Source of the DNA: Nonomuraea rubra
GTDB taxonomy: Bacteria; Actinomycetota; Actinomycetes; Streptosporangiales; Streptosporangiaceae
Reading direction: 5' to 3'
Length of the DNA: 64,000 nucleotides
NCBI RefSeq assembly: GCF_014207985.1
Contig: NZ_JACHMI010000001.1
Span: 1,905,001 to 1,969,000, forward strand
Part shown: one piece after another, positions 1 through 64,000 of the stretch
Layout: every line of letters begins with the position of its first letter
Numbering within the stretch: position 1 is the stretch's first letter
The notes under the pieces: model-generated
What the model saw: only the letters and a program-made list of their open reading frames with translations
Databases searched by the model: none
Told to the model about the DNA's origin: nothing
Translations under genes and position numbers: made by a program

Positions 1-2
1 CC

Positions 3-323
3 CCACCCAAGATCATCGGCGTGGCGGCGCTGCTCATCGTGGCCAACCCGGTCAACTTCGCCTCGCTGGCCGGCGGCGCCATCGCCGCCGGTCAGGAGCC
101 ATTGCCGTTCGGCAGGCAGCTCGTCCTGGCCGCCGTGTTCGTGATCATCGGCAGCATCGGGGTGCTCGCCCCCTACGCCACCGCGCTCAGCGCGGGCGGC
201 GATCAGCGACTGCACCGCATGCGCGGCTGGCTGATCCAGCACAACGGGGCCCTCACCCTGCTGCTGATCCTGGTCTTCGGCCTGCTGTTCCTCGCCAAGG
301 GCCTGCGCGGCCTGCTCGCCTGA
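3..323 (+). CDS. GAP/Sap-like membrane protein, C-terminal part (5' end outside window)
   Basis: The frame is open to the left edge, so this is the last ~106 codons of a longer gene. It shows three hydrophobic stretches (roughly LLIVANPVNFASLAGG, LVLAAVFVIIGSIGVL and LTLLLILVFGLLFLAKGL) separated by a basic loop with RMRGW, ending in a membrane helix and short tail. This layout is that of the actinobacterial GAP family (related to Sap, the mycobacterial sulfolipid-1-addressing protein), six-helix membrane proteins implicated in lipid or peptidolipid transport. It ends 4 bp before the stop of the convergent alkylsulfatase gene. Family assignment rests on the C-terminal pattern only; the substrate is unknown. 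Confidence 0.7.
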   Translation, partial: PPKIIGVAALLIVANPVNFASLAGGAIAAGQEPLPFGRQLVLAAVFVIIGSIGVLAPYATALSAGGDQRLHRMRGWLIQHNGALTLLLILVFGLLFLAKGLRGLLA

Positions 324-327
324 GGGG

Positions 328-2124
328 TTACGGCGTCACGATCGCGAACGCGGGATCCGGATCCTCCAGCACGGCCCTCAGGCGGCGCAGGACGTCCATG
401 TCGCCCTCGTGCTCGATGCCGTCGGCTGATCGGCCGGTGAGCAGGCCGATCAGCTGCCCCTGGGTGAGCGTGAGCGTCAGGTCCACCGGCTGCGGCCGCG
501 GATCGGGCTGGTGGATGAGCACGCCGTTGGACAGCGTGGTGCGATGGCGCTGGTTCAGGTCAGTCAACCGCCAGTCGATGGCCAGAGTCTCGTTCCACGC
601 CTTGGGACCGTCGACGCGGATGGCCAGGGAGTCGAAGACCTGCTCGACGGTCAGGGCCGCGATCATCTCCGGCGAGGTGGTGTCGATGTCGGCGGGCACG
701 ACGCCGCCCGTCAGCTCCAGCGCGCCGACCAGGTAGAAGTTACGCCAGGTGCCGTTCTCGGCGCCGTGGCCGAGCCGGGTGTAGACCTCGGCGAGCATCG
801 CGCGCGCCTGCTCGTCGTGCTCGTCGGCGAAGACGGCGTGGTTGAGCAGCGAGGCGGCGAACCGCAGGTCGCCGTCGTCGAGGTAGCGGCGGGCGAAGGC
901 CAGGACGCCCTCGCGCCCGCCCATGCACTCGACGTAGCGGCGCGCCTGCTCGACCGGCGGATGCTCCCACAGGTGGGCCGGGTTGCCGTCGAACCAGCCC
1001 AGATAGCGCTGGTAGATCGCCTTGACGTTGTGGCTGACCGAGCCGTAGTAGCCGTGGGTGTGCCAGGCCTGCTCCAGCGCGGGCGGCATCCGCATGGCCT
1101 CGGCGATCTCGGTGCCGGTCATGCCCTTGTTCAGCATCCGCAGCGTCTGATCGTGCAGGTAGGCGTACATGTCGCGCTGCTGCGACAGGAAGGTGACGAT
1201 GTTCTCGTTGCCCCAGGTGGGCCAGTGGTGTGAGGCGAACACGACGTCGGCCTGGCCGGCGAACAGAGCGATCGCCTCGGTCAGATAGCGGGACCAGACG
1301 CGCGTGTCGCGGACCAGCGCGCCGCGCAGGGTGAGCACGTTGTGCAGGTTGTGCGTGGCGTTCTCGGCCATACACAACGCCCGGCGGCCGGGGATGAGGA
1401 AGTTCATCTCCGCCGGCGCCTCGGTGCCCGGGGTGAGCTGGAAGACGATCCGCACCCCATCCAGCGTCTCCTCCTGCCCGGTGCGCGTGATGTCCTTGCT
1501 CGGCGGGATGAGGGAAATCGTGCCGGTCGAGGTGGTCAGGCCCAGCCCGGCCCCGATCTGCCCTTCCGGCGAACGGGGCAGGGCCGGCCCGTACATGTAA
1601 GTGGCACGACGGTTCATCGCGGTACCGGCGTAGACGTTCTCCGACACCGCGTGCTCCATAAACCCGGCCGGGGCCACGATCGGCACGCTGCCATCGGTAA
1701 CGCCACGCACCCCGCCGAAGTGGTCGGCGTGCGAATGGGTATAGATCACCGCGGTGACTGGACGCTCGCCACGCTGCTCGCGATACAACTTCAGCCCCGC
1801 CGCCGCGCACTCGACCGACAGCAGCGGATCGACCACAATGACCCCGCGCTCGCCCTCGATCAGCGTCATGTTCGACAGATCCAGGCCACGTACCTGGTAA
1901 ATGCCGTCGCTCACCTCATACAGCCCCTGCTTGACGCACAACTGCCCCTGCCGCCACAAGCTGGGATGCGCACTGTCAGGGCACTCCTGCGCCAGGAAGC
2001 CAAAGGAGTCGCTGTCCCACACGACACGGCCGTCGGCCCTGACCACCGCGGGGCTCAACGCGGCCACGAATCCACGGTCGGCGGCCTCGAAGTCCGACCG
2101 GTCACCAAAAGGAAGATCTGCCAT
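328..2124 (-). CDS. Alkyl sulfatase, metallo-beta-lactamase fold (SdsA/BDS1 type)
   Basis: 598 aa. The MBL metal motif THSHADH is at residues 129-135, followed by FGG, with further histidines at SHHWPTW in the middle. The C-terminal ~120 residues (from about TTSPEMIAALTVEQVFDSLAIRVDG) match the SCP2-like sterol-carrier domain of SdsA-family alkylsulfatases, after a helical dimerisation region. The enzymes hydrolyse primary alkyl sulfates such as SDS to alcohol and sulfate using two zinc ions. Secreted homologues carry a signal peptide; this one starts MADLPFGDRS with none, so it is probably cytoplasmic. A good RBS (AGGGAAGG) precedes the ATG. It converges with the GAP-family gene. Other sulfate-ester genes lie within 18 kb. 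Confidence 0.93.
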   Translation of the reverse strand: MADLPFGDRSDFEAADRGFVAALSPAVVRADGRVVWDSDSFGFLAQECPDSAHPSLWRQGQLCVKQGLYEVSDGIYQVRGLDLSNMTLIEGERGVIVVDPLLSVECAAAGLKLYREQRGERPVTAVIYTHSHADHFGGVRGVTDGSVPIVAPAGFMEHAVSENVYAGTAMNRRATYMYGPALPRSPEGQIGAGLGLTTSTGTISLIPPSKDITRTGQEETLDGVRIVFQLTPGTEAPAEMNFLIPGRRALCMAENATHNLHNVLTLRGALVRDTRVWSRYLTEAIALFAGQADVVFASHHWPTWGNENIVTFLSQQRDMYAYLHDQTLRMLNKGMTGTEIAEAMRMPPALEQAWHTHGYYGSVSHNVKAIYQRYLGWFDGNPAHLWEHPPVEQARRYVECMGGREGVLAFARRYLDDGDLRFAASLLNHAVFADEHDEQARAMLAEVYTRLGHGAENGTWRNFYLVGALELTGGVVPADIDTTSPEMIAALTVEQVFDSLAIRVDGPKAWNETLAIDWRLTDLNQRHRTTLSNGVLIHQPDPRPQPVDLTLTLTQGQLIGLLTGRSADGIEHEGDMDVLRRLRAVLEDPDPAFAIVTP

Positions 2125-2664
2125 GAAAGCGACCTTCCCTGTGGTGAGTGCTGCCGCCCGGCCGCAGCCGGTACTTTCACCCGCTCATGACCATCTCTTT
2201 TCGGGGCCTCACGCCGTCTCTTCGCATCGAACGCGTCACCACACCGCAGCTTACGGCGCCTGCAGTGAACTGGCCGGATGCGGACATCGCGTGACGGGTG
2301 ACAGCCCTGCTTCACGAGCGGATGCTGAAGGTCGATCGTCGTCTGGCATCCCTTCGCCACCAGGTTGACAGCAGGCGGGCCGGTCCGTGATGTCGGTGCC
2401 GACGCCACACCGGAAACGAGGTGGCTTACCCCTGAGGAGCCGAACCAGGAGACCGGAGAACCGGGACCATCGAATGGACCCTCCCCATGCCACGGGACGA
2501 CGCCGGGCACCATCCGGACCCGGCCGCTTCGCCGCCCACCGCAGAGCACATGACCACTATCACGGTTCGGCGATGATCCGCTGTCATGCGCGGACGCGGC
2601 TCGGGGTGACGTCGGGAGGACGCTTCCCCCGCCGAGAAGATCCCTACCTGGACAAGGAGCCGTT
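2125..2664. other. 540-bp intergenic region, no gene recognised
   Basis: It lies between the alkylsulfatase start and the secreted-protein gene. Several short ORFs exist on both strands but none has recognisable protein character or a convincing RBS. It should hold the promoters of both flanking genes, which are divergent. I see no long palindrome. Confidence 0.4.
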
Positions 2665-3198
2665 GTGATCCGTTCCGCCATCACCCTGCTGACCGCGATG
2701 ACGGTCGCCGTCGGTCTCGTCCTAGTGCCCTCCTCGGCGCAGGCCGCCCCCGGCGATCTGGTGTGCCTGCCGCCCACCAGCTCAACCGTCACCTTCGACC
2801 CGCCACTCACCACCATGCCACAGACCGTGACGGTCACCTCGACCAACCTGTTCGGACCGTGCACCTCCACCAGCGTGCCTGCCATAACGTCCGGCACCAC
2901 CTCCGGCACCTTCCCGGTACCGAACCGCAGTTGCCTGACCCTGGCCGGAACAGGCACCTCCACCTCGCACATCACCTGGAACACGGGCCAGACCAGCACG
3001 CTAACCCTGAACTTCACCACCCAGATCGTCGCCGGTGTGTACACCTCGGTGGTGACCGGCGTTGTCTCCTCCGGCCTGTTCGCCGGCGACAGCGTGGTGA
3101 GTAACCAGACCGGCCCGGCCACCGACATCCTCACCTGCACACTCGGTCTCGGGACCGTCGCCGGCATTTACACCGTGGGCGCCATCACCTTCGCCTGA
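2665..3198 (+). CDS. Secreted protein of unknown function
   Basis: 177 aa starting at GTG, with AAGGAG about 6 bp upstream. A classical signal peptide (basic MIR, hydrophobic core TLLTAMTVAVGLVLV, cleavage after SSAQA) precedes a Ser/Thr-rich mature part with four cysteines (LVCLPP, GPCTST, RSCLTL, LTCTLG). The tail resembles small beta-sheet secreted proteins of actinomycetes. There is no catalytic motif and I do not recognise the family. It stands alone between the alkylsulfatase and a broken sulfotransferase. Confidence 0.8.
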   Translation: MIRSAITLLTAMTVAVGLVLVPSSAQAAPGDLVCLPPTSSTVTFDPPLTTMPQTVTVTSTNLFGPCTSTSVPAITSGTTSGTFPVPNRSCLTLAGTGTSTSHITWNTGQTSTLTLNFTTQIVAGVYTSVVTGVVSSGLFAGDSVVSNQTGPATDILTCTLGLGTVAGIYTVGAITFA

Positions 3199-3242
3199 GC
3201 GGCCCCACCGCGACAGCACCCCTTGGGCAACCCGGAAGGGGA

Positions 3243-3739
3243 GCGTGCACGAACCGGCAAGCGGCCTGCGTCCCGCTGGTCAACAAGGCCATTGGCGTTC
3301 CACCGCCGACTGACCGGCCCGCCGAGCCGATCGCCGAGCTGGCGGAACAGGCCAGACCTCTGGAGGAGACCGGCCGGTGCGTCGATGCCGCCTTCCGGGA
3401 CGGCATGACCGTGCTGTGGCGCGCCTTCTCCACCGCACCCGGCTTGGCACCCATCGGCCGCCTGACGCTGCGCCACGACATCGTCCACAGGCCGGCGATC
3501 CGCCTGCGAATCGCCGAGCACGTCACTGGCTGGCCAGAGACGCTCGCTCACCGCCCGCCGCACCAGCCGATCTTCGTCGCCGGTCTGCCCCCACAATGGC
3601 ACCACCCTGCTGCACTGGCTGCTGTCTCGAGCGCCCGGCATGCGGGCACCGGTGCTGGAGGAGCTGCTCGATCCTCCGGCATCCTTCCGGCCGCACCGCG
3701 CTCTCAACTCCGGGCTGCAGATGATGGCGGGCTCCCACT
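3243..3739 (+). pseudogene. Sulfotransferase-family pseudogene, N-terminal part
   Basis: Frame 3 reads through LVNKAIGVPPTDRPAEPIAE and ends in PIFVAGLP near 3570-3590. Reading then resumes in frame 1 as NGTTLLHWLLSRAPGMRAP followed by VLEELLDP. Joined, this gives the PAPS-binding 5'-PSB region of the Sulfotransfer_3-type families (consensus PIFVxGLPRTGTTLLHxLL). The frameshift is at about 3588-3596, inside the PSB loop, and the usual RT of that loop is lost. The gene then stops being recognisable after about 3740, so the C-terminal two thirds are missing. It is non-functional. An intact relative would transfer sulfate from PAPS to a hydroxyl group. Confidence 0.7.
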
Positions 3740-3820
3740 TGGAGTTACTGATTTGCTCTTGGACACTTGAACGATGGTTGAGTACTCTACTAGCAGTAAA
3801 ATATATGACCAGGAGGAAAG

Positions 3821-4264
3821 ATGTCGGAACATGACGACTTGTCAGCAGAGGCCGCTCTTCGTGAAGTGGGCCGCGCGCGGGACACCGTACGGAAGTCCAG
3901 CCGCCAGGGCGCGTGGTTCTTCCTGGGAATGTGGCTCGGGAACACCGCCTACTGGCTGATCACGCTGCTCGGCCCAGAAGCGGTCAGGGACTACGCCATC
4001 TGGGTTCCCATCGCCCTCGTCGTGGCAGGCGCCCTCTACCTGGCCCGCCAGCGGGTCTACGGCCGGTTGCAGTCCCGGCTCTCGCGTTCCGTCACCTACG
4101 CGTTCGTAGGGACGACCGTGATCGGGGCGGTCTACAACATGTTCCTGCACCCGCGGGACCCGAGCCCGCTGTGGGTGATGGCCGATGTACTGGTGGCACT
4201 GATCGCAGGCGCCCCACTGCTGTATGGCGCGGTGCGCATCTTTCGCTCCGCGGAGGACCAGTGA
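3821..4264 (+). CDS. Small integral membrane protein, unknown function
   Basis: 147 aa with a strong RBS (AGGAGG, 6-8 bp upstream). A charged N-terminus (MSEHDDLSAEAALREVGRARD) precedes four predicted membrane segments (near WFFLGMWLGNTAYWLITLL, IWVPIALVVAGALYLA, VTYAFVGTTVIGAVYNMF and WVMADVLVALIAGAPLLYG). It overlaps the following winged-helix regulator gene by 4 bp (GTGA), so the two are translationally coupled and probably act together, as in other actinobacterial pairs of a small membrane protein with a PadR/HTH_34-like regulator. The upstream DNA is locally AT-rich and may hold the promoter. Confidence 0.85.
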   Translation: MSEHDDLSAEAALREVGRARDTVRKSSRQGAWFFLGMWLGNTAYWLITLLGPEAVRDYAIWVPIALVVAGALYLARQRVYGRLQSRLSRSVTYAFVGTTVIGAVYNMFLHPRDPSPLWVMADVLVALIAGAPLLYGAVRIFRSAEDQ

Positions 4265-4566
4265 GCCATCCACGGCACGCGCTCGACGAGATCATCCACG
4301 CTCCGGTGCGGCTGTCCATCATGGCCATGCTCGCGGCCGCGGAAGCGGTTGAGTTCGGCTTCTTGAGGGACACGATCGAGGTCAGCGACTCGCTACTGTC
4401 CAAGCACATCAACACGCTGGAGAAGGCAGGCTACGTGCGGGCCACGAAGGGCTTCGTCGGCAAGCGCCCCCGAACCTGGCTGGCCTTGACCGACGAAGGG
4501 CGGGACGCCTTCCAGAACTACACATCCATACTTCAGCAGATCACGGATGGTACCCGTCGCGCTTAG
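4261..4566 (+). CDS. Winged-helix transcriptional regulator (HTH_34 / MarR-ArsR-like)
   Basis: 101 aa from a GTG that overlaps the upstream stop (GTGA). The sequence SHPRHALDEIIHAPVRLSIM, then AMLAAAEAVEFGFLRDTIEV and SDSLLSKHINTLEKAGYV, is a typical one-domain winged helix with recognition helix SDSLLSKHINTLE and wing VGKRPRTWLALTDEGRDAF. Members bind DNA as dimers and commonly regulate the membrane protein encoded beside them. Coupling to the upstream four-helix protein supports autoregulation of the pair. No ligand site can be named. Confidence 0.88.
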   Translation: MSHPRHALDEIIHAPVRLSIMAMLAAAEAVEFGFLRDTIEVSDSLLSKHINTLEKAGYVRATKGFVGKRPRTWLALTDEGRDAFQNYTSILQQITDGTRRA

Positions 4567-4816
4567 ACACAGAAACGACTGATTGTGGCAGGCATGATGG
4601 ACGTCCCATCCCGGGACGAATCGAGTTCCTGGTCCTGGTCGACGGCGTGGAAATCGGCGGCACCCACTGAGCTCCTACGACCCGGCGGCCTCCGCCGGGT
4701 GGGGATCCGACGACGACGGCCCGCCCGTCGGGCCGGGGTCAGAGAGATTTGGACGGTATCCGGCGTAACGGGATTTCCGCAGGTCAAGGTTACCCTGCCA
4801 TCGCGGTCTTCAAGAC

Positions 4817-4960
4817 GTGGTTAACGCCGGATTCCATGCCTTCGCAGCCCACCCACTCGTCTTGCACCTCGACGAATCCCGCGCCGATCTGGCCACCGCC
4901 GGCGCCTCCGCGCACACCCGGGGCGCCTACCACAGCGACCTCATAGCCCGCGCCGTCCAC
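4817..4960 (+). pseudogene. Tyrosine-recombinase N-terminal remnant
   Basis: The translated stretch HPLVLHLDESRADLATAGAS followed by AHTRGAYHSDL resembles the SAM-like N-terminal core-binding domain of tyrosine recombinases (pattern TxxAYxSDL). It is short, has no catalytic domain, and runs straight into transposase-like sequence. It is evidently a relic; I am not certain of the family. Confidence 0.35.
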
Positions 4961-4962
4961 AC

Positions 4963-5313
4963 AAGGAGCGCAACACCGTGGAGCGGTGCGTCAAACGTGT
5001 CAAGGAGTGGCGTGGGCGGGCCTCCCGCTTGGACAAGACCCCGACAGTCACCTGGCCGGTCTTCATCTCCGGGGAGCCGTCTTGTGGGTCCGCAGCTTGC
5101 TACCGGCCTGAAGATCCGAACTCCGCACAGGCGGAGCTACCCCGGCTGCTGGAGCCCATCGCCGCCGCTGAAGCCGCGGACGGCGATGAGCTCAGTCTCG
5201 CCGCCCACCACCGGCCACGGCAGATGATCGCCTGTCTGAAGGTGACCCTGGACGATCCTGAGGTCTACCCGGCCCAGCAGCCAGGAGAGCCGCAACCACC
5301 TGCCGCGCCCTGA
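4963..5313 (+). pseudogene. IS5-family-type transposase C-terminal remnant
   Basis: From 4963 the frame reads KERNTVERCVKRVKEWRGRA followed by SRLDKT, matching the C-terminal catalytic-region signature of IS5-group DDE transposases (NxVERCFxRLKxWRGxATRYDKT). Everything upstream of this motif is missing. The rest of the ORF (to 5313, ending in PAQQPGEPQPPAAP) is not transposase-like and may be unrelated sequence. The 4567-5368 interval as a whole is mobile-element debris without an intact gene. Confidence 0.55.
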
Positions 5314-5368
5314 TGCCGCAGGGCGGAGGCGCCGAGGGGGTCATGGCCGCGCTAGGCCATGGTGCAGA

Positions 5369-5950
5369 TCAGGTGGTCGGCTCAGGTGTGTCGGCGGGAT
5401 CCGGAGCCGGGTTCTCGACGGTGTCGTCCTCCTCGCCAGGAGCGCTCAGCAACGACGGGGAGCCCTTCAGCCCCCACGTGTAGTCGCCCTTGCCATCGTT
5501 GTTGACGTTGTAGACGATCTTTCCGTCGCCGATCCAGCTGCCGTCGACGGAACTGTACTTGAAGGGCGTGTCACAGGTCTCCGAACCACCGCCCTGGCTG
5601 TTCACCTCGTGCCTGTAGTCGCAGTTGGTCGTCGCATGGACGATGCTGCGTTCGAGCCGGGCCTGGACCACGAACTTGTCGAACCGGTTACCGTAGGTAA
5701 GGCCGTCCTGTGACCATTTAACTTGGACACGGCCCTTTCGATAGTTCCCGTCCGTGAGCACGCACGTCCTGGCCTCGACCAGAAGGTCCGGCTTGCCCGG
5801 TAGGGCGATGGTCTTCTTGGCCCAGGTCGAGCAGTTGGTGGTGGCGGCGGCTGGAGAGGCCGCTGCCAGGGATGCGCCGACCAGAACTCCGGACAGCGAC
5901 AGTACCGCGGTCATCGATGTCACCGATCGTCGAACCAGCGATGCACGCAT
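5369..5950 (-). CDS. Secreted protein of unknown function
   Basis: 193 aa if the start is the ATG at 5950, chosen because AGGAGG lies 7 bp upstream and a perfect signal peptide follows (MRASLVRRSVTSMTAVLSLS core, cleavage after SPAAA). The mature part begins TTNCSTWAKK and contains four cysteines in a pattern C-x(n)-C-x(n)-C-x(n)-C suitable for two disulfides (NCSTW, ARTCV, TNCDY, SETCD). The tail is acidic, Pro-rich and low-complexity (EEDDTVENPAPDPADTPEPTT). It looks like small extracellular proteins of streptomycetes. No enzymatic motif is visible. Confidence 0.85.
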   Translation of the reverse strand: MRASLVRRSVTSMTAVLSLSGVLVGASLAAASPAAATTNCSTWAKKTIALPGKPDLLVEARTCVLTDGNYRKGRVQVKWSQDGLTYGNRFDKFVVQARLERSIVHATTNCDYRHEVNSQGGGSETCDTPFKYSSVDGSWIGDGKIVYNVNNDGKGDYTWGLKGSPSLLSAPGEEDDTVENPAPDPADTPEPTT

Positions 5951-6257
5951 GGCTGAACCTCCTGAGGGAGTGAATGCCGGGCAGGGAAGCCCGTACCACG
6001 GTGGTCGGCTCCTGCTCGGCTTTGACACATCCTGAGAGGGCCGGAGGGCATGGATGGTGACGCGCTCGACGGAGGTTGTGGCGGACCTCACTCCGGACAC
6101 AAGCGGGAGCGGTGTCGGTGTCACGGAACGGCCCGCTCGTAAGTTCTCCATTCATGGCCCGGTGCTAGGGCTGACGTCACCAGGCGAACCTGTCACAGCT
6201 CGGCGGATGGGCCAGGCCAGCTGAGACTGAGAGTGGGGCAGCCCGGTGCGATACGTT

Positions 6258-6470
6258 TCACCAGCTTGCCGGGCGGCGGCTCCTCGGGCGACGGCGCTTG
6301 GTCCTGGCGCCGACAGGGACGGAGAACGTGTCGTCCCGGAAGTCGTTGTCCTTGTCGAGGATGTGGTTCCGCACCTGCTCGATGTCAGCCAAGGTCCAGG
6401 CATTGAGCTGTTTGATGTCGGCGGGCTGCTGGTGCGGATCGCCGGGGATCGTCATACCAGGCTGGGGCAT
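6258..6470 (-). CDS. Possible small protein or gene fragment, unknown
   Basis: 70 codons from ATG 6470. The middle (IKQLNAWTLADIEQVRNHIL followed by DKDNDFRDDTF) has natural-looking amphipathic composition with acidic and hydrophobic residues that the shadow ORFs around it lack, and a basic tail follows. There is no good RBS at this ATG, so it may be the end of a longer gene that was cut by the IS481-type element 140 bp away. The function is unknown. Confidence 0.35.
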   Translation of the reverse strand: MPQPGMTIPGDPHQQPADIKQLNAWTLADIEQVRNHILDKDNDFRDDTFSVPVGARTKRRRPRSRRPASW

Positions 6471-6604
6471 CTGACTGGCGGCGCTGGTGAATGGGATGAG
6501 GGTGCGGCTTGCCACCCCCACGCGCCCCCATCCCTGAACTGACAGCTCAACTTGCTTGGCGCAGAGGCGTGAGACATCAGCGCCTTCTTCACGCCGGCCA
6601 GCTG

Positions 6605-7564
6605 CTAGATGTATTGACCCGTTGGGTTGTTGACACGGGTGATCGGTGGCTGGCCGCCGAGTGCGGTGTGGCATCGGTGGTGGTTGTAGGTGTGCAGGAA
6701 GTCTGGCAGAGCGGTGGTGCGGTCGTTGTTGCTGGCGTAGGGCCGGGCGTAGGCCCATTCCTCCAGCAGGGTGCGGTTGAAGCGTTCGGCCTTGCCGTTG
6801 GTCTGGGGGCGGTAGGGGCGGGTGTGTTTGCCGGTGGCGCCGAGGTCGGCCAGGGCTTGGTGCCAGGCGGTGCCGCGGCGGTAGGCCAGGGCGTTGTCGG
6901 TGAGTACGCGGTGGATGCGGGTGATGCCCAGGCCGGCGAAGTGGGTGGCGGCGCGGCGGAGGAAGGCGGCGCAGGTGGCGGCTTTTTCGTCGGGCAGGAC
7001 TTCGCTGTAGGCCAGCCGGGAGTGGTCGTCGACGGCCGAGTGGATGTAGTCGAAGCCGATGGTGCGGCTGGGGTGGTGGCTGCGCTGGTCGCGGCCGTGG
7101 ATGCGCCAGCCGCCGCCGTCGGGGATGCGGCCGAGTTTCTTGACGTCGACGTGCACCAGCTCGCCGGGCCGGGCGCGTTCGTAGCGGCGGATGGGCTGGC
7201 CGGTGGGCCGATCCAGCCATGCCAGGCGGTGCAGGCCGTGGCGGGTCAGGATGCGGTGCACGGTGGAGGCGGGCAGGCCGAGAATCGGGCCGATGCGGGC
7301 CGGGCCAAGCTTGCGGCCGGTGCGCAGCCGGCAGACCTCGGCCTCGATTGCGGCGGGAGTGCGGTGCGGCACGGTGTGCGGGCGGCTGGGGCGATCGAGC
7401 AGCCCGGCCTCGCCCTCGGTACGCCAGCGGCGGATCCACTTGTAGGCGGTGGGCCGGGAGACGCCCATCTCCGCGGCCACATGCGCGACTGGACGTCCCG
7501 CTTGAACACGATCGACGAGCAGTCGGCGGGCATGGACGGTCAGCCGGGCGTTACGGTGGGACAT
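6605..7564 (-). CDS. IS481-family transposase
   Basis: About 319 aa from the ATG at 7564 (MSHRNARLTVHARRLLVDRV). An N-terminal HTH (VAHVAAEMGVSRPTAYKWIRRW) is followed by an rve integrase core with the DDE residues at VHVDVKK, VLTDNALAYR and the E in TNGKAERFNRTLLEEW. The C-terminus YNHHRCHTALGGQPP is characteristic of the IS481 group. The reading frame ends PTGQYI, and its TAG stop lies in the flanking target duplication rather than in the element itself. The gene is intact, so the element may be active. Confidence 0.93.
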   Translation of the reverse strand: MSHRNARLTVHARRLLVDRVQAGRPVAHVAAEMGVSRPTAYKWIRRWRTEGEAGLLDRPSRPHTVPHRTPAAIEAEVCRLRTGRKLGPARIGPILGLPASTVHRILTRHGLHRLAWLDRPTGQPIRRYERARPGELVHVDVKKLGRIPDGGGWRIHGRDQRSHHPSRTIGFDYIHSAVDDHSRLAYSEVLPDEKAATCAAFLRRAATHFAGLGITRIHRVLTDNALAYRRGTAWHQALADLGATGKHTRPYRPQTNGKAERFNRTLLEEWAYARPYASNNDRTTALPDFLHTYNHHRCHTALGGQPPITRVNNPTGQYI

Positions 7565-7659
7565 GAAGCCTCCGTGCGGTGCAGATTCGACACCTTCACC
7601 ACATCGGAGGCTTCTCTTTTGATCAAGTCCCTCTGTTAACAACGCTCGTGGTCAATACA
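6610..7659. mobile_element. IS481-family insertion sequence, intact, with 6-bp target duplication
   Basis: The left end starts TGTATTGACC at 6610 and the right end finishes GGTCAATACA at 7659. The imperfect terminal inverted repeats share TGTATTGACC, seven variable bases, then TTGTTRACA. Both flanks carry GCTAGA (6604-6609 and 7660-7665), a 6-bp direct repeat. This fits the NCTAGN target and 6-bp duplication described for IS481. The single transposase gene is on the minus strand. Confidence 0.93.
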
Positions 7660-7734
7660 GCTAGAGGAGCGCGGGCAAGGCAGTGACGAGCAGCGCCTAG
7701 AGTTCGTTGAGGCAGGCGGTGCGCGCCTTCACCG

Positions 7735-7970
7735 CGCCGGTGAGGACCAGATGCAACACCCGGATCGGCTAGCCCACCCCGTTCCGCTCTTCGGGACAGC
7801 ATGAGCCCCTGTCTGCCAGCACGGCCTCGGCCACGGATAGGCGTCCAGCGGATTAGACTGGCCCTTGGCCCTGCGCTGCTGCTGGTCCGGGCGATTGACC
7901 TCGACCACCTTGACCTCCGCGCTGCTCAGGTGGCGAGCCAGGGCGGCACTGTAGGAGTCGGTACCCTCCC
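7735..7970 (-). pseudogene. IS110-family transposase fragment
   Basis: The minus strand reads EGTDSYSAALARHLSSAEVK, then VVEVNRPDQQQRRAKGQSNP and LDAYPWPRPC. This is the N-terminal RuvC-like DEDD region of IS110 transposases (EGTGSYGxxLARHLxxxGxxVVEVNRPDRQxRRxxGKSDPLDA). The frame breaks after LDAY, and both the catalytic start and the Ser-containing C-terminal domain are absent. It abuts the group II intron fragment. Confidence 0.7.
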
Positions 7971-8019
7971 CACCGCATGCAACCGGCCGAAGGAACACAT
8001 CCACTCCAGCAGGTCCGCG

Positions 8020-8298
8020 TATCCCGCCTCCGAGCGGGACCTGGCACGGTGGATCAACCCCATCGTGTCGGGCTGGATGAACTACTACGGCCGGTTCTAC
8101 CGGTCGGAGCTTCATCCGCTGCGGCGGCGCATCAACGCCTACCTGGTGCGCTGGATGAGGAAGAAATACAAGCGGCTGAGGACCCACAAGAAGGCCCTCG
8201 CGGCCTGGGACCGAACCACCACGCCAATACCCGCGCTTCTTCGCACACTGGCGGTGGGTTTCCGAGTTCTGACGGTGAGGTTGAGAAGAGCCCGGTGA
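8020..8298 (+). pseudogene. Group II intron maturase, C-terminal fragment
   Basis: The translation DLARWINPIVSGWMNYYGRF followed by YRSELHPLRRRINAYLVRWM and RKKYKRLRTHKKALAAWDR is the maturase/X-domain end of bacterial group II intron reverse transcriptases. The RT domain is missing. Downstream (8299-8370) the sequence with GGGATCTGTGGGAGCCCGGAGG resembles the stretch that follows intron-encoded proteins in actinobacterial introns, so part of the intron RNA end may remain. It is a 5'-truncated insertion, as retrohoming relics often are. Confidence 0.75.
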
Positions 8299-8438
8299 CG
8301 GGAGACTCGCCACACCGGGATCTGTGGGAGCCCGGAGGTGAGACTCCTCCGGGCGACCCGACCGCCATGCCATCAGGCGAATGCCGACCTTGCGATCATG
8401 CTGTGATCAGCAGCCCACCGCAGGGGGCTGAAAACGGC

Positions 8439-9386
8439 TCAACGCGGGCCGTTCCTGAAAGCGCTGGGCGCGATGCCGTAGGCGGCGCGGAAGGCTCGGC
8501 TGAACACCGCGGGATCGGAGAATCCCCAACGCGCGGCGATGACGTGGACGGGCGCGTCCCGTAGCGCCGGATCGACCAGGTCGCACCGGGTGCGTATGAG
8601 GCGCTGGCTTCTGATCCAGCCGGAGACCGTGTAGCCCTGCTTGTGGAAGAGCCGGTGCAGGTAGCTGACCGAAATGTGGTGAGCGGCGGCCACTTGGCGC
8701 GGGTTCAGGCCGGTTTCGCTGAGATGGCGCTGGATGAACGCCTGGATCTGCAGGGTCAGGGCGTGCCTGGGTGAGGGCGCCGTCCTTGCGGCCGACCCAC
8801 CCAGGTGCGCGAATGCCGCGTTCACCAGTTCCAGTAGCGCCATACCCAGCCGGGGTGCATCGGACGGCCCGCACGCGTCCAGACTGTCGGTCAGGTGTGC
8901 GACGAACCCGGCCAGCAGCCCGCCGACGCCGTCCTCGGCCAGACGGCGGCCGAGGGCCAGCTCCGCCTGGCCGGGGTCAACCGACAGCAGCGACCGGGGC
9001 ACGGCGACGGTGGCCGTTCGGAAGGTGGAGTCTCCTGCGCCGAAATCCGCCTCCTGCAAGCGGGTGACGTCGTGGACGAAGACCTGGCCCACCCCCGCGA
9101 GAGTGTGTCGGCCGTCCCAGACGAGCCGGATCTTGCCCTGTAGGGGTACGAGCAGGTGATAATGATCGCCCGGGTCGAGCGTCTGGGACGGCCGGAGGGC
9201 GGCCCGCACGCGCAGCGGCGGAAACCGCCGCACCCCCAGGCGCAGCGCGCCGAGCAGAACGTCCCGCTCCACGGCGCAGACCTCTCCCTGGGGGTTCGCG
9301 CAGGCACTGGACCCGTCCGCGCCGCAGGATAGGCCCCAGCATGGCGCCGCCAGGGTCAGCGTGGCATTCGGGTCGTTCTCGATCAC
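8439..9386 (-). CDS. AraC-family transcriptional regulator
   Basis: I prefer the GTG at 9386 (315 aa): GGAG lies about 7 bp upstream and the extra 42 residues from an ATG at 9512 look like untranslated sequence. The N-terminal ligand/dimerisation region resembles AraC_binding_2 (DHYHLLVPLQGKIRLVWDGR cupin-like strand). The C-terminal ~100 residues form two HTH motifs (LNPRQVAAAHHISVSYLHRL and APVHVIAARWGFSDPAVFSR), ending in FRAAYGIAPSAFRNG. An unusual Cys-bearing segment (CWGLSCGADGSSACANPQGEVC) occurs near the N-terminus. No target operon is adjacent; the neighbours are relics and a non-coding stretch. Confidence 0.9.
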   Translation of the reverse strand: MIENDPNATLTLAAPCWGLSCGADGSSACANPQGEVCAVERDVLLGALRLGVRRFPPLRVRAALRPSQTLDPGDHYHLLVPLQGKIRLVWDGRHTLAGVGQVFVHDVTRLQEADFGAGDSTFRTATVAVPRSLLSVDPGQAELALGRRLAEDGVGGLLAGFVAHLTDSLDACGPSDAPRLGMALLELVNAAFAHLGGSAARTAPSPRHALTLQIQAFIQRHLSETGLNPRQVAAAHHISVSYLHRLFHKQGYTVSGWIRSQRLIRTRCDLVDPALRDAPVHVIAARWGFSDPAVFSRAFRAAYGIAPSAFRNGPR

Positions 9387-9512
9387 ATCGCTCTCCAGGT
9401 AAAAGGCGGAAATCGCCGTGCGTCTGCGTTCCGCTAGCGGGGCAGCGAGGTCGCGGCCTGACCGTCGGGACAGCCGATCGACTTCGCCGTTTGTTGCCGC
9501 CCGACGCCACAT

Positions 9513-10441
9513 CGCCGGGCCTTATCCGGTCTTGCGAGCGTCCCGGGCAGGCTGCCCTGCCCCTTCCGATCACGGAGGCCAGGTGCTACGTCATGGGCAT
9601 GGACGATCTTCTTCGTCGTCGGCGTCTGCGGCTGGCATCGTGGCGCTGATCGTGGTGAGCGCATGGGGTTGCTCCGGCGGGCCATGAGGACCGCGACGGC
9701 GGGCGGAGGGCTTCGGGAATGCCCGGTAGAGAGGTGGTGATGGGCCGGGCGTTGCCGGAGGTACTTCGTGCTGGTAACCACCAGATCGTCGTCCGGCATG
9801 TTCTAGTGATCTGTACGGGGACCGTCGCTACGACATCACCGTCGTCTGAGCCGCATCCGACTCACTGTCGGCGCTTTCGCCGGGGCTGTATGGCCTGGGC
9901 GTCGCTCCTCAGCGGCCACGCGGTTTCCCTGGTTGAGATCACGCTGGCGCATCCAGGGCTGGGCAACCACCACCGAGGTGTCCGCGTTCAATCAGTGATT
10001 TCGCGGCCGTCCCAGGGCCGGGTTACACAGCCACCGCTTGCCAGGCGACCGTGTAGATCCACCACGTTCCCCGAATGACGCGATCTTCATCGGAGGCGTT
10101 GTGACCGTGGCCTCTGCCAAGACGATGGCCCGGGTGATCGGAGCGCCCGCGCCCGCGGGTTGCGGCGTTCACCCGCGAGCACGGGGCAAGATCGCCGGCC
10201 AGAGCGCTGGCCCACACCTTCATCGACGTGGCCGTGCCACGCCCAGGCCACGGAATATGCCTGCAGTCGGCCTTGCACGCAGCCGCCGGCACGGTGGTCC
10301 CGGTCTCGGCTCCTGGCCCGACCACACCAACGCGACCTGACCGTCCTCGGCCGCTGGTGGCCGACCACTCATCCGTTGACCGACCTCAAGCACATCGCCA
10401 AGGACATCCCAGGGACGCCGTTGGCGTTTGGGGACGCTGTC
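9513..10441. other. ~930-bp region with no confident gene
   Basis: ORFs in this stretch lack recognisable domains and good RBSs. A short hydrophobic segment near 9630-9690 (GIVALIVVSAWGCSGG) could be the signal of a lost lipoprotein, and LTVLGRWWPTTHPLTDLKHI near 10340-10400 may be another gene scrap. I see no tRNA or clear element ends. It is probably decayed sequence. Confidence 0.35.
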
Positions 10442-10957
10442 TCAGCAGGCCAGGTTTGTGAAGGTGTTGCAGAGTGTGACGGGGTTGGCGTACTCGTCGG
10501 TGTGCACCATGCGGCCGTTCTTCCAGTCGAACCGGTAGACGTACACGTTGCGGTACGAACGGTTGTCGGCCGTGGTGAAGTCGCCGTTGGCCTGCACGAA
10601 AGAGGTGTTTCCGTGCTCGGTCACGCTGATGCGCATATCGGTGAACCGGATCTTCTGGAAGTTCGTGAGCACATTGGTGACGTAGCCGAGAATCTGCTTC
10701 TTGCCCACGAAATGGTCTGCGGGTTCTGGTCCGCCGGAGAACGACAGCGGGATCGTGAACGTGGCCTTCTCATCGATCCTTGCGCTGATGGCCTTCAGGT
10801 CCTTGCGTTCGAACGCGGCCAGGAGTGCACGGGTCTGCTCTGCGGTTCGCCGCTCGGGTGCCGCATCGGCGGAGGCCGAGGGGGTGAGGCCGATCGTCGC
10901 CGCGATGCTCAGCGCCAGAGCGCCCGTGACGGTGGAGAGGAACGCGTGCTTGCGCAT
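10442..10957 (-). CDS. Secreted SnoaL-like (NTF2-fold) protein
   Basis: 171 aa with a signal peptide (MRKHAFLSTVTGALALSIAA, cleavage near PSASA). The mature part RTAEQTRALLAAFERKDLKA, with FVGKKQILGYVTNVL and a C-terminal RNVYVYRFDWKNGRMVHTDEY, is the SnoaL-like/NTF2 superfamily pattern. The tail VTLCNTFTNLAC has two cysteines. The fold is used both by enzymes and by ligand-binding proteins. I see no basis for naming a reaction; export suggests an extracellular ligand or degradation role. RBS AAAGGCAG precedes the start. Confidence 0.85.
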   Translation of the reverse strand: MRKHAFLSTVTGALALSIAATIGLTPSASADAAPERRTAEQTRALLAAFERKDLKAISARIDEKATFTIPLSFSGGPEPADHFVGKKQILGYVTNVLTNFQKIRFTDMRISVTEHGNTSFVQANGDFTTADNRSYRNVYVYRFDWKNGRMVHTDEYANPVTLCNTFTNLAC

Positions 10958-11207
10958 GTAGCTGCCTTTCGCTAAATGATGCCGGTCAGAGCCGGTAGGG
11001 AGAGGCTCCCGTGAACGAGGCCAGGTGCGAGAGATCCGTCAGCATGCGGATGAGGGCTGGTGTAGGCGGTAGGTCAGCGCCTGTGAAGCGGTGGCCCGCG
11101 TTCGCCCTGGGCCAAGCTGCCAGCTACTGCCCGCTCTGCTGCGGCGTCTCGTGCCACGCCGTTCCCGGCGCGTTGGGAGCCGTGGCGTGCTGCCACGGCC
11201 CGGTCGA

Positions 11208-13421
11208 TCAGGCGTGGCTGGCCGGTCCGCTGGTGACCTCCGTCCACGGGTCGGGCCGCGCCTGGTCGGGGATGTCGGGGCGGTGGCTCGGTCGTCGTGG
11301 CCGGGAGGGCCACCAGTTGGCGCCGCCGAGCAGTTGCATCGCGGCGGGCACGACGATCGAGCGGACCAGGGTGGCGTCGATCACTACAGAGAGGGTGAGG
11401 CCGACCCCGATGGTGATCAGGAACAGCGAGGTGGCGGTGAAGCCCATCGTGGCCAGGACGATGACCATCAGCAGCCCGGCCCGGGTGATGAGGGAGCCGG
11501 TGCTGCGCAGGCCCGTGATGATCGCGCGCCGGTTGTCACCGGTGGCCAGGTACTCCTCGTTGATGCGGCTCACCAGGAACATCTCATAGTCGGTCACCAG
11601 GCCGAAGGCGATCGTGATGATGAGTCCCAGTGCCCACACGTCGGTGGTGCCGACCACGGAGAAGTCCATCAGCCCGGCCAGGCCGCCCTCCTGGAACCCC
11701 CAGACGATGATGCCGCAGGAGGCCGCCAAGGAGAGGAAGGCGACGGCGACGGCCTTGATGGGGACAAGCACGGATCGGAACGCGAAGAAGAGCAGGACCA
11801 GGGTCGACAGGCCGATGAAGGCCAGGGCCCACGGCAGCGCCCCGGTCGTCGCGTCGCTGTTGTCCAGGCTGACCGCCGGTCCGCCGGGGCCGCCGATGAG
11901 GACCTCGGTGGCGCCGGCCGGGGGCTCCAGCGCCCTGATCTGCCGGACCAGGTCCAGGTTCGCCGGATCGTCGGCCTCGCCCTGGTAGGTGACGGTGGCC
12001 CAGGTCAGCTCGGGGTCGGTGAGATGCACGCCGGCTGTGCCGGCGCTCGGGAGGTTCTGGACGGAGCTCAGGTAGCCGTCGAGGGCGGTTCGGTCCACGG
12101 AGCCGGCGACGGCGATGTCCATCCGCGTGGCGGCCGGGCCGTTCTGGGGGAAGTCCTCCCGCAGCATCGCGGGGACCACCTGGCCCTCGTTGTCGGCGGG
12201 CAGGTAGCGGTGGTTGGTCAGGCCCTGCTGCAGCGAGAACAGCGGGGCGGCGGCGACCAGCAGCACCAGCAGACCACCGGTCAGCCACGGCAGCGGCCGG
12301 CGGGTGACGGACGTGGCCAGCCACCGCCACGTCCGCTCCTCCCGGGTGGCGGCACCGGGCCGGCGGCGTGGCCAGGGCAGGCTCAGCGCGTTGATCCGGG
12401 GGCCGAGCACCGCCAGCACGGCGGGCAGCACGACCAACGCGGCGAGCAGGTCGAACAGGACGACCGCGATGCCGCCGAAGCCGAACGCGCGGGAGATCGG
12501 CTGCGGGAAGAACATCAGCCCGCACAGCCCGATGACGACGGTGAGCCCGGAGAAGGCGACCGTGTGCCCGGCGGTGTTCATCGTCGCCACCAGCGACTGC
12601 CGCACGTCACCGGCGGTACGCGTGAGCTCCTCGCGGAACCGGCTGACCATGAAGAGCCCGTAGTCGATCGCGAGGCCGAGACCGAGCAGCATGGCGATCT
12701 CCATGGCGAAGATCGAGATGTTGGTGACGTAGGTCAGGGCGCGCAGCATCACCAGCGAGCCGAGGATGGCCACGATGCCCAGGGCGAGCGGGATGGCGGC
12801 GGCCACCACGCCCCGGAAGATCACCAGCAGCAGGATCAGCAGGATCGGCAGCGAGATCATGTTGGCGGTGGCCAGGTTCTCGGTGGCGAGCCGCTGGAGG
12901 TGGAACACGCTGGTGGAGCCGCCGGCGATGTGGGTCTGCAGTCCCTCGGCGCGCACGCGCTGCTCGATCTCGCCGTAGGAGGCCAGGCGCTCCTGGTCGT
13001 CCGCGCCGCGCAGGACGATCGTCGCCAGCGTGGCGCGCCCGTCCTTGGAGACGTAGCCCGCGCGCTGCTCCTCGGTCAGCCTGGGGCTCCAGTAGCTGGT
13101 CCAGGAGGCCACCTCGGACTGCGGCAGGCTGCGGAGCGCCGCCGTCACCGCCTGCTCGAAGGCGGGATCGTCCGCCGACAGCCTGCCGGTGGGGTCACTG
13201 TAGATCGCCACCGCGTCCGCCTGCGCCGGCCGGTGCCCGAAGTGGCTCTCCAGCAGCTCGGTGGCCCGGTAGGACTCCGCGCTGGGGGACTCCAGCCCGC
13301 CGGTGCTCAAGGCGCCGAAGACCCCGCTGCCCCAGACGCCGGCGAGCACCACGAACAAGGCGGCCGCGATCAGCAAGGCGCGTCTGCGCACGAAGGCGAG
13401 ATGCCCTAGCCACGAGAACAT
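11208..13421 (-). CDS. MMPL-family RND transporter
   Basis: 737 aa with the RND arrangement: one N-terminal helix (RALLIAAALFVVLAGVW), a first periplasmic loop to about residue 175, a block of five to six helices (LILLLVIFRGVVAAAIPLAL through LVVLPAVLAVLG), a second loop, then six helices (WALAFIGLSTLVLLFFAFRS through LATMGFTATSLFLITIGVGL). The SSD-like signature GLGLAIDYGLFMVSRFREEL and its repeat FGLVTDYEMFLVSRINEEY are conserved, including the Asp-Tyr pairs that relay protons. MMPL proteins export lipids or drugs using the proton gradient. RBS GGGGGAG is present. It lies 31 bp downstream of the SDR gene in the same direction, so the two are probably one operon controlled by the divergent MmyB-type regulator. 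Confidence 0.93.
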   Translation of the reverse strand: MFSWLGHLAFVRRRALLIAAALFVVLAGVWGSGVFGALSTGGLESPSAESYRATELLESHFGHRPAQADAVAIYSDPTGRLSADDPAFEQAVTAALRSLPQSEVASWTSYWSPRLTEEQRAGYVSKDGRATLATIVLRGADDQERLASYGEIEQRVRAEGLQTHIAGGSTSVFHLQRLATENLATANMISLPILLILLLVIFRGVVAAAIPLALGIVAILGSLVMLRALTYVTNISIFAMEIAMLLGLGLAIDYGLFMVSRFREELTRTAGDVRQSLVATMNTAGHTVAFSGLTVVIGLCGLMFFPQPISRAFGFGGIAVVLFDLLAALVVLPAVLAVLGPRINALSLPWPRRRPGAATREERTWRWLATSVTRRPLPWLTGGLLVLLVAAAPLFSLQQGLTNHRYLPADNEGQVVPAMLREDFPQNGPAATRMDIAVAGSVDRTALDGYLSSVQNLPSAGTAGVHLTDPELTWATVTYQGEADDPANLDLVRQIRALEPPAGATEVLIGGPGGPAVSLDNSDATTGALPWALAFIGLSTLVLLFFAFRSVLVPIKAVAVAFLSLAASCGIIVWGFQEGGLAGLMDFSVVGTTDVWALGLIITIAFGLVTDYEMFLVSRINEEYLATGDNRRAIITGLRSTGSLITRAGLLMVIVLATMGFTATSLFLITIGVGLTLSVVIDATLVRSIVVPAAMQLLGGANWWPSRPRRPSHRPDIPDQARPDPWTEVTSGPASHA

Positions 13422-13452
13422 AGCAACTCCCCCCGAACGATCTCAAACCTGC

Positions 13453-14226
13453 TCAATTCAGGCCGCCGTCCACCCGCAGCACCGCGCCGGTCACGTACGA
13501 GGCGCGGTCGCTGAGCAGCCAGGCGGCGGCCTCGGCCACCTCCTCCGGCGCGGCCGCGCGCCGCAGCGAGGCGCGCGCGGTGAGCTGCTCGACGATGCCG
13601 GGCGAGACGGCCTCCCAGGCGTCGACCATCGCGGTCAGCGTGGTGCCGGGGGCGATGCCGTTGACCCGGATGCCTTCCGGTCCGTACGTGGCGGCGGCCG
13701 ACTCGGTGAGGCTGTTGAGCGCCCGCTTCATCGCGCCGTAGGCGGGCAGCAGCGGGTTCGGCCCCCAGCTGCCGACGGTGGAGGTGTTGACGATCGCCCC
13801 GGTCCCGGCGGTGGCCCTGATCGCGGCCACCTCCGCGGAGATGGCGACCCACTGGCCCTTGAAGTTCACGGTGTACATCAGGTCGAAGTCGGCCTCCGGC
13901 ATCTGGTCCATCGGGGCCGGGGGCACCGCCGTCGCGCCGTTGTTGAAGGCGACGTCGAGCCGGCCGTACAGGTCCACGGCCCGCGCCACGGCGGCGCGGA
14001 CGCCGGCCGGGTCGGCCAGGTCGCACACGACGTGGTCGGCGGTGCCGCCCGCCGCGCGGATCTCCTCGGTCACGGCCTTGAGCCGGCTCTCGGTCCGGGC
14101 GGCGAGCAGCACCGTGGCGCCCTCCCGGGCGAACAGCCGTGCCGCGGCGGCGCCGATGCCGCTCCCGGCGCCGGTGACGAAGGCGACCTTGCCGGCCAGC
14201 AGGCCCGTGTTCGTGTCATCAGTCAT
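13453..14226 (-). CDS. SDR-family NAD(P)-dependent oxidoreductase
   Basis: 257 aa classical short-chain dehydrogenase. The cofactor motif TGAGSGIG is near residue 19, a modified NNAG loop reads NNGAT, and the catalytic Ser is in NTSTVGSWG with the Tyr-x-x-x-Lys in YGAMK. The C-terminal VTGAVLRVDGGLN is standard. Arg residues after the first strand (LAARTESRL) suggest NADP(H) preference. The substrate is not predictable. It is transcribed away from the MmyB-type regulator through an 88-bp gap carrying a perfect palindrome and is followed closely by the MMPL exporter. Confidence 0.92.
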   Translation of the reverse strand: MTDDTNTGLLAGKVAFVTGAGSGIGAAAARLFAREGATVLLAARTESRLKAVTEEIRAAGGTADHVVCDLADPAGVRAAVARAVDLYGRLDVAFNNGATAVPPAPMDQMPEADFDLMYTVNFKGQWVAISAEVAAIRATAGTGAIVNTSTVGSWGPNPLLPAYGAMKRALNSLTESAAATYGPEGIRVNGIAPGTTLTAMVDAWEAVSPGIVEQLTARASLRRAAAPEEVAEAAAWLLSDRASYVTGAVLRVDGGLN

Positions 14227-14249
14227 GGCAATCAGGCTGGTCCGCGGCG

Positions 14250-14292
14250 GCGGTGCTCAGCCAGGCATCGGCTGTACCTGGCTGAGCACCGC
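14250..14292. promoter_or_regulatory. 16-bp perfect inverted repeat, probable operator in a divergent promoter
   Basis: GCGGTGCTCAGCCAGG (14250-14265) and its exact reverse complement (14277-14292) are separated by 11 bp, between the starts of the SDR gene and the MmyB-type regulator. The symmetry, length and position are those of a binding site for a dimeric XRE regulator controlling both genes. A terminator is unlikely, since both genes read outward. Confidence 0.75.
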
Positions 14293-14314
14293 GCCTGGCA
14301 CGCATAGTGGAGGC

Positions 14315-15160
14315 GTGGACAGACAGGAACTGGCCGCCTTCCTGCGCAGCAGGCGTGAGCGGATCTCCAGCGCCGACGTGGGCCTGCCGGCCGGACGGCG
14401 GCGCCGCACTCCCGGGCTGCGCCGCGAGGAGGTGGCCCAGCTGGCGTACATCTCGACGGAGTACTACACGCGCCTGGAACAGGGCCGTGCCCCGCGCCCG
14501 TCGCGCGAGGTGCTGGCCGCCCTGACCAGGGCGCTGCGCCTGTCGGACGCCGAACGCGTCCACCTGCACCACCTGGCAGGCGCGCCGCCGGGCCCGCCGC
14601 CCGGCCCGTGCCGCGAGGTGCACCGCAACGTCCTCGACCTGCTGGACCGGCTGCCGCAGGCCGCCGTGACCGTGCTGTCGGCGACCTACGAGGTGATCGC
14701 CTGGAACGACCTGGCGGCCGCCCTGATGACCGACTTCTCCGCGCTGGCCCCGCGCGACCGCAACCTGGTCCGGTACGCCTTCCTGAACGGGCCCCGGCCG
14801 CCCGTCCTGGCCGAGGCGGACCGGGCCGCGTTCGCCCACGAGGCGGCCCGGCGGCTGCGGGCCGCCGCCGCCCGTTACCCGGACTCCCCGGAAGTAGCGG
14901 AACTGGTGTCCGAGCTCCAGGAGGGAAGCGCGCAGTTCGCCCGCCTATGGGCCTCGCACGACGTGTCGCCAGGGCCGAGCCTGCGCAAGACCCTGCACCA
15001 TCGGCTCGTCGGCCCCATCCCCCTGAACTGCCACGCACTCGAAATCGCCGACCGCGACCAGCAAGTAGTCATCTACACCGCCGACCCGGGCTCTCCCGCC
15101 GAGGAGGCGCTACGGCTGGTCTCCGTGATCGGCACCCAGCGCATGGACACGCCAGGCTGA
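14315..15160 (+). CDS. XRE-family regulator with MmyB-like ligand-binding domain
   Basis: 281 aa from a GTG 4 bp after GGAG. The N-terminal HTH (LAAFLRSRRERISSADVGLP, then GLRREEVAQLAYISTEYYTR and LEQGRAPRPS) is followed by the MmyB LBD (VLSATYEVIAWNDLAAALM, then NLVRYAFLNGP), ending PLNCHALEIADRDQQVVIYT and LRLVSVIGTQR. This class in actinomycetes usually sits divergent from an SDR or oxidoreductase gene and represses it, as the layout here suggests. The LBD is proposed to bind lipid-like ligands. A palindromic operator lies in the shared promoter. Confidence 0.93.
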   Translation: MDRQELAAFLRSRRERISSADVGLPAGRRRRTPGLRREEVAQLAYISTEYYTRLEQGRAPRPSREVLAALTRALRLSDAERVHLHHLAGAPPGPPPGPCREVHRNVLDLLDRLPQAAVTVLSATYEVIAWNDLAAALMTDFSALAPRDRNLVRYAFLNGPRPPVLAEADRAAFAHEAARRLRAAAARYPDSPEVAELVSELQEGSAQFARLWASHDVSPGPSLRKTLHHRLVGPIPLNCHALEIADRDQQVVIYTADPGSPAEEALRLVSVIGTQRMDTPG

Positions 15161-15340
15161 ACCAGCCGACCGGGACGACGTTCACCAGGAGTCGTCCTCG
15201 TCCAGGTTCCCTTGTCGCGGGCGTCAGGGGCGCGCAGCTGCCGACCTGTGCCGGCGCCTTTGGAAGGCGGTCAATGACATGGGTGATGCCTGAGGATCCG
15301 TCCACGCCCTCGGCGTCCGACCGCCGCGACGCTGGATGGC

Positions 15341-15840
15341 ATGTACCGCTTCCTGATCCCACCAGTGATCCGCCCTGGCTGCATGCCGTACATGCTGCTC
15401 GGTGTCAACGGCACCGCCATCCCGCTGCTGGCCACCATCACCGTCACCGACCTGTGGCTGCGGCACGGCCTTCGCGCTGCAGGTCCTGGCCGCCATCCTG
15501 ATCGCCGATCTCCGCATCACCCTGACCGATAATGCCAGCCACGAGATCGGTGCCCATGGGGCTTCCATGCCGTCCAGCACTCCATCAAGCTCTTCTACGG
15601 CCTTGAAGCACCCTCTGCATCGGACCCTGAAGATGAGCTCCGGCGTCGCCCCGCTCATCCTCATCGGCCTCCCGCTCGACCTCGCCTCAGCCCGGACCGT
15701 CTCCGTCCAACTGCCGCTCCAACGCCGACTACCGCATCGACGCACACGTACGTGCCCGCCCTCAACGAGGGCCACCGCTTCCAGCACCTCAAATGGGCCG
15801 GCATCGACGACGTCAACTTCGCCAACGCTGACGTGCTGCG
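15341..15840 (+). pseudogene. Fatty-acid hydroxylase / sterol desaturase family pseudogene
   Basis: Reading pieces in successive frames gives MYRFLIPPVI at the start, LQVLAAILIADL (15480s), SHEIGA, then shifted GFHAVQHSIKLFYGL (15560s), HPLHRTLKMSSGVAPLILIG (15610s), SNADYRIDAHV (15720s) and EGHRFQHLKWAGIDDVNFA (15770s). The HAVQHS block, the later NAD and the EGHRFQH block correspond to the histidine clusters (HxxHH type) that bind the di-iron centre of this membrane hydroxylase family. At least three frameshifts break it. It ends about 130 bp before the arylsulfatase gene. Confidence 0.65.
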
Positions 15841-15971
15841 CGTAGGGCGCTCGCCCGCACCCGCACTCCGGTTCGGGCGCTCCTGCCTTGACCATCCGTT
15901 GAGCGGACGCCGCGTTCGGCTCGAACGGCCCGCGGGAAGGCGAGCCATCAGGCGGCGATGCGGAGGAACAC

Positions 15972-18290
15972 GTGACCCGGACATTCAACGGTGTGATCAA
16001 TCTCGACGTTCGCGACTCCGTTCCGGACTGGGAGCCTTTCCTGCCCCCACGGGCGCCCGAAGGCTCACCCAATGTGCTCTACCTTGTCTGGGACGACACC
16101 GGCATCGCGACCTGGGACACCTTCGGCGGCCTGGTGCAGACGCCGAACATGACCCGGCTGGCCAACTCCGGCCTGCGCTTCACCAACTGGCACACCACCG
16201 CCCTCTGCTCACCGACCCGGTCCAGCCTGCTGACCGGCCGCAACGCCCACAGCAACGGCATGGCCTGCATCGTGGAGGGAGCCAACGGCTTTCCCGGCCT
16301 CAGCGCGGTCATCCCGCCGGAGAACGGCACCCTCGCCGAGATCCTCCTCGAACACGGCTACTCCACCCTGTGCATCGGCAAGTGGCATCTCACCCCGGAG
16401 ACCGAGTCCAGCATGGCCGGCTCGCGCAGGACCTGGCCGACCAGCCGCGGCTTCGAGCGCTACTACGGCTTCCTGGGCGGCGAGACCAACCAGTGGTTCC
16501 CCGACCTCACCTACGACCAGCACTTCATCGAGCAGCCGTACACCCCGCAGCAGGGCTACCACCTGTCCAAGGACCTGGCCGACCGCGCGATCGAGTTCAT
16601 CCGTGACATCCGCCAGGTAGACCCGGACAAGCCGTGGTTCTGCTACTTCGCGCCCGGCGCCAACCACGCCCCGCACCACGCGCCCAAGGAATGGATCGAC
16701 CAGTACCAGGGCGCCTTCGACATGGGCTACGAGCGCTACCGCGAGATCGTGCTCGACCGCATGAAAGAGCGGGGGCTCGTACCGGACGGCACCCGGCTCT
16801 CGCCGATCAACCCCTGGCCGGCCGACGTCATCGCCCCCGGCGACCAGGTCAAGCCGTGGGACTCGCTCACCGAGGACGAGCGCCGCCTGTTCTGCCGGAT
16901 GGCCGAGGTGTTCGCCGGCTTCTGCGCCTACACCGACCACCAGATCGGCCGCCTCCTGGACTACCTGGAAGAGTCCGGGCAGCTCGACAACACCATCGTG
17001 GTCGTCGTCTCCGACAACGGCGCCAGCGGCGAAGGCTCGCCGGACGGCTCGGTCAACGAGAACAAGTTCTTCAACGGCTGGCCGGAGGACCCCGCCGAAA
17101 ACCTGGCCAAGCTGGACCAGCTCGGCGGGCCGGACACCTACAACCACTACCCGACCGGCTGGGCCTGGGCGTTCAACACGCCGTACAAGATGTTCAAGCG
17201 CTACACCCTCGAAGGCGGCATCGCCGACCCGCTGATCATCAGCTGGCCCGCCCGGATGAAGGACGTCGGCGGCCAGGTACGCGACCAGTACCACCACGCG
17301 ATCGACATCGTGCCCACCGTGCTCGACCTCGTGGGCGTCGAGCCGCCCGGGCAGATCAAGGGGCACACCCAGTCGCCGATGCACGGCACGTCCATGGCCT
17401 ACACCTTCACCTCGTCACACGCCCCGAGCCGGCGCACCACCCAGTACTACGCGATGCTCGGCACCCGCGCCCTCTACCACGACGGGTGGAAGGTCGTGGC
17501 CCGCCACGGAGCGCTCAGCGGCAAGGGCGACTTCATGGCCGACTCCTGGGAGCTCTACCACGTGGCCGAGGACCGCGCCGAAACCCGCGACCTGGCGGCC
17601 GAACACCCGGACAAGGTGCGCCAGCTGGTCGGCATCTGGTTCGCCGAAGCCGGCGCCAACGGCGTCTTCCCGCTGGACGACCGCACCTCGCGCGAACAGC
17701 TCGCCCTGCCGCGACCGCTGCCCGCCAAACCGCGCGACGTCTACGTCTACTACCCGGGCACCTCCGACGTGCCCGAAGGCGTGGCCGTCAACATCCGCAA
17801 CCGCTCCTACTCCATCACCGCCAAGCTGGACGCCCACTCCCCTGACGGCGTGATCTTCGCGCAGGGGTCCAGATTCGGCGGACACACCTTGTTCGTCAAG
17901 GACGGCGCACTTCGCTATTGCTACAACTTTCTTGGCGCCGAGGAGCAGGTCTTCGTCTCCGACCGGCCGCTTGCCGCGGGCGCTCTCTCCCTCGGCGTGG
18001 AATTCGCCAAGGAAGGCGAAGAGCCGGAAGGGGTGGCGCGTGGCAGGCTGCGCCTGTTCGTCGGGGACCAGGTGGTCGCGGAAGGTCCGATGCGTACCCA
18101 GCCCGGCAAGTTCGCCCTCGCGGGCGAGGGTCTGTGCGTGGGACGCGACTCCGCCGACCCGGTCAGCAGCGACTACAGCGCACCGTTCCCGTTCACCGGC
18201 GGCACCATCAACAAGGTGACCGTCAACGTCAGCGGAGAGCACTACGTCGACCACGACCTCGAAGGCCTGGCCATGCTCGCCCGCGACTGA
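15972..18290 (+). CDS. Arylsulfatase (formylglycine-dependent, alkaline-phosphatase superfamily)
   Basis: 772 aa starting at GTG. The sulfatase signature CSPTRSSLLTGR begins at Cys79, the residue that becomes formylglycine. Metal ligands DD are at 41-42 (VWDDTG) and DNG in VVSDNGASGEG. The motif GKWHL contributes the conserved Lys and His. A C-terminal extension of ~200 residues (from YPGTSDVPEGVAVNIRNRSY) is a beta-rich domain seen in large actinobacterial and proteobacterial arylsulfatases of this type. No signal peptide is apparent. It hydrolyses aryl or alkyl sulfate esters and needs a formylglycine-generating enzyme, which is not encoded in this window. A 49-aa ORF and a broken TetR gene follow. 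Confidence 0.94.
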   Translation: MTRTFNGVINLDVRDSVPDWEPFLPPRAPEGSPNVLYLVWDDTGIATWDTFGGLVQTPNMTRLANSGLRFTNWHTTALCSPTRSSLLTGRNAHSNGMACIVEGANGFPGLSAVIPPENGTLAEILLEHGYSTLCIGKWHLTPETESSMAGSRRTWPTSRGFERYYGFLGGETNQWFPDLTYDQHFIEQPYTPQQGYHLSKDLADRAIEFIRDIRQVDPDKPWFCYFAPGANHAPHHAPKEWIDQYQGAFDMGYERYREIVLDRMKERGLVPDGTRLSPINPWPADVIAPGDQVKPWDSLTEDERRLFCRMAEVFAGFCAYTDHQIGRLLDYLEESGQLDNTIVVVVSDNGASGEGSPDGSVNENKFFNGWPEDPAENLAKLDQLGGPDTYNHYPTGWAWAFNTPYKMFKRYTLEGGIADPLIISWPARMKDVGGQVRDQYHHAIDIVPTVLDLVGVEPPGQIKGHTQSPMHGTSMAYTFTSSHAPSRRTTQYYAMLGTRALYHDGWKVVARHGALSGKGDFMADSWELYHVAEDRAETRDLAAEHPDKVRQLVGIWFAEAGANGVFPLDDRTSREQLALPRPLPAKPRDVYVYYPGTSDVPEGVAVNIRNRSYSITAKLDAHSPDGVIFAQGSRFGGHTLFVKDGALRYCYNFLGAEEQVFVSDRPLAAGALSLGVEFAKEGEEPEGVARGRLRLFVGDQVVAEGPMRTQPGKFALAGEGLCVGRDSADPVSSDYSAPFPFTGGTINKVTVNVSGEHYVDHDLEGLAMLARD

Positions 18291-18458
18291 TCAGCCTGCG
18301 GCAGGCCCGGCCAGACCCGCACCCGCGAACACCGGCCCTCCGCCCGAGGCTCGACCACCACGGCCACCCGACCGTCCTGCAACGGCTGACCACCGTCCTG
18401 CCGAAGCCCACACCGGGCTTCGGTCACACCCTGACCACCCTGCAAGGAGACATCGTCC

Positions 18459-18608
18459 ATGAGCACCTCATCGCCAACGCCCACCCGCGGCACCGGCACA
18501 GCTCTCACCGTGCACCACCGCCTGGCCCAGATACGGCAGGAGAACCTCATCACGCTGGAGGAGGCCGCCGTACGAGCCACAGCACAAGCCGCCCAGGCAG
18601 GCTCATAA
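18459..18608 (+). CDS. Small ORF, 49 aa, unknown function
   Basis: An ATG at 18459 has a strong RBS (AAGGAGA, 8 bp spacing). The predicted product starts MSTSSPTPTRGTGTALTVHH and continues RLAQIRQENLITLEEAAVRA to TAQAAQAGS. It has a helical, charged second half. It is located between the arylsulfatase and the TetR gene, in the same direction. The RBS and composition favour a real gene; no family is recognised. Confidence 0.5.
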   Translation: MSTSSPTPTRGTGTALTVHHRLAQIRQENLITLEEAAVRATAQAAQAGS

Positions 18609-18632
18609 ACGGACCCCGGTCGGGCGCGAACC

Positions 18633-19249
18633 ATGTCAGAGAACAGGCACACCCACACCTCTCCGCCGCAGACGCAGAAGCGCATCATCGAGACGGCCAC
18701 CCGGCTGTTTGCGTCCCTCGGCTACGACGCGACTCCATCTCACATGATCGCCGACGCGACCGGGCTCAACGGCGACACCATCACCGAGCTCGTGGGCGAC
18801 AAGAGCGACCTCTATCTCAAAGTGATGGAGCAGGCCTACCTGACCCTGAAGGCCAGCCAGGATGCGGCCTTCGCCGCGTTCACCCACGACCAGGCGGGTG
18901 TGCGCCGGCTCGCTGACCACCACCTGGACTTCTGCATGACCCATCCCGAGGTGCCCGAACTGTGGATCCACCGCTGGCTGGGGATGCCGCCGACATCACG
19001 GGAGTGGAGGCCCGCTATCTCCAACCCGTGCTCGACCGCCTGGCCGACGAGCTACAGGATCTTCTCGCCCCCGGCGTCGATCTCGACGGGGCGCTGTGGA
19101 CCCTGATCTGGTGCATCCGCGGCTTCGCCCTGGGCAGCACGCCCACGCCGGGCGGCCGGCTCACAGAGCCACGCGATGCCGGTGCCCGCCGTCAGTTCCG
19201 CACACACCTGCACCTGCTCGTCGACCGGCTGTTCCTGCCCAGTAGTTGA
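18633..19249 (+). pseudogene. TetR-family regulator, frameshifted
   Basis: The first part (18633 to about 18983) encodes a normal TetR N-terminus: KRIIETATRLFASLGYDATP, then SHMIADATGLNGDTITELVG and DKSDLYLKVME. The remainder continues in another frame as DAADITGVEARYLQPVLDRL and LWTLIWCIRGFALG to 19249. The switch is at the GGGG run at 18980-18983; one missing base there would restore WIHRWLGDAADITG. Without correction the protein would have a wrong C-terminal ligand domain. It could be a sequencing error in a homopolymer. The likely targets are neighbouring genes, including DUF6230/DUF6114, which in other actinomycetes are found with TetR genes. Confidence 0.75.
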
Positions 19250-19330
19250 CCGTGGCTACGCAACCGGCTATGCGCCATGGGCAGGAGGAGGGAGCATGCC
19301 GCCCAGGTCCCGGCGACAACCGGGAGGCCG

Positions 19331-19879
19331 TCAGCCTGCCGCCTCTCGCTGCTTGGCGACGCGTCCCGTGTCCACCGAAGAGGGGCCGATCTCGGCGCGA
19401 CCCTGATTCCTCCTGGAGCTGCTCCGCCGGCAGCGATGTGCCAGAGCCGCGAGCGCCGCCCAGCCCCGCCCGCTCACGCGGGACATGCAGGCTCGCGCAT
19501 CGATGACGGCGCCGCGGACGTTGACGATGTCGAAGCCGTCACCGGCTCGGCTGTCAGGGGTCCAGGCCACCGCCAGCATGCCACCCAGCAGGCCCAGGAT
19601 CATGCCGAGCAGAAAACCGCCCAGGTTGGAGTAGACGAACGACGCCAGCGACAGCAACACCGCGATCAGGCCGAGGAACACCCGCTGACCGGGCTGCAAC
19701 CAGACCAGCACGCCCGCGATCACCATCACCAGCGCAATCAGATAGCTGGCTCCCACAGCGCCGAACACCACGGCCACCGGCAGCGCATCAAGGGCGAGCG
19801 GAATGGACAGCAGCTCCAGCCCGGCCACCACGATGAACAACCCACCCCAGAACGGCCGGGAACGCCGCCACGACTTCAT
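19331..19879 (-). CDS. DUF6114 membrane protein
   Basis: 182 aa from ATG 19879 (MKSWRRSRPFWGGLFIVVAG), with GGAAGGG upstream. The first ~110 residues match DUF6114: RRSRPFWGG, four hydrophobic segments (GLFIVVAGLELLSIPLAL, VVFGAVGASYLIALVMVIAG, VFLGLIAVLLSLASFVYS, LGGFLLGMILGLLGGMLAV) and the closing AWTPD. Beyond that the ~70-residue tail is basic and Cys-bearing and unlike the family, so the 3' end may be frameshifted or extended into non-coding DNA. It follows the DUF6230 gene by 68 bp; the two usually occur together and are thought to act at the membrane, with unknown role. Confidence 0.85.
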   Translation of the reverse strand: MKSWRRSRPFWGGLFIVVAGLELLSIPLALDALPVAVVFGAVGASYLIALVMVIAGVLVWLQPGQRVFLGLIAVLLSLASFVYSNLGGFLLGMILGLLGGMLAVAWTPDSRAGDGFDIVNVRGAVIDARACMSRVSGRGWAALAALAHRCRRSSSRRNQGRAEIGPSSVDTGRVAKQREAAG

Positions 19880-19947
19880 GATCGTCCACCCTTCCATTCC
19901 ACGCCGAGCCCGCCCCGCCATCGGAGCGGACGGGGCAAGTCCCCGCC

Positions 19948-20544
19948 TCACCAGCACTCGTGCGCGCCCCGCGAGATCTTGAGACCGAGGTCGGGCAGGC
20001 TGAACGTCGCCGCCGTGACGGCCCGGGCGCCCAGCCTGACGTTGCGCAGCGTCACCACTCGGGCCTGGCCGCCGAAGGTGCCGGCCGGCCCCCTGCCTGC
20101 GGGAACCTCGTCCAGGGTGCTGGCGTCCCGGCCCAGTTCGAGGTCACGGATAGAGGCGGCCGTCTGCCCGGCCACCACATCGATCACCAGGTCGTCGATG
20201 TCCACCTCGTTGCCGCCCTGGCCGCCGGTGAGCCGCAGTGTCACCGTGCCCACGGGCGTCTTCACCAGCGCGCTCGAACACAGCCCGGTGACCGCGGCCC
20301 GCCGCACGCCGGCCACGATGACCGGGATCAGCCGCCCCTTCTTCGTCTCGTCCACGTTCGTGGCCAGAGTGAAGCCCTGGCCACGCAGTTCACCGGCGAA
20401 CAATTTGAAGGCGCTGCCGGACACCACGAACGTGGCGCCGATGACCCCCTGAGTCGTGGCCCCCACCAGCAGCGACGTCATCGCCGCCACCGGAGCGAGG
20501 ATCAGACCGAAGCGCTTCCACCGCACACGTCCCCGCTCGGCCAT
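19948..20544 (-). CDS. DUF6230 family protein
   Basis: 198 aa. The sequence begins MAERGRVRWKRFGLILAPVA and continues AMTSLLVGATTQGVIGATFV, a single N-terminal membrane/signal segment. A beta-rich exported domain follows (FVVSGSAFKLFAGELRGQGF, GNEVDIDDLVIDVVAGQTAA), ending with DLGLKISRGAHECW, the closing Cys-Trp typical of the family. It is the upstream partner of the DUF6114 gene. The function is unknown; the fixed pairing and membrane signals suggest a cell-envelope complex. Confidence 0.88.
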   Translation of the reverse strand: MAERGRVRWKRFGLILAPVAAMTSLLVGATTQGVIGATFVVSGSAFKLFAGELRGQGFTLATNVDETKKGRLIPVIVAGVRRAAVTGLCSSALVKTPVGTVTLRLTGGQGGNEVDIDDLVIDVVAGQTAASIRDLELGRDASTLDEVPAGRGPAGTFGGQARVVTLRNVRLGARAVTAATFSLPDLGLKISRGAHECW

Positions 20545-20747
20545 CAGACGCTCCCCTCATGTTCGGCCCCGGACGAGCCAGCAATCTGCTCCAGACAGTC
20601 ACAGTCCGATCTCTTGCCGAGCATGAGGCGCAACCGCAGCATTCGCCGACAAACACGCCGGACACTGCAGTGCTCATGGCCTGTAGCTGGGCAATCTTGC
20701 CGAAAACCAGAACGGCAGATCCCGTGCACCGATCGATCGGAAGGCGC

Positions 20748-21115
20748 TCAGCGAGCAGGCCGGCCGGCAGCGCTGGGCGGCCCGCTCGGCCGGGTTTCGC
20801 CCAGCGCCGTCCGCCCAGACTGCCGACGCACACGTTCCGGGGCCATGTGCCGGGCCAGGTCCAGGACGGCGATCTCGGCGCGGCGCAACCTGGTGTCCAG
20901 CACGGTGTGTACGATGGCGCGATCACGCAGCAGCCGGGCGTGGCGGTGCGTTGCGGCACTGCTACCGGCCGGTACTGCGGTGACGTCGGCAGGTGAGTTG
21001 GTGGAAGGCTCCAGCCGATCCAGTACGTTCTTCATGGTGCGTACCCGGCAGGCGTTCAGCGCGGGGACCGTGGGAGCGGGCAGGGGCAGTGGCTCGACGC
21101 GCTTGGTGGGTCGCC
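20748..21115 (-). pseudogene. Tyrosine recombinase remnant
   Basis: The minus strand reads ARLLRDRAIVHTVLDTRLRR followed by AEIAVLDLARH, the start of the integrase catalytic domain with Arg I (pattern RDRAIVxxLLxTGLRRAELAxLDL). It is preceded by MKNVLDRLEPST, typical of the end of the core-binding domain. The HxxR and Tyr parts are absent. The adjacent 20545-20747 stretch has nothing recognisable. It is a relic next to a low-GC gene, consistent with an old integration event. Confidence 0.55.
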
Positions 21116-21121
21116 GCCAGG

Positions 21122-21811
21122 TCATCGCTCTAGGCGCGCCTTGGCCCACAGCGCAAGCGTCTTGTCGCAGTCTGAATTATAATCGTCTATTTCGATTTTC
21201 AATGTGAGCTGGATGACGCCAGAAACAGGTATGTTGATTGATGCTGGAGTTCCGGGGCGGACCTTACGTTTGTAGATAGTTTCTCCATCGCCAATGATGC
21301 TGAAATATACCGGCGAAGCTCTTTTCGAAAAGTCGCCGACGCCGGCTATCGACTTGAATCTCGTGTAATCCTTGCCGATGACATAAACTTGTCGGCCAGT
21401 TTGAATTATGGAGCAGTTTGTTGCCCATAGGGTGTCAGGGTAGACCTCTCCGTCTATTTGCGCCTCTACTATCTCCCACGGGGTGTCCCATATGTCCTGC
21501 TCGATGGGGACTAGATCCTTGATCATCGTAGACCGTGGATCGCTGGATTCTGGTGACTTGTCGACCGAAGTATCCGGTTGTGAAGGGTTTGGTAATGGCG
21601 AACTCTGGAGGGGGGAGTTGTGAGCGCCGGTCGCGTTGGGTGACTGGTTTTCCGGTTCGCTTGGCTTTGCCGCTCCCGCCTGAATCTGTGACGACAATAT
21701 TGTCGCGGCAGCAGTTAATAGGGCAGCCAAAAGGGCTCCCGCAAGTCCGATCCAAGCGATCTTGGTTGAGTTCTGCCCCTTCTCCGAAGGGGTGGCAGGG
21801 GTGCGGCTCAC
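21122..21811 (-). CDS. Membrane-anchored protein with NPCBM-like domain
   Basis: 229 aa. A short cytoplasmic tail (MSRTPATPSEKGQNSTKIAW) precedes one membrane helix (IGLAGALLAALLTAAATIL), a Ser/Pro/Asn-rich extracellular linker to about residue 95, then a globular domain. In that domain, WATNCSIIQTGRQVYVIGKD, then FKSIAGVGDFSKRASPVYFS and IIGDGETIYKRKVRPGTP, followed by VSGVIQLTLKIE, fit the NPCBM/NEW2 beta-sandwich used by carbohydrate-associated proteins. The gene is noticeably AT-richer and uses more A/T-ending codons than its neighbours, suggesting horizontal transfer. Confidence 0.8.
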   Translation of the reverse strand: MSRTPATPSEKGQNSTKIAWIGLAGALLAALLTAAATILSSQIQAGAAKPSEPENQSPNATGAHNSPLQSSPLPNPSQPDTSVDKSPESSDPRSTMIKDLVPIEQDIWDTPWEIVEAQIDGEVYPDTLWATNCSIIQTGRQVYVIGKDYTRFKSIAGVGDFSKRASPVYFSIIGDGETIYKRKVRPGTPASINIPVSGVIQLTLKIEIDDYNSDCDKTLALWAKARLER

Positions 21812-21940
21812 GTGCGCATGTTAGCTTGTCGATGTGGGGAGTATGGCTCAATTCACATCATGTGCCCGATATGGGTATTTGTGAAGTTGTATACGGAACG
21901 TCCCATTGATGGTCGAAGGCGGAGTTGTGGTATTTGTTGA

Positions 21941-22243
21941 TCATGTCTGTGGCGGCGGATTTTCGGTGGATGGACCGTAGGTCGTTGAGGTCGCAGGCAT
22001 GTCGCGTTGCGATGTCCGGGGACGTTGTTTCGGGGGCCGGCGTGGACGGTGCCCGTTGTAGTGGATCAGATAGTCCAAGAGCACGCAGGTCAGATGGCGT
22101 TCATCCTTGGTGTCCGCGGTAGCGTGCCGATGGACTGGTATCTGCTGTTTCTCAAGCCCGTCGTCGCCGAGTCGCTCCTGGACAGGTTGATCAACAACAG
22201 CCACCAGGTCTTCATGAACGGGCCAAGCTACCGCCCGAACCAA
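21941..22243 (-). pseudogene. DDE transposase C-terminal fragment
   Basis: The minus strand contains DTKDERHLTCVLLDYLIHYN followed by GHRPRRPPKQRPR, the end of an rve-type transposase (pattern YNxHRPHRALxQRPP). The DDE core upstream is missing. Flanks show no inverted repeats that I can pair. The neighbouring DNA to 22316 has no other gene. Confidence 0.6.
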
Positions 22244-22316
22244 CGTCCTGGGCGCGCCGTGACCCCCAGCAAGACGAACACGGGATAGAACAGAAATCAG
22301 ACCGGGACCTGGTCAA

Positions 22317-22862
22317 TTACGTGAGTGGGCGCCACCCGATCCAGTCAACGCCGACATCAAGGTCACCCGACGAGACCGACTCGGCGGCCTCCTCCACGAA
22401 TACGCCCAGGTCGCATGAAGAGACACAATATTTGGCACCCACACCCTTGCCGCGGACGACGTTGAAGATTCTGCTCCCCTGAGCGTCGAACACCTCACGA
22501 CCTCCCAGGGGATGCTGGAGGACGACCTCTACTTCTTGAAGAGCGGTCGAACCGAAGCCGCGACGGTTCGCCTCCCAGATGGGAAGTGTCACGGGGCACA
22601 CATCACGCAGTACGATCTTCACGTCGACCCGGTTCGGTGCCTCGTCAGCTTTCGCGGAGGCCACGGCGGTGCAGAGCTTTCCATCCTGCGTGGCATCGCC
22701 GAAGACTGTCACTACCAGCGTCCTGGATCCGGGAGATGCTTCAACGCGGTGAATCGCTGCCATGGAATCGGGTGCTCGGTACTTGGTGCATGCGGACAGG
22801 AGCAGCAGGACCAGAGCCGCTGCCACGAGCACCCGTCGCGTTCCCGTCCTGCTGCTGTCCAT
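22317..22862 (-). CDS. Putative lipoprotein with IS-derived C-terminus
   Basis: 181 aa. The N-terminus MDSSRTGTRRVLVAAALVLL followed by LLSACTKYR has a lipobox (LSAC) for signal peptidase II. The mature part up to about GSRIFNVVRGK looks native (SRTLVVTVFGDATQDGKLC, VDVKIVLRDVCP, a probable disulfide). From about codon 140 (GVGAKYCVSSCDLGVFVEEA) the gene reads antisense through the end of an IS relic (22337-22443), so the original C-terminus is lost. It is possibly non-functional. Confidence 0.65.
   Translation of the reverse strand: MDSSRTGTRRVLVAAALVLLLLSACTKYRAPDSMAAIHRVEASPGSRTLVVTVFGDATQDGKLCTAVASAKADEAPNRVDVKIVLRDVCPVTLPIWEANRRGFGSTALQEVEVVLQHPLGGREVFDAQGSRIFNVVRGKGVGAKYCVSSCDLGVFVEEAAESVSSGDLDVGVDWIGWRPLT
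22337..22443 (+). mobile_element. 3'-end relic of the IS type present at 23255-24425
   Basis: About 105 bp nearly identical to the last part of the 23255-24425 element: both encode the transposase C-terminus (GGLLHEYAQVA) and end GGCACCCACA. Differences are scattered point changes, so this is an older, truncated copy. It lies inside the 3' end of the lipoprotein gene on the opposite strand. Confidence 0.8.
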
Positions 22863-22866
22863 TCGC

Positions 22867-23064
22867 CTAGTGCTTTCTTATCTCGTATCCGGAAGCACGG
22901 ACAGCGCCCGCGATGTCTGTGTAGGTGTGGACGCACGGCTTGTCGGCGCTCGGCGTGTACTTCACCGCGTTGGCGCCGCTGGTAATCCCCTTGGCGATCA
23001 CGCCACCCTGGGCGAAATTATAGACTGAGCTCTTTTCATCCTCAGTCGGGAGGATGCTGATCAC
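22867..23064 (-). CDS. Short ORF, 65 aa, probably an N-terminally truncated gene
   Basis: The sequence VISILPTEDEKSSVYNFAQG followed by GVIAKGITSGANAVKYTPSA, then DKPCVHTYTDIAGAVRASGY and EIRKH, has natural composition, unlike the shadows around it, and ends 4 bp before the lipoprotein start. There is no clear RBS at the GTG, and the frame stays open upstream toward the IS5-like relic at 23104, so the 5' part was probably lost by that insertion. I do not recognise the family. Confidence 0.4.
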   Translation of the reverse strand: MISILPTEDEKSSVYNFAQGGVIAKGITSGANAVKYTPSADKPCVHTYTDIAGAVRASGYEIRKH

Positions 23065-23103
23065 AGCATGATCGCGAGTCCGGCGTTCGCCTGAGGACGT
23101 AGA

Positions 23104-23254
23104 GAGCCCCTGGTAGACGGGTGGATCACCACAATCAACACCGTCACCACCAGGGGCTCGGATGCTTTTCTATCGTGCTGCCGTCGATTTGTCGCGGTCA
23201 ACGCTGAACTACGTGGCCGGCCTCATCCGCCGCCACCGCAAGGCCATCGGCTCT
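23104..23254 (+). mobile_element. Left end and first 31 codons of a truncated IS5-like element
   Basis: An 11-bp perfect inverted repeat (GAGCCCCTGGT at 23104, ACCAGGGGCTC ending 23159) is followed by an ORF from 23162, MLFYRAAVDLSRSTLNYVAG and LIRRHRKAIGS. This matches the N-terminus of DDE_Tnp_4/IS5-type transposases in actinomycetes. The frame is cut exactly at 23254 by the next IS, and the remainder is not found beyond that IS, implying an adjacent deletion. Confidence 0.65.
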
Positions 23255-24425
23255 TGTGGGTGCCGAAAATTGCGTCACAGGGTTTGATCTGGGGTTTTGC
23301 TGTGTTCGATGGTTCGGCTCCGGCAGGATCGCAGGGTGGCTCTGAGGCTGCTGTACTTGATCGTCTTACGGGCATTTGGCTGGATCGCGCTGCTTACGCG
23401 ATCACAGGCGTCCAAGGATGCGGAGATCTTGGTGTTGCGGCATCAGGTGGCTGTGCTCCGGCGCCAGGTGGCGGTTCCCCGGCCGTCGTGGGCGGACCGG
23501 GCCATCATTTCCGCGCTCGCGCGACTCCTGTCTCGACGCCGTCGATGTCACTTGTTCGTCACACCGCGGACGCTCCTGCGCTGGCGTGCCGACCTGGTGA
23601 AGCGACGTTGGACCTACCCTAAGCACGTGCCGGGACGGCCACCGATCCGGCCTACCATCCGAGCCCTGGTGCTGCGCTTGGCCGCCGAGAATCCGGACTG
23701 GGGATATCGGCGTATCGCCGGGCAGATCGCCGGCCTGGGCCGGAAGGTGTCCCCGGCCACCGTGTGGGCGATCTTGAAAAGGGCCGGCTTCGATCCAGCT
23801 CCCCGGCGCGGTGGTCCGACCTGGGCTCAGTTCCTCAAGACTCAGGCGTCCGGGATCTTGGCCTGCGATTTCTTCAGCGTGGAGACGGTCATGCTCACAC
23901 GTTTGTACTGCTTCGCTGTGGTCGAGCACGCCAGCCGGCGGGTCCATGTGCTGGGGGTCACGGCGAACCCGACCGCTGGCTGGGTCGCCCAGCAAGCCCG
24001 CAACCTGATCCTCGACCTGGGCGATCGGATCGGCGACTTCCGATTCCTGATCAGAGACCGTGACAGCAAGTTCACCGCTCTGTTCGATGAGGTGTTCACG
24101 ACCGAGGGCATCCGCGTGCTGCTCACCGCACCACAAGCTCCTCGAATGAACGCGATCACGGAGCGATGGGTGGGCAGCGTACGCCGCGAGTTACTCGACC
24201 GGATCCTCATCATGAACGAACGCCACCTGCGCAAGGTCCTCGCCGAGTACGAGACCTACTTCAATAGGCATCGTCCGCACCGATCCTTGAAGCAGGCCAG
24301 CCCACTGCAGGCGCTACCGGAGTCGGTCGACGCCGACATCGAAGTCTCGCGACGAGACCGGCTCGGCGGCCTCCTACACGAATACGCGCAGGTCGCATGA
24401 GGAGACACGATATTCGGCACCCACA
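23255..24425. mobile_element. Insertion sequence with rve-type transposase, terminal IR TGTGGGTGCCGAA
   Basis: The left end reads TGTGGGTGCCGAAAATTGCG and the right end, reversed, TGTGGGTGCCGAATATCGTG, giving a 13-bp perfect core repeat with partial extension. The single transposase gene is intact. The flanks (GGCTCT on the left, CGTTTC on the right) show no duplication, and different genes are interrupted on each side, so recombination or deletion followed insertion. A related IS with similar termini lies at 32710-33885. Confidence 0.88.
23297..24400 (+). CDS. Integrase-core (rve) transposase
   Basis: 367 aa (an internal start at MVRLRQDRR is also possible). The N-terminal region [20 protein letters not shown] is followed by an IS3-type domain (NPDWGYRRIAGQIAGLGRKV) and a DDE core: D in ILACDFFSVET, D in FLIRDRDSKF, and E in RMNAITERWVGSVRRELLDR. 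The C-terminus has FNRHRPHRSLKQASPLQALP, then the tail GGLLHEYAQVA, conserved in this IS group. The 370-aa homologue at 32765-33877 shares the architecture. It looks functional. Confidence 0.9.
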   Translation: MLCSMVRLRQDRRVALRLLYLIVLRAFGWIALLTRSQASKDAEILVLRHQVAVLRRQVAVPRPSWADRAIISALARLLSRRRRCHLFVTPRTLLRWRADLVKRRWTYPKHVPGRPPIRPTIRALVLRLAAENPDWGYRRIAGQIAGLGRKVSPATVWAILKRAGFDPAPRRGGPTWAQFLKTQASGILACDFFSVETVMLTRLYCFAVVEHASRRVHVLGVTANPTAGWVAQQARNLILDLGDRIGDFRFLIRDRDSKFTALFDEVFTTEGIRVLLTAPQAPRMNAITERWVGSVRRELLDRILIMNERHLRKVLAEYETYFNRHRPHRSLKQASPLQALPESVDADIEVSRRDRLGGLLHEYAQVA

Positions 24426-24630
24426 CGTTTCACGCACTCGCCGCCCGGCTCGGCATCCCGGCCGAGTCCGTCGCCGCCGAGCAGATCGCCCACGAGATGC
24501 CGTTCGTCGGCCGGTTCATGACCGCCGACTTCCCGCTTCGAGCGCCATCACCCGCGAGTTGCTGGCGTGGGAGCCCAACGGGCCCACGCTCCTGGAGGAC
24601 ATCGCCGCAGGCCATTATGACCAGCACTGA
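24426..24630 (+). pseudogene. NAD(P)-dependent SDR/epimerase, C-terminal remnant
   Basis: Immediately right of the IS, frame 1 reads FHALAARLGIPAESVAAEQI followed by AHEMPFVGRFMTADFP; then frame 3 continues SSAITRELLAWEPNGPTLLE and DIAAGHYDQH. Together these are the C-terminal end of atypical (NmrA/epimerase-like) SDR proteins (pattern ASSALTRELLGWEPTGPxLLxDLxAGHY). The NAD-binding half was lost on the other side of the IS, and one frameshift is present. Confidence 0.6.
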
Positions 24631-25070
24631 GTGGCACGGAGCTCCAGTACGCCCTGAACTTCTGGCTCCCGCCTGCCTGATGAGTATCCGTTCTCTGCGA
24701 TGGTTGAGGCACCGGTGGCCGCCCTCGCCTGAACAAACGGCTTCATGCGAACACGCCATGAGGCACCGGCGTCTGCCGGGCCGGGCACCCCTCTGCTGCA
24801 GGTCGAGTACATCGACGTGACCAACCCGGCCGCCATCAGGGTGACGGCGATCACGGGGTAGCCTGTCGTCGCGCTCGGCTTGCTGATCATCCGTACGGAT
24901 GATCTCATCGCGCTACTCCGGTAGTCACTGACAAGGTGGGATCTCAACCAGACGGGCCTTTGGCTTGTCGCCGGAGTCTTGCTGCTGCTGCTGCTGTTGT
25001 TGCCGATCGCGGTGGAGTACCGGAGATCGCAGGGTGACAGGGCGCCGCCGCCCGCCACCGGAGCCGTCCA
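24631..25070. other. 440-bp stretch without a recognisable gene
   Basis: It contains a short hydrophobic run encoded by a CTG-rich tract near 24975-25000 (GVLLLLLLLLPIAVEYRRSQ), possibly a decayed membrane helix. Stop codons interrupt all frames. I see no element ends. Confidence 0.3.
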
Positions 25071-25074
25071 TCCG

Positions 25075-25380
25075 CCCGAGGAGCAGGAGCATCACGCCCG
25101 TCAGCTCGTGGCCGAGCTGCGCGTCCGCCGGCCGCCGGTCCAGGGCTCTGGCGGTCGCCGCGCCCGTCGAGCGGCTGCGGGCCGCGAGCGTCGGCATCCG
25201 CAGGCTCTGGGCGAGCATGACGCGGCGGTACGGCGCGCCGACCGCAAGACCCTGCTGCACCCGCAGGTGGGCCGGCTGACGATGGACTGCGAGACCTCTT
25301 CAACTGCTGGTGCTCACCCCGGAGGACACCGATACCCGTGAACGGCTGGAGCTGCTGCGGGTCCTCGGCATCGAAGAGTT
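25075..25380 (+). pseudogene. MmyB-type XRE regulator, C-terminal remnant
   Basis: Pieces in three frames, QLVAELR, LRAASVGIRRLWAS, HDAAVRRADRKTLLHPQVGR followed by LTMDCET, and LLVLTPEDTDTRERLELLRV followed by LGIEEF, line up with the end of the MmyB ligand-binding domain, as in the intact gene at 14315-15160 (LWASHD, RKTLHH, LRLVSVIG). The HTH half is gone and at least two frameshifts exist. Confidence 0.6.
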
Positions 25381-25425
25381 CTCGACGAGGGCGAGCGCAC
25401 GGGAGATCCGAGGTGTGAAAGGGTC

Positions 25426-25453
25426 TTGGGGTCCGGTTTGCCGGGACTATAGA
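25426..25453 (+). promoter_or_regulatory. Candidate sigma70-type promoter of the ABC operon
   Basis: TTGGGG (25426-25431) and TATAGA (25448-25453) are separated by 16 bp and lie about 43 bp upstream of the first ATPase start codon. It is the only convincing -35/-10 pair in the gap before the operon. Confidence 0.45.
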
Positions 25454-25495
25454 GTTTGGCCACAGCTCAGAGCGGTGTCGGGGTTGAGGAGGGGG

Positions 25496-26428
25496 ATGTC
25501 CATCACGCCCTTGTCGCTGCCGCAGCCTCCTGCGAAGGCGCCGGAGTTCGGGCGGGACGCGCTGATCGTGTGCGAGAGCCTGGTGCGGATCTACCAGTCC
25601 GGGTCGGTCGAGGTGCAGGCACTGCAGGGGCTGGACCTGGTCGTGGACAGCGGGGAGATGGTGGCCGTCGTCGGAGCTTCCGGGTCGGGGAAGTCGACGT
25701 TGTTGTCCATCCTGGCCGGGGTCGATGCTCCCACGGCTGGGCGGGTGCGGGTCGATCGGTGGAATCTGCTGGACATGTCGCGGGCCGATCGTGTCCGGTA
25801 CCGGCGGCACACCGTGGGACTCGTACGCCAGCAGGCGGCCGCCAACCTTATCCCGTACCTGACCGCGCGGCAGATGGTCGACCTGCCGATGACGGCGGCC
25901 CGCACTCCCGGCCGGATACGTCGCAGGCGTGCCGCCGAGTTGCTGGACCTGCTCGGCGTCGCCGAGTGCGCCGAGCGGCGACCCGCGCAGCTGTCCGGCG
26001 GGCAGCAGATGCGGGTGGCCATCGCGGTGGCCCTGGCCAACGAGCCCAGGGTGCTGCTGGCCGATGAGCCGACCGGGGAACTGGACAGCGCCACGTCGGC
26101 CGCGGTGTTCGGGCTGTTGCGGGAGATCAACCGGCGGCTGGGGGTCACCGTCGTCATCGTGACCCACGACCCCGCGGTCAGCGGGCAGGTGGAGCGAACG
26201 GTGGCGATTCGCGACGGGCGCACGAGCAGCGAGGTGTTGCGGCGTACCGCCACCGGAGATGACGGTGACCCGCAGGTAATTGCCGAGGAATACGCGGTGA
26301 TGGACCGGGCGGGGCGGATTCAGGTTCCGCGCGACTACCGGGAGGCGCTGGCGTTGACGCGACGGGTTCGGCTGGTGCTGGAGGCCGATCACGTCGCGAT
26401 CCGTCCCGACGGCGGCGGGGCCGGATGA
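25496..26428 (+). CDS. ABC transporter ATP-binding protein (LolD/MacB type)
   Basis: 310 aa from ATG 25496 (RBS GAGGAGGGG). Walker A GASGSGKS is at 60-67, Q-loop Gln112, signature LSGGQ at 166-170 and Walker B LLADE at 187-191, then DEPTGELDS and switch His in VTHDP. A C-terminal extension of about 60 residues with RDYREALALTRRVRLVLEAD is atypical for LolD-like subunits. The unusual Q-loop context VGLVRQQAAANLIPYLT replaces the common FQxFNLLP. It overlaps the next ATPase gene by 4 bp (ATGA). With that ATPase and the two FtsX permeases it should form an efflux or lipid-extraction machine. Confidence 0.93.
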   Translation: MSITPLSLPQPPAKAPEFGRDALIVCESLVRIYQSGSVEVQALQGLDLVVDSGEMVAVVGASGSGKSTLLSILAGVDAPTAGRVRVDRWNLLDMSRADRVRYRRHTVGLVRQQAAANLIPYLTARQMVDLPMTAARTPGRIRRRRAAELLDLLGVAECAERRPAQLSGGQQMRVAIAVALANEPRVLLADEPTGELDSATSAAVFGLLREINRRLGVTVVIVTHDPAVSGQVERTVAIRDGRTSSEVLRRTATGDDGDPQVIAEEYAVMDRAGRIQVPRDYREALALTRRVRLVLEADHVAIRPDGGGAG

Positions 26429-27165
26429 ACGGCGGGCCGCTGGTCAGTGTGCGTGGCGTTCATCGTCGCTATGGCAGCGGGGCGACCGCCGTGCACGCGT
26501 TGCGGGACGTGACGTTCGAGCTCGCGGCCGGCACCATGACCGCCCTCGTCGGGCGGTCCGGCTCCGGCAAGACCACGCTGCTCAACATCATCGGCGGCCT
26601 GGACCGCCCGGACTCCGGTACGGTCCTCGTCGACGGAACGGACGTCACCGCCCTCGACGAGGACGGCCTGTCCCTGCTGAGGCGGGAGAGGGTCTCCTAC
26701 GTCTTCCAGACCTTCGGCCTGATCCCGGTGTTGTCGGCCGCGGAGAACGTGGGCGCCCCGCTGCGGCTGGCCCGCATGCCGTCGGCGGAGCGTGAGCGGC
26801 GGGTCGCGCTGCTGCTGGAGCTGGTCGGACTGGCCGCCCATGCTGAACAGCTTCCCGGTGAGCTGTCCGGCGGGCAGCAGCAGCGGGTGGCGATCGCCCG
26901 GGCGCTGGCCGCCTCGCCCCGGCTGCTGATCGCGGACGAGCCGACCGGGCAGTTGGACGCCGAGACCGGTCTGTCGGTGATGGCGCTGCTGCGCGGGGTG
27001 GTGGAGTCCGAGGGAGTGACGGCACTGGTCTCCACGCATGATCCGACGATGCTCGCGCTGGCGGATCGGGTGATCCGCATCAACGATGGGCATCTCGACG
27101 AGCACCCGGGCACGCGGCCTGATGGGCAGCTCGGCGGGCGCTCGAACGGTCGGGGCGATTCGTGA
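26425..27165 (+). CDS. ABC transporter ATP-binding protein (LolD/MacB type)
   Basis: 246 aa with canonical motifs: Walker A GRSGSGKT at 43-50, Q-loop VFQTFGLIP (Gln95), signature LSGGQQQR at 147-154, Walker B LLIADE and STHDP. It has family-typical length and matches FtsE/LolD/MacB ATPases. The ATGA overlap with the upstream ATPase and the 16-bp gap to the first permease show one operon. Two different ATPases with two permeases suggest a heteromeric complex or two parallel ABC pairs. Confidence 0.95.
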   Translation: MNGGPLVSVRGVHRRYGSGATAVHALRDVTFELAAGTMTALVGRSGSGKTTLLNIIGGLDRPDSGTVLVDGTDVTALDEDGLSLLRRERVSYVFQTFGLIPVLSAAENVGAPLRLARMPSAERERRVALLLELVGLAAHAEQLPGELSGGQQQRVAIARALAASPRLLIADEPTGQLDAETGLSVMALLRGVVESEGVTALVSTHDPTMLALADRVIRINDGHLDEHPGTRPDGQLGGRSNGRGDS

Positions 27166-27181
27166 TCAGTAAGAGCTGTCC

Positions 27182-30100
27182 GTGCTGAGGCTGGTCGCCC
27201 GGCGAGCCCGCGCGCAATGGCCGTTGCTGGGAGTCCTCCTGGCCGTCGCCGTAGTCGGCCCCACGCTGCTGGGCGCCTGCGCCCTCCTGCTCACCCGTAC
27301 CGCCGAGCAGGCGCTGGAGACCGCCGCCTCCCGCGCCACCTCCGATCAGATCGACGTCACCGCCTACACCGTCACCGTGCGCGGCGAGCACGCGAAATCC
27401 GTCGCCGACGACACCCGCGGCGTGCTGACCTCGGCCCTCGCTCCGTTCGCGACAACGACGGTCGCGCGTGCGTCGTCCGTGATGCGATCGCTCCCCGGCG
27501 CCGGTGTCCCGGCTGTGGCGTACCTGTCAGGGGTGGAGGACCTGCCGGTCCGCACCCAACTGGCCGCCGGACGCCTGCCGCGGGCGGGTGCCGTGCCGGC
27601 ACAGGCCGTGGTCCTGGAAAGCACCGCGCGGCAGTTCGGCCTCACTGTCGGCAGCCGGGTCCGCCTCGGCATGGAGTTGGCCGACGATCCCGACCAAGGG
27701 GTCGAGGTGAGCGTAGTCGGCGTCGTACGCCCGCTGCCGGGCACCGGCTGGGACCGTGACCCCCTCGCCGGCGCCGGATACGACCTGGCCTACCACGACG
27801 GCCGCTCCGCACAGCCGGTTCACGCGTACGGGCCGTTCATCGTCGATCTCGCCGACCTGCTCGGCGGCGATTCCACCCTCGACCGGCTGGAGATCACCGC
27901 CCACCCCGACCTGTCCGCCCCCGCCGGTCGTGACCTCAACACCGTCACCCAGGCCGTGCTCGGCGCCGACCGCCGGCTGGGGCAGACGCTCGGCGACCGG
28001 GTACGGATCCAGCGCGTCGCCTCCCAATTGCCCTCGACCCTGCTGGCCGCCCACGATCAGCAGCGGGTCACCACGGCCGCCGTGCTCGCCGTCGCCGCCA
28101 TCGGCCTCGTCCTGACCGCGACCGCCCTCGCCCTCGCCGGTCGGCTCAGCGCCGGTGTGCGCGGCGACGAGACCGCCCTGCTGTCCGCGCTGGGCATCGG
28201 CCGCAGCCAACTCGCCACCGCCGCGCTTGTCGAGGCCGGCGCGCTCGCCGTGCTCGCCACCGCGGTCGCGATCCCGGCTTCGTCCGCCCTGCACGCCGGG
28301 CTGACCCGGCTGCCGCCTTTGGCCGGGGCGGGGCTCGCCGTGCCTCCCGGCGTGAACGCCGTACAGGTGCTGTCCGTCGCCGGTGGCGCGCTGGCGCTGG
28401 CGGTGGTGCTCGTCGTGCCCTCGCTGCGGACCTCCTCCGAAGGTGTGCGCGGGCGGCGGGAACTGCTCGCCCGGTCCGGCACCGACCTGCTGCTCGTGGC
28501 GCTTGCCGCCGTCGGCTGGTGGCAGTTGCGCGATCAGCCGGCCGGTTCAGGCTCTCCAGTCGACGCCGTACGGGTGCTCGCTCCCGCGCTGCTGCTCATC
28601 GCCGGATCCGCGGTGGCGCTGCGTCTGGTGTGGCCCGCGTTGCGCGTTGTGGAACGGCTGGCTCGCCGGGCTCGCGGGTTGATGATTCCGCTGGCCGCCT
28701 TCGAAGCCGCCCGCAGGCCACAGGCGGTCGCGGCGGGGCTGCTGATCTCGCTGGGTTGCGCGGCGGCCACGTACGGGATCGGGTTCGACGCCACGTGGCA
28801 GCGCTCCCAGCAGGACCAGGCAGATCTGTCCGTCGGGACCGATCTCGTGCTCACCCTCACCGCCCCGCCCGCCGCCGGGCAGGGCCCGGTGGTCGGGGCG
28901 GCCACCGGGGGAGAAGCGAGCCCGGCCACCGATCGTGGCATCGCGGTCGGGCAGTGGCTCGGCGGCGCCGGTGACCCGCCGCGGCTGATCGCCGTGGACA
29001 CCACTCGTGCCGAGGCGCTGCTGCGCGGGCGGCTGAACGATGGTCGCACCTGGAACGCTGTCGGCGCCGCTCTCGCGCCGCCGACGCGCGTCGCCGGTGT
29101 TCCCGTCCTGGCTGGAGCCGCGCTCTCCCTGGTCGGGAACGCGACTGGTACGACGCCGCTCACCGTGATGCCCCGGCTGCTGTTTCAGGATGCGACAGGG
29201 CTGCGTACTCCTTGCACCTTTCAGCCCATCCCGCTCGACGGCAAAGCGCATCCGCTGCCGGACTGCGCGTCGGCCGAAGGGCTCCGGTTGGTCGCGGTGT
29301 CCCTTCCGTTCGCGATCGCGACGGGGAACGTGGGCACCGGCCACTCCGATGCCCTGGCGGAGTCCCCGGCGGGGGACAGTCGCGTGGCCGTGACGCTCAC
29401 CGTGCCGGGAACAGCCTCTGGGGCATCGCCCTGGACCGCCACCTCAGCCGGGCCGGCCCCCGGGCAACTCGGCGATCCGGCCGTCGCCCTGGCCGGCACC
29501 TCCTCGGGCACTGAGCTGAGGATGACCACGAACGTCGCGCTGAAGGGCCCGCCGGACGCCGCCAGGAACCTGGTCGCCACCGCTTTCCCGGCCCCGGGAC
29601 CGGTGCCCGTCGCCGTCTCCGCCCGCTTCGCCGATGAGGTGGGCTCCCGGCGCGGCTCCCGGCTCGACCTCACCGTCGGCCTCACCCCCGTACAGGTCCG
29701 CGTGGCCGAGGTGCTGCCGGCCGTGCCGTCCGCCTCGGGCGCTGCGGCCGTCCTGGCCGACTTCGACGCCCTCTCCCGCGCCCTCGCCGTCAGTGGCGAC
29801 TTCGACGTGCCCGTGGACGCGTGGTGGGTCGGCCATCCCACCAAAGGCGATGCGGCCGATCTCCGCCTCGGCAGCGTCACCACGCGCGCGTCCGAGACCA
29901 CCCGGCTCACCGGCGGTCCGCTGCGGGCCGGGCTGCCGACCGTGCTCCGGCTGCTCGTACCGGCCGCGGTGCTGTTGTTGATCGCCGGGATCGTGCTGCA
30001 CGTGACGTTCGATCTGCGGGCCCGCGCGGTCGAGGTGGCGCGACTGCGGGGTCTGGGGATGACCCGGCGCGAGATCCGTACCGTGCTGCTCGGCCAGCAC

Positions 30101-30352
30101 GTCGGCATCCTGCTGCCGTTGCTCGCGGCGGGCGCGGTCGTCGGCGCGCTGGCCACCCGCGTCGTCGCGCCTCTGCTCGTCCGCTCCGATACCGGCGCGG
30201 CTCCCGTTCCCGAGGTTCTGCCCGTCTGGCCGTGGGCCGCCGAGGTCGCCCTGCTCGCCGGGCTGCTGGCCGGGTGCGTGCTGGCGGTGAGCGCGGTGGT
30301 CGCCGTCCAGGCCCGGCGTGCCGATGCCGCGTATCTGCGGGTGGCGTCATGA
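27182..30352 (+). CDS. FtsX-like permease, large (two FtsX domains)
   Basis: 1056 aa from a GTG. An N-terminal helix (WPLLGVLLAVAVVGPTLLGA) is followed by a MacB-PCD-like extracellular domain to about residue 295, three helices of the first FtsX domain (VTTAAVLAVAAIGLVLTATA and following), further helices, a second extracellular domain (about 540-900) and a C-terminal FtsX domain (LLVPAAVLLLIAGIVLHVTF, VGILLPLLAAGAVVGALATR, AEVALLAGLLAGCVLAVSAV). The cytoplasmic motif ARLRGLGMTRREIRTVLLGQ is the ATPase-coupling helix of FtsX/MacB permeases. It overlaps the second permease gene by 4 bp. The substrate is unknown; related actinobacterial systems are linked to antimicrobial-peptide resistance or envelope lipids. 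Confidence 0.92.
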   Translation: MLRLVARRARAQWPLLGVLLAVAVVGPTLLGACALLLTRTAEQALETAASRATSDQIDVTAYTVTVRGEHAKSVADDTRGVLTSALAPFATTTVARASSVMRSLPGAGVPAVAYLSGVEDLPVRTQLAAGRLPRAGAVPAQAVVLESTARQFGLTVGSRVRLGMELADDPDQGVEVSVVGVVRPLPGTGWDRDPLAGAGYDLAYHDGRSAQPVHAYGPFIVDLADLLGGDSTLDRLEITAHPDLSAPAGRDLNTVTQAVLGADRRLGQTLGDRVRIQRVASQLPSTLLAAHDQQRVTTAAVLAVAAIGLVLTATALALAGRLSAGVRGDETALLSALGIGRSQLATAALVEAGALAVLATAVAIPASSALHAGLTRLPPLAGAGLAVPPGVNAVQVLSVAGGALALAVVLVVPSLRTSSEGVRGRRELLARSGTDLLLVALAAVGWWQLRDQPAGSGSPVDAVRVLAPALLLIAGSAVALRLVWPALRVVERLARRARGLMIPLAAFEAARRPQAVAAGLLISLGCAAATYGIGFDATWQRSQQDQADLSVGTDLVLTLTAPPAAGQGPVVGAATGGEASPATDRGIAVGQWLGGAGDPPRLIAVDTTRAEALLRGRLNDGRTWNAVGAALAPPTRVAGVPVLAGAALSLVGNATGTTPLTVMPRLLFQDATGLRTPCTFQPIPLDGKAHPLPDCASAEGLRLVAVSLPFAIATGNVGTGHSDALAESPAGDSRVAVTLTVPGTASGASPWTATSAGPAPGQLGDPAVALAGTSSGTELRMTTNVALKGPPDAARNLVATAFPAPGPVPVAVSARFADEVGSRRGSRLDLTVGLTPVQVRVAEVLPAVPSASGAAAVLADFDALSRALAVSGDFDVPVDAWWVGHPTKGDAADLRLGSVTTRASETTRLTGGPLRAGLPTVLRLLVPAAVLLLIAGIVLHVTFDLRARAVEVARLRGLGMTRREIRTVLLGQHVGILLPLLAAGAVVGALATRVVAPLLVRSDTGAAPVPEVLPVWPWAAEVALLAGLLAGCVLAVSAVVAVQARRADAAYLRVAS

Positions 30353-32460
30353 GGATCCCGGCACCGCACTGGCCCAGCGTCGTCGGCCGCGCCCGCGCGG
30401 ACGCCGGGCCGTTGCTCCTGGCCGCCGTCGTGGTGGTGGTCGTCACGCTGCTCGCCGGCGCGGTGCCGCCGATGTTGTCCGCGACCGCCGACGCCGCCGT
30501 ACGGGACGCGGTACGCAGGACCGGCGCCGACCTCCAGGTCCACGCCCGCATGGAGGCCGACGACGGGCCGGCCGGCAGCCGCATCCGCCATCCCCGCCTC
30601 GCCGAGGACGTCGACGACTTCCGAGCCAGGGCGACGGACGAACTCGGCCCCGGCCTGCGCGCCGCCCTGCGCCCACCCGTCACCACCGTCACCAGCCCCA
30701 CCCTCAAGATCACCGACGGCAGCGTGCTGCGTACGTTCCAGCTCGCCTATCTGTCCCGCGACGGCGGGCCAGACGTGACCTGGATCGCGGGCGACCCGCC
30801 CCGGCCCACCGCCTCTGAGACGGCGGAGGTTCCCTACGGCGCGCCGCCGTGGCCGGTGCAGGTGGGCCTGTCGGAGGCGGACGCCGCCGCTCTCCAGGTC
30901 CGTCCCGGCGCCCGCATCCCGCTGGCCGACGATCAGGGAAATGTTAAGAAGGTCCAGGTCAGCGGCATCTTCCGGCCTCGGGACAGCGCCGATCCCGCCT
31001 GGCGGCTCCTCCCCTCGCTGCTGGCTCCCGTCACCGGCGCGGGCGGCATGGGAACCACCCGGTTCGCCGGGCTGCTGTCACGCGACTCGCTGCCCGATGC
31101 CCGGCTCGCCTTCGGCCAGGACGAGTTGCGGCGGACCGTCTGGTTCACGCCCGAACCGTCCAGGCTCATCTGGGACGCGGTCCCGTCGATCGTCGCGAAG
31201 GTGGTCGCGCTCAAGGCGGCCTCCGGCTCCTCCGGCGCCCGGGACGGCTCGCTGAAGTGGGAGACCCGGCTCGACGGGGTGTTGCGGGACGTGAGCGCCC
31301 AGGTCGATGCCGCGTCCGCGCAAGCGTCCGTCCTGCTCGTCACCCTGCTCGCCGTCGCGGTCCTGGTCCTGCTGCTCGCCGCCGACCTGCTGGTACACCG
31401 CCGCGCCCCAGCCTTGGCCGCCGCCCGGCAGAGAGGGATGTCGCTGCCGGTGATCGGTGGCGAGTTGCTGCTCGAATCCGCCGTGATGACGCTGCTGGCC
31501 GCGGCGGCCGGGCTCGGCCTGGCGCGGGCCTTCGCGCCGGGGGTCTCCTGGAAGTGGATGGTTCCCGTGGTGGTCACCGCCGTTGCCGCCGGACCGGCGT
31601 TCGGCACGCTCGCCGCCGCCCGCGCCACCAGGGATCGCCGCGTCCCGGCCAACCGGAGTGCGCGGCGGTGGGTGCGTAACACCGTACGGCTGCGGCGGGC
31701 CGCTCTTGAGACCGGGGTGCTGGTGGCCGCGTCCGGCGCCATCGTCGCTCTGTACCAGAGGGGAATCGGTGGCGGGATGCTGCCCGCGAGCGCGCCCGCC
31801 CTTGGCGCGCTCGCGGGTGCGCTCGTGCTGGCGCGAGCGCTACCTCTCGGGACGCGCTTCGTGCTCAAACGGCTCCTGCGATCGCGCCGGCCGCTGGCGG
31901 TGTTCGGGGCCGCGAGGGCGTCGGCCACCTCGGCCCGGGTGCTACCGCTGATGGTGCTCGTGACCTCCGTGGCCTTGGCCTCGTACGCGCTCACCCTTAC
32001 TGCCGCTGTCGGCCACGGGACTGCGGATGGGCCGCTGTCCTTAGGGCTGCTACGGCTGGCGTGGGTCTCGGCTGTGATCCTGCCGATTCTGGGCTTGCTG
32101 GGACTTGCTCTCGGCGCGGCCGTTGGCGCGCCCGAGCGGTGGCAGACCCTGACCCGGCTGCGCACCCTCGGGCTGCGGCCCCGGGAGGCTCGCTGGGTCG
32201 CCGCGGGAGAACTGCTGCCGCCGGCGTTGGTCGCCGCTGTGGGCGGTCCGCTGCTCGGGGTGCTACTCACCCGCCTGACGTTCGGCTCGCTCGCCCTGCG
32301 CCTGCTCACCGGCGCCGACCCGGCCTTGGCGCTGCCGTGGTGGGGGCTCGGCCTGGTGGCGGTCGTGTTCCTGGTGGCGGTCGCCGTCGTGGTGCCCGTC
32401 GAGTCGGCGCTACGCCGCCGCCGACGACTGAGCGAGGTCATCCGCGCGGGCGACATCTGA
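30349..32460 (+). CDS. FtsX-like permease
   Basis: 703 aa from ATG 30349, chosen for its ATGA overlap with the upstream stop. The N-terminal helix (LLLAAVVVVVVTLLAGAVPP) and a large extracellular domain to about residue 335 are followed by helices at VLLVTLLAVAVLVLLLAADL, a coupling segment APALAAARQRGMSLPVIGGE, and a C-terminal FtsX-like set ending WGLGLVAVVFLVAVAVVVPV and ESALRRRRRLSEVIRAGDI. It is the last gene of the four-gene operon. The weak palindrome CCTCCA/TGGAGG at 32494-32512 could contribute to termination. Confidence 0.92.
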   Translation: MRIPAPHWPSVVGRARADAGPLLLAAVVVVVVTLLAGAVPPMLSATADAAVRDAVRRTGADLQVHARMEADDGPAGSRIRHPRLAEDVDDFRARATDELGPGLRAALRPPVTTVTSPTLKITDGSVLRTFQLAYLSRDGGPDVTWIAGDPPRPTASETAEVPYGAPPWPVQVGLSEADAAALQVRPGARIPLADDQGNVKKVQVSGIFRPRDSADPAWRLLPSLLAPVTGAGGMGTTRFAGLLSRDSLPDARLAFGQDELRRTVWFTPEPSRLIWDAVPSIVAKVVALKAASGSSGARDGSLKWETRLDGVLRDVSAQVDAASAQASVLLVTLLAVAVLVLLLAADLLVHRRAPALAAARQRGMSLPVIGGELLLESAVMTLLAAAAGLGLARAFAPGVSWKWMVPVVVTAVAAGPAFGTLAAARATRDRRVPANRSARRWVRNTVRLRRAALETGVLVAASGAIVALYQRGIGGGMLPASAPALGALAGALVLARALPLGTRFVLKRLLRSRRPLAVFGAARASATSARVLPLMVLVTSVALASYALTLTAAVGHGTADGPLSLGLLRLAWVSAVILPILGLLGLALGAAVGAPERWQTLTRLRTLGLRPREARWVAAGELLPPALVAAVGGPLLGVLLTRLTFGSLALRLLTGADPALALPWWGLGLVAVVFLVAVAVVVPVESALRRRRRLSEVIRAGDI

Positions 32461-32551
32461 GCCGGTGAACTTCGGGCCAGTGAGGATGGCGCTCCTCCAA
32501 GCAGGCTGGAGGATGGCCTGTCTGGGGGCACCCGCAGGATCGTGGAGGCTT
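32461..32551. other. Short 3' region after the ABC operon
   Basis: It contains CCTCCA (32494-32499) and TGGAGG (32507-32512), a 6-bp hairpin without a T-run, a weak candidate terminator. No gene is seen before the repeat that begins at 32552. Confidence 0.3.
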
Positions 32552-32709
32552 GGAGCACGCGCCGACCACTGCGGCCGTTGTCGCGTGTAGCACCAGCGTG
32601 GTCTGAGGCACAGACTCGTTTCTGCGAGCAGCGATGTACTGATCAAGTAGGGTTTCGCCGTGCTCGGTGCGTGCTCGCACGCCCCGTCACACGCTGTCAG
32701 GTTCCGACA
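32552..32709. repeat. Integrase-module repeat, copy A, with internal inverted repeat
   Basis: The sequence aligns over ~150 bp with 51546-51716 (same order of blocks: GGAGCACGCGCCGA, a GGCCGTYG block, GCTGGCGTGGTC-like, ATCRAKTAGGG, GTGCTCGGTGCGTGCTCGC, ACACGCTnnGTCAGG). Its ends, GGAGCACGCGCCGACCAC (32552) and GTGCTCGGTGCGTGCTCG (32660), are near-complementary and could pair. It is cut at 32709 by an IS, after which the module resumes at 33886 with the integrase 3' end. Confidence 0.75.
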
Positions 32710-33885
32710 CCTGTGCGGTGCCAAAACGCGGACACTACTGCTGAGCTCGGCGTTTGCCGGGTGATCAGGCTGCTCTGCGGTACTCGTTGATCAGTCCTGT
32801 GACGGTCCCTCGACGGTGAATCCGGGAAGTCATGTCGATCACCTCGCTGGGATCGTGCAATGGCGGGCGGAGTGAACGGCCCAGATGCGGGCGATGATGG
32901 TTGAAATGGCGTTCGTACTCGGTCAGGACCTTACGCAGGTGCCGCTCGCCATGGATGAGCAGGTGATCGAGGCACTCACGGCGTAGCGTTCCCACGAACC
33001 GTTCGGCGAACGCGTTCGCCCGTGGAGACCGGACGGGCGTCTTGATGACCCGCACGCCAGCGGCGGTGAACATTTCATCGAACGAGCGGGAGAACTTGCC
33101 GTCACGGTCCCGGATGAGAAACCTGAAGGCGGCGGCGCGCTCGCCCAGATCGATCAGCAGGTTCCGGGCTTGCTGGGTGGTCCACGCGCCGGTCGGGTTG
33201 GAGGTGAGGCCCAGCAGGTGCACGCGGCGTGTCTCGATCTCCATGACGAACAGGACGTACAGGCGTCTGAGGAATACGGTGTCGACGTGCATGAAGTCGC
33301 ACGCCAGGATGCCGGAGGCTTGCGAGGTGAGGAACTGTCGCCAGGTCGGAGAGGTCTGGCGTGGCGCTGGGCCGAGGCCGGCCGCGGTGAGGATGCGGCG
33401 GATGGTGCCCTCCCCGATCTGATGGCCGAGGCCGAGCAGTTCCCCCTGGATCCGCCGGTGCCCCCATCGTGGGTTCTCTCTGGCCAGCCGGATCACCAAA
33501 TTACGCAGCTCATCCGCAATCGGTGGACGTCCGGCCGCGTTCGGGTAGGTCCAGCGTTGGCTGACCAGTCGGCGGTGCCAGGACAACAAGGTGCCCGGCG
33601 TCACGATCCGATGGCGCCGAAGCCGCGTGGGCAGCAGTCGAGCCAGGGCGGCCAGCAGCGCCCGGTCGGCCCAGTCCGGTCGCGGCCGGGCGACCTGACG
33701 ACGCAAGACGGCGGCCTCATGACGCAGCACCAAGATCTCCACGTCCTTGGAGGTGTCGCCCCGCGCGAGTAGCGTCAACCAGCCGAACAACCGGACCATC
33801 AGCAAATACAGCAGGCGTAGAAAAACGAGTGACGAGGATAGAAGGCCAGGCCAGATGCCATGGACGAGTTTTGGCACCGCACAGG
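32710..33885. mobile_element. Insertion sequence with 18-bp perfect terminal inverted repeats
   Basis: CCTGTGCGGTGCCAAAAC (32710-32727) and its exact reverse complement (33868-33885) bound a single minus-strand rve transposase gene. The termini resemble those of the IS at 23255-24425 (shared GTGCC followed by A-rich sequence), so both belong to one IS group. No target duplication is evident. Compared with the second integrase module, DNA matching the tRNA-Arg fragment is missing at this site, so a deletion accompanied or followed the insertion. Confidence 0.9.
32765..33877 (-). CDS. Integrase-core (rve) transposase
   Basis: Up to 370 aa if it starts at the GTG inside the right terminal repeat ([20 protein letters not shown]); an internal start (for example [11 protein letters not shown]) is possible. 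DDE residues lie in [21 protein letters not shown] and [20 protein letters not shown]. The HTH-like [20 protein letters not shown] and the tail [13 protein letters not shown] fit the same IS group as the 23297-24400 transposase. The frame is intact. Confidence 0.9.
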
Positions 33886-33906
33886 CAAATGTGAGGCAAA
33901 CCTGAG

Positions 33907-35199
33907 TCAGCCGCCGAGCGGCCGCCCCAGCGCGAACGCGGCTTCCAGCACCAGCCGGGCCGTTTCCCGGGCCGCCTGGTGGGCCACCTCCGGCAGCACC
34001 GAGACGTAGGTATCGGCGGTCAGCACGATGCTGGCATGCCCCAGCATTGCCTGCACCACCTTCAGGTCGGTGTGCGCGGCCAGGGCCAGCGTGGCGGCGC
34101 CATGCCGCAGGTCGTGCAGCCGGATCGGCGGTTGCCCGGAGGCCGCCACCAGCCGGCGGAATCGGCCGGTGAGGTAGTCCGGCCGCAGCGGCGCACCCGT
34201 CGCGGTGGTGAACACGTATCCCGAGTTCTGCCAGCGGGTGCCCGCCGTCGCGCTCAGCTTCTCTTGCCGCTCGCGGTGTCGGGTCAGCACCCGTACGGTC
34301 TGCGCGTCCAAGGCGACCACTCGGCAGCTGGTGGCGCTCTTCGGCGGACCGACCACGACCTGGCCGTCGGCGTGCACTCGCTGCTGCGTCACTGTCAGCT
34401 CGGCGGCCTGCAGGTCGACGTCCGTCCAGCGTAGCCCGGCCAGCTCGCCGCGGCGTAGTCCGCGCAGAGCGGCCAGCCACCAGGCGGCGTACAGGTGATC
34501 CTGCGCGACGCTGGCCAGGAAGGCTGCGAGCTGTTGTTCGGTCCAGACCGCCACCGCCGGACGTTCGGCTGTTTGCTGCCAGCGAGCGGTCCGCCCGGCG
34601 GTCCAGACGACCGGATGCGGCCGCCGTGGATGGGGCAGCTCGGCGCCGTTGGCCGGGTTGACCGGGATCAGCCGGGCACGCACCGCGGCGTTCAGCGCGG
34701 TCCGCAAGGTGGCGTGGATCCGCACCATGGTCGCGGGCGACAGATGGCGGCCGGTCGGCGAGGGACGGGACGCCAGCATCGCGAGGAGGCCGTTGACATC
34801 GCGCGAGGTGAGCTGGTGGAGCAGGATCCGTCCCAGCTGCGGGATGAGGTAGAGGCGGATGTGCGTGGCGTAGCCCTGCCGGGTCGACGGACGCAGGGTC
34901 TTCTTGCTGGTGAGCCAGCGTGCCAGCCACTGCCCGAGTGTGCATCCGGCGGCTCCCGCGCCCTCGCGGTCGGCAGCTATCAGGGCACGGCCTGCCGTCT
35001 GCGCTTCCTCGGGGTCGGCGTAACCGCCCTGGCGGACGCGCTGCCGCTGCCCGTCCAGGCCGCGTACTTGCACCGCGAAATACCAGCTGCCGTGATCGTC
35101 ATCCGCCAGCAGACGCGGACACGCCACCCCTCGCTGACGTCCCGTTTCTGCATCCACGCAACCGCATCGCCTGCTGACCTGCACACGAGTCTGTGCCAT
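33907..35199 (-). CDS. Tyrosine recombinase / integrase (intact copy)
   Basis: 430 aa from ATG 35199 (RBS GGAGGTGGGA just upstream). An N-terminal Cys-bearing arm ([20 protein letters not shown]) and AP2-like arm-binding region precede the SAM-like domain ([38 protein letters not shown]). The catalytic domain has Arg in [14 protein letters not shown] (~250), HDLRHG (His362, Arg365), GHASI (His388) and the nucleophile Tyr398 in DTYVSV, so it should be active. It is the integrase type of actinomycete integrative elements that use tRNA genes. The IS256-type insertion immediately upstream has displaced its promoter. Confidence 0.93.
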
Positions 35200-36107
35200 C
35201 TGTCCCACCTCCACCCGGTCACGTCCCGTCGAGTGGTGTAGAACCGGCCCTCATCGGCGCGTCGCCTTTAACGACAGAGGGCCATCGCGTGAGTCTCTGT
35301 GTGAAACCGCCAAGTGACACGCAGAGGAGAAGCACACGATGGCCCTGGACCAGTCTGCCCTGTTAGAAGTCCTTTCGGTACTGAAGAACTCCGAGGCGAG
35401 CGAACGTATCCGGCACGCCGCCGAGACCATCTACCAAGCCCTCATCGAGGCCGAGCTGACCGCGGTGATCGGCGCCGCCCCGAACGAGCGCACCCCGACC
35501 CGGGTAGCGCAGCGCAACGGGCACCGCCCCCGCACGCTGACCACCACCGCGGGTGATCTGGAGCTGCAGGTTCCCAAGCTGCGCACCGGCTCGTTCTTCC
35601 CCTCGCTGCTGGAACGCCGCCGCCGCGTGGACCAGGCCTTGTTCGCCGTGGTGATGGAGGCCTACCTGCACGGCGTGTCCACCCGCAAGGTCGACGACCT
35701 GGTCAAAGCCCTCGGCGCCGACACCGGCATCTCCAAGAGCGAGGTCTCACGGATCTGCGCCGACCTGGACGAGGAAGTATCCGCCTTCCGCGACCGCTCG
35801 CTCGCCGAGCAGAGGTTCCCCTACCTGTTCCTGGACGCCACCTACTGCAAGGCGCGAGTGAACCGGCGGGTGGTCTCCCAGGCCGTCATCGTGGCCACCG
35901 GCGTCAGCGCCGACGGCCGCCGCGAAGTCATCGGCTTCGCCGTGGGTGACAGCGAAGACGGCGCCTTCTGGACCGCGTTCCTGCGCTCGCTCAAGGCGCG
36001 CGGCCTGGCCGGAGTGCAGCTGGTCATCTCCGACGCGCACGCCGGCCTGGTCGCCTCCATCGGCGCAGTGCTGCTCGGCGCGGCCTGGCAGAGGTGTCGC
36101 GTGCACT

Positions 36108-38275
36108 GGAGCCGTAAAAAATCAAGGTGTCGATTCTGTGACTGCTGGGTTGTCGTCGTGTGGTGTGAGGGCGTTCAGGAGCGCGTCGGCGCTGGAGTAG
36201 CGGGTTGCGGCTCGGGTGACGGTGTAGTCGGTCTCCTCCAGCAGCGGGCGGACCCAGATCTGCGCGTTTCCGATGGTTCGCCGGCTCACCTGAAACAGCT
36301 CGGCCACGACTTGCCAGGTGCAGACCTTGCGCATGCCAAGGATGACCGCCAGGACGCGCTCGGCGTCGGTGATCTTCTCCTGGAAGATGCCTCCACGAGC
36401 GCTGGCCTGCCGGTCACCGCCGCGCTGGCGATGCTTGCGCTGCTCGGCCTCGGCGGCCTGCCGCAGCGACAGGCGCTCGGTCAGCGCGGCCAGTTCCGGG
36501 CGGCTCATCCCGGTCAGTGCCGGATCGGCGAGCAGCGCCAGCCGGTTCGGCCGTGCCGGGACGGTGTTGCTGTCCAGGAAGTCGCGCAGCGCACCGGCGC
36601 TGGTGAAGCGCAGCACGGTGGGCTTGATCGTGAGTTTGCGGGCGGCCAGGAGCTTGCCGGTCTCGGTGATCGCCTGACCGATCGGCGGCTGGCTGATCTC
36701 GAGCATCTCCGACAGGACGCGCTGGGAGCAGATCTGGCGGAGATAGACAATGGCGATCAGGGTCTTGTCGGCGTCGGTGAGCAGGGGGCGTCCGTGGTTA
36801 GCCTTGGCCTGCCGGCGTGGGCCACCACGGATTTCGAAGTTGCGCTGCTCGGCCAGGGCCGCCTGACCCGGAGCCAGGCATGCGGCCAGCTCGTTCAGCT
36901 CCTGGCGGCTCATCCCAGTCAGCCGGGGATCGGCCAGAGCATGCAGGCTTTCGGACCGGATGCGCGCCTGGTCATCGCATGGGGACAGGGGCGGGTGGCC
37001 GTCTGCCGGGCTGATTGTGTAGTTCCAGGCGCCGCGCTCGGTATGCGGGACGATGGGCAGCATGCTCATCCGCTCGGCCGACACCGACACGCCCAGCGGG
37101 TAGGCGTTGGTGTCCAGTTCGGCCGTGACGGTCAGCCCGGTGTGGGTGCGGGTCGCGGCGATGCTGTTGACCACGACCTCGTGGCTGGTCAGCGGCCTGC
37201 CGCGCCAGTTCATGGTGATGTGCGAGAACAGCCGGTGCTCTATCTTGTTCCACTTGCTGGTGCTCGGCGGGAAGTGGCAGACGGTCACCGTCAGCCCGGT
37301 CTCGGCGGCGAAGCCAGCCAGCTCGGCCTTCCATAACCGGAAGCGATAGCTGTTGGAGCCTCCGCAGTCCGCCGTGATGAGCAGCCGGTTCGCGTTCGGG
37401 TAGTCCAGGCTGCCGCGGCCGCGCCACCAGCGCCGGATCGATTCCACCGCGAACGCCGAGGTGTCGTGGTCGATCCCGACGTTCACCCAGCCCGTGTTGC
37501 GGGCCATGTCGTAGATTCCGTACGGGATCGCGTGCGGCACGTGCGGACCGGTGAAGAAGAAGCTGTGGTCCTCAACCCGGACCGGGTCGCCCTTGGGCCT
37601 CCATTGTCGGCCGGGGTTCGGCAGATCGCCCAGATACTCCTTCTTCTTCGTGTCCACGCTGATCACCGGCTCACCGTCCGCCTGATGAGCCTTGACCTGC
37701 TCGTTGATGTAACGAAATTGCGCGTCCCGGTCCGGATGCTGCTTGCCTTCCAGCGTCTTGGCATTGGCCTGCAAACTGAAGCCTTGGTCCTTCAACAGCC
37801 GGCCCACCGTCGGAGCCGAGACCGGACGGCCCTGCCGGGTCAGTTCCTGGGCCAGATCACGCAGCGACCTGGTAGTCCAGCGCAGCGGCGAGGCCGGATC
37901 CCCGCGCTCATCCGGCTCCACCAGCGCCAGCAGTGCCAGCACCAGATCCGGGTCCTGAGCTTCAGCCGTCTTGCGACCGCCACCACGACGACGGACACGG
38001 CCATCCGGCAGCGGATCCTCACCGGCCTCCAGCTCGAACACGCCGGCACGGACCGTCGTTTCGGACACTCTGGCCACTGCCGCCACCGCCCGCACCCCAC
38101 CATGTCCGAGCAGCCGAGCCTCCTGGCCCATCACCAGACGCCGCTGCCGCTCGTTCAAATGCGGAAACAGCACCCTGAACCGCAAGGAAAGCTGATCGCG
38201 GACTTCGTCCGGTATGCCCATACCAGGCCAACGAGTTCAAGATCGAAAAGCAACGCCTTATTTCTTGACGGCTCC
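36108..38275. mobile_element. ISAzo13-type element nested in the IS256 transposase gene
   Basis: The ends GGAGCCGTAAAAAAT (36108) and, reversed from 38275, GGAGCCGTCAAGAAAT are imperfect inverted repeats. The target ACT occurs at 36105-36107 and again at 38276-38278, a 3-bp duplication. The 2168-bp element has one minus-strand gene that fills almost all of it. Confidence 0.88.
36122..38221 (-). CDS. ISAzo13-family transposase with long C-terminal extension
   Basis: 699 aa. The first ~410 residues match ISAzo13/Rhodopirellula-type transposases: HTH-like AAVARVSETTVRAGVFELEA, then RWTTRSLRDLAQELTRQGRP, GEPVISVDTKKKEYLGDLPN (first Asp), LLITADCGGSNSYRFRLWK (second Asp) and STSKWNKIEHRLFSHITMNW (Glu). 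The remaining ~290 residues are unusual: two related segments (LTDADKTLIAIVYLRQICSQ and ITDAERVLAVILGMRKVCTW, each followed by an HTH-like helix and preceded by LTGMSRQEL / LTGMSRPEL) look like a tandem-duplicated DNA-binding domain. The frame is intact, so the element may be active. Confidence 0.9.
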   Translation of the reverse strand: MGIPDEVRDQLSLRFRVLFPHLNERQRRLVMGQEARLLGHGGVRAVAAVARVSETTVRAGVFELEAGEDPLPDGRVRRRGGGRKTAEAQDPDLVLALLALVEPDERGDPASPLRWTTRSLRDLAQELTRQGRPVSAPTVGRLLKDQGFSLQANAKTLEGKQHPDRDAQFRYINEQVKAHQADGEPVISVDTKKKEYLGDLPNPGRQWRPKGDPVRVEDHSFFFTGPHVPHAIPYGIYDMARNTGWVNVGIDHDTSAFAVESIRRWWRGRGSLDYPNANRLLITADCGGSNSYRFRLWKAELAGFAAETGLTVTVCHFPPSTSKWNKIEHRLFSHITMNWRGRPLTSHEVVVNSIAATRTHTGLTVTAELDTNAYPLGVSVSAERMSMLPIVPHTERGAWNYTISPADGHPPLSPCDDQARIRSESLHALADPRLTGMSRQELNELAACLAPGQAALAEQRNFEIRGGPRRQAKANHGRPLLTDADKTLIAIVYLRQICSQRVLSEMLEISQPPIGQAITETGKLLAARKLTIKPTVLRFTSAGALRDFLDSNTVPARPNRLALLADPALTGMSRPELAALTERLSLRQAAEAEQRKHRQRGGDRQASARGGIFQEKITDAERVLAVILGMRKVCTWQVVAELFQVSRRTIGNAQIWVRPLLEETDYTVTRAATRYSSADALLNALTPHDDNPAVTESTP

Positions 38276-38799
38276 ACTTCCTGCGAAATGTCCTGGCGAC
38301 CGTCCCGAAGGGGTCGGCCGAGATGGTCGCCGCCGCCATCCGCACCATCTTCGCCCAGCCCACCCCGGACATGGTGCGCGACCAACTCGGCGTGATCGCG
38401 GGCATGCTCGGCCGCCAGTTCCCCAAGGTGCAGGCGATGCTGCACGAGGCCGCCGACGACATTCTGGCCTTCGCCGCGTTCCCGCCCGGGCACTGGAAGA
38501 AGATCTGGTCGACCAACCCTCTCGAACGGCTGAATAAAGAGATCAAACGCCGCACCGACGTCGTCGGCGTCTTCCCCAACCCAGAAGCGCTGCTCCGCCT
38601 GGCCGGTGCGGTGCTGGTCGAAGCCCACGACGAATGGCAAGTCGCCGACCGTCGCTACTTGTCGGAAAGCTCCATGGCCCTGCTCACCCCACCCACCACC
38701 AATCCACAGGGGGTGGCGCACACCGAACTCATGACGGCATAGTCGAACCAGCAGAGCCTCACGCGAGAACCGAACTACACCACTCCGCGGGACATGACC

Positions 38800-39527
38800 C
38801 TCCACCCTTCACGGTGGGCGACGACAGATGTGCCAGCTAGGGCTTGCATTGGATCGGGCGATGACCTGAGGTCAAGTGTTGGGAGTGCGGGGGAACTCAG
38901 AGTGAGCCAGGTCAGCTCGCCGTACAGATCCACAGCCTGCTGACAGACATTAGGCGTTCTGGCGCTGGAGGGTGTTGCGCAGGCGCTTCGCCCGGGTGAG
39001 ATGGAGCGCGGCTCGTCGTGCCGAATTTTGAGTGGTGGCCAGGCGGTGGGCAGACTTCGATGGCCTCCAGAATGACGGGTTCGATGTTGGGCAGGGCGGT
39101 CAGGGCTCAGCGCTACCGGCGTTTCAGCATGAGCGGGAGGTGGGCACCTCAGCCAACAGACGCTGGGTGACGGCGTCCACTATAGGAAAGATCACGGAAC
39201 ATGGTCCCAGGTGGTCCGGACCAGCCATGCGGCGCCCCAGAGCCCTTCCTTCCACGGGGCGAAAGGCTCTGCGTTTGCTGTACTCGAGTTCTTGAGCCCC
39301 ACAACGTCCTAGGACAGATCAGCGCGTACCAGCACCGTAAGCAGGCCGAACAAGACCTTCACCCGCCGGTAGACAAGCGACAGCAATGCCTGACGATGGT
39401 CGCGGCCGCCGCTCTGATCGCACAGCAAACCCCAGATCGCAGCGCGAAACCGTGCTCTCGAGCAGAACAAGCGTCGCAAATCCCAACGATGTAGATCTTT
39501 GGTGGCTCAGTTAGTACAATTCCGCCT
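38800..39527. other. 728-bp region without a confident gene
   Basis: The first ~90 bp continue the integrase module (homologous to about 53150-53240). The rest has short ORFs lacking RBS or domain signals. The immediate upstream of 39528 is AT-rich and may hold the promoter of the next gene. Confidence 0.4.
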
Positions 39528-40685
39528 GTGAACTTGCAGGCGCAGATTGAGCTCATTACCAACCCGCAGGACTTTGTCCGGCTGTGTAATGCGGTTCTGC
39601 AGGCAGAACATGGGGACGACTTCCTTCCGATTGATGATGACCGGGCCGATAGGGGAAACGACGGCTTCTTGAAGTCCGAGCGGAGAATGTTTGCTGCACA
39701 CTGTTTCAAGCGAGCGCAGAACCGCAGCATTGACGCCGAGATCAGGACGAAGATGGCTGGCGACCTGAAGAAGGCGATCCAGCTCAAGCAAGATCGGGCT
39801 TGGGATATAAACCGCTGGACCTTCCTTTCGAACTATCCCATGCCGGAACATATCGCCGCCAGTATGGTGCAAGCTGGTAATGCCGCTGGTATTGAAGTCA
39901 GTTGGCGAGGGCCGGAGTATTTTGCGGATAGACTTCAGCGATTCAAGGGCTTGCGAGAGCTCTTCCCGAATCTCATGGCTAACGAGGTCGCCGAGAAGCT
40001 TGACGATGTCATGAGGCGCTTGGATTCACTCGCCCCGCAGAAGCCGCTGGCAATAAACTGGGTGCCCAGAAACCCGGATGAGCAGCGGGCACTGATCGAG
40101 CAGATGCCACGCGCCTGGGAATACCTACTCTTCGCCGGTGTGCTCTTGCAAGGGCGTGTCGCTCTAGATCTAAGGTGGCGCGACTATCAGAATGGTTATG
40201 GGCGCCGGACTGGCAGGTATCTAGACCGACCGTCATCTCTGGCCCAGCTTGAGGGGGTGTTAAATGACGGACTTCTGATAGCGAAAGGACTAAATGCAAT
40301 CTTTGCGTCCGACATAAATGTCCGCGCCTTTGGGTCGCCGGGATTCGCTGGTGATGTCGGTACCATCGTGCAATTCGCTGGCCGCATAGTCTCCACTTGC
40401 GAAGACCTTCTCAATCTTGCAAGTGAGGTTCGAGGAACGGTCTATGCGGACGAGTTTCGTCAGGCCGCGGATATGTTATCGGCGATCCTTGGGCAACCCA
40501 TAGGTCAAATTCTTTTCTTCATGGATCGAGTCATCCGGGAATTTGGAAATATTCCCGCGTGGCTTGCGACGCCCAACCCGCCGCCGCGGCATATCGAGAT
40601 CACTTTAGAAATATCTGTAGACGAACGCAGATTGAAGGCGTTCACCAAGGAGGTTGCTCGAGTGCGCAGGCGGTTGAGAATCTAG
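39528..40685 (+). CDS. Putative defence protein with Mrr/PD-(D/E)XK-like N-terminus
   Basis: 385 aa from GTG. The N-terminal ~130 residues read FVRLCNAVLQAEHGDDFLPI, then RADRGNDGFLKSERRMFAAH and CFKRAQ. The spacing of GND-G to HCFKR resembles the D...(E/Q)xK active site of Mrr-like restriction nucleases, with Cys-Phe-Lys where QxK is usual. WTFLSNYPMPEHIAASMVQA and GIEVSWRGPEYFADRLQ follow. The C-terminal ~220 residues are helical with a final beta segment (RHIEITLEISVDERRLKAFT) and are not recognised. The gene is clearly AT-richer than its neighbours (codons such as ATA, TTT, AGA), pointing to recent acquisition. It lies beside the Wadjet operon, so a defence role is plausible but inferred. 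Confidence 0.7.
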   Translation: MNLQAQIELITNPQDFVRLCNAVLQAEHGDDFLPIDDDRADRGNDGFLKSERRMFAAHCFKRAQNRSIDAEIRTKMAGDLKKAIQLKQDRAWDINRWTFLSNYPMPEHIAASMVQAGNAAGIEVSWRGPEYFADRLQRFKGLRELFPNLMANEVAEKLDDVMRRLDSLAPQKPLAINWVPRNPDEQRALIEQMPRAWEYLLFAGVLLQGRVALDLRWRDYQNGYGRRTGRYLDRPSSLAQLEGVLNDGLLIAKGLNAIFASDINVRAFGSPGFAGDVGTIVQFAGRIVSTCEDLLNLASEVRGTVYADEFRQAADMLSAILGQPIGQILFFMDRVIREFGNIPAWLATPNPPPRHIEITLEISVDERRLKAFTKEVARVRRRLRI

Positions 40686-40779
40686 GCGACCTGGCAAGAG
40701 TCTTCGAGTTCGTGGAGATCGCCAGGTATGGCTATGTCGTGGACGAATAGGCATGCTCCGGAGGCGTGGAACACTGGCC

Positions 40780-41020
40780 GCGGGCCGACCACGACCTGGC
40801 CGTCGGCGTGCACCCGCTGCTGTGGCACCGTCACCTCCGCCGCCCGTAGGTCGATGTCCGTCCAGCACAGTCCGCCCGGCTCGCCCCGCTGCAGATGGCG
40901 CAGCGCAGCCAACCACCAAGCGGCGTACAGGCGGTTCTGCGCGATGCTGGCCAGGAAGGTCGCGAGCTGCTGTTCGGTCCAGACCGCCACCGTCGGGCGC
41001 TCTCCCGATGACCGCCCGAA
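40780..41020 (-). pseudogene. Internal fragment of the same integrase type (third copy)
   Basis: The minus strand encodes [20 protein letters not shown], then [20 protein letters not shown] and EPGGLCWTDIDLRAAEVTVP, then [14 protein letters not shown]. This matches residues ~212-286 of the intact integrase at 33907-35199 with substitutions (the Arg I region is LQRGEPGGL). Neither end of the gene is present. It has replaced the rest of the small ORF that starts at 41099. Confidence 0.85.
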
Positions 41021-41099
41021 TGGTTTCACTGCGGGTACGAAACTCGTCAACCACAGGTCGGAGCTGTCGTAGTTGCTCTTGACGCGGTGCAGCGCTCAT
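40992..41099 (-). pseudogene. Truncated fifth ORF coupled to jetD
   Basis: An ATG at 41099 overlaps the jetD stop (ATGA), the same junction used by the other genes of the operon. The reading frame MSAAPRQEQLRQLRPVVDEF followed by RTRSETIRAVIGRAPD looks native for ~36 codons and then runs out of frame into integrase-derived DNA. I read it as the start of a fifth operon gene cut off by the integrase fragment. Its identity is unknown. Confidence 0.5.
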
Positions 41100-42331
41100 G
41101 TCGGTTCCGATCTCATGGGCGACTCCTGGTCGGTCAAGATGCGCCGGAGAACGGCGTCGTGTTCCTGGAAGAGGACGTACTCGGGCAGTCCATGTGCTGC
41201 TTTTAACGTCGGATCAGTGTGAGGGCCGAATGGCACCGCGGAGGGTGCCGATCCGACCTCGGCGATGATCTCCGCGTCCATCGCTACGAGTTCGGCGCCG
41301 TAATGCTGAGCAATGTAGTTGGCGACCTGAAAGCCGTCGGTATCGAGGTCACCCGCGTACCGCAGGGCGATGTTCTGGTCGAAGGCGAGCTGGAGCAGGG
41401 CGTGATCGACGCCCCTTAGATGGCCGCTGGTACAGACGAGGGGAAGGTCGCTGTCCAAGGCCATGGCCGCTTCGAGAACGGACGGATTCTCGACGACGGT
41501 CAGTGTTTGTTGGGCCAAGATGGGTGGGTGCAGGACGAGATCGAGGAGGGTTACCGCCACCGGCGTCGTCGCCTCCCGAAGCCGCCGGTCCATGACGCCG
41601 TCTCCGACGACCTTGACCCGGTACAGGAGAACTGTGGCCGATAGCCGGTCCGCGACGATGCCGACGTTCGAGAGCAGGGTGCGGACAAGATCGGGCCGGC
41701 CGGGTTCTGGCTGCCCGGCGAATTCGGCGACGGCAGAGACGAGTCGTGCGCCGTTGGGGGTGTTCAGGTCGAAGTAGTGGGGGTCGCCGGCGCTGTCGTG
41801 GGCGAGTTTGGGCAGGCTGACGGGAGGCCGGACGGGAAGTTGCTTGATGACTTCGGCCAGGGCAGTGATCAGTCGGCGGAGCGCGGGTTCGTCGTCGCTG
41901 ACCCCGGCTGAGCGCATGCGCGCGACCAAGCGTGGTAGCTGGGGGAGTTGGTCGGTAGCGTACGCCCAGAGGTCCTCGCGCAGCGTTGCCGCATCCCTGC
42001 GGGCGGCCGCTCGGTTCACGATCTGCTTACCGGTGGCCTTCTCTACGAGAGGGATCAGCTCGTGCGGAGAGATCTCGAGCACCGACAGCAGTTCCCGGAT
42101 GGGGACGTGCGCGATTGTGCCCGTCATGGCCACGGCTGATCGGCTGCGGCGGCGCCGGGTAGTGGTGTCCAACCAGGACCGCAGTTCGGCGATCGCGGAC
42201 GGCGGAAGATCGCGCACCTTGAGCGTGGCGATGGCATCGCTTTCGTCTCCCGAGCACAGGCGGTCGTGGAGGGCGGCCCACAGCGGGGCGAAGTCGGGAT
42301 CGTCCACGATCAGGTCGAGGCCGTGGCTCAT
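41096..42331 (-). CDS. jetD: Wadjet JetD: DUF2399/Toprim nuclease subunit
   Basis: 411 aa from ATG 42331 (ATGA overlap with jetC). The C-terminal Toprim-like domain shows TVVENPSVLEAAM (catalytic Glu), LVCTSGHLRGVDHALLQLAF and RYAGDLDTDGFQVANYI (Asp-x-Asp at ~329-331), the DUF2399 signature. The N-terminal part (ATLKVRDLPPSAIAELRSWL and following) matches TIGR02679. In Wadjet, JetD is the topoisomerase-VI-like nuclease that cleaves the circular DNA extruded by JetABC. All key acidic residues seem present. It is the last complete gene of the operon. Confidence 0.9.
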   Translation of the reverse strand: MSHGLDLIVDDPDFAPLWAALHDRLCSGDESDAIATLKVRDLPPSAIAELRSWLDTTTRRRRSRSAVAMTGTIAHVPIRELLSVLEISPHELIPLVEKATGKQIVNRAAARRDAATLREDLWAYATDQLPQLPRLVARMRSAGVSDDEPALRRLITALAEVIKQLPVRPPVSLPKLAHDSAGDPHYFDLNTPNGARLVSAVAEFAGQPEPGRPDLVRTLLSNVGIVADRLSATVLLYRVKVVGDGVMDRRLREATTPVAVTLLDLVLHPPILAQQTLTVVENPSVLEAAMALDSDLPLVCTSGHLRGVDHALLQLAFDQNIALRYAGDLDTDGFQVANYIAQHYGAELVAMDAEIIAEVGSAPSAVPFGPHTDPTLKAAHGLPEYVLFQEHDAVLRRILTDQESPMRSEPT

Positions 42332-45300
42332 GACGGGCTGTTCAGCTCGAGGGTGAGAGGTCGCGGATCGCCGTGTCCTTCCCACAGCCAAGGGACAGTG
42401 ATGCGTTGCCGTCCTGCCGCGATGACCTCGTGGACCATGGTGCGGCCGGATTCTCGCTTGATCATGGGGGATATGGACGGCGTGGTAGCCAGCACGTCGA
42501 ACTTCCATGATCGAAGCAGTCCGAGGACTTGGCGGAGGTTCGGCTCGTCGAAGGCGGCGTCGATCTCGTCGATCGACAGTAGCCGGGGTCCGCGATAGGT
42601 GTCGCCGGAGTACATCGACCAGGCGGCGGCCAGAAGCGGCAACATGGTGGCGAGTCGGCGCTCCCCGGTAGACAGCGATTCCAGCGGGTTGGAGCGGGAG
42701 GAGACCTTTCGGAACGCTTCACTGCTGCCGTCGCCGAAGGAAGAGTGGGTGACGGAGATGTCCCACTCATGCCAGGCCCGATAGTCGAAGGTATGAGCGA
42801 CGCGGTCGGGCCACGGTTCGCCGACCGTTTCGTCCATCCGCTGTCGCAGGACCGTGTACATCTGCTCGAAGGTGGCCTCGGAGGGTGGCTGAGTGATGAG
42901 TTTGATCATGTGTTGGGCGTCTTCGTCCTTGCGGACATCCCAGTCGACCTGTACGCCCACGTTGGCCACCCCGGTACGGACTTCCCGAAGGGTTCCCCGG
43001 ATCTGCCGGACCAGCTCACGCGCGGCATCCCGGCGCACCTGGATATCGCGCCGCAGTTTGGTGAACATGCCGGTCTTCATGGTCTGTTTGACATCGTCAC
43101 GCAGGTCTTCTTCGAGTTGGGCGATGCTCGCGTGCAGGGCTTGAAGCGCGAGATCGAGGTCGTCACCCCGGGTGGCGTCCGGTTCGGCGATGATGGCCCG
43201 TCGCCATTCGGTGTCCTCCACAGTGACGAGGACGACCTGGCGGTTGAAGCGGGCGAGGGCAGCGCTGGCGGTGCGGACGCTGTTCTCCAGCGCGACGAGT
43301 GCTCGGTTGCGGTTCTGGACGAGGGTGTTCAGGCGTTCGGGGCCGGAGGGTTTGCCGGCGAGCAAGCGGTAGGCCCAGGAGAGGCCGGCGGTCAGGTTTG
43401 CAGGGCGGCCCGATTCGTCGGCCGGCAGATCGTCCGGCAGCGTAGCAAGGCGTTCGTCGACCAAGCGGCCGAGCAGGCGTAGAGAGTGGTCTCGACGACG
43501 CTCGGCCTCGGCGCGATGCGGTTCGATGCCCTCCAGGGTGGAGCGGGCCCGCACCGCGTCCACCTCAGCGGTCTGCCGTTCGGTAAGCAGCGTTTCCGCC
43601 GCGTCCTTGGCTTGCTGAAGCTGACTGGCCAGATTCTGACGTTCCTCGAACAATTCCTGGTATTCGGTGCCGTACAGCTCACGAATCTTCGCGACATGCG
43701 CGACCATCTTCGTCGCCGCGAGCCCCGCTTTCATGGCGGCCTCGGTGGCCTTGGCGGCGGCGGTTTGCAGGGCGGCGGCGTTGCGGGCATCGCGTTGGAC
43801 GAGCTGGATCAGCTCACCGCAGCGCCGGGCGGCGGCGGAGCAGCCGTCGATGGCACGGTCGAGGGACGAGACCGCATGGAGATGCTTGTCAAGCGTGTCC
43901 CGTGAGGTGGGCAAGAGGGATCCGTCAGGCAGGGCCGCCGCCTGGTTCAGCGTGCGGAGTGCCCTCTTGACGGCACCCGTGGCTTGGGTGTGTCGTCCGG
44001 AGGCGTCGATGACGCTCGCGCGCGCTCCGATCAGGGTGGCGTCGGCGCTGTCTTCGACCCGGTGTGCCTCTACCACGGCGGCCAGCAAGAGGTGGGGGAA
44101 CGCCGACCGTTCCGCGTCGGCCTCCTCCTGCGCACGGGTGGCCTCCGCATGCGCGGTATCGCTTACGGCCGCGATCTGGGCAAGTTCCGTCGCTTCCCTC
44201 TCCGCTTCGGTGGCACGGGTGTCCGCCGCGAGCGCGGTTTGCTCGGCATGCTGCATGTCTCGTTGCGCCGCGGCCAGTCGTGCGGAGCGCTGCGCGGCTT
44301 TGGCCTCCAGACCTGCCAGGACCCCGGCAAGCACTCGGTCGGCTTGAGTGGTACGGCGGACGGCCGCCTGCTCGGCGCTGGCCAGGGCTGTGGTGAGCTC
44401 GGCTCGCTGCTGGCGGGCGGCGCTGAGTGGGCCGTCCGGTGGGACGCCGTCCCGCTCCTTGGCGGCGGCTTCCACATCCCGGTTCCGTGCCGCCAGCTCT
44501 TCTTGGGCCTCGGCGAACTCACCCTCGAGCCGCGCCAGCTTCTGCTCAAGTTCTGCGACGCGCTGACGGCGGGCGCGCTCACGAGCCGTCCGCCCGATAT
44601 AGGCCGCGCGGTAGCCGGATGGGCAAGAGGAGGTGAGCACGCCATGCGTCAACGTGCTGGGGACCTGGCCGGCTTCGCATGCGTCGACCGGGATGGCGCG
44701 CAGCACGTGTGCGATCTGGTCGGCTGACAGATCCGGGTGGCTTTCCGGACTGAGCAGGTCCGCGAGCGTCCGTCCGGCGGCCGGTGTGCGTGCGGTGATG
44801 ACGAGGTCTCCGGTCACCAATCGGCCATCAGAAGTGACCAATGCATCGAGGAGGCCGGACACCAGCAGCGCGCCCTCCAGCCGGTCGGCTTTCTGCGGAA
44901 CCAGGTGATCGGCGAAGTCGACCAGAGCCCACAGCGGGACGCCGTCCTCGGGGCGCCGGTTCCGCCACACCGGCGCGGGCGGAACGGGGGCTGCCTGCCG
45001 AACCTGTGCCAGCTCAGTTTCGACGGTGTCGATGTGATCAGCGATCTGCTCCATCCGGTTGTGAACAGCAGACACCCGATCGTGGAGATCGGGGACAGCG
45101 TGGGCATAAGCGTTGTGCGCGGCCAGGTAGACCGTGGTGGGATCCAGCGCGTCGAGTTGTGCGGACGGGAGGTGTTCCGCAGGGCCTGGCAGGGCAATGG
45201 TGCTCGGGTCGAGGAACACCAGAGAACTTCGCCAGCGGTGCGTCTTCGTGAGCCAGTCGCGTGCGGCCAGGACGGCAGCGGCCGCACTGTCGGAACGGCG

Positions 45301-47331
45301 CTGCCGGGCGGCGGCCACCTCGTCTTGAACGGTGGCCAGTTCTGCTGTGTGGTCTTCGTAAGCTTGCGAACGCGCCTGCTCGTCCGCCGTGGACTCACTC
45401 TCGATCTCGACGCTGACCTCTTGAAGCCGTACAGCGGCCTTCTCCGCTCGGACGGACTCGGCTCTGTGCGAGGCGCGGGCGTCGGCCGCAACCTTGGTGG
45501 CCTGGCGGGCCAGCGCCGCATCGGTCGTGGCGCGTTCCCGGCGCCCTGCCACATCTATGCGGTCGCGAGTCCTGGAGGCGGCCAACTCCAGCCATGCGCT
45601 CACCTTGCCGGGTGACAAGCGTCCATCTGCCGAGGTGGGGTCGGGAGTACCGAGTTCAGGGGGCGGGGGCTCGATGTGGCGGAGAGCCGCAGACCAGATG
45701 GCGAGTTCGTCGGTGAACCCGGATTCGGCCTGCCGACCGGCTCGCGAGGCATCCTCGACTGCCCCGCGGGCCTTGTCCTCGTCCTCCTCGGCACGGCGCC
45801 TGATGTCGGCCATTGCCCTTTCGGTGTGCTGTGCCTCGCTGTGCTGATGGAGAGCGTCCTGAACCTGGCGAATTTGCCTGGTGCGGGCCTCGACCCATGC
45901 GAGCGGTGTCGCGCATAGCTGCGGCAGGTCCAACGATGGAGCGGAAACTGTCGGCTCGCCAATCGCAAGGTCGTGGAGGGCGGCCAAGAGTCGATCGAAA
46001 GCCGATTCCGCTCCTGCCACGGACGAGTCGCGCCGTAGTTGATCGGCGAGGTCGTTGAGGTGGCGCTGCGCCTCGGCGGCGGAACTGGCTGATTCCTGAG
46101 CCTGGTCGGCGGCCTCGGATGCGCTGTTAGTGGCCTGCTCAGCCCGGGTGTCCGCCTCTCTCGCCGCCACGGTGAGCTCGTCGGCTCTTTCCTGCAGGAG
46201 CGGCAGCTTCGCGCCGACGTGTTCGCCGAGGACCTGGTCGGCGGCTCCGAGCTCGCCCTCCAGCCGAGAGATCGCGGTGCGGGTCGCTTCCAATCTGGTC
46301 CCGGCCGAGGCTTTGGCGCTTTCCGCCTTCTTCAGCTGCTCGGTCGCTTCCCTGGCACGTCGCGTCTGGTCGTCATAGGCGTTGTTTGCCGATGACAGCT
46401 CAGCTGCCTGAAGCTGGCTGACGGCGTTCAGATAGCGGCCGTAAAGGCGGTGCGCGTCCTTCAGGAGGCGGGCTTCGCTGCGCGCACGATCGAGCTGGTT
46501 CTCGAGTTCAGCGATGCGTTCCATTGCCTCGGCAATGAGCTTGAGTTGATCGGGTTCGAGGGCGGGCAAGGCGTCGGTGAGGACCTCACGCATCTTCACC
46601 GGTGAGATCGCTTCGGCCGTACGGACGCTACGCAGGCTCCGAAGCACGCTGATGAGCGCCTCGAACTGGACCTCGTCCAGAGGGGTGAACAGCCGGGTCC
46701 GGACCGCCTGCCGGTAGCTCCGCTCGTCGCCGACGGATTGCAGATGTGCTGTCGCCTGCGGGCGCAAGGCCGATGACGAGGTGAACAGCTCTCCTTGAAG
46801 CGTGGCGAGTTGTTCCGCCAGGTCAGCGATCCTGATCGCCTCGCGATCGCGCTGCAGGATCAGGTCATGGCCCACCCGGCCGGGCACGATGAAGAAGGCA
46901 CGTTGCAGTTCGCTGACGGTCGCCCGCAGCCACAGACCGGTCGTCAGGTACGACGTCTGACCGCTCAGGCTGTCGCGCAGGCCGTACTCCAGCCACCACG
47001 CCCCCGTCCGGTCCTCACGCTCGTTCCGATCGGTGTGCCTGCTGGTGAGAGTCCCGCTTGCCTTGCCCGAAACCGACAGAGCCGTCTGGGAGGTTTCGGC
47101 GTCGAGCAACACGGTGATCAGCATGGACGCGGTCAAGGACTTTCCGGAGCCGTTGGGACCGGCGAGGGCGAGCCACCCATCGGCGAACAGCAGCGTTTCG
47201 TCCGCCCATGCCCAGGAGTTGACCACGCCGGCGCGCGTGGGTTGCCAACGGTCATCGGCGCCCGGGACTCCGAGCGTCGCTATGTCGCCCGCGGCGAGCA
47301 GGCGTGCTGGGTGCTCCGTCTTCGTCATCAT
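42328..47331 (-). CDS. jetC: Wadjet JetC: SMC/SbcC-like ATPase (TIGR02680 type)
   Basis: 1667 aa from ATG 47331, chosen because the ATGATGA junction overlaps the jetB stop. Walker A GPNGSGKS is at 58-65. Two long coiled-coil arms (Ala/Glu/Arg-rich, about 280-560 and 900-1400) flank central globular sequence. The C-terminal head has FRKVSSRSNPLESLSTGERR (signature) and LLSIDEIDAAFDEPNLRQVL (Walker B and D-loop), then LATTPSISPMI. This is the SMC-like motor that, with JetA/B, extrudes DNA loops and senses small circular DNA. Length and architecture fit TIGR02680. Confidence 0.93.
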   Translation of the reverse strand: MMTKTEHPARLLAAGDIATLGVPGADDRWQPTRAGVVNSWAWADETLLFADGWLALAGPNGSGKSLTASMLITVLLDAETSQTALSVSGKASGTLTSRHTDRNEREDRTGAWWLEYGLRDSLSGQTSYLTTGLWLRATVSELQRAFFIVPGRVGHDLILQRDREAIRIADLAEQLATLQGELFTSSSALRPQATAHLQSVGDERSYRQAVRTRLFTPLDEVQFEALISVLRSLRSVRTAEAISPVKMREVLTDALPALEPDQLKLIAEAMERIAELENQLDRARSEARLLKDAHRLYGRYLNAVSQLQAAELSSANNAYDDQTRRAREATEQLKKAESAKASAGTRLEATRTAISRLEGELGAADQVLGEHVGAKLPLLQERADELTVAAREADTRAEQATNSASEAADQAQESASSAAEAQRHLNDLADQLRRDSSVAGAESAFDRLLAALHDLAIGEPTVSAPSLDLPQLCATPLAWVEARTRQIRQVQDALHQHSEAQHTERAMADIRRRAEEDEDKARGAVEDASRAGRQAESGFTDELAIWSAALRHIEPPPPELGTPDPTSADGRLSPGKVSAWLELAASRTRDRIDVAGRRERATTDAALARQATKVAADARASHRAESVRAEKAAVRLQEVSVEIESESTADEQARSQAYEDHTAELATVQDEVAAARQRRSDSAAAAVLAARDWLTKTHRWRSSLVFLDPSTIALPGPAEHLPSAQLDALDPTTVYLAAHNAYAHAVPDLHDRVSAVHNRMEQIADHIDTVETELAQVRQAAPVPPAPVWRNRRPEDGVPLWALVDFADHLVPQKADRLEGALLVSGLLDALVTSDGRLVTGDLVITARTPAAGRTLADLLSPESHPDLSADQIAHVLRAIPVDACEAGQVPSTLTHGVLTSSCPSGYRAAYIGRTARERARRQRVAELEQKLARLEGEFAEAQEELAARNRDVEAAAKERDGVPPDGPLSAARQQRAELTTALASAEQAAVRRTTQADRVLAGVLAGLEAKAAQRSARLAAAQRDMQHAEQTALAADTRATEAEREATELAQIAAVSDTAHAEATRAQEEADAERSAFPHLLLAAVVEAHRVEDSADATLIGARASVIDASGRHTQATGAVKRALRTLNQAAALPDGSLLPTSRDTLDKHLHAVSSLDRAIDGCSAAARRCGELIQLVQRDARNAAALQTAAAKATEAAMKAGLAATKMVAHVAKIRELYGTEYQELFEERQNLASQLQQAKDAAETLLTERQTAEVDAVRARSTLEGIEPHRAEAERRRDHSLRLLGRLVDERLATLPDDLPADESGRPANLTAGLSWAYRLLAGKPSGPERLNTLVQNRNRALVALENSVRTASAALARFNRQVVLVTVEDTEWRRAIIAEPDATRGDDLDLALQALHASIAQLEEDLRDDVKQTMKTGMFTKLRRDIQVRRDAARELVRQIRGTLREVRTGVANVGVQVDWDVRKDEDAQHMIKLITQPPSEATFEQMYTVLRQRMDETVGEPWPDRVAHTFDYRAWHEWDISVTHSSFGDGSSEAFRKVSSRSNPLESLSTGERRLATMLPLLAAAWSMYSGDTYRGPRLLSIDEIDAAFDEPNLRQVLGLLRSWKFDVLATTPSISPMIKRESGRTMVHEVIAAGRQRITVPWLWEGHGDPRPLTLELNSPS

Positions 47332-48647
47332 GGGTTTCCTGGATTTTCGGCAGTGAGAGGAAGGGGATCCTGAGCGAGCACGGCACCGGACGGTTCGCCC
47401 TGCGCCTTCGTGGTGGCATTGGGGCGGACTCGTACTCGCCACAGGTGAATCCCGGGGGTTGGATGCCAGATGTCTTGATCTTCCCGGGCCTCGCGGAGCA
47501 GCCCTACTGCGACCAGTTCAGCGGCCGCGGCGCGGGCGAGGACCGGCAGCCGCCCGGAATAGGCCGCGGCCCACCGCGGCAGCGCTTCACGAGCCTTTTC
47601 CAGCAAACCCAGCACTTCGCTGATGGGGAGCGGCGCCATGGCATCGACGCGGTAAGGGAGAGCCGCAAGCAGTGCGAGTGCGGCCTGCCGTTCGGTGCGG
47701 CGACCGTTCGGGAACATGGTGCCGGTTCCGACTCCAGTCGGGTCGGCGACCTGCCACCAGTCCCGCCTGACCGTGGCTGCGTAACCGAGGGATCCGATGA
47801 CATTCAGGGCGCGTTCCCGACCCGACAGCGTGTGCAGGTACGGCGAACCCTCGGTCTGATCATCGCTGGGATCGGTCGCCGGGTCATCGACGAGCCGACG
47901 CATCATTCGCAACCTGCGATCCTCCAAGGTCGGCGGCGTACCTGCATCTGTGACATGCTCACGATCCAGCAGGGATCGCGCCGACAGAGCGTTGACATGC
48001 CGCTCGGGCGGGAGAGCGTCCAGCCCCAGCAACACCGGGGACAGAGAGGAGAACTTGGCGGCCAAGCGATCCCGGGCGGCGGTGACCACCAGATCACTGT
48101 CCTCGTCGTCCACGGCATGGTCGAGGTCGGCGTCCACCGCAATTGTCCCTTCGGCCACCAGCAGCTTGAGCGCATCCACAAGGTGCTGCCGGTTCCGCCG
48201 TGCCGCCTGCTTGCCGACACCGTCCGGCGCAACGACCTGGAACTCGGGGAGCGTGCCCTGTGGCGCCTCCGATGCGCAGACGTGCGCGATTGCCTGGAGC
48301 AACTCCCGTAGGCTCATCCGGGAGCGTCGCCAGAGTTGTTCGCACACCAGCGCGACGCAAACGAGAACATCTTTGGGCGCCAAGGGGCCATCGCCGCGTC
48401 CACGCTGTACCCGTGGTCCTCGATCAGCGGGAACATCCACACGTCGCTTGTGCAGGCGGACCAGTTCGGCAACCTCCAAGACCTCCAGGGTCCAACCGAA
48501 CTGGAGCCGGAAGAACTCGGCCAGATCACGGCGCCCCTTGACAGCCGCCCGGTAGCACTCGGGATCGCACTCGGCGCGAAGCCGCCCGGTCGCGACCAGC
48601 GTCCGAGCCGCTTCACGCAGGTCGGGGTCGAGATAGAGTCCGCTCAT
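47328..48647 (-). CDS. jetB: Wadjet JetB: DUF2398 (TIGR02678) subunit
   Basis: 439 aa. The N-terminus MSGLYLDPDLREAARTLVAT followed by RDLAEFFRLQFGWTLEVLEV fits DUF2398, with winged-helix-like segments (ELVRLHKRRVDVP, RMSLRELLQAIAHVC, RQHLVDALKLLVAEGTIAVD). In Wadjet this kleisin-associated (KITE-like) subunit bridges JetA and the JetC heads. It overlaps jetA (upstream) and jetC (downstream) by 4 bp each, so expression is tightly coupled. Confidence 0.88.
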   Translation of the reverse strand: MSGLYLDPDLREAARTLVATGRLRAECDPECYRAAVKGRRDLAEFFRLQFGWTLEVLEVAELVRLHKRRVDVPADRGPRVQRGRGDGPLAPKDVLVCVALVCEQLWRRSRMSLRELLQAIAHVCASEAPQGTLPEFQVVAPDGVGKQAARRNRQHLVDALKLLVAEGTIAVDADLDHAVDDEDSDLVVTAARDRLAAKFSSLSPVLLGLDALPPERHVNALSARSLLDREHVTDAGTPPTLEDRRLRMMRRLVDDPATDPSDDQTEGSPYLHTLSGRERALNVIGSLGYAATVRRDWWQVADPTGVGTGTMFPNGRRTERQAALALLAALPYRVDAMAPLPISEVLGLLEKAREALPRWAAAYSGRLPVLARAAAAELVAVGLLREAREDQDIWHPTPGIHLWRVRVRPNATTKAQGEPSGAVLAQDPLPLTAENPGNP

Positions 48648-50203
48648 GCGACCATTCCGTCCCGCTCGGCCGTCGAACGGAACGCTCCAGCCGCAGTGCG
48701 GGATTCGATAGAGGTGACACGCACCCTCAGATCTGGACCTGTCAAGCGTCCATCGGCCAATTCGACCGTCACAGTACGGCCGGCGACACCCGGCCGCACC
48801 TCGACCAGGACGCTCGCGCCGTCAACAGGCACGATCCCACGACCTGCCTTGCGGTCGAACTGCGCGAGTGCGGTCTCGATCGCCCCCAGCAGCACGGCGG
48901 CAGTCTCCGAATCCAGACCCGCGAAATGATCCAGCCCCACCTCTCCATCCGTGATCAGGAGCGCGGCCAGGCGGCGGCGCCGGGCAGCCTCGGCGGCGGC
49001 TTCGGTCACCGCGGCCGCGCGTGCCGCCGACGTGTCGGCCACCTTGCGCGGGCGCCCGCTGGCGCGCCCCTGCCGCTCGTGCTCACGCAACGTCACCTCG
49101 ACTCGGTACGGGAAGTCACCTGCGACCGCTGCCGTGCCGTGGGCCACATCCTCCTCCACGCCCCCGGCCATCACGTGCCACGCCGGCCAGTCGCCGAAGG
49201 CCGCCGCGAAGACACGCCTGGCCTCCTCGTCGCTCGGCTGGCGGAACAGACTCCGAGCGAGCACATGGAAGTCCAGCCCGAGATCCGAGCCGCGGCGGCG
49301 TGCTGAATAGCGGCGCTCGATGGCCACCAGCAACGTGTACACCGCCCCGGTCGCGGAGGAGATCAGCCGGTGAACGGTGCCGTCCGGCGCGAACCAAGCC
49401 TCAAGGTCCGATATCCAGCGCACCCGCTCCTCGACCCAATACTGCTGGTCCCGTACGTCGATCAGTCCCGCGTGTGCGACGGCCGCCTCGACAATCCGTC
49501 GATGCCCTGTGCCGCGCAGGTCGATCAGCGCCATCTCCACTCGCCGCAAGGCGCGTTCGTATTCGCGCGGGAACTGTCGAAGAGCCTCGATCACTCGGTC
49601 CCGGTTGTCGCCGAACAGTTCATCGTCGGTTACGTCTGACTGCACCATCTGCGCCAATGCGGTGTAGAAGTCGGCGGTGACCCGCTGAAGCTCCTCAATT
49701 CGAGTCCGCACGTCGTCCAGATCCATGGGCAGGATGCCACTCTGATCTGTCAGATGATCGATAAGTTTGCGAATGGTCAACTCGACGCTGTCGAGCAACC
49801 TGCTCGGAAGCTGTAGCGCTCGCCGCGTATCGACCACAGCCGCCCGGACCGCGGCCACAATGCCCCGTCCCTTGCGCGTCAGCGCCCATGCCTCCTGCCG
49901 GACGATCAGGCCCTGGTAGTTGCGCACGGGTGCCGTGTAGTCGCGAAACGGCTCGGCGAACCCCCACTTGGCGAGCTGATCCAGCGTCTCCCGCAACTCC
50001 GGCTCCGGCAGCGGATCGTGAAATCCGACGCTGCGCACCTGCGCCGTGATCTCCTCCGGGCTTGACATGGGCCCTCGGGTCGACAGCTCTTCGAGAGCGG
50101 CCAAGAGCGCCGTGTACCGTTCCCGCGCCAGATCGTCGGGTAGGGCGAACACTGTCCAGTCAGCAGGAAGAACCGCTTGCCACCATCGCCGGGGCTGCTC
50201 CAC
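48644..50203 (-). CDS. jetA: Wadjet JetA: DUF2397 (TIGR02677) kleisin-like subunit
   Basis: 519 aa from GTG 50203, with a near-perfect RBS (TAGGAGGT, 4-5 bp upstream). It starts MEQPRRWWQAVLPADWTVFA and contains WGFAEPFRDYTAPVRNYQGL, a winged-helix block, helices (VTADFYTALAQMVQSDVTDD) and a C-terminal region DTSAARAAAVTEAAAEAARR followed by a small beta domain with VTVELADGRLTGPDLRVRVT. This is the DUF2397 pattern, the kleisin of Wadjet-like SMC complexes. It is the first gene of the operon; the promoter should lie in 50204-50544. Confidence 0.88.
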   Translation of the reverse strand: MEQPRRWWQAVLPADWTVFALPDDLARERYTALLAALEELSTRGPMSSPEEITAQVRSVGFHDPLPEPELRETLDQLAKWGFAEPFRDYTAPVRNYQGLIVRQEAWALTRKGRGIVAAVRAAVVDTRRALQLPSRLLDSVELTIRKLIDHLTDQSGILPMDLDDVRTRIEELQRVTADFYTALAQMVQSDVTDDELFGDNRDRVIEALRQFPREYERALRRVEMALIDLRGTGHRRIVEAAVAHAGLIDVRDQQYWVEERVRWISDLEAWFAPDGTVHRLISSATGAVYTLLVAIERRYSARRRGSDLGLDFHVLARSLFRQPSDEEARRVFAAAFGDWPAWHVMAGGVEEDVAHGTAAVAGDFPYRVEVTLREHERQGRASGRPRKVADTSAARAAAVTEAAAEAARRRRLAALLITDGEVGLDHFAGLDSETAAVLLGAIETALAQFDRKAGRGIVPVDGASVLVEVRPGVAGRTVTVELADGRLTGPDLRVRVTSIESRTAAGAFRSTAERDGMVA

Positions 50204-50544
50204 GTTTACCTCCTAAGGACCACCGTGGTCCCGAGCCTCATCGGCAAAGTGTGGCTACCAGGTCTGACAATATTCCGGAGACTCCGCGAGATCGGTTCAT
50301 TCTGCACCATCCACCGTATTTGGGCTAGCCGAAATTGCGATGAATCGGGACTCGAATGCCATCGGGGTGCTTCAGGTGCACCTTCAATACCTTTGTTCTC
50401 AATCGGAACTTCGCTCACTCCATCTCTCACAAGTATCGATAGCCCCTTTACTGACTTGCGTATCCGGCGTATGACTGGTTGAGAGCGTGCAACGCACCCA
50501 CGCTCAGAAAGTAACCGGCTTAGATCGAGAGGTGCGTATCCCCG
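50204..50544. promoter_or_regulatory. 341-bp divergent region upstream of jetA and the DUF6907 gene
   Basis: There is no gene here. It is less GC-rich than its surroundings, with short AT-rich patches, and must contain both outward promoters. I cannot assign -35/-10 boxes with confidence and see no long palindrome. Confidence 0.5.
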
Positions 50545-51423
50545 ATGAGCATCAACGCTGACACCAGTTCAGCCGCCGACGCGGGAGTCAATCTTCAGAC
50601 CCGCTCAGTCCCGGCCCAGCGCCACCCCGCCGACGCGGAGGCGCCCCAAAGCTCGTCCATGAGTGACAAGCGCATCGACCCGGATAGCCCGCGTCAGTCC
50701 CTGACCGCGGCTCAGCTCGAAGGCCGCGCATGCATCCAATGTGGGAGCGAGGAGCGGCATCTAGCACCTGCAGGCACTCTGCTGGACGTCAAGGTGGTCG
50801 AGTGCTACACGCATCAACAGGAACGCCGTCTCGCCGCCAGCCCAGCCGAATGGCTCACTGTGAGCCCCTGCCCGGCTTGGTGCCGCGATGAGCACAGCGG
50901 CTCCGATCATCCGGATGACCGGGAGCACAACAGCCTGTACTTGAACACTGCGCTGCAGACGATGCCATACATCAATTACGGGCATGGGGACAAGCCGGAG
51001 TACAAGCCGACCGGCATCATGACGGATCTGGTGCAGCATTATCGCGAGGCCGAGCCGCGCATCTGCTTCGGAGACACCGGAGATCACGCCAGCTACTACA
51101 TGACCCTCGACGAGGCCCAGGAGATCGCCCTTCACCTTCTCGTGCTCGTCTCGGCGGGACGCGACCGGTCCGCGGTTCCGGAACCGCAGTCGGTCATCAG
51201 CGAGAGGACAGGCTGCCGACCATGGTGCACTCGCCACTGGCCAGAGGATGTGTGTGACAGCGGTGCCATAGAAGGGGCATGGCTCACCCACGATGGCGAT
51301 GATGCGCAGATCTGGTTCCATGAATACGGTGACAACGGGACGGCGCTGCCCGACGCCGAGCGGCTGGCATGCGCGATCGTCCGCCTCGCTGTCCTGGCCC
51401 GAGGCAGGACAATGAGCGTGTAG
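50545..51423 (+). CDS. DUF6907-type protein with two tandem Cys/Trp modules
   Basis: 292 aa. After a polar N-terminus there is a short zinc-ribbon-like CIQCG...CYTH. Two related modules follow: CPAWCRDEHSGSDHPDDREH ... MTLDEAQEIALHLLVLVSAG, and CRPWCTRHWPEDVCDSGAIE ... LPDAERLACAIVRLAVLARG. The C-P-x-W-C pattern with nearby Asp/His and the closing helix is the hallmark of DUF6907, small proteins common on actinomycete integrative elements and plasmids. A duplicated form is less usual. It is divergent from the Wadjet operon and adjacent to the right-hand integrase module, supporting an element-borne origin. The function is unknown. Confidence 0.75.
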   Translation: MSINADTSSAADAGVNLQTRSVPAQRHPADAEAPQSSSMSDKRIDPDSPRQSLTAAQLEGRACIQCGSEERHLAPAGTLLDVKVVECYTHQQERRLAASPAEWLTVSPCPAWCRDEHSGSDHPDDREHNSLYLNTALQTMPYINYGHGDKPEYKPTGIMTDLVQHYREAEPRICFGDTGDHASYYMTLDEAQEIALHLLVLVSAGRDRSAVPEPQSVISERTGCRPWCTRHWPEDVCDSGAIEGAWLTHDGDDAQIWFHEYGDNGTALPDAERLACAIVRLAVLARGRTMSV

Positions 51424-51545
51424 GACATCGCTCGTGACCCCATGTCGCCGGCTACCTGGTTTCGGTCGGTGATGGGGAGGCGCTCCGCCGGGCAGGCCGG
51501 TTGCGGTGCGCCGCTCCGGGGCACCGCGCGGCGCGTCAGGGCGCC

Positions 51546-51716
51546 GGAGCACGCGCCGAGCACAGTGGCCGTCGCCCAGCGTAGCGCTGGCGTGGTCCTG
51601 AAGTACGGGATCGTCCTGCGAATCCACTATGCAATGATCGATTAGGGGATCCACGGTGCTCGGTGCGTGCTCGCTCGCCCCGGACACGCTCCGTCAGGGT
51701 TGGGCACGGCCGGGCA
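51546..51716. repeat. Integrase-module repeat, copy B, bounded by a 17-nt inverted repeat
   Basis: GAGCACGCGCCGAGCAC (51547) and GTGCTCGGTGCGTGCTC (51656) are complementary except for one position, enclosing ~92 bp. The unit aligns with copy A at 32552-32709. It lies just before the tRNA-Arg fragment and integrase, on the outer side of the putative attachment site. It could be an arm-type integrase binding region, a small hairpin element, or a terminator-like structure. Confidence 0.7.
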
Positions 51717-51731
51717 CACAAAGCACCCGCA

Positions 51732-51776
51732 GACTTCTAATCCGACGGTCGCAGGTTCGAATCCTGCAGGGCGCGC
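51732..51776 (+). other. 3' half of tRNA-Arg(UCU), probable integration (att) site
   Basis: The sequence holds the anticodon loop CTTCTAA (anticodon TCT), the variable region, a perfect T-arm (GCAGG TTCGAAT CCTGC at 51751-51767) and the start of the acceptor 3' strand. The upstream half of the tRNA is absent: the 5' anticodon stem does not pair properly. Only the part normally duplicated by tRNA-targeting tyrosine recombinases is present, and an integrase gene ends 74 bp away. This strongly suggests an attachment-site remnant rather than a functional tRNA. Confidence 0.75.
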
Positions 51777-51849
51777 TACTCCACCAGCGGATACCGCAGC
51801 CGCGCCCGCTCGCTGGCGCGGCATGGGGCAGATATGAGGCAAAGCTGAG

Positions 51850-53136
51850 TCAGCCGCCGAGCGGCTGCCCTAGCGCGGATGCGGTGCTGAGCACGAGCCG
51901 GGCCGTTTCCTGGGCGGCGTGGTGGGCCACCTCGGGCAGCACCGAGACGTAGGTGTCGGCGGTCAGCACGATAGTGGCGTGCCCGAGCATGGCCTGCACC
52001 ACCTTCAGATCGGTGTGCGCGGCCAGCGCCAGCGTCGCGGCACCGTGCCGCAGGTCGTGCAGCCGGACCGGAGGTTGCCCGGAGGCGGTCACCAGCCGGC
52101 GGAACCGGCCGGTGAGGTAGTCCGGCCGTAGCGGCGCACCGTCCGCGGTGGTGAACACGTAGCCCGAGTCCTGCCAGCGGGTGCCCGCCGCCGCGCTCAG
52201 CTTCTCCTGCCGCTCGCGGTGCCGGCTCAGCACCCGCACGGTCTCCGCGTCCAGGGCGACCACCCGGCAGCCGGCGGCACTCTTCGGCGGCCCGACCATG
52301 ACCCGGCCGTCGGCGTGCACCCGCTGCTGCGTCACCGTCTGCTCTGCGGCCTGCAGGTCGACGTCCGTCCGGCGCAGCCCGGCCAGCTCACCGCGGCGCA
52401 ACCCGCGCAGCGCGGCCAGCCACCACGCGGCATATAAACGATCCTGCGCGATGCCGGCCAGGAACGCCGCGAGCTGTTGTCCGGTCCAGACCGCTACTGC
52501 TGGACGTTCTCCCGTTTGCCGCCAGCGGGCGGTCCGCCCGGCGGTCCAGACGACCGGATGCGGTCGGCGCGGCCGGGGCAGCGCCGCTCCGTTGGCCGGG
52601 TTGATGGGCATCAGCCGGGCGCGCACCGCCGCGTTCACCGCGGTCCGCAAGGTGGCGTGGATCCGCACCACGGTCGCGGGCGACAACCGCGGCCGGTCGG
52701 CGAGGGACGGGACGCCAGCGTCGCGAGCAGTCCGTTGACATCGCGCGAGGTCAGTTGGTGCAGCAGCATCCGTCCCAGCCGCGGGACGAGGTAGAGGCGG
52801 ATATGCGTGGCGTAGCCCTGCCGGGTCGACGGACGTAGAGCGTCCTTGGTAGCCAGCCAGCGTGCCAGCCACTCACCGACGGTGCATCCGGCTCCTGCGC
52901 CGTCGCGGTCGGCGGTGGCCAAAGCCCGGCCTGCCGCATGCGCCTCCTCGGGATCGGCGTAACCACCTTGGCGGATACGCTGCCGCTGCCCGTCCAGGCC
53001 ACGTACCTGCACCGCGAAGTACCAGCTGCCGTGATCGTCATCTATCGGTAGACGCGGACACGTCACGCCTCGCTGACGTCCCGTTGCCGTATCCACACAG
53101 CCGCATCGTCTGCTGACCTGCACCCGAGTCTGCCAT
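51850..53136 (-). pseudogene. Tyrosine recombinase / integrase, second copy, frameshifted
   Basis: The sequence is a close paralogue of the intact integrase at 33907-35199 over its full length. The N-terminal part ([20 protein letters not shown] through [20 protein letters not shown]) and the C-terminal part ([31 protein letters not shown], Tyr in DTYVSV, to ALGQPLGG) are in different frames because one base is missing near 52686, where the intact copy reads GRHLSP. A second 2-bp deletion just after the start codon (ATGGCAGACT versus ATGGCACAGACT) also disrupts initiation. It is inactive unless these are sequencing errors. Confidence 0.9.
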
Positions 53137-53363
53137 CTGCGCCACCTCCGCCCCTCACGGTGTGCGACGACAGACGCTTCAGGTAGGGCTCGCCTCCGAC
53201 CAGGGATGCCCCAGGTCAAGTGTCCGAAGGACGGGGAGGCTCCGTGGTGCGGCGGTCGGTGTTGCCGCGATAAGTCCCAACCGGGCAGACCAGGGGTTGT
53301 TGGCGTGCGGGGCGAGTGCTGCGGCGGGGAGGCCCGCGGGCTGCATCTGAGATGCGCGTCTGA

Positions 53364-54572
53364 TCATCCGGCCGAGGCCAGCGCTCGGCGAGCGGCTTCA
53401 ACGGCGAACTTGGCCGGGTCGAATTTCTGCGCGGTGTCCAGACCGGCCCAGCGGACATATTCATCATGCTCGTCGTGCTCGGGATCGGCCAGCACCAGAC
53501 GGAAGTATGCGTAGCCTCCGATGCCGCCGACGTCCTCTGGCGGGCAGGCACCTTCCCCGTCCATCAGCACCGGGTAACGGACTCCTTCCTCCGCCGTGAG
53601 GATCTCCTCCAGCACGATGTCGTGCCGCCAGCTGTCACCCAGGTCGTATTCGTACTCGATGGCTGCCCTGACCTGTGCAAGCACCTCCGCCAGAGAGGTC
53701 TTCCCCTCGTCCACGACGTCCAGATCCCACTCGCGGGACGGTTGGCCGTACAGGACACCGCCGACCCTGAACAGGTGGAGATGACTGTCCTGCCAGCCCA
53801 TCGCCGTGACCAGGATGTGGTGCAGCCTGGCGAGCGTGATCCCGGGGGAGACGAGCAGGCGCCGCCAGATCACCGGGTCCGCGCTCCCCTGGAGCGTCAC
53901 CCGGATCTGGTAGATCGGCTCTCCCGGTGCGGCTTCGCCCAGGCTGCGCCGTACGGTGGTCACCGCGGCCGGGGTCAGGGTCGCCGTCTCTTCCGTGAGC
54001 TCCACCACGCCCAGCCGGGCCAGGACGGTCAGCAGCCGATCGATGTCCTGATCGGCCATTCGCCGTTGCGCTCGCGGGTCGCGCATCTCGTAGTACGGCG
54101 ATGCGATCTGCCAGGCCAGCTCTCGCAGATCCGCGACGGGCACCGGTCCGCCGTACAACCTACGCTGCAGCGCCGGCCAGATGAGCGCGAACTCCTCGCC
54201 GACCAGGGACGAGTACCAGTAATTCTTGGGGAAGAGCGCCTGGCTCATCTTCCCCAACGCCGTGAACGACGCCTCCCACAACCGCTTCGGGTCGTTCAAC
54301 AGTGGCGCCGCCTTCTTCACCGGCAGCAGCCGTCCCTTGACCACCCTGACCAGCCCCGTCGCTTTGGCCCATTCCACGATCAGGTTCAATCCGGGCAATT
54401 CGGTGCTGCTCTTCGTCCGGAACACCCGGTCGCCGATCTTCGGGTCGATCTCGTCGCCGGTCTTCAGCAGCGCCACCAGCGTCCGCGCGTCCGACAGCGT
54501 CAGGTTCCCCGTCTGAGTCAGTTTCCGGCCTTCGCCCACCCACTCGGTGAACGCTCGCAACTCCTCTTGCAT
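53364..54572 (-). CDS. Plasmid pRiA4b ORF-3-like protein with extra N-terminal domain
   Basis: 402 aa from ATG 54572 (MQEELRAFTEWVGEGRKLTQ); the longer in-frame ORF adds only low-quality sequence. The C-terminal ~170 residues carry the ORF-3 family pattern: IYQIRVTLQGSADPVIWRRL, LARLHHILVTAMGWQDSHLH and LFRVGG, EYEYDLGDSWRHDIVLEEIL, and a C-P-P-E-D-V-G-G motif. The N-terminal ~220 residues (TGNLTLSDARTLVALLKTGD and following) form an added helical region seen in many actinomycete homologues. The biochemical role is unknown. It is divergent from the next gene by 94 bp. Confidence 0.88.
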   Translation of the reverse strand: MQEELRAFTEWVGEGRKLTQTGNLTLSDARTLVALLKTGDEIDPKIGDRVFRTKSSTELPGLNLIVEWAKATGLVRVVKGRLLPVKKAAPLLNDPKRLWEASFTALGKMSQALFPKNYWYSSLVGEEFALIWPALQRRLYGGPVPVADLRELAWQIASPYYEMRDPRAQRRMADQDIDRLLTVLARLGVVELTEETATLTPAAVTTVRRSLGEAAPGEPIYQIRVTLQGSADPVIWRRLLVSPGITLARLHHILVTAMGWQDSHLHLFRVGGVLYGQPSREWDLDVVDEGKTSLAEVLAQVRAAIEYEYDLGDSWRHDIVLEEILTAEEGVRYPVLMDGEGACPPEDVGGIGGYAYFRLVLADPEHDEHDEYVRWAGLDTAQKFDPAKFAVEAARRALASAG

Positions 54573-54666
54573 GGCGTTCAGCGTATGGCGCAGCGTTCGG
54601 CCTTGGCCGCCCGCGCCGCGCGAACAAGCCCTTCCTGGCCCATGGACACCCGTAGGATCGGGTGCC

Positions 54667-55965
54667 GTGGCGAAGAAGCGGAGAGCGAAGGCGAGCCCCA
54701 CGCGGGGAGTCAGTGGCAATCCTGCCCGGCGCGCGGAGCAGCTCGCCGCCCGTCAGTCCGCACCCGACCCTCGTTCCGGGCTGTTGGAGTCGCTGCTGGG
54801 GACCGCTGGGGATCAGTGGTGGCCGGACTCCCAGGAATCGATCATCGGTGGCATGCCTGACCTGCCCGCCCACTCGCCGCTGCGGCTGGAGAACGCCGTC
54901 GTCGACCTGGTCGGCGAGGAAATGTGGACGCGCACCCAGATCGAGACCATGGGTTTCCACTGGAACCAGTACCTGGCCTCGCTGGCTGACCTCGTCCGCG
55001 ACGAGATCCAGATCGCAACGCGCACCGGCGGGCAGATGGACGACCTGTGGCGACTGCTGCACGGGCTCGCCGCGATGACCCCGCCGCCCAGCGGGGAGAT
55101 GCTGCGCCGCGACCCCGATCTCGCCGTCCGCGAGGCCATCAAGGACACCACGACGGCCTTGACCAAAGCCGGCATCGCTCCCGGGTGGCCCAGCGAGATT
55201 CTCCGGGCCGCTCCGGCCGGGGAGCCACTGCTGCTGACCGACGCGTACGGCTCGCGGTGCGCGCTACTGGCCCCCTTTGCCTGGGGTGAGCAGAACCCGC
55301 ACTGGTACTGCTGGGACATCGACCGCTGCACCGGAGACCGGGTCGTGCACGCCGGCGTCTTCGCCTCACCCCGGGAAGCGCTCGCCGAGTGGCGAGCCGC
55401 CGTGGGGTCCCACGCGGCACCCGCCTCCGCCCAGCCGGTGCCGTGCGACCAAACCACCGCCCGCGACCTGCTGGATCCGCTGTGCCGTTCTGACTTCCTG
55501 GATGCCATGCTGCTCGGCATCGAGTCGCAGCAGCTCATCGCCGAGCATTTCCGCATGCGCCAGCGCGCCCGCGCGCTCTGCGACTCGTTCACCGTCGCTC
55601 CCGAACCCAAACCTCAGCACAACCTGAACCCGATCATCGACGACTTCGCCGCCTGGCTACGCGATCGAGATGACCGCAGCCCCGAACGGGAAGACGTCGC
55701 CACGCTCGCCGACAATTGGTCGCGCCTGTCCGGGCCCGGCTACTATGCCTGCTCCCCGCATCGGATCGAGCACGCCGTGGTCCTCGTCGCGGACGGGTAC
55801 ATCGAAAAGTACGCCGAGGCCGTACTCGATCTGCTGCCGCAGTGGGTCGAATGGTGCATCGAGCGCACCGGCCTGACCGGCGAACTGGCAGAGCGATCCC
55901 GCCAGGCAGCCGCGAACAATCGGTGGGACGGATCCGACAGCATGGACCTGCGCCGCATCGAATAA
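54667..55965 (+). CDS. Conserved hypothetical protein
   Basis: 432 aa from GTG. A basic N-terminus (VAKKRRAKASPTRGVSGNPA) precedes WWPDSQESIIGGMPDLPAHS, LENAVVDLVGEEMWTRTQIE, a region with WGEQNPHWYCWDIDRCTGDR and VVHAGVFASPREALAEWRAA, and a C-terminal helical part with YVEKY-like VLVADGYIEKYAEAVLDLLP and QWVEWCIERTGL. It is divergent from the ORF-3-like gene; such hypothetical proteins with an SGNPARRA-type start are frequent in actinomycetes. No catalytic motif stands out. Confidence 0.75.
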   Translation: MAKKRRAKASPTRGVSGNPARRAEQLAARQSAPDPRSGLLESLLGTAGDQWWPDSQESIIGGMPDLPAHSPLRLENAVVDLVGEEMWTRTQIETMGFHWNQYLASLADLVRDEIQIATRTGGQMDDLWRLLHGLAAMTPPPSGEMLRRDPDLAVREAIKDTTTALTKAGIAPGWPSEILRAAPAGEPLLLTDAYGSRCALLAPFAWGEQNPHWYCWDIDRCTGDRVVHAGVFASPREALAEWRAAVGSHAAPASAQPVPCDQTTARDLLDPLCRSDFLDAMLLGIESQQLIAEHFRMRQRARALCDSFTVAPEPKPQHNLNPIIDDFAAWLRDRDDRSPEREDVATLADNWSRLSGPGYYACSPHRIEHAVVLVADGYIEKYAEAVLDLLPQWVEWCIERTGLTGELAERSRQAAANNRWDGSDSMDLRRIE

Positions 55966-56042
55966 GGCGGGCCGTCGCCGCTTTTCGCGTGATGTGGTTC
56001 AGGGACAAAAGGACCCCGTGATGGGCTGCGGCGGCATGTCAA

Positions 56043-56447
56043 TCAAGCGGCGTCGAGAGCCTCGGTGATCTTGCGGGCCATCTCGGTCAGGGTGGGGCTC
56101 GGCCGGCCCTTCTGGTTCCGGGTGGCGGCTTCGAGGGCGACGGTGACGGTGCGGCGGAAGTTGTCGGCCTCGGCGGGGTCCTGCTGCTGGAGCAGGCTCA
56201 TGGACGCGGTCAGGGCAGGCAGCACCTGGTCGGCGAGGGCGGCGACGGTCTTGCCGTACTTGACGCCCTTGGGCGCCTTCGCGAGAACGTGGCCGACCTG
56301 ACCGGTCGCGGAGGTCAGGGCGATGGAGCCCTCGGTGGCGACCTTGTGCGCCGAGCCGGCGGCACCGGCGGCGGACATCAGCGAGATGGCGCCCCAGCCG
56401 GCGATCCGCAGGGTCTGGATGTCCTGGGCGGTGAGGGTGATCGACAT
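56043..56447 (-). CDS. Small helical protein, unknown function
   Basis: 134 aa from ATG 56447 (RBS GGAG, 9 bp). The sequence MSITLTAQDIQTLRIAGWGA and SLMSAAGAAGSAHKVATEGS is followed by KYGKTVAALADQVLPALTAS, NFRRTVTVALEAATRNQKGR and LTEMARKITEALDAA. It is Ala-rich and helical, with no signal peptide and no Cys. I do not recognise a family. The longer in-frame ORF extending upstream to 57200 is not supported. Confidence 0.75.
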   Translation of the reverse strand: MSITLTAQDIQTLRIAGWGAISLMSAAGAAGSAHKVATEGSIALTSATGQVGHVLAKAPKGVKYGKTVAALADQVLPALTASMSLLQQQDPAEADNFRRTVTVALEAATRNQKGRPSPTLTEMARKITEALDAA

Positions 56448-56585
56448 GGTGGTGTGCTCCTTCGGAGATCGATGACGGCCCCTTGCTGAACCGCTCATGG
56501 CAGTTACGATCGCCGTTCGCTCTGATACCGGGCCGTCGCCGCCCTGACGCGGCCGCTGACAGGATGACGATGGGAGGTGGGCACG

Positions 56586-56967
56586 GTGAGCCAGTACTAC
56601 CAGGTCGGTGATCAAGTCCTGTGGACCCTTCGAACGGCGTCTCCGCGCTGTTCCTGCGATCCTCCCAGGCCCTCGCACCGGAGGCGGGCCTGCCGACGGG
56701 GCTCGGGCCGATGCGGGACGACGAATGCCAGATCGACCTGGAAACCTCACCGCCTTCGTGAGCGCCCTGGTCGAGCGCTGCGAGCGTACGAACCATTCGA
56801 GCCTGCACGCCCTCATGGAGGGCTTCATCGCCACGGCGCTGGTGCTCGGGCAGCGTGGAGGCGGGGCTGTGCGGGTGAGCAGGCCTTCCACCGGGTTGCC
56901 CGAGGACGGTACCGCCGGGCGATGGGCGGAGCTCGCGGCGCGGCACGCCCGGGCGATGCCACACTGA
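56586..56967 (+). pseudogene. Broken hypothetical gene with two frameshifts
   Basis: A GTG at 56586 has GGAGG upstream and encodes SQYYQVGDQVLWTL. The protein-like reading continues in another frame from 56630 (SNGVSALFLRSSQALAPEAG, LPTGLGPMRDDECQIDLET) and then in the third from 56749 (TAFVSALVERCERTNHSSLH, ALMEGFIATALVLGQ) to a stop at 56967. All three pieces look native, so a gene of about 125 codons is interrupted twice by small indels. The family is unknown. It may reflect decay or base-calling errors. Confidence 0.55.
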
Positions 56968-57102
56968 GCCGCTGAACGGCATTGCCCCCGGGTCTTGCCT
57001 GAGCCGGCCCCTACGGCCGAGCCGGACGGCGCGCTTCCCCTATCGAGGACCCGGACATACGCTTCCAAAAGTTGCCGATGTAGCAGCTCCCAGGGGGACA
57101 AG

Positions 57103-58755
57103 ATGCCACGGCGATCCGGGTTACTGCGCTGGTCAGCGGGCATGATGGCGGCGGCGCTCGCGGCGTGGGGACAACCGGCACCGGCCGCAGGCCCGGTCAA
57201 GGACTTCGTCGTGTACGCGTTCAGCCAGTCGGACGTGCACGAGGAGGACCCGCAGGTCTACGAGCTCGACCCGGACACCACCATCCGCGCGATCGGGAAG
57301 TGGTCCACGGCAGGGGACGAGGCGGCTGACTACAACTTCGCGCAGATCGACCGCTATCACGCGAAGGGCATCACCTTCATGGGCAGCGGCACGGCGAGCG
57401 TGATCTTCCCGAAGGACTTCGCCACCGCCGAGATCTTCGACGACATGTCGACGCGCGACGCGGACGGCGATCCGGTCCCTCATGACGAGTTCGGTTTTCC
57501 GGAGCCGGCGCGGCGGGGCAACCTCTTCAATCCCCGATACCGCGAATACCTCCTGTCCTGGGCACGCATCCAGGTGGACGGCGGTGTCGACGGGCTCAAC
57601 TTCGACGAGGTCAACGCCGGATTCAGCGGCGGGTCGAAATACGGTTTCAACGGCAACGAGGGCTTCGACGACTACGCGATCGCCGACTTCAACCGGTACC
57701 TCCTGGAGAAGTATCCGGCCTTCACCGCCGCCGACTGGAAGTCGCGCTTCGGCATGACCGACGACAACATCCTCCGTCGCGACGTGCCGGCCGGCGACCT
57801 GGCGGCCAACTTCAACTACCGTGCTTACCTGCGGGCCGGCGGCTGGAACCGCGACCCCCTGAACGCGGCGAACCCCCTCGCCCGCGAGTGGGGCCGGGTG
57901 GTCGCCAACCGCATGTACGCCGAGGACACCTCGTTCACCGCCACGTACCTCCGCCGGTACTGGAAAGAGCTTGTCGACAGGACGCGAGCGTATTCCTGGC
58001 GCACCCGGCACCGCGGCGTCCTCATCTCCTCGAACGGGCTGTGGCCGTATGTGGACTTCAACAGCGTCGGCATGTACCCGTGGAACCCGGACGAGCAGAC
58101 CCCCGACTTCCGAGGCGCCGACTACGTACCGGTGGTGGAGGGTCACCTCAACGGCGCCAAGTCACTCCAGTCGCAGTACCGCTACCTGAAGGAGCAGAGC
58201 GCCCGAATCGCGGGCCACGTGCCTGTCGTCGTGTTCATCGACTGGCCGAACGACATGATGACCAGCTACCTCAACCTGCCGCTGGAGGAGAGGAAGGACT
58301 ACTGGCGGATCTTCGGCGCCGAGGCGTACGCCAACGGCATCTTCCCCGCCTTCCACCTGAAGGACACCGTCGGCAGTCCCACCGCCACGGACCTCGGCAT
58401 GATGGACTTCTTCAAGACCTACACCCGCTTCTACAAGGATCATCGCGCGCTCTTCAGCGACAACGTGATCAGCACCCGGGCGGTACGGGTCAGCGTGGCC
58501 CACGTCGCGGCGAGCCTGCTCGTGCAGCGTGGCACCGGAAAGCGCTCCCTCCACCTCGTCAACCACAACTACGACCAGGGCATCACACCCCAGTCGGGGT
58601 TCACCGTGGAGGCCGACCTCGGCTCCTGCCCGCGTCGCGTCTCGCTGGTCTCGCCGGATTTCCCGCACGCGAAGTCGCCGGCCTTCTCCTGCCAGTACGG
58701 CAAATTGCGAATGACCGTCGACCGTCTCGACCACTACGACATCATCCGGCTGTAG
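57103..58755 (+). CDS. Secreted glycoside-hydrolase-like (TIM-barrel) protein
   Basis: 550 aa from ATG 57103 (GGGGGAC upstream). The signal peptide MPRRSGLLRWSAGMMAAALA ends near QPAPAAG. The body is consistent with a (beta/alpha)8 hydrolase: ITFMGSGTASVIFPKDFATA, GGVDGLNFDEVNAGFSGGSK (an acidic pair at a strand end), RHRGVLISSNGLWPYVDFNS, GADYVPVVEGHLNGAKSLQS, VPVVVFIDWPNDMM and AYANGIFPAFHLKD. A C-terminal beta region (RSLHLVNHNYDQGITPQSGF, TVEADLGSCP) follows. This resembles uncharacterised secreted glycosidase-like proteins; DE in LNFDEV and a Glu in VVEGH are candidate catalytic acids. The substrate is unknown. Confidence 0.82.
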   Translation: MPRRSGLLRWSAGMMAAALAAWGQPAPAAGPVKDFVVYAFSQSDVHEEDPQVYELDPDTTIRAIGKWSTAGDEAADYNFAQIDRYHAKGITFMGSGTASVIFPKDFATAEIFDDMSTRDADGDPVPHDEFGFPEPARRGNLFNPRYREYLLSWARIQVDGGVDGLNFDEVNAGFSGGSKYGFNGNEGFDDYAIADFNRYLLEKYPAFTAADWKSRFGMTDDNILRRDVPAGDLAANFNYRAYLRAGGWNRDPLNAANPLAREWGRVVANRMYAEDTSFTATYLRRYWKELVDRTRAYSWRTRHRGVLISSNGLWPYVDFNSVGMYPWNPDEQTPDFRGADYVPVVEGHLNGAKSLQSQYRYLKEQSARIAGHVPVVVFIDWPNDMMTSYLNLPLEERKDYWRIFGAEAYANGIFPAFHLKDTVGSPTATDLGMMDFFKTYTRFYKDHRALFSDNVISTRAVRVSVAHVAASLLVQRGTGKRSLHLVNHNYDQGITPQSGFTVEADLGSCPRRVSLVSPDFPHAKSPAFSCQYGKLRMTVDRLDHYDIIRL

Positions 58756-58799
58756 CCCGAGCCAGGGGTGTGTCCCTGGGCAGCCGCGACGCCCGCGCG

Positions 58800-59110
58800 G
58801 GGCCGGGACTCGGGCAGCGGATGGGCGGTGGCGGGATCGGTGTCCCAGATCCGGGTGGTGCCGAGCTCCGGCTCGTACGAGGCCAGCCCGTGTCACCGGA
58901 AGGCCGAACACGAAGGGGACGTCGATGCCGTGGGTCGCGCCGGCCGGTCCTCGCCAGGCGAAGTCGTACAGCCAGGTACGGCCACCCGCGCGGACGTGGG
59001 CGTCGGCCGTCCAGGTGGTGGGCATGCGTACCAGGACGTCGGACAGGAGCCTGGCCGCGGCGTCGTCCGCGTACGCAACGCGATGGGCGTGAGCGGCCCC
59101 GGCGTCGAGC
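58800..59110 (-). pseudogene. Carboxylesterase (type B) C-terminal remnant
   Basis: The minus strand reads MPTTWTADAHVRAGGRTWLY followed by DFAWRGPAGATHGIDVPFVF and GL. This is the region around the catalytic His (GAxHGxDxPFVF) of type-B carboxylesterases. It then continues in another frame as ASYEPELGTTRIWDTDPATA, the enzyme's end. The nucleophile half is missing. Two frame changes are visible. Confidence 0.65.
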
Positions 59111-59323
59111 CCGCAGCCGGTCGCTGAGCCGTGACTGGATCATCGGACCGTGCTGGACCTGCACGAGCACCCCCAGATGCCGGGTTCCAGCCCGACCTGG
59201 GCCACGACCTGCTCGTACGCGTCCTTCGCGTCGACGATCTCGCCGCTGCGGACCATGGCCAGGTCTGCGATCGTGATCGCCCTCAGGGCGATCACGAGGC
59301 TCGGCGTCGTCGCAGGTGGGCGG
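59111..59323. other. Short stretch, one unclear minus-strand scrap
   Basis: The minus strand encodes VIALRAITIADLAMVRSGEI followed by VDAKDAYEQVVAQVGLEPGI, which looks protein-like but has no start context. It may be part of a gene degraded along with the carboxylesterase. There is not enough to name it. Confidence 0.3.
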
Positions 59324-59689
59324 TCAGGCGGCGGCCTGGTAGCCAGGGATGTCCTCGACGCGGTAGTAAACCGGCAGGCCGCGCTCGGTGGCGATCCGCA
59401 CGTCCTCATCCGCGCCGGTCGACGCCCCGGGCAGGCGCAGGACCGCGTCGCAGTGCCGCAACAGGCGTTCCGCGGTGGGGTACATGATCTGCTCGGCGAC
59501 CGGGTCGGCCGGCCCGGTGCCGCCCGCGCCGCGCAGGACGGGCAGGGCCACCCATTCGCCGATCATCGGGACATGGCCGCTGCGGAAGATCGGCCATGCG
59601 GCCTCCTCCAGCCGGGCCAGATTGTTCGCCATCAGTGCGGGGTCGTCACCCGTGCCAGAACGGTAGGGACCCGCGATCAGGATCATCAC
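59324..59689 (-). CDS. DUF4406-like protein (nucleoside 2-deoxyribosyltransferase fold)
   Basis: 121 aa. The start MMILIAGPYRSGTGDDPALM and the pattern NLARLEEAAWPIFRSGHVPM, IGEWVALPVL, then CDAVLRLPGASTGADEDVRI and ATERGLPVYYRVEDIPGY, match DUF4406, Rossmann-like proteins related to nucleoside 2-deoxyribosyltransferases (GPYR loop near the N-terminus, GAStGAD loop later). The conserved GEW and GASxGADxD suggest a nucleotide- or sugar-linked substrate. It is divergent from the DeoR gene, whose product may regulate it. Confidence 0.8.
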   Translation of the reverse strand: MMILIAGPYRSGTGDDPALMANNLARLEEAAWPIFRSGHVPMIGEWVALPVLRGAGGTGPADPVAEQIMYPTAERLLRHCDAVLRLPGASTGADEDVRIATERGLPVYYRVEDIPGYQAAA

Positions 59690-59739
59690 GTTGCGGAACT
59701 ATAATAGGCAGAAACCGGAAACAACAAGGAGAATCGTGC
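59690..59739. promoter_or_regulatory. Divergent promoter region between DUF4406 and DeoR genes
   Basis: The 50-bp gap contains TATAAT (59700-59705), matching the -10 consensus for the rightward DeoR gene, and TATTAT in the reverse direction. No strong -35 is evident, which is common in actinomycetes. AAGGAG before the DeoR start is clear. Confidence 0.45.
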
Positions 59740-60489
59740 ATGCTGGCCGCCCAACGCCGTGAGCTCCTCCTGGAACGCCTCCAGCTGAACGGCCGGATCA
59801 TCGCCAAGGACCTCGCCGCCGAACTCGGCATCTCCGAGGACAGCATCCGCCGCGACCTGCGCGATCTGGCGGCGGCGGGTCTGTGTCAGCGGGTGTACGG
59901 CGGCGCGCTGCCCGTCTCGCCCGCGATCGCCGACTACGCCACCCGCCAGGGCGTCGAGGTGCCCGGCAAACAACGCGTGGCCGCCGCCGCGGCGGCGCTG
60001 ATCAGGCCGGGCAGCACCGCGATCCTGGACGGCGGCACCACCGCGCTCGCGGTCGTCCGCGCCCTGCCGCTCGACCTGCGCGCCACCGTCATCACGCACA
60101 GCCCCACCGTGGCCAGCGCGCTGGCCGAGCATCACGACGTGGAGGTGTACCTGATCGGCGGCCGGCTGTTCAAGCACTCCATGGTCGCCTGCGGCGCCGC
60201 CGCGGCGGAGGCCGCACGCGGGCTGAACGCCGACCTCTTCCTGCTCGGCGTGACCGGCGTGCATCCCGAGATGGGGCTGACCACCGACGACGCCGACGAG
60301 GCCGCCATGAAGCGCGCCCTGGCCAGGCAGGCGGCGGACACGTACGTGCTGGGCAGCGCGGAGAAGATCGGCGCCGCCTCCCGGTTCGCCGTCCTCCCGC
60401 TGACGGAGGTCGCGGGAATCGTCACCGACGTCGACCCCGGCCACGCCACGCTGCGGGCGCTCAGCGTGCCCATCCTCCACGCCACCTGA
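59740..60489 (+). CDS. DeoR-family transcriptional regulator
   Basis: 249 aa from ATG 59740 with AAGGAG. The N-terminal DeoR HTH (MLAAQRRELLLERLQLNGRI, IAKDLAAELGISEDSIRRDL, RDLAAAGLCQRVYGGALPV) is followed by the DeoR C-terminal sensor domain (LDGGTTALAVVRALPL, VYLIGGRLFKHSMVACG, DLFLLGVTGVHPEMGLTTDD, DADEAAMKRALARQA, VLGSAEKIG). Members respond to phosphorylated sugars. The divergent DUF4406 gene is the likely target. The family length is normal and the frame intact. Confidence 0.94.
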   Translation: MLAAQRRELLLERLQLNGRIIAKDLAAELGISEDSIRRDLRDLAAAGLCQRVYGGALPVSPAIADYATRQGVEVPGKQRVAAAAAALIRPGSTAILDGGTTALAVVRALPLDLRATVITHSPTVASALAEHHDVEVYLIGGRLFKHSMVACGAAAAEAARGLNADLFLLGVTGVHPEMGLTTDDADEAAMKRALARQAADTYVLGSAEKIGAASRFAVLPLTEVAGIVTDVDPGHATLRALSVPILHAT

Positions 60490-60524
60490 ACGATGAACGC
60501 GGCGAGTCAGGAGGGTGCGTACTT

Positions 60525-60553
60525 TTTCACGATTGCGCGTGATGCTCTATAGT
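60525..60553 (+). promoter_or_regulatory. Candidate promoter of a leaderless gene
   Basis: TTTCAC (60525-60530) and TATAGT (60548-60553) are separated by 17 bp. Transcription would start about 7 bp after the -10, that is at 60560-60561, coinciding with the GTG start of the acetyltransferase gene. No Shine-Dalgarno lies between. Confidence 0.5.
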
Positions 60554-60560
60554 CTGGCTC

Positions 60561-61361
60561 GTGTCCATCCCTGTACCCGACCTACCTGCCAGGATGGAGC
60601 TCAACCTGGCCGGACACGCCTGTCATCTGCACCGAAGCTTGGCAGGCGCGACCGTCCTGGAGACCGACGACCTCCTGATCGCTGACAGCGGCCTGAACGA
60701 CGACACCTTCAACATCGTCGCCGCGGCCCGCTTCACCCCCGCCACCGCACCGGCACGCATCGCCGAGACCGTCCGGACACTGGCCTCCACCGGCCGCCGA
60801 TTCTCCTGGTGGGTGGGACCCGCCTCGGCACCGCCGGACCTGAGCGCGCTGCTGTCGGCGGCCGGCCTGCCGGCGACCGAGCGGGAAACCGCCATGTGGG
60901 CCGAACTCGACGACACCCTGCCGCCGCCCGCCGCGGAAGGACTGGACATCCGTACGGTGACCGAGCACGGGCAACTCGCCGACTACGCCGAGATCCTGGC
61001 GGCGAACTGGTCCCCGCCCGCCGACACGGTTCGCCGCTTCTTCTCACGGGCCGCTCCGCAGGCACTGGCCGCCGACAGCCCGGCCCGCTACCTGGTCGGT
61101 TACGCGGCGGGTCGGCCGGTCTGCTCCGCCGAGGTCTTCCACCACGCGGGCGTCGCCGGCATCTACAACATCACCACCCTGTCCGCCCACCGCCGGCGCG
61201 GCTACGGAACCGCCATCACCCTCGCCGCACTCCACGCCGCCCGCGACCGAGGCCATCGCATCGCGGTCCTGCAGGCCTCCGCGGCCGGCGAGCCCGTCTA
61301 CCGCCGCCTAGGCTTCCGCTCCTGCGGCCATTTCACCGAGCACGCCATCAACGCCACCTGA
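60561..61361 (+). CDS. GNAT-family N-acetyltransferase
   Basis: 266 aa starting at GTG, probably leaderless. The C-terminal half has the GNAT acetyl-CoA site: [20 protein letters not shown] followed by [14 protein letters not shown], including the R/Q-x-x-G-x-G/A type loop (RRRGYGTA), and the final strand [20 protein letters not shown]. The N-terminal half ([20 protein letters not shown] and following) is a degenerate GNAT-like domain, giving a tandem arrangement. The acceptor substrate cannot be deduced. It lies 71 bp downstream of the DeoR gene but has its own promoter. Confidence 0.92.
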
Positions 61362-61405
61362 GCGTGGCGGCACCTTGAACGCGCGATGCACGCCGGGGCG
61401 GACTG

Positions 61406-61981
61406 TCAGGCGGGGTTGGCGGAGCGGGCTCGCAGGGCGAGGTCGAGGGTGTCGATCATCCAGGCCCAGGAGGCGTCGGTGTCACGCGGGGTGTGGCTGA
61501 AGGAGCCGGCCGCTTCCAGGCTGACATATCCGTGGATGGCGGCGCCGAGGAAGCGTACGGCGTCGGTCTGGCCGGGTTCGGGCAGGTCGTAGCCGCGCAG
61601 CAGGGCGCGCAGCATCTCGCTGTGGCGGGGGCCGGCGCTGCCGGCGGCGGTTTCGGGATCGAGTTCGTGGCGGGAGGCGGCGTAGCGGCCGGGGTGGGTT
61701 CTGGCGTAGTCGCGGTAGACGCCCGCCAGGGCGGTCAGGGCGTCCTTGCCGGCGCGGCCGGCGATCGCGGTGGCGGTCTGGTCGGCCATCTCCTGCAGAG
61801 CCAGCAGCGCCACCCGTACTTTCAGCTCGCGGGCGTTGCGGATGTGGGCGTACAGGCTGGGCTCCTTCACGCCGAGACGGCGCGCGACCGCGGAGCCGGT
61901 TACGTGGTCGAAGCCGAGTTCATCGGCGACCTCGGCCGCCGTGCGGGTGAGTCGTTCAGCGGTGATGCCCGCACGTGCCAC
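61406..61981 (-). CDS. TetR-family transcriptional regulator
   Basis: 191 aa if started at the GTG at 61981, which has GGAGG 5 bp upstream; a GTG 12 bp earlier is possible. The N-terminal HTH (LTRTAAEVADELGFDHVTGS, AVARRLGVKEPSLYAHIRNA, RELKVRVALLALQEM) and a WHG-type C-terminal domain (YRDYARTHPGRYAASRHELD, LRALLRGYDLPEPGQTDAVR, FLGAAIHGYVSLEAAG) fit TetR_C_33 regulators. It is divergent from the FBP gene over an AT-rich 65-bp gap (TAATTATATTA), likely its operator. Confidence 0.92.
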   Translation of the reverse strand: MARAGITAERLTRTAAEVADELGFDHVTGSAVARRLGVKEPSLYAHIRNARELKVRVALLALQEMADQTATAIAGRAGKDALTALAGVYRDYARTHPGRYAASRHELDPETAAGSAGPRHSEMLRALLRGYDLPEPGQTDAVRFLGAAIHGYVSLEAAGSFSHTPRDTDASWAWMIDTLDLALRARSANPA

Positions 61982-62046
61982 GACGACCTCCACTAAGTAA
62001 ATTAACGGTTTGCCTAATTATATTAGCCTGACATAGCGTGCGGGAC

Positions 62047-62544
62047 ATGAGACCGATAACAGAGAGCGATATCCGCAGTTCGTTCGTGAACTGTTCCAAA
62101 GGCGAGGCCAAGAGGCTGGGCCTGCCGGCAGATCTCGCCGAGCAACCGTGGCAGGACCTCGACTTCCTCGGCTGGCGCGATCCCGGGGCGCCTGACCGTG
62201 GCTACATGGTGGCCGAGCGCGAGGACGGCGGCCTGGTGGGGATCGCCTTGCGGGCGGTCAAGGGGGCTGCGCGGGGCTTCGCCTCGCGCAGCATGTGCTC
62301 GTTGTGCCTGACCGTGCGCACCGGGGGCGGGGTGGCGCTGATGAGCGCGCGGCGCACCGGGGAGGCGGGGAGGCTGGGCAACACCGTGGGCCAGTACCTG
62401 TGCTCCGACCTGGCCTGTTCCCTGTACACGCGGGGCAGGAAGGAGACTGCGGGGGGCGACTTCGAGGAGACCCTGACGGTGGAGGAGCGGGTAGCCCGCA
62501 CGCGGGACAATTTGGCCGGCTTCATCGCGAAGGTGGTCGCGTAG
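62047..62544 (+). CDS. FBP domain (treble-clef zinc-finger) protein
   Basis: 165 aa from ATG 62047 (a GTG at 62038 would add three residues). MRPITESDIRSSFVNCSKGE followed by AKRLGLPADL and DLDFLGWRDPGAPDRGYMVA precede the zinc-finger core: SMCSLCLTVRTGGGVALMSA, then VGQYLCSDLACSLYTRG, with Cys pairs CxxC and CxxxC. This matches the C-terminal domain of FusB-like elongation-factor-G-binding proteins (FBP_C), which in actinomycetes occurs alone. Its role in translation or fusidic-acid tolerance is inferred from the family. Confidence 0.9.
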   Translation: MRPITESDIRSSFVNCSKGEAKRLGLPADLAEQPWQDLDFLGWRDPGAPDRGYMVAEREDGGLVGIALRAVKGAARGFASRSMCSLCLTVRTGGGVALMSARRTGEAGRLGNTVGQYLCSDLACSLYTRGRKETAGGDFEETLTVEERVARTRDNLAGFIAKVVA

Positions 62545-62629
62545 GCCAGGCGGCCGCCGTCACCGTCAGCGGTCCCTTCCGGCTCGGCTGGGACGCGCTG
62601 CCGCCTCCCGTGGGTTCGAGTCCCTGCGG

Positions 62630-62875
62630 CTACGAGAACGGGTGCCTGTACGGACGGTCTTCGACCTGGTCGTAGATGCGGCGCAACCACGGCTGCCGAA
62701 TCGGCGCCAGTAGCTCCAGCGTGCGAAAGAACACCCGCCTATCAGGACGGAAAGGAGCGGTCGGCAGCAGCGGGGGTGAATCATCACGGCGGTCGCGGTG
62801 GTCGTAACGCACGACCTGGCGACCCGCCTCGGCGAGTGCGAGCCGGGTACAGAACCCCTCTTCCCACCAGATCAT
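62630..62875 (-). pseudogene. Truncated alpha/beta hydrolase
   Basis: An ATG at 62875 overlaps the MerR stop (ATGA). The 81-codon frame begins MIWWEEGFCTRLALAEAGRQ followed by VVRYDHRDR, matching the strand with RYDHRD in alpha/beta hydrolases (pattern MxWWxxxFCxxLAxxGRxVIRYDHRDTGxS), where several dozen residues normally precede it. After DHRDR the family similarity ends. The catalytic Ser, Asp and His regions are absent, so it is non-functional. Confidence 0.65.
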
Positions 62876-63777
62876 CGATTGTGGTCGTCGGCGTTGTCGG
62901 CGGAGGCTGTTGAGGGCTGATCAGTTGGTCTGTGGGGCGTGTCGCCGTTCTGCTGGGCGTGTAGCAGTTCGAAGGCGCGTTCTTCGTACCGGATGCGGGC
63001 CGGGGAGAAGTCGTACGGCATATTGCCGATGGCCTCCGACGCGCTCATCGTCGTCTCGCTCTCGTCCTTGTCCGCAGTCTCGTCGTACTGCTCAAAGAGG
63101 TCGTCGTGCGTTTCCTCCAGTCCGGCGTCCTCGATGGCGGCGAGCAACGCGGTCTCGTGTGCGCACCGCTGGATGGCGAGGGCGTCCACGCGGGGGTCGT
63201 CGGGGGAGACACTGTCGTCCAGGGCCGCCTCGGCCTCCGCCAGGCGGTCGTCCTCGGCCCGCAGGTCGGGCCGGGCGGCCAGGACGATGAACCGGTCGGC
63301 CTGGACGGCAGCGCCGAGCGGGCCGAAAATGCGCTCGGTGACCAGGAGGGTATCGAGGTCAGCAGGGCGCAGGGCCCCGGGCGGCACGTGGCGCAGTCGG
63401 CCGGTGACCAACGGGGAGAGCAGGCCAAGGGGGTTGCCGGACTCGCGCAGGTGGCGGACGGCGGTCCGCTGGTGTTCGATGGCGGCCGCCTTGGCGGTGA
63501 GACATTCCTCCAGTCGGGCGAGCGACTGCTCGATGTCGATGGTGCCCTCGAAGGCGGTGCGGATGTCGTCCAAGGGGATACCGGCGTCCGCCATTTTGCG
63601 GATCCACAGCAGGCGGATCATGTCGCCGTAGCCGTAGCGGCGGCGGTTGTCGGCGCCCCGCTCCGGTTCGGCAAGCAGCCCGATGGCGTGGTAGTGGCGG
63701 ATGGCTCGGGGGGTGGTCCCGGTGAATGCGGCAGCGTCGCCGATCTTAACCCAGCGGGGCATCGCAGGCAGGTGCAT
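62872..63777 (-). CDS. MerR-family transcriptional regulator
   Basis: 301 aa. The N-terminal MerR HTH (VKIGDAAAFTGTTPRAIRHY, HAIGLLAEPERGADNRRRYG, YGDMIRLLWIRKMADAGIPL, DDIRTAF) leads into a coiled-coil (LARLEECLTAKAAAIEHQRT, AVRHLRESG) and a ~170-residue effector domain (LLVTERIFGPLGAAVQADRF, ALAIQRCAHETALLAAIEDA, ASEAIGNMPYDFSPARIRYE). The acidic, disordered tail (STASADNADDHNR) overlaps the hydrolase start. A palindrome upstream is the likely binding site. The effector is unknown; the coupled hydrolase may have been its target. Confidence 0.93.
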   Translation of the reverse strand: MHLPAMPRWVKIGDAAAFTGTTPRAIRHYHAIGLLAEPERGADNRRRYGYGDMIRLLWIRKMADAGIPLDDIRTAFEGTIDIEQSLARLEECLTAKAAAIEHQRTAVRHLRESGNPLGLLSPLVTGRLRHVPPGALRPADLDTLLVTERIFGPLGAAVQADRFIVLAARPDLRAEDDRLAEAEAALDDSVSPDDPRVDALAIQRCAHETALLAAIEDAGLEETHDDLFEQYDETADKDESETTMSASEAIGNMPYDFSPARIRYEERAFELLHAQQNGDTPHRPTDQPSTASADNADDHNR

Positions 63778-63820
63778 GAAGGAAACCTCTCAACGTCGTG
63801 CTCACCGTCCACTGGACCAC

Positions 63821-63835
63821 ATGCCGCTACGGCAT
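63821..63835. promoter_or_regulatory. 15-bp palindrome, probable MerR operator
   Basis: ATGCCGCTACGGCAT (6-bp arms, 3-bp centre; two further bases match after one mismatch) lies 43-57 bp upstream of the MerR start codon, where MerR proteins bind between the -35 and -10. The rest of 63836-64000 shows no gene. Confidence 0.5.
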
Positions 63836-64000
63836 ATGCAAACCCCGCCGGCGTCGAGTTCGCGATCGGGGGTCCCGGCGGATCCTCTCGGAGATCCATT
63901 AACGCGATCCGTACACGGAAAGGTCTCCTGACGCGACCTTGATCAGCGCGCACTGCGTGACTCGCCAAGAAGCCCAAGGACCCCATTTACGTCAAATGCG

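What the first reader, a model, noticed from the sequence alone, without database searches (positions are those of the whole stretch)
41096..50203. Complete Wadjet (JetABCD) operon on a mobile island
Four minus-strand genes joined by ATGA overlaps encode DUF2397, DUF2398, a 1667-aa SMC/SbcC-like ATPase and a DUF2399 Toprim protein in the A-B-C-D order. This is the actinobacterial (TIGR02677-02680 type) version of the anti-plasmid Wadjet system. Walker A (58-65 of JetC), signature and Walker B, and the Toprim DxD of JetD are intact, so the system should work. It lies between two integrase modules, so it is probably carried by an integrative element that excludes competing plasmids.
Basis: partly seen in the sequence, partly recalled or inferred. 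Interest (0 to 1): 0.8.

Follow-up and report, generated by a model that had tools for sequence, protein, structure and literature searches.

The report
Long-armed Wadjet defence operon on island
This is an intact four-gene bacterial operon of the anti-plasmid Wadjet type, from an atypical branch whose DNA-motor protein appears to have arms more than a hundred residues longer than usual, and it sits at one end of a large island that looks mobile.

Summary
The four genes are real and intact: JetA, JetB, JetC and JetD overlap by ATGA and match Pfam and PADLOC type II Wadjet profiles. The operon belongs to a separate branch. Of 47 relatives from genome contigs, 44 hold all four genes, always in A-B-C-D order. 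In trees JetC, JetA (weakly) and JetD of the branch group apart. JetC is 1651-1853 aa in the branch rows used, against 1335-1500 aa in 36 other type II JetCs. The extra residues form two mostly helical predicted blocks, at similar distances either side of the hinge. Key ATPase and JetD Toprim residues are invariant, the JetD model resembles JetD and topoisomerase VI-A, and dN/dS is 0.13-0.24, so the system is probably working. The genome's other type II locus is JetABC without JetD. Best reading: a long-armed variant of Wadjet II, useful for testing whether longer arms help the motor pass obstacles. No activity was measured.

The parts
48644..50203 (-). JetA, DUF2397 (kleisin-like subunit, role recalled), 519 aa, GTG start after an AGGAGG
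47328..48647 (-). JetB, DUF2398 (KITE-like subunit, role recalled), 439 aa, ATGA overlap with jetA; diverged (93.6 bits, while 42 of the 55 DUF2398 rows of the genus search score above 300)
42328..47331 (-). JetC, SMC-like ATPase of 1667 aa with lengthened arms; Walker A 58-65, hinge about 779-913 (my reading of the model), signature 1554, Walker B 1588-1589
45154..45588 (-). extra block in the N-terminal arm of JetC (residues 582-726) relative to ordinary type II JetC; 121 of residues 582-715 (134) are helix in the model
   Evidence: profile-profile alignment; model
44023..44373 (-). extra block in the C-terminal arm of JetC (residues 987-1103); 114 of 117 residues are helix in the model
41096..42331 (-). 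JetD, DUF3323 + DUF2399 Toprim nuclease, 411 aa; E281, D328 and D330 invariant; the only DUF2399 match found in this genome
51732..51777 (+). 46-bp exact copy of the 3' part of tRNA-Arg(TCT): right-hand att copy of the island
50545..51423 (+). DUF6907 gene between jetA and the att copy; related DNA (73% over 310 bp) lies near the left end of the island
40780..41007 (-). tyrosine-integrase fragment directly downstream of jetD; the ORF 40605-41099 that overlaps jetD by ATGA runs through it in another frame and is probably not a fifth gene
51850..52872 (-). diverged tyrosine-integrase paralogue just outside the att copy (DNA similarity 51827-53159, 87.6% to the long copy)
33907..35214 (-). long tyrosine-integrase copy (435 aa) inside the island

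Best explanation
A working type II Wadjet-like system of a long-armed branch, carried 1.5 kb inside one end of a ~195-kb integrative, conjugative-type island in tRNA-Arg(TCT). By analogy with studied Wadjets (family knowledge and PMC10586767), JetC, JetA and JetB form a paired SMC motor that extrudes DNA; when extrusion completes on a circular molecule, JetD, a topoisomerase VI-A-like Toprim nuclease, cuts it, so small circular plasmids are lost. Shown here: operon, intact motifs, JetD fold by prediction, conservation, purifying selection, longer distances between JetC landmarks, island borders. Inferred: coiled-coil pairing of the extra blocks, loop extrusion, plasmid cleavage and benefit to the island. 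Proposed: the extra 117-144 residues per arm by profile alignment (130-177 by landmark distances), about 17-26 nm at 0.15 nm per helical residue, widen the hinge-proximal lumen, so that the motor threads past larger DNA-bound obstacles.
Against: I found no activity data for any member of this branch. All four subunits miss the TIGR02677-02680 cut-offs. DUF2399 is matched only over profile positions 19-102 of 152. The arm model has pTM 0.31, so pairing of the two inserts is not shown; gap placement within coiled coils is uncertain (MAFFT puts the blocks at about 501-650 and 976-1085, against 582-726 and 987-1103 by hhalign). Long rows under 1550 aa (5 of 44 loci) were left out of the length counts. 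Support for the JetA long clade is only 0.527. [quoted passage not shown] Three of 54 genus genomes have a full-length DUF2398 of the low-scoring type, and no phage record and no plasmid record with more than 20% coverage matched.
Confidence: 0.72

Rival explanations
1. An ordinary type II Wadjet in which arm length is a neutral lineage trait; everything works as in Neobacillus vireti Wadjet-II and the extra residues do nothing.
For: ATPase motifs, hinge and JetD active site are conserved; a type I chimera carrying the much larger nvJetC elbow-to-hinge segment still cleaves DNA (PMC12647877, passages).
Against: Arm length is narrow and discrete over many genera (636-677 in 43 long rows, 506-550 in 36 others), and both arms differ by similar amounts at similar distances from the hinge, which suggests constraint rather than drift.
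Confidence: 0.35
2. The long branch targets something other than small plasmids: large or protein-loaded circular elements such as excised conjugative islands, or phage DNA.
For: It sits in an island with conjugation-type genes, and the same tRNA end is copied elsewhere in many genomes of the genus (at least 36 of 54 genomes, this one included, show a further 39-49 bp copy in the rows listed).
Against: No direct evidence; JetD and the ATPase motifs look conventional.
Confidence: 0.2
3. A chromosome-folding (condensin-like) complex rather than a defence system.
For: The genome's other type II locus is JetABC without JetD and is syntenic in two relatives that also lack JetD there, so type II complexes can be kept without their nuclease.
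Against: JetD is found in 47 of 47 loci of this branch with invariant Toprim residues in the 21 aligned, and the distribution is patchy (3 of 54 genus genomes).
Confidence: 0.05
4. A decaying island passenger that no longer works.
For: Integrase fragments and transposase genes lie nearby; some relatives have shortened JetC frames (5 of 44 under 1550 aa).
Against: All four frames are open here, motifs are intact and dN/dS is 0.13-0.24.
Confidence: 0.05

Closest known systems
Wadjet type II of Neobacillus vireti (nvJET; that PDB 9qe0/9qe1 are nvJET is inferred, the entries only say JetA and JetC)
   Same: JetC clearly homologous; JetA weakly (phmmer E 0.0011); same head, hinge and ATPase layout
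   Different: JetC is 1371 aa against 1667; about 368 residues between two aligned points (head and hinge) that are 526 apart here
Canonical actinobacterial type II Wadjet (TIGR02677-02680), including the second locus of this genome at 7.656-7.663 Mb
   Same: gene families and A-B-C order; JetC profile-profile probability 100%
   Different: six canonical JetCs score 1064-1495 bits with PADLOC JetC2 PDLC00553 against 569 here; ordinary arms; the copy in this genome has no JetD
Wadjet type I / MksBEFG (C. glutamicum nuclease 8b7f, P. aeruginosa JetD 7til)
   Same: JetD fold: N-terminal domain plus Toprim
   Different: different JetA, JetB and JetC families; PADLOC type I hits are weak

Membership tests
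Wadjet type II | four genes DUF2397, DUF2398, SMC-like ATPase, DUF2399 in one operon | tested here: met
   same order in 44 of 47 relatives
Wadjet type II | JetC Walker A, signature and Walker B intact | tested here: met
   29 rows
Wadjet type II | JetD Toprim glutamate and DxD; topoisomerase VI-A-like fold | tested here: met
Wadjet type II | restriction of circular plasmid DNA | not testable with these tools
   needs experiment
   all four below
Ordinary type II JetC | hinge-to-signature arm of 506-550 residues (range in 36 JetCs) | tested here: not met
   642 in the window
Integrative and conjugative element | tRNA direct-repeat borders with adjacent integrase | tested here: met
Integrative and conjugative element | conjugation genes inside (TraG/VirB4 P-loop, PrgI, TrwB-like, Replic_Relax, NlpC/P60) | tested here: met
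   five proteins only, completeness of the transfer system not checked
Integrative and conjugative element | excision and transfer as one unit | not testable with these tools
   one element or an accretion of several is undecided

The most novel reading that the evidence does not exclude
The branch is a distinct mechanistic class of Wadjet II in which the hinge-proximal part of both arms was lengthened together, perhaps in steps (about 1650-1730 aa, then about 1770-1850 aa), so that a channel-less hinge is compensated by a wider lumen through which large DNA-bound obstacles are threaded. This would be a natural arm-length series within one defence family.
Probability: 0.28. Interest if true: 0.7.

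Novelty: new variant of a known kind. Interest (0 to 1): 0.45.

Why it matters
How SMC motors pass obstacles is an open question, and PMC12647877 (passages) proposes that Wadjets without a hinge channel lengthened their coiled coils to thread obstacles directly. A branch with discretely longer arms, next to ordinary type II complexes (both kinds even in this one genome), gives natural material to test that. It also shows that the NCBIfam cut-offs miss this operon; most source-named relatives are called only 'SbcC/MukB-like Walker B domain-containing protein' or less.

Tried and rejected
Fifth operon gene: ORF 40605-41099 overlaps jetD by ATGA, but it runs into an integrase fragment, and no family of neighbouring ORFs of 80 aa or more was found in more than 9 of the 48 loci examined, window included; rejected.

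A resident plasmid as a test of Wadjet tolerance: contig 2 (96.7 kb) shows no repeat between its two ends, begins with an integrase gene and, from sequence starts recognised by eye (recalled, not searched), carries phage-like and housekeeping genes. It gave no evidence of being a plasmid, so the idea was dropped.

Mobility as a property of the whole branch: 3 of the 45 loci given to ARAGORN have a tRNA gene in the DNA held (L096 and L101 were not given). The phage collection gave no match; three records of the plasmid collection matched over 17-20% of JetC. The two integrase copies as borders: rejected in favour of the att copies.

Rows dropped; three of 47 loci (L092, L096, L101) hold matches to JetC and JetD only; L092 has 27 kb of DNA and a split JetC, so it looks disrupted. 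Five loci with JetC frames under 1550 aa (L065, L068, L081, L088, L089) were left out of the JetC trees and length counts; this filter is on the trait itself. Other JetCs under 1200 aa were left out too, and the 12 P-numbered rows were picked by me. All JetCs were cut to 60 residues before Walker A. Five rows at 99% identity or more were dropped before the counts (the window counted twice, two loci fetched twice, two near-identical pairs); the trees still contain such near-duplicates. One search measured arms by text patterns, missed most rows and was superseded. One search used wrong coordinates for the first row and was redone. Roots of the trees are midpoint or an arbitrary row, so the direction of change is not shown. 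One search leaves out two partial rows.

Not in print: searches of the open library listed no paper whose title or abstract start describes a long-JetC type II branch (I saw listings, plus passages of four papers: PMC10586767, PMC10482375, PMC12647877, PMC12287153). The N. vireti structure paper is not held and supplements were not readable.

Full report
What is there. Four minus-strand genes at 41096-50203 encode JetA (519 aa), JetB (439), JetC (1667) and JetD (411), with an ATGA overlap at each of the three joints. Pfam finds DUF2397, DUF2398, SbcC_Walker_B, DUF3323 and DUF2399, each above its cut-off, and PADLOC's best matches are the type II models of JetA, JetB, JetC and JetD. NCBIfam finds TIGR02677, 02678, 02680 and 02679, but all four below the curated cut-offs.

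Why the scores are low. A search with JetC found 193 proteins at E <= 0.001 among the 8000 candidates scored; the best 120 are listed, most of them about 1640-1730 aa, from many actinobacterial genera. A pattern-limited scan of genome contigs gave 47 loci. Of these, 44 hold matches to all four genes, each time in the order A-B-C-D on one strand; the other three hold C and D only. In a tree of 91 JetC rows (with five near-duplicates) the 48 long rows and 7 still longer ones form one clade with support 1.0, apart from 36 other type II JetCs. In the JetA and JetD trees the 46 long rows (the window twice) are also together, with support 0.527 and 0.927. Sampling: the 36 others come from the same genus (19) and from a phylum sample searched with TIGR02680 (17), in which 31 of 296 genomes had a match, 21 over the cut-off. 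None of the 17 loci I fetched from that sample has a long JetC; the other matching genomes were not measured. Long rows with frames under 1550 aa (5 of 44 loci) were left out beforehand.

Where the extra length is. After removing five rows at 99% identity or more, the distance from Walker A to the hinge landmark is 752-863 residues (median 766) in 43 long rows, 815-862 in 7 longer rows and 567-741 (median 589) in 36 others. From hinge end to signature it is 636-677 (642), 666-679 (670) and 506-550 (512). From signature to Walker B the median is 32 in all three groups. Profile-profile alignment places the extra residues at 582-726 and 987-1103, plus 17 in the head; the multiple alignment places them at about 501-650 and 976-1085, so exact borders are uncertain. 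In the AlphaFold model of residues 270-1345 (mean pLDDT 84.7, pTM 0.31) 121 of residues 582-715 (134) and 114 of residues 987-1103 (117) are helix, and the blocks lie about 52-74 and 74 residues from the hinge as I read it. This fits a coiled-coil extension of both arms by about 117-144 residues (130-177 by landmark distances), some 17-26 nm. The pairing of the two blocks is inferred from these similar distances, not shown. The solved JetC 9qe0 has 1371 residues, with about 368 between aligned points that are 526 apart here.

The carrier. A complete tRNA-Arg(TCT) gene lies 195 kb to the left, and a 46-bp exact copy of its 3' part lies at window 51732-51777. Next to the tRNA, inside, is a 637-aa ORF with a tyrosine-integrase domain. 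Inside the island are NlpC/P60, Replic_Relax, TrwB-like, TraG/VirB4-type and PrgI proteins. In one relative (G030) DNA matching this genome about 4 kb beyond the att copy (window about 56043) lies only about 2.6 kb from the tRNA, which supports insertion; the stretches fetched from G018, G031 and G034 shared no such DNA on that side. In G014, whose contig length and JetC equal those of N. deserti locus L055, the operon lies about 1.56 kb from a 44-bp copy of the tRNA end. In the rows listed for 54 genus genomes at least 36, this one included, have a further 39-49 bp copy of the tRNA end (list cut), so this is a used insertion site. DUF2399 matches of ordinary type II Wadjets in G026 and G047 lie about 1.9 and 2.7 kb from such copies. 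The 195 kb may be one element or several.

The other type II locus. At 7.656-7.663 Mb the genome has canonical JetA, JetB and JetC but no DUF2399 protein; the genome's only DUF2399 match is the window's JetD. In the genus 19 of 53 DUF2398 loci considered have no DUF2399 match within 9 kb, some near contig ends. In G010 and G018 the locus is syntenic with this genome's (about 89% DNA identity over long stretches), and JetC is followed by genes that look by eye like a sugar transporter; in G042 the related locus has JetD.

Mechanism. By family knowledge and the review PMC10586767 (section 7 and passages), JetABC extrudes DNA and JetD cuts circular DNA when extrusion completes; that work is mostly on type I. 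PMC12647877 (passages) reports that Wadjet-II of N. vireti cleaves circular DNA, lacks a hinge channel and could not pass a bead obstacle, and proposes that long coiled coils allow threading. The present branch extends that trend, so I propose threading through a wider lumen; this step is speculative, and whether this branch has a hinge channel was not tested. Wadjet is already known to be common in Actinobacteria (42% of genomes; PMC10482375, passages), so the presence of a Wadjet is ordinary; the long-armed branch is the new part.

Noticed in passing
L007 (this genome, 7.656-7.663 Mb): A canonical type II JetABC without any JetD nearby, syntenic in G010 and G018; 19 of 53 DUF2398 loci considered in 54 genus genomes lack a DUF2399 match within 9 kb, some near contig ends. 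It may be a nuclease-less, condensin-like type II complex kept on the chromosome.
   Followed up: partly
L014:11887-11961 and window 51732-51777: tRNA-Arg(TCT) is a used insertion site in the genus; at least 36 of 54 genomes show a further 39-49 bp copy of its end in the rows listed, and Wadjet loci of G014, G026 and G047 lie near such copies.
   Followed up: partly
window 39528-40685: 385-aa plus-strand gene facing jetD with no Pfam match, also beside the operon in Nonomuraea deserti L055.
   Followed up: no
window 11836-12398: ARAGORN calls a tmRNA here overlapping a 737-aa frame scored as coding; probably a false positive.
   Followed up: no
P0120-P0124, P0126, P0128: A second, still longer JetC subgroup of about 1766-1853 aa (trimmed) that is sister to the window's clade.
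   Followed up: partly
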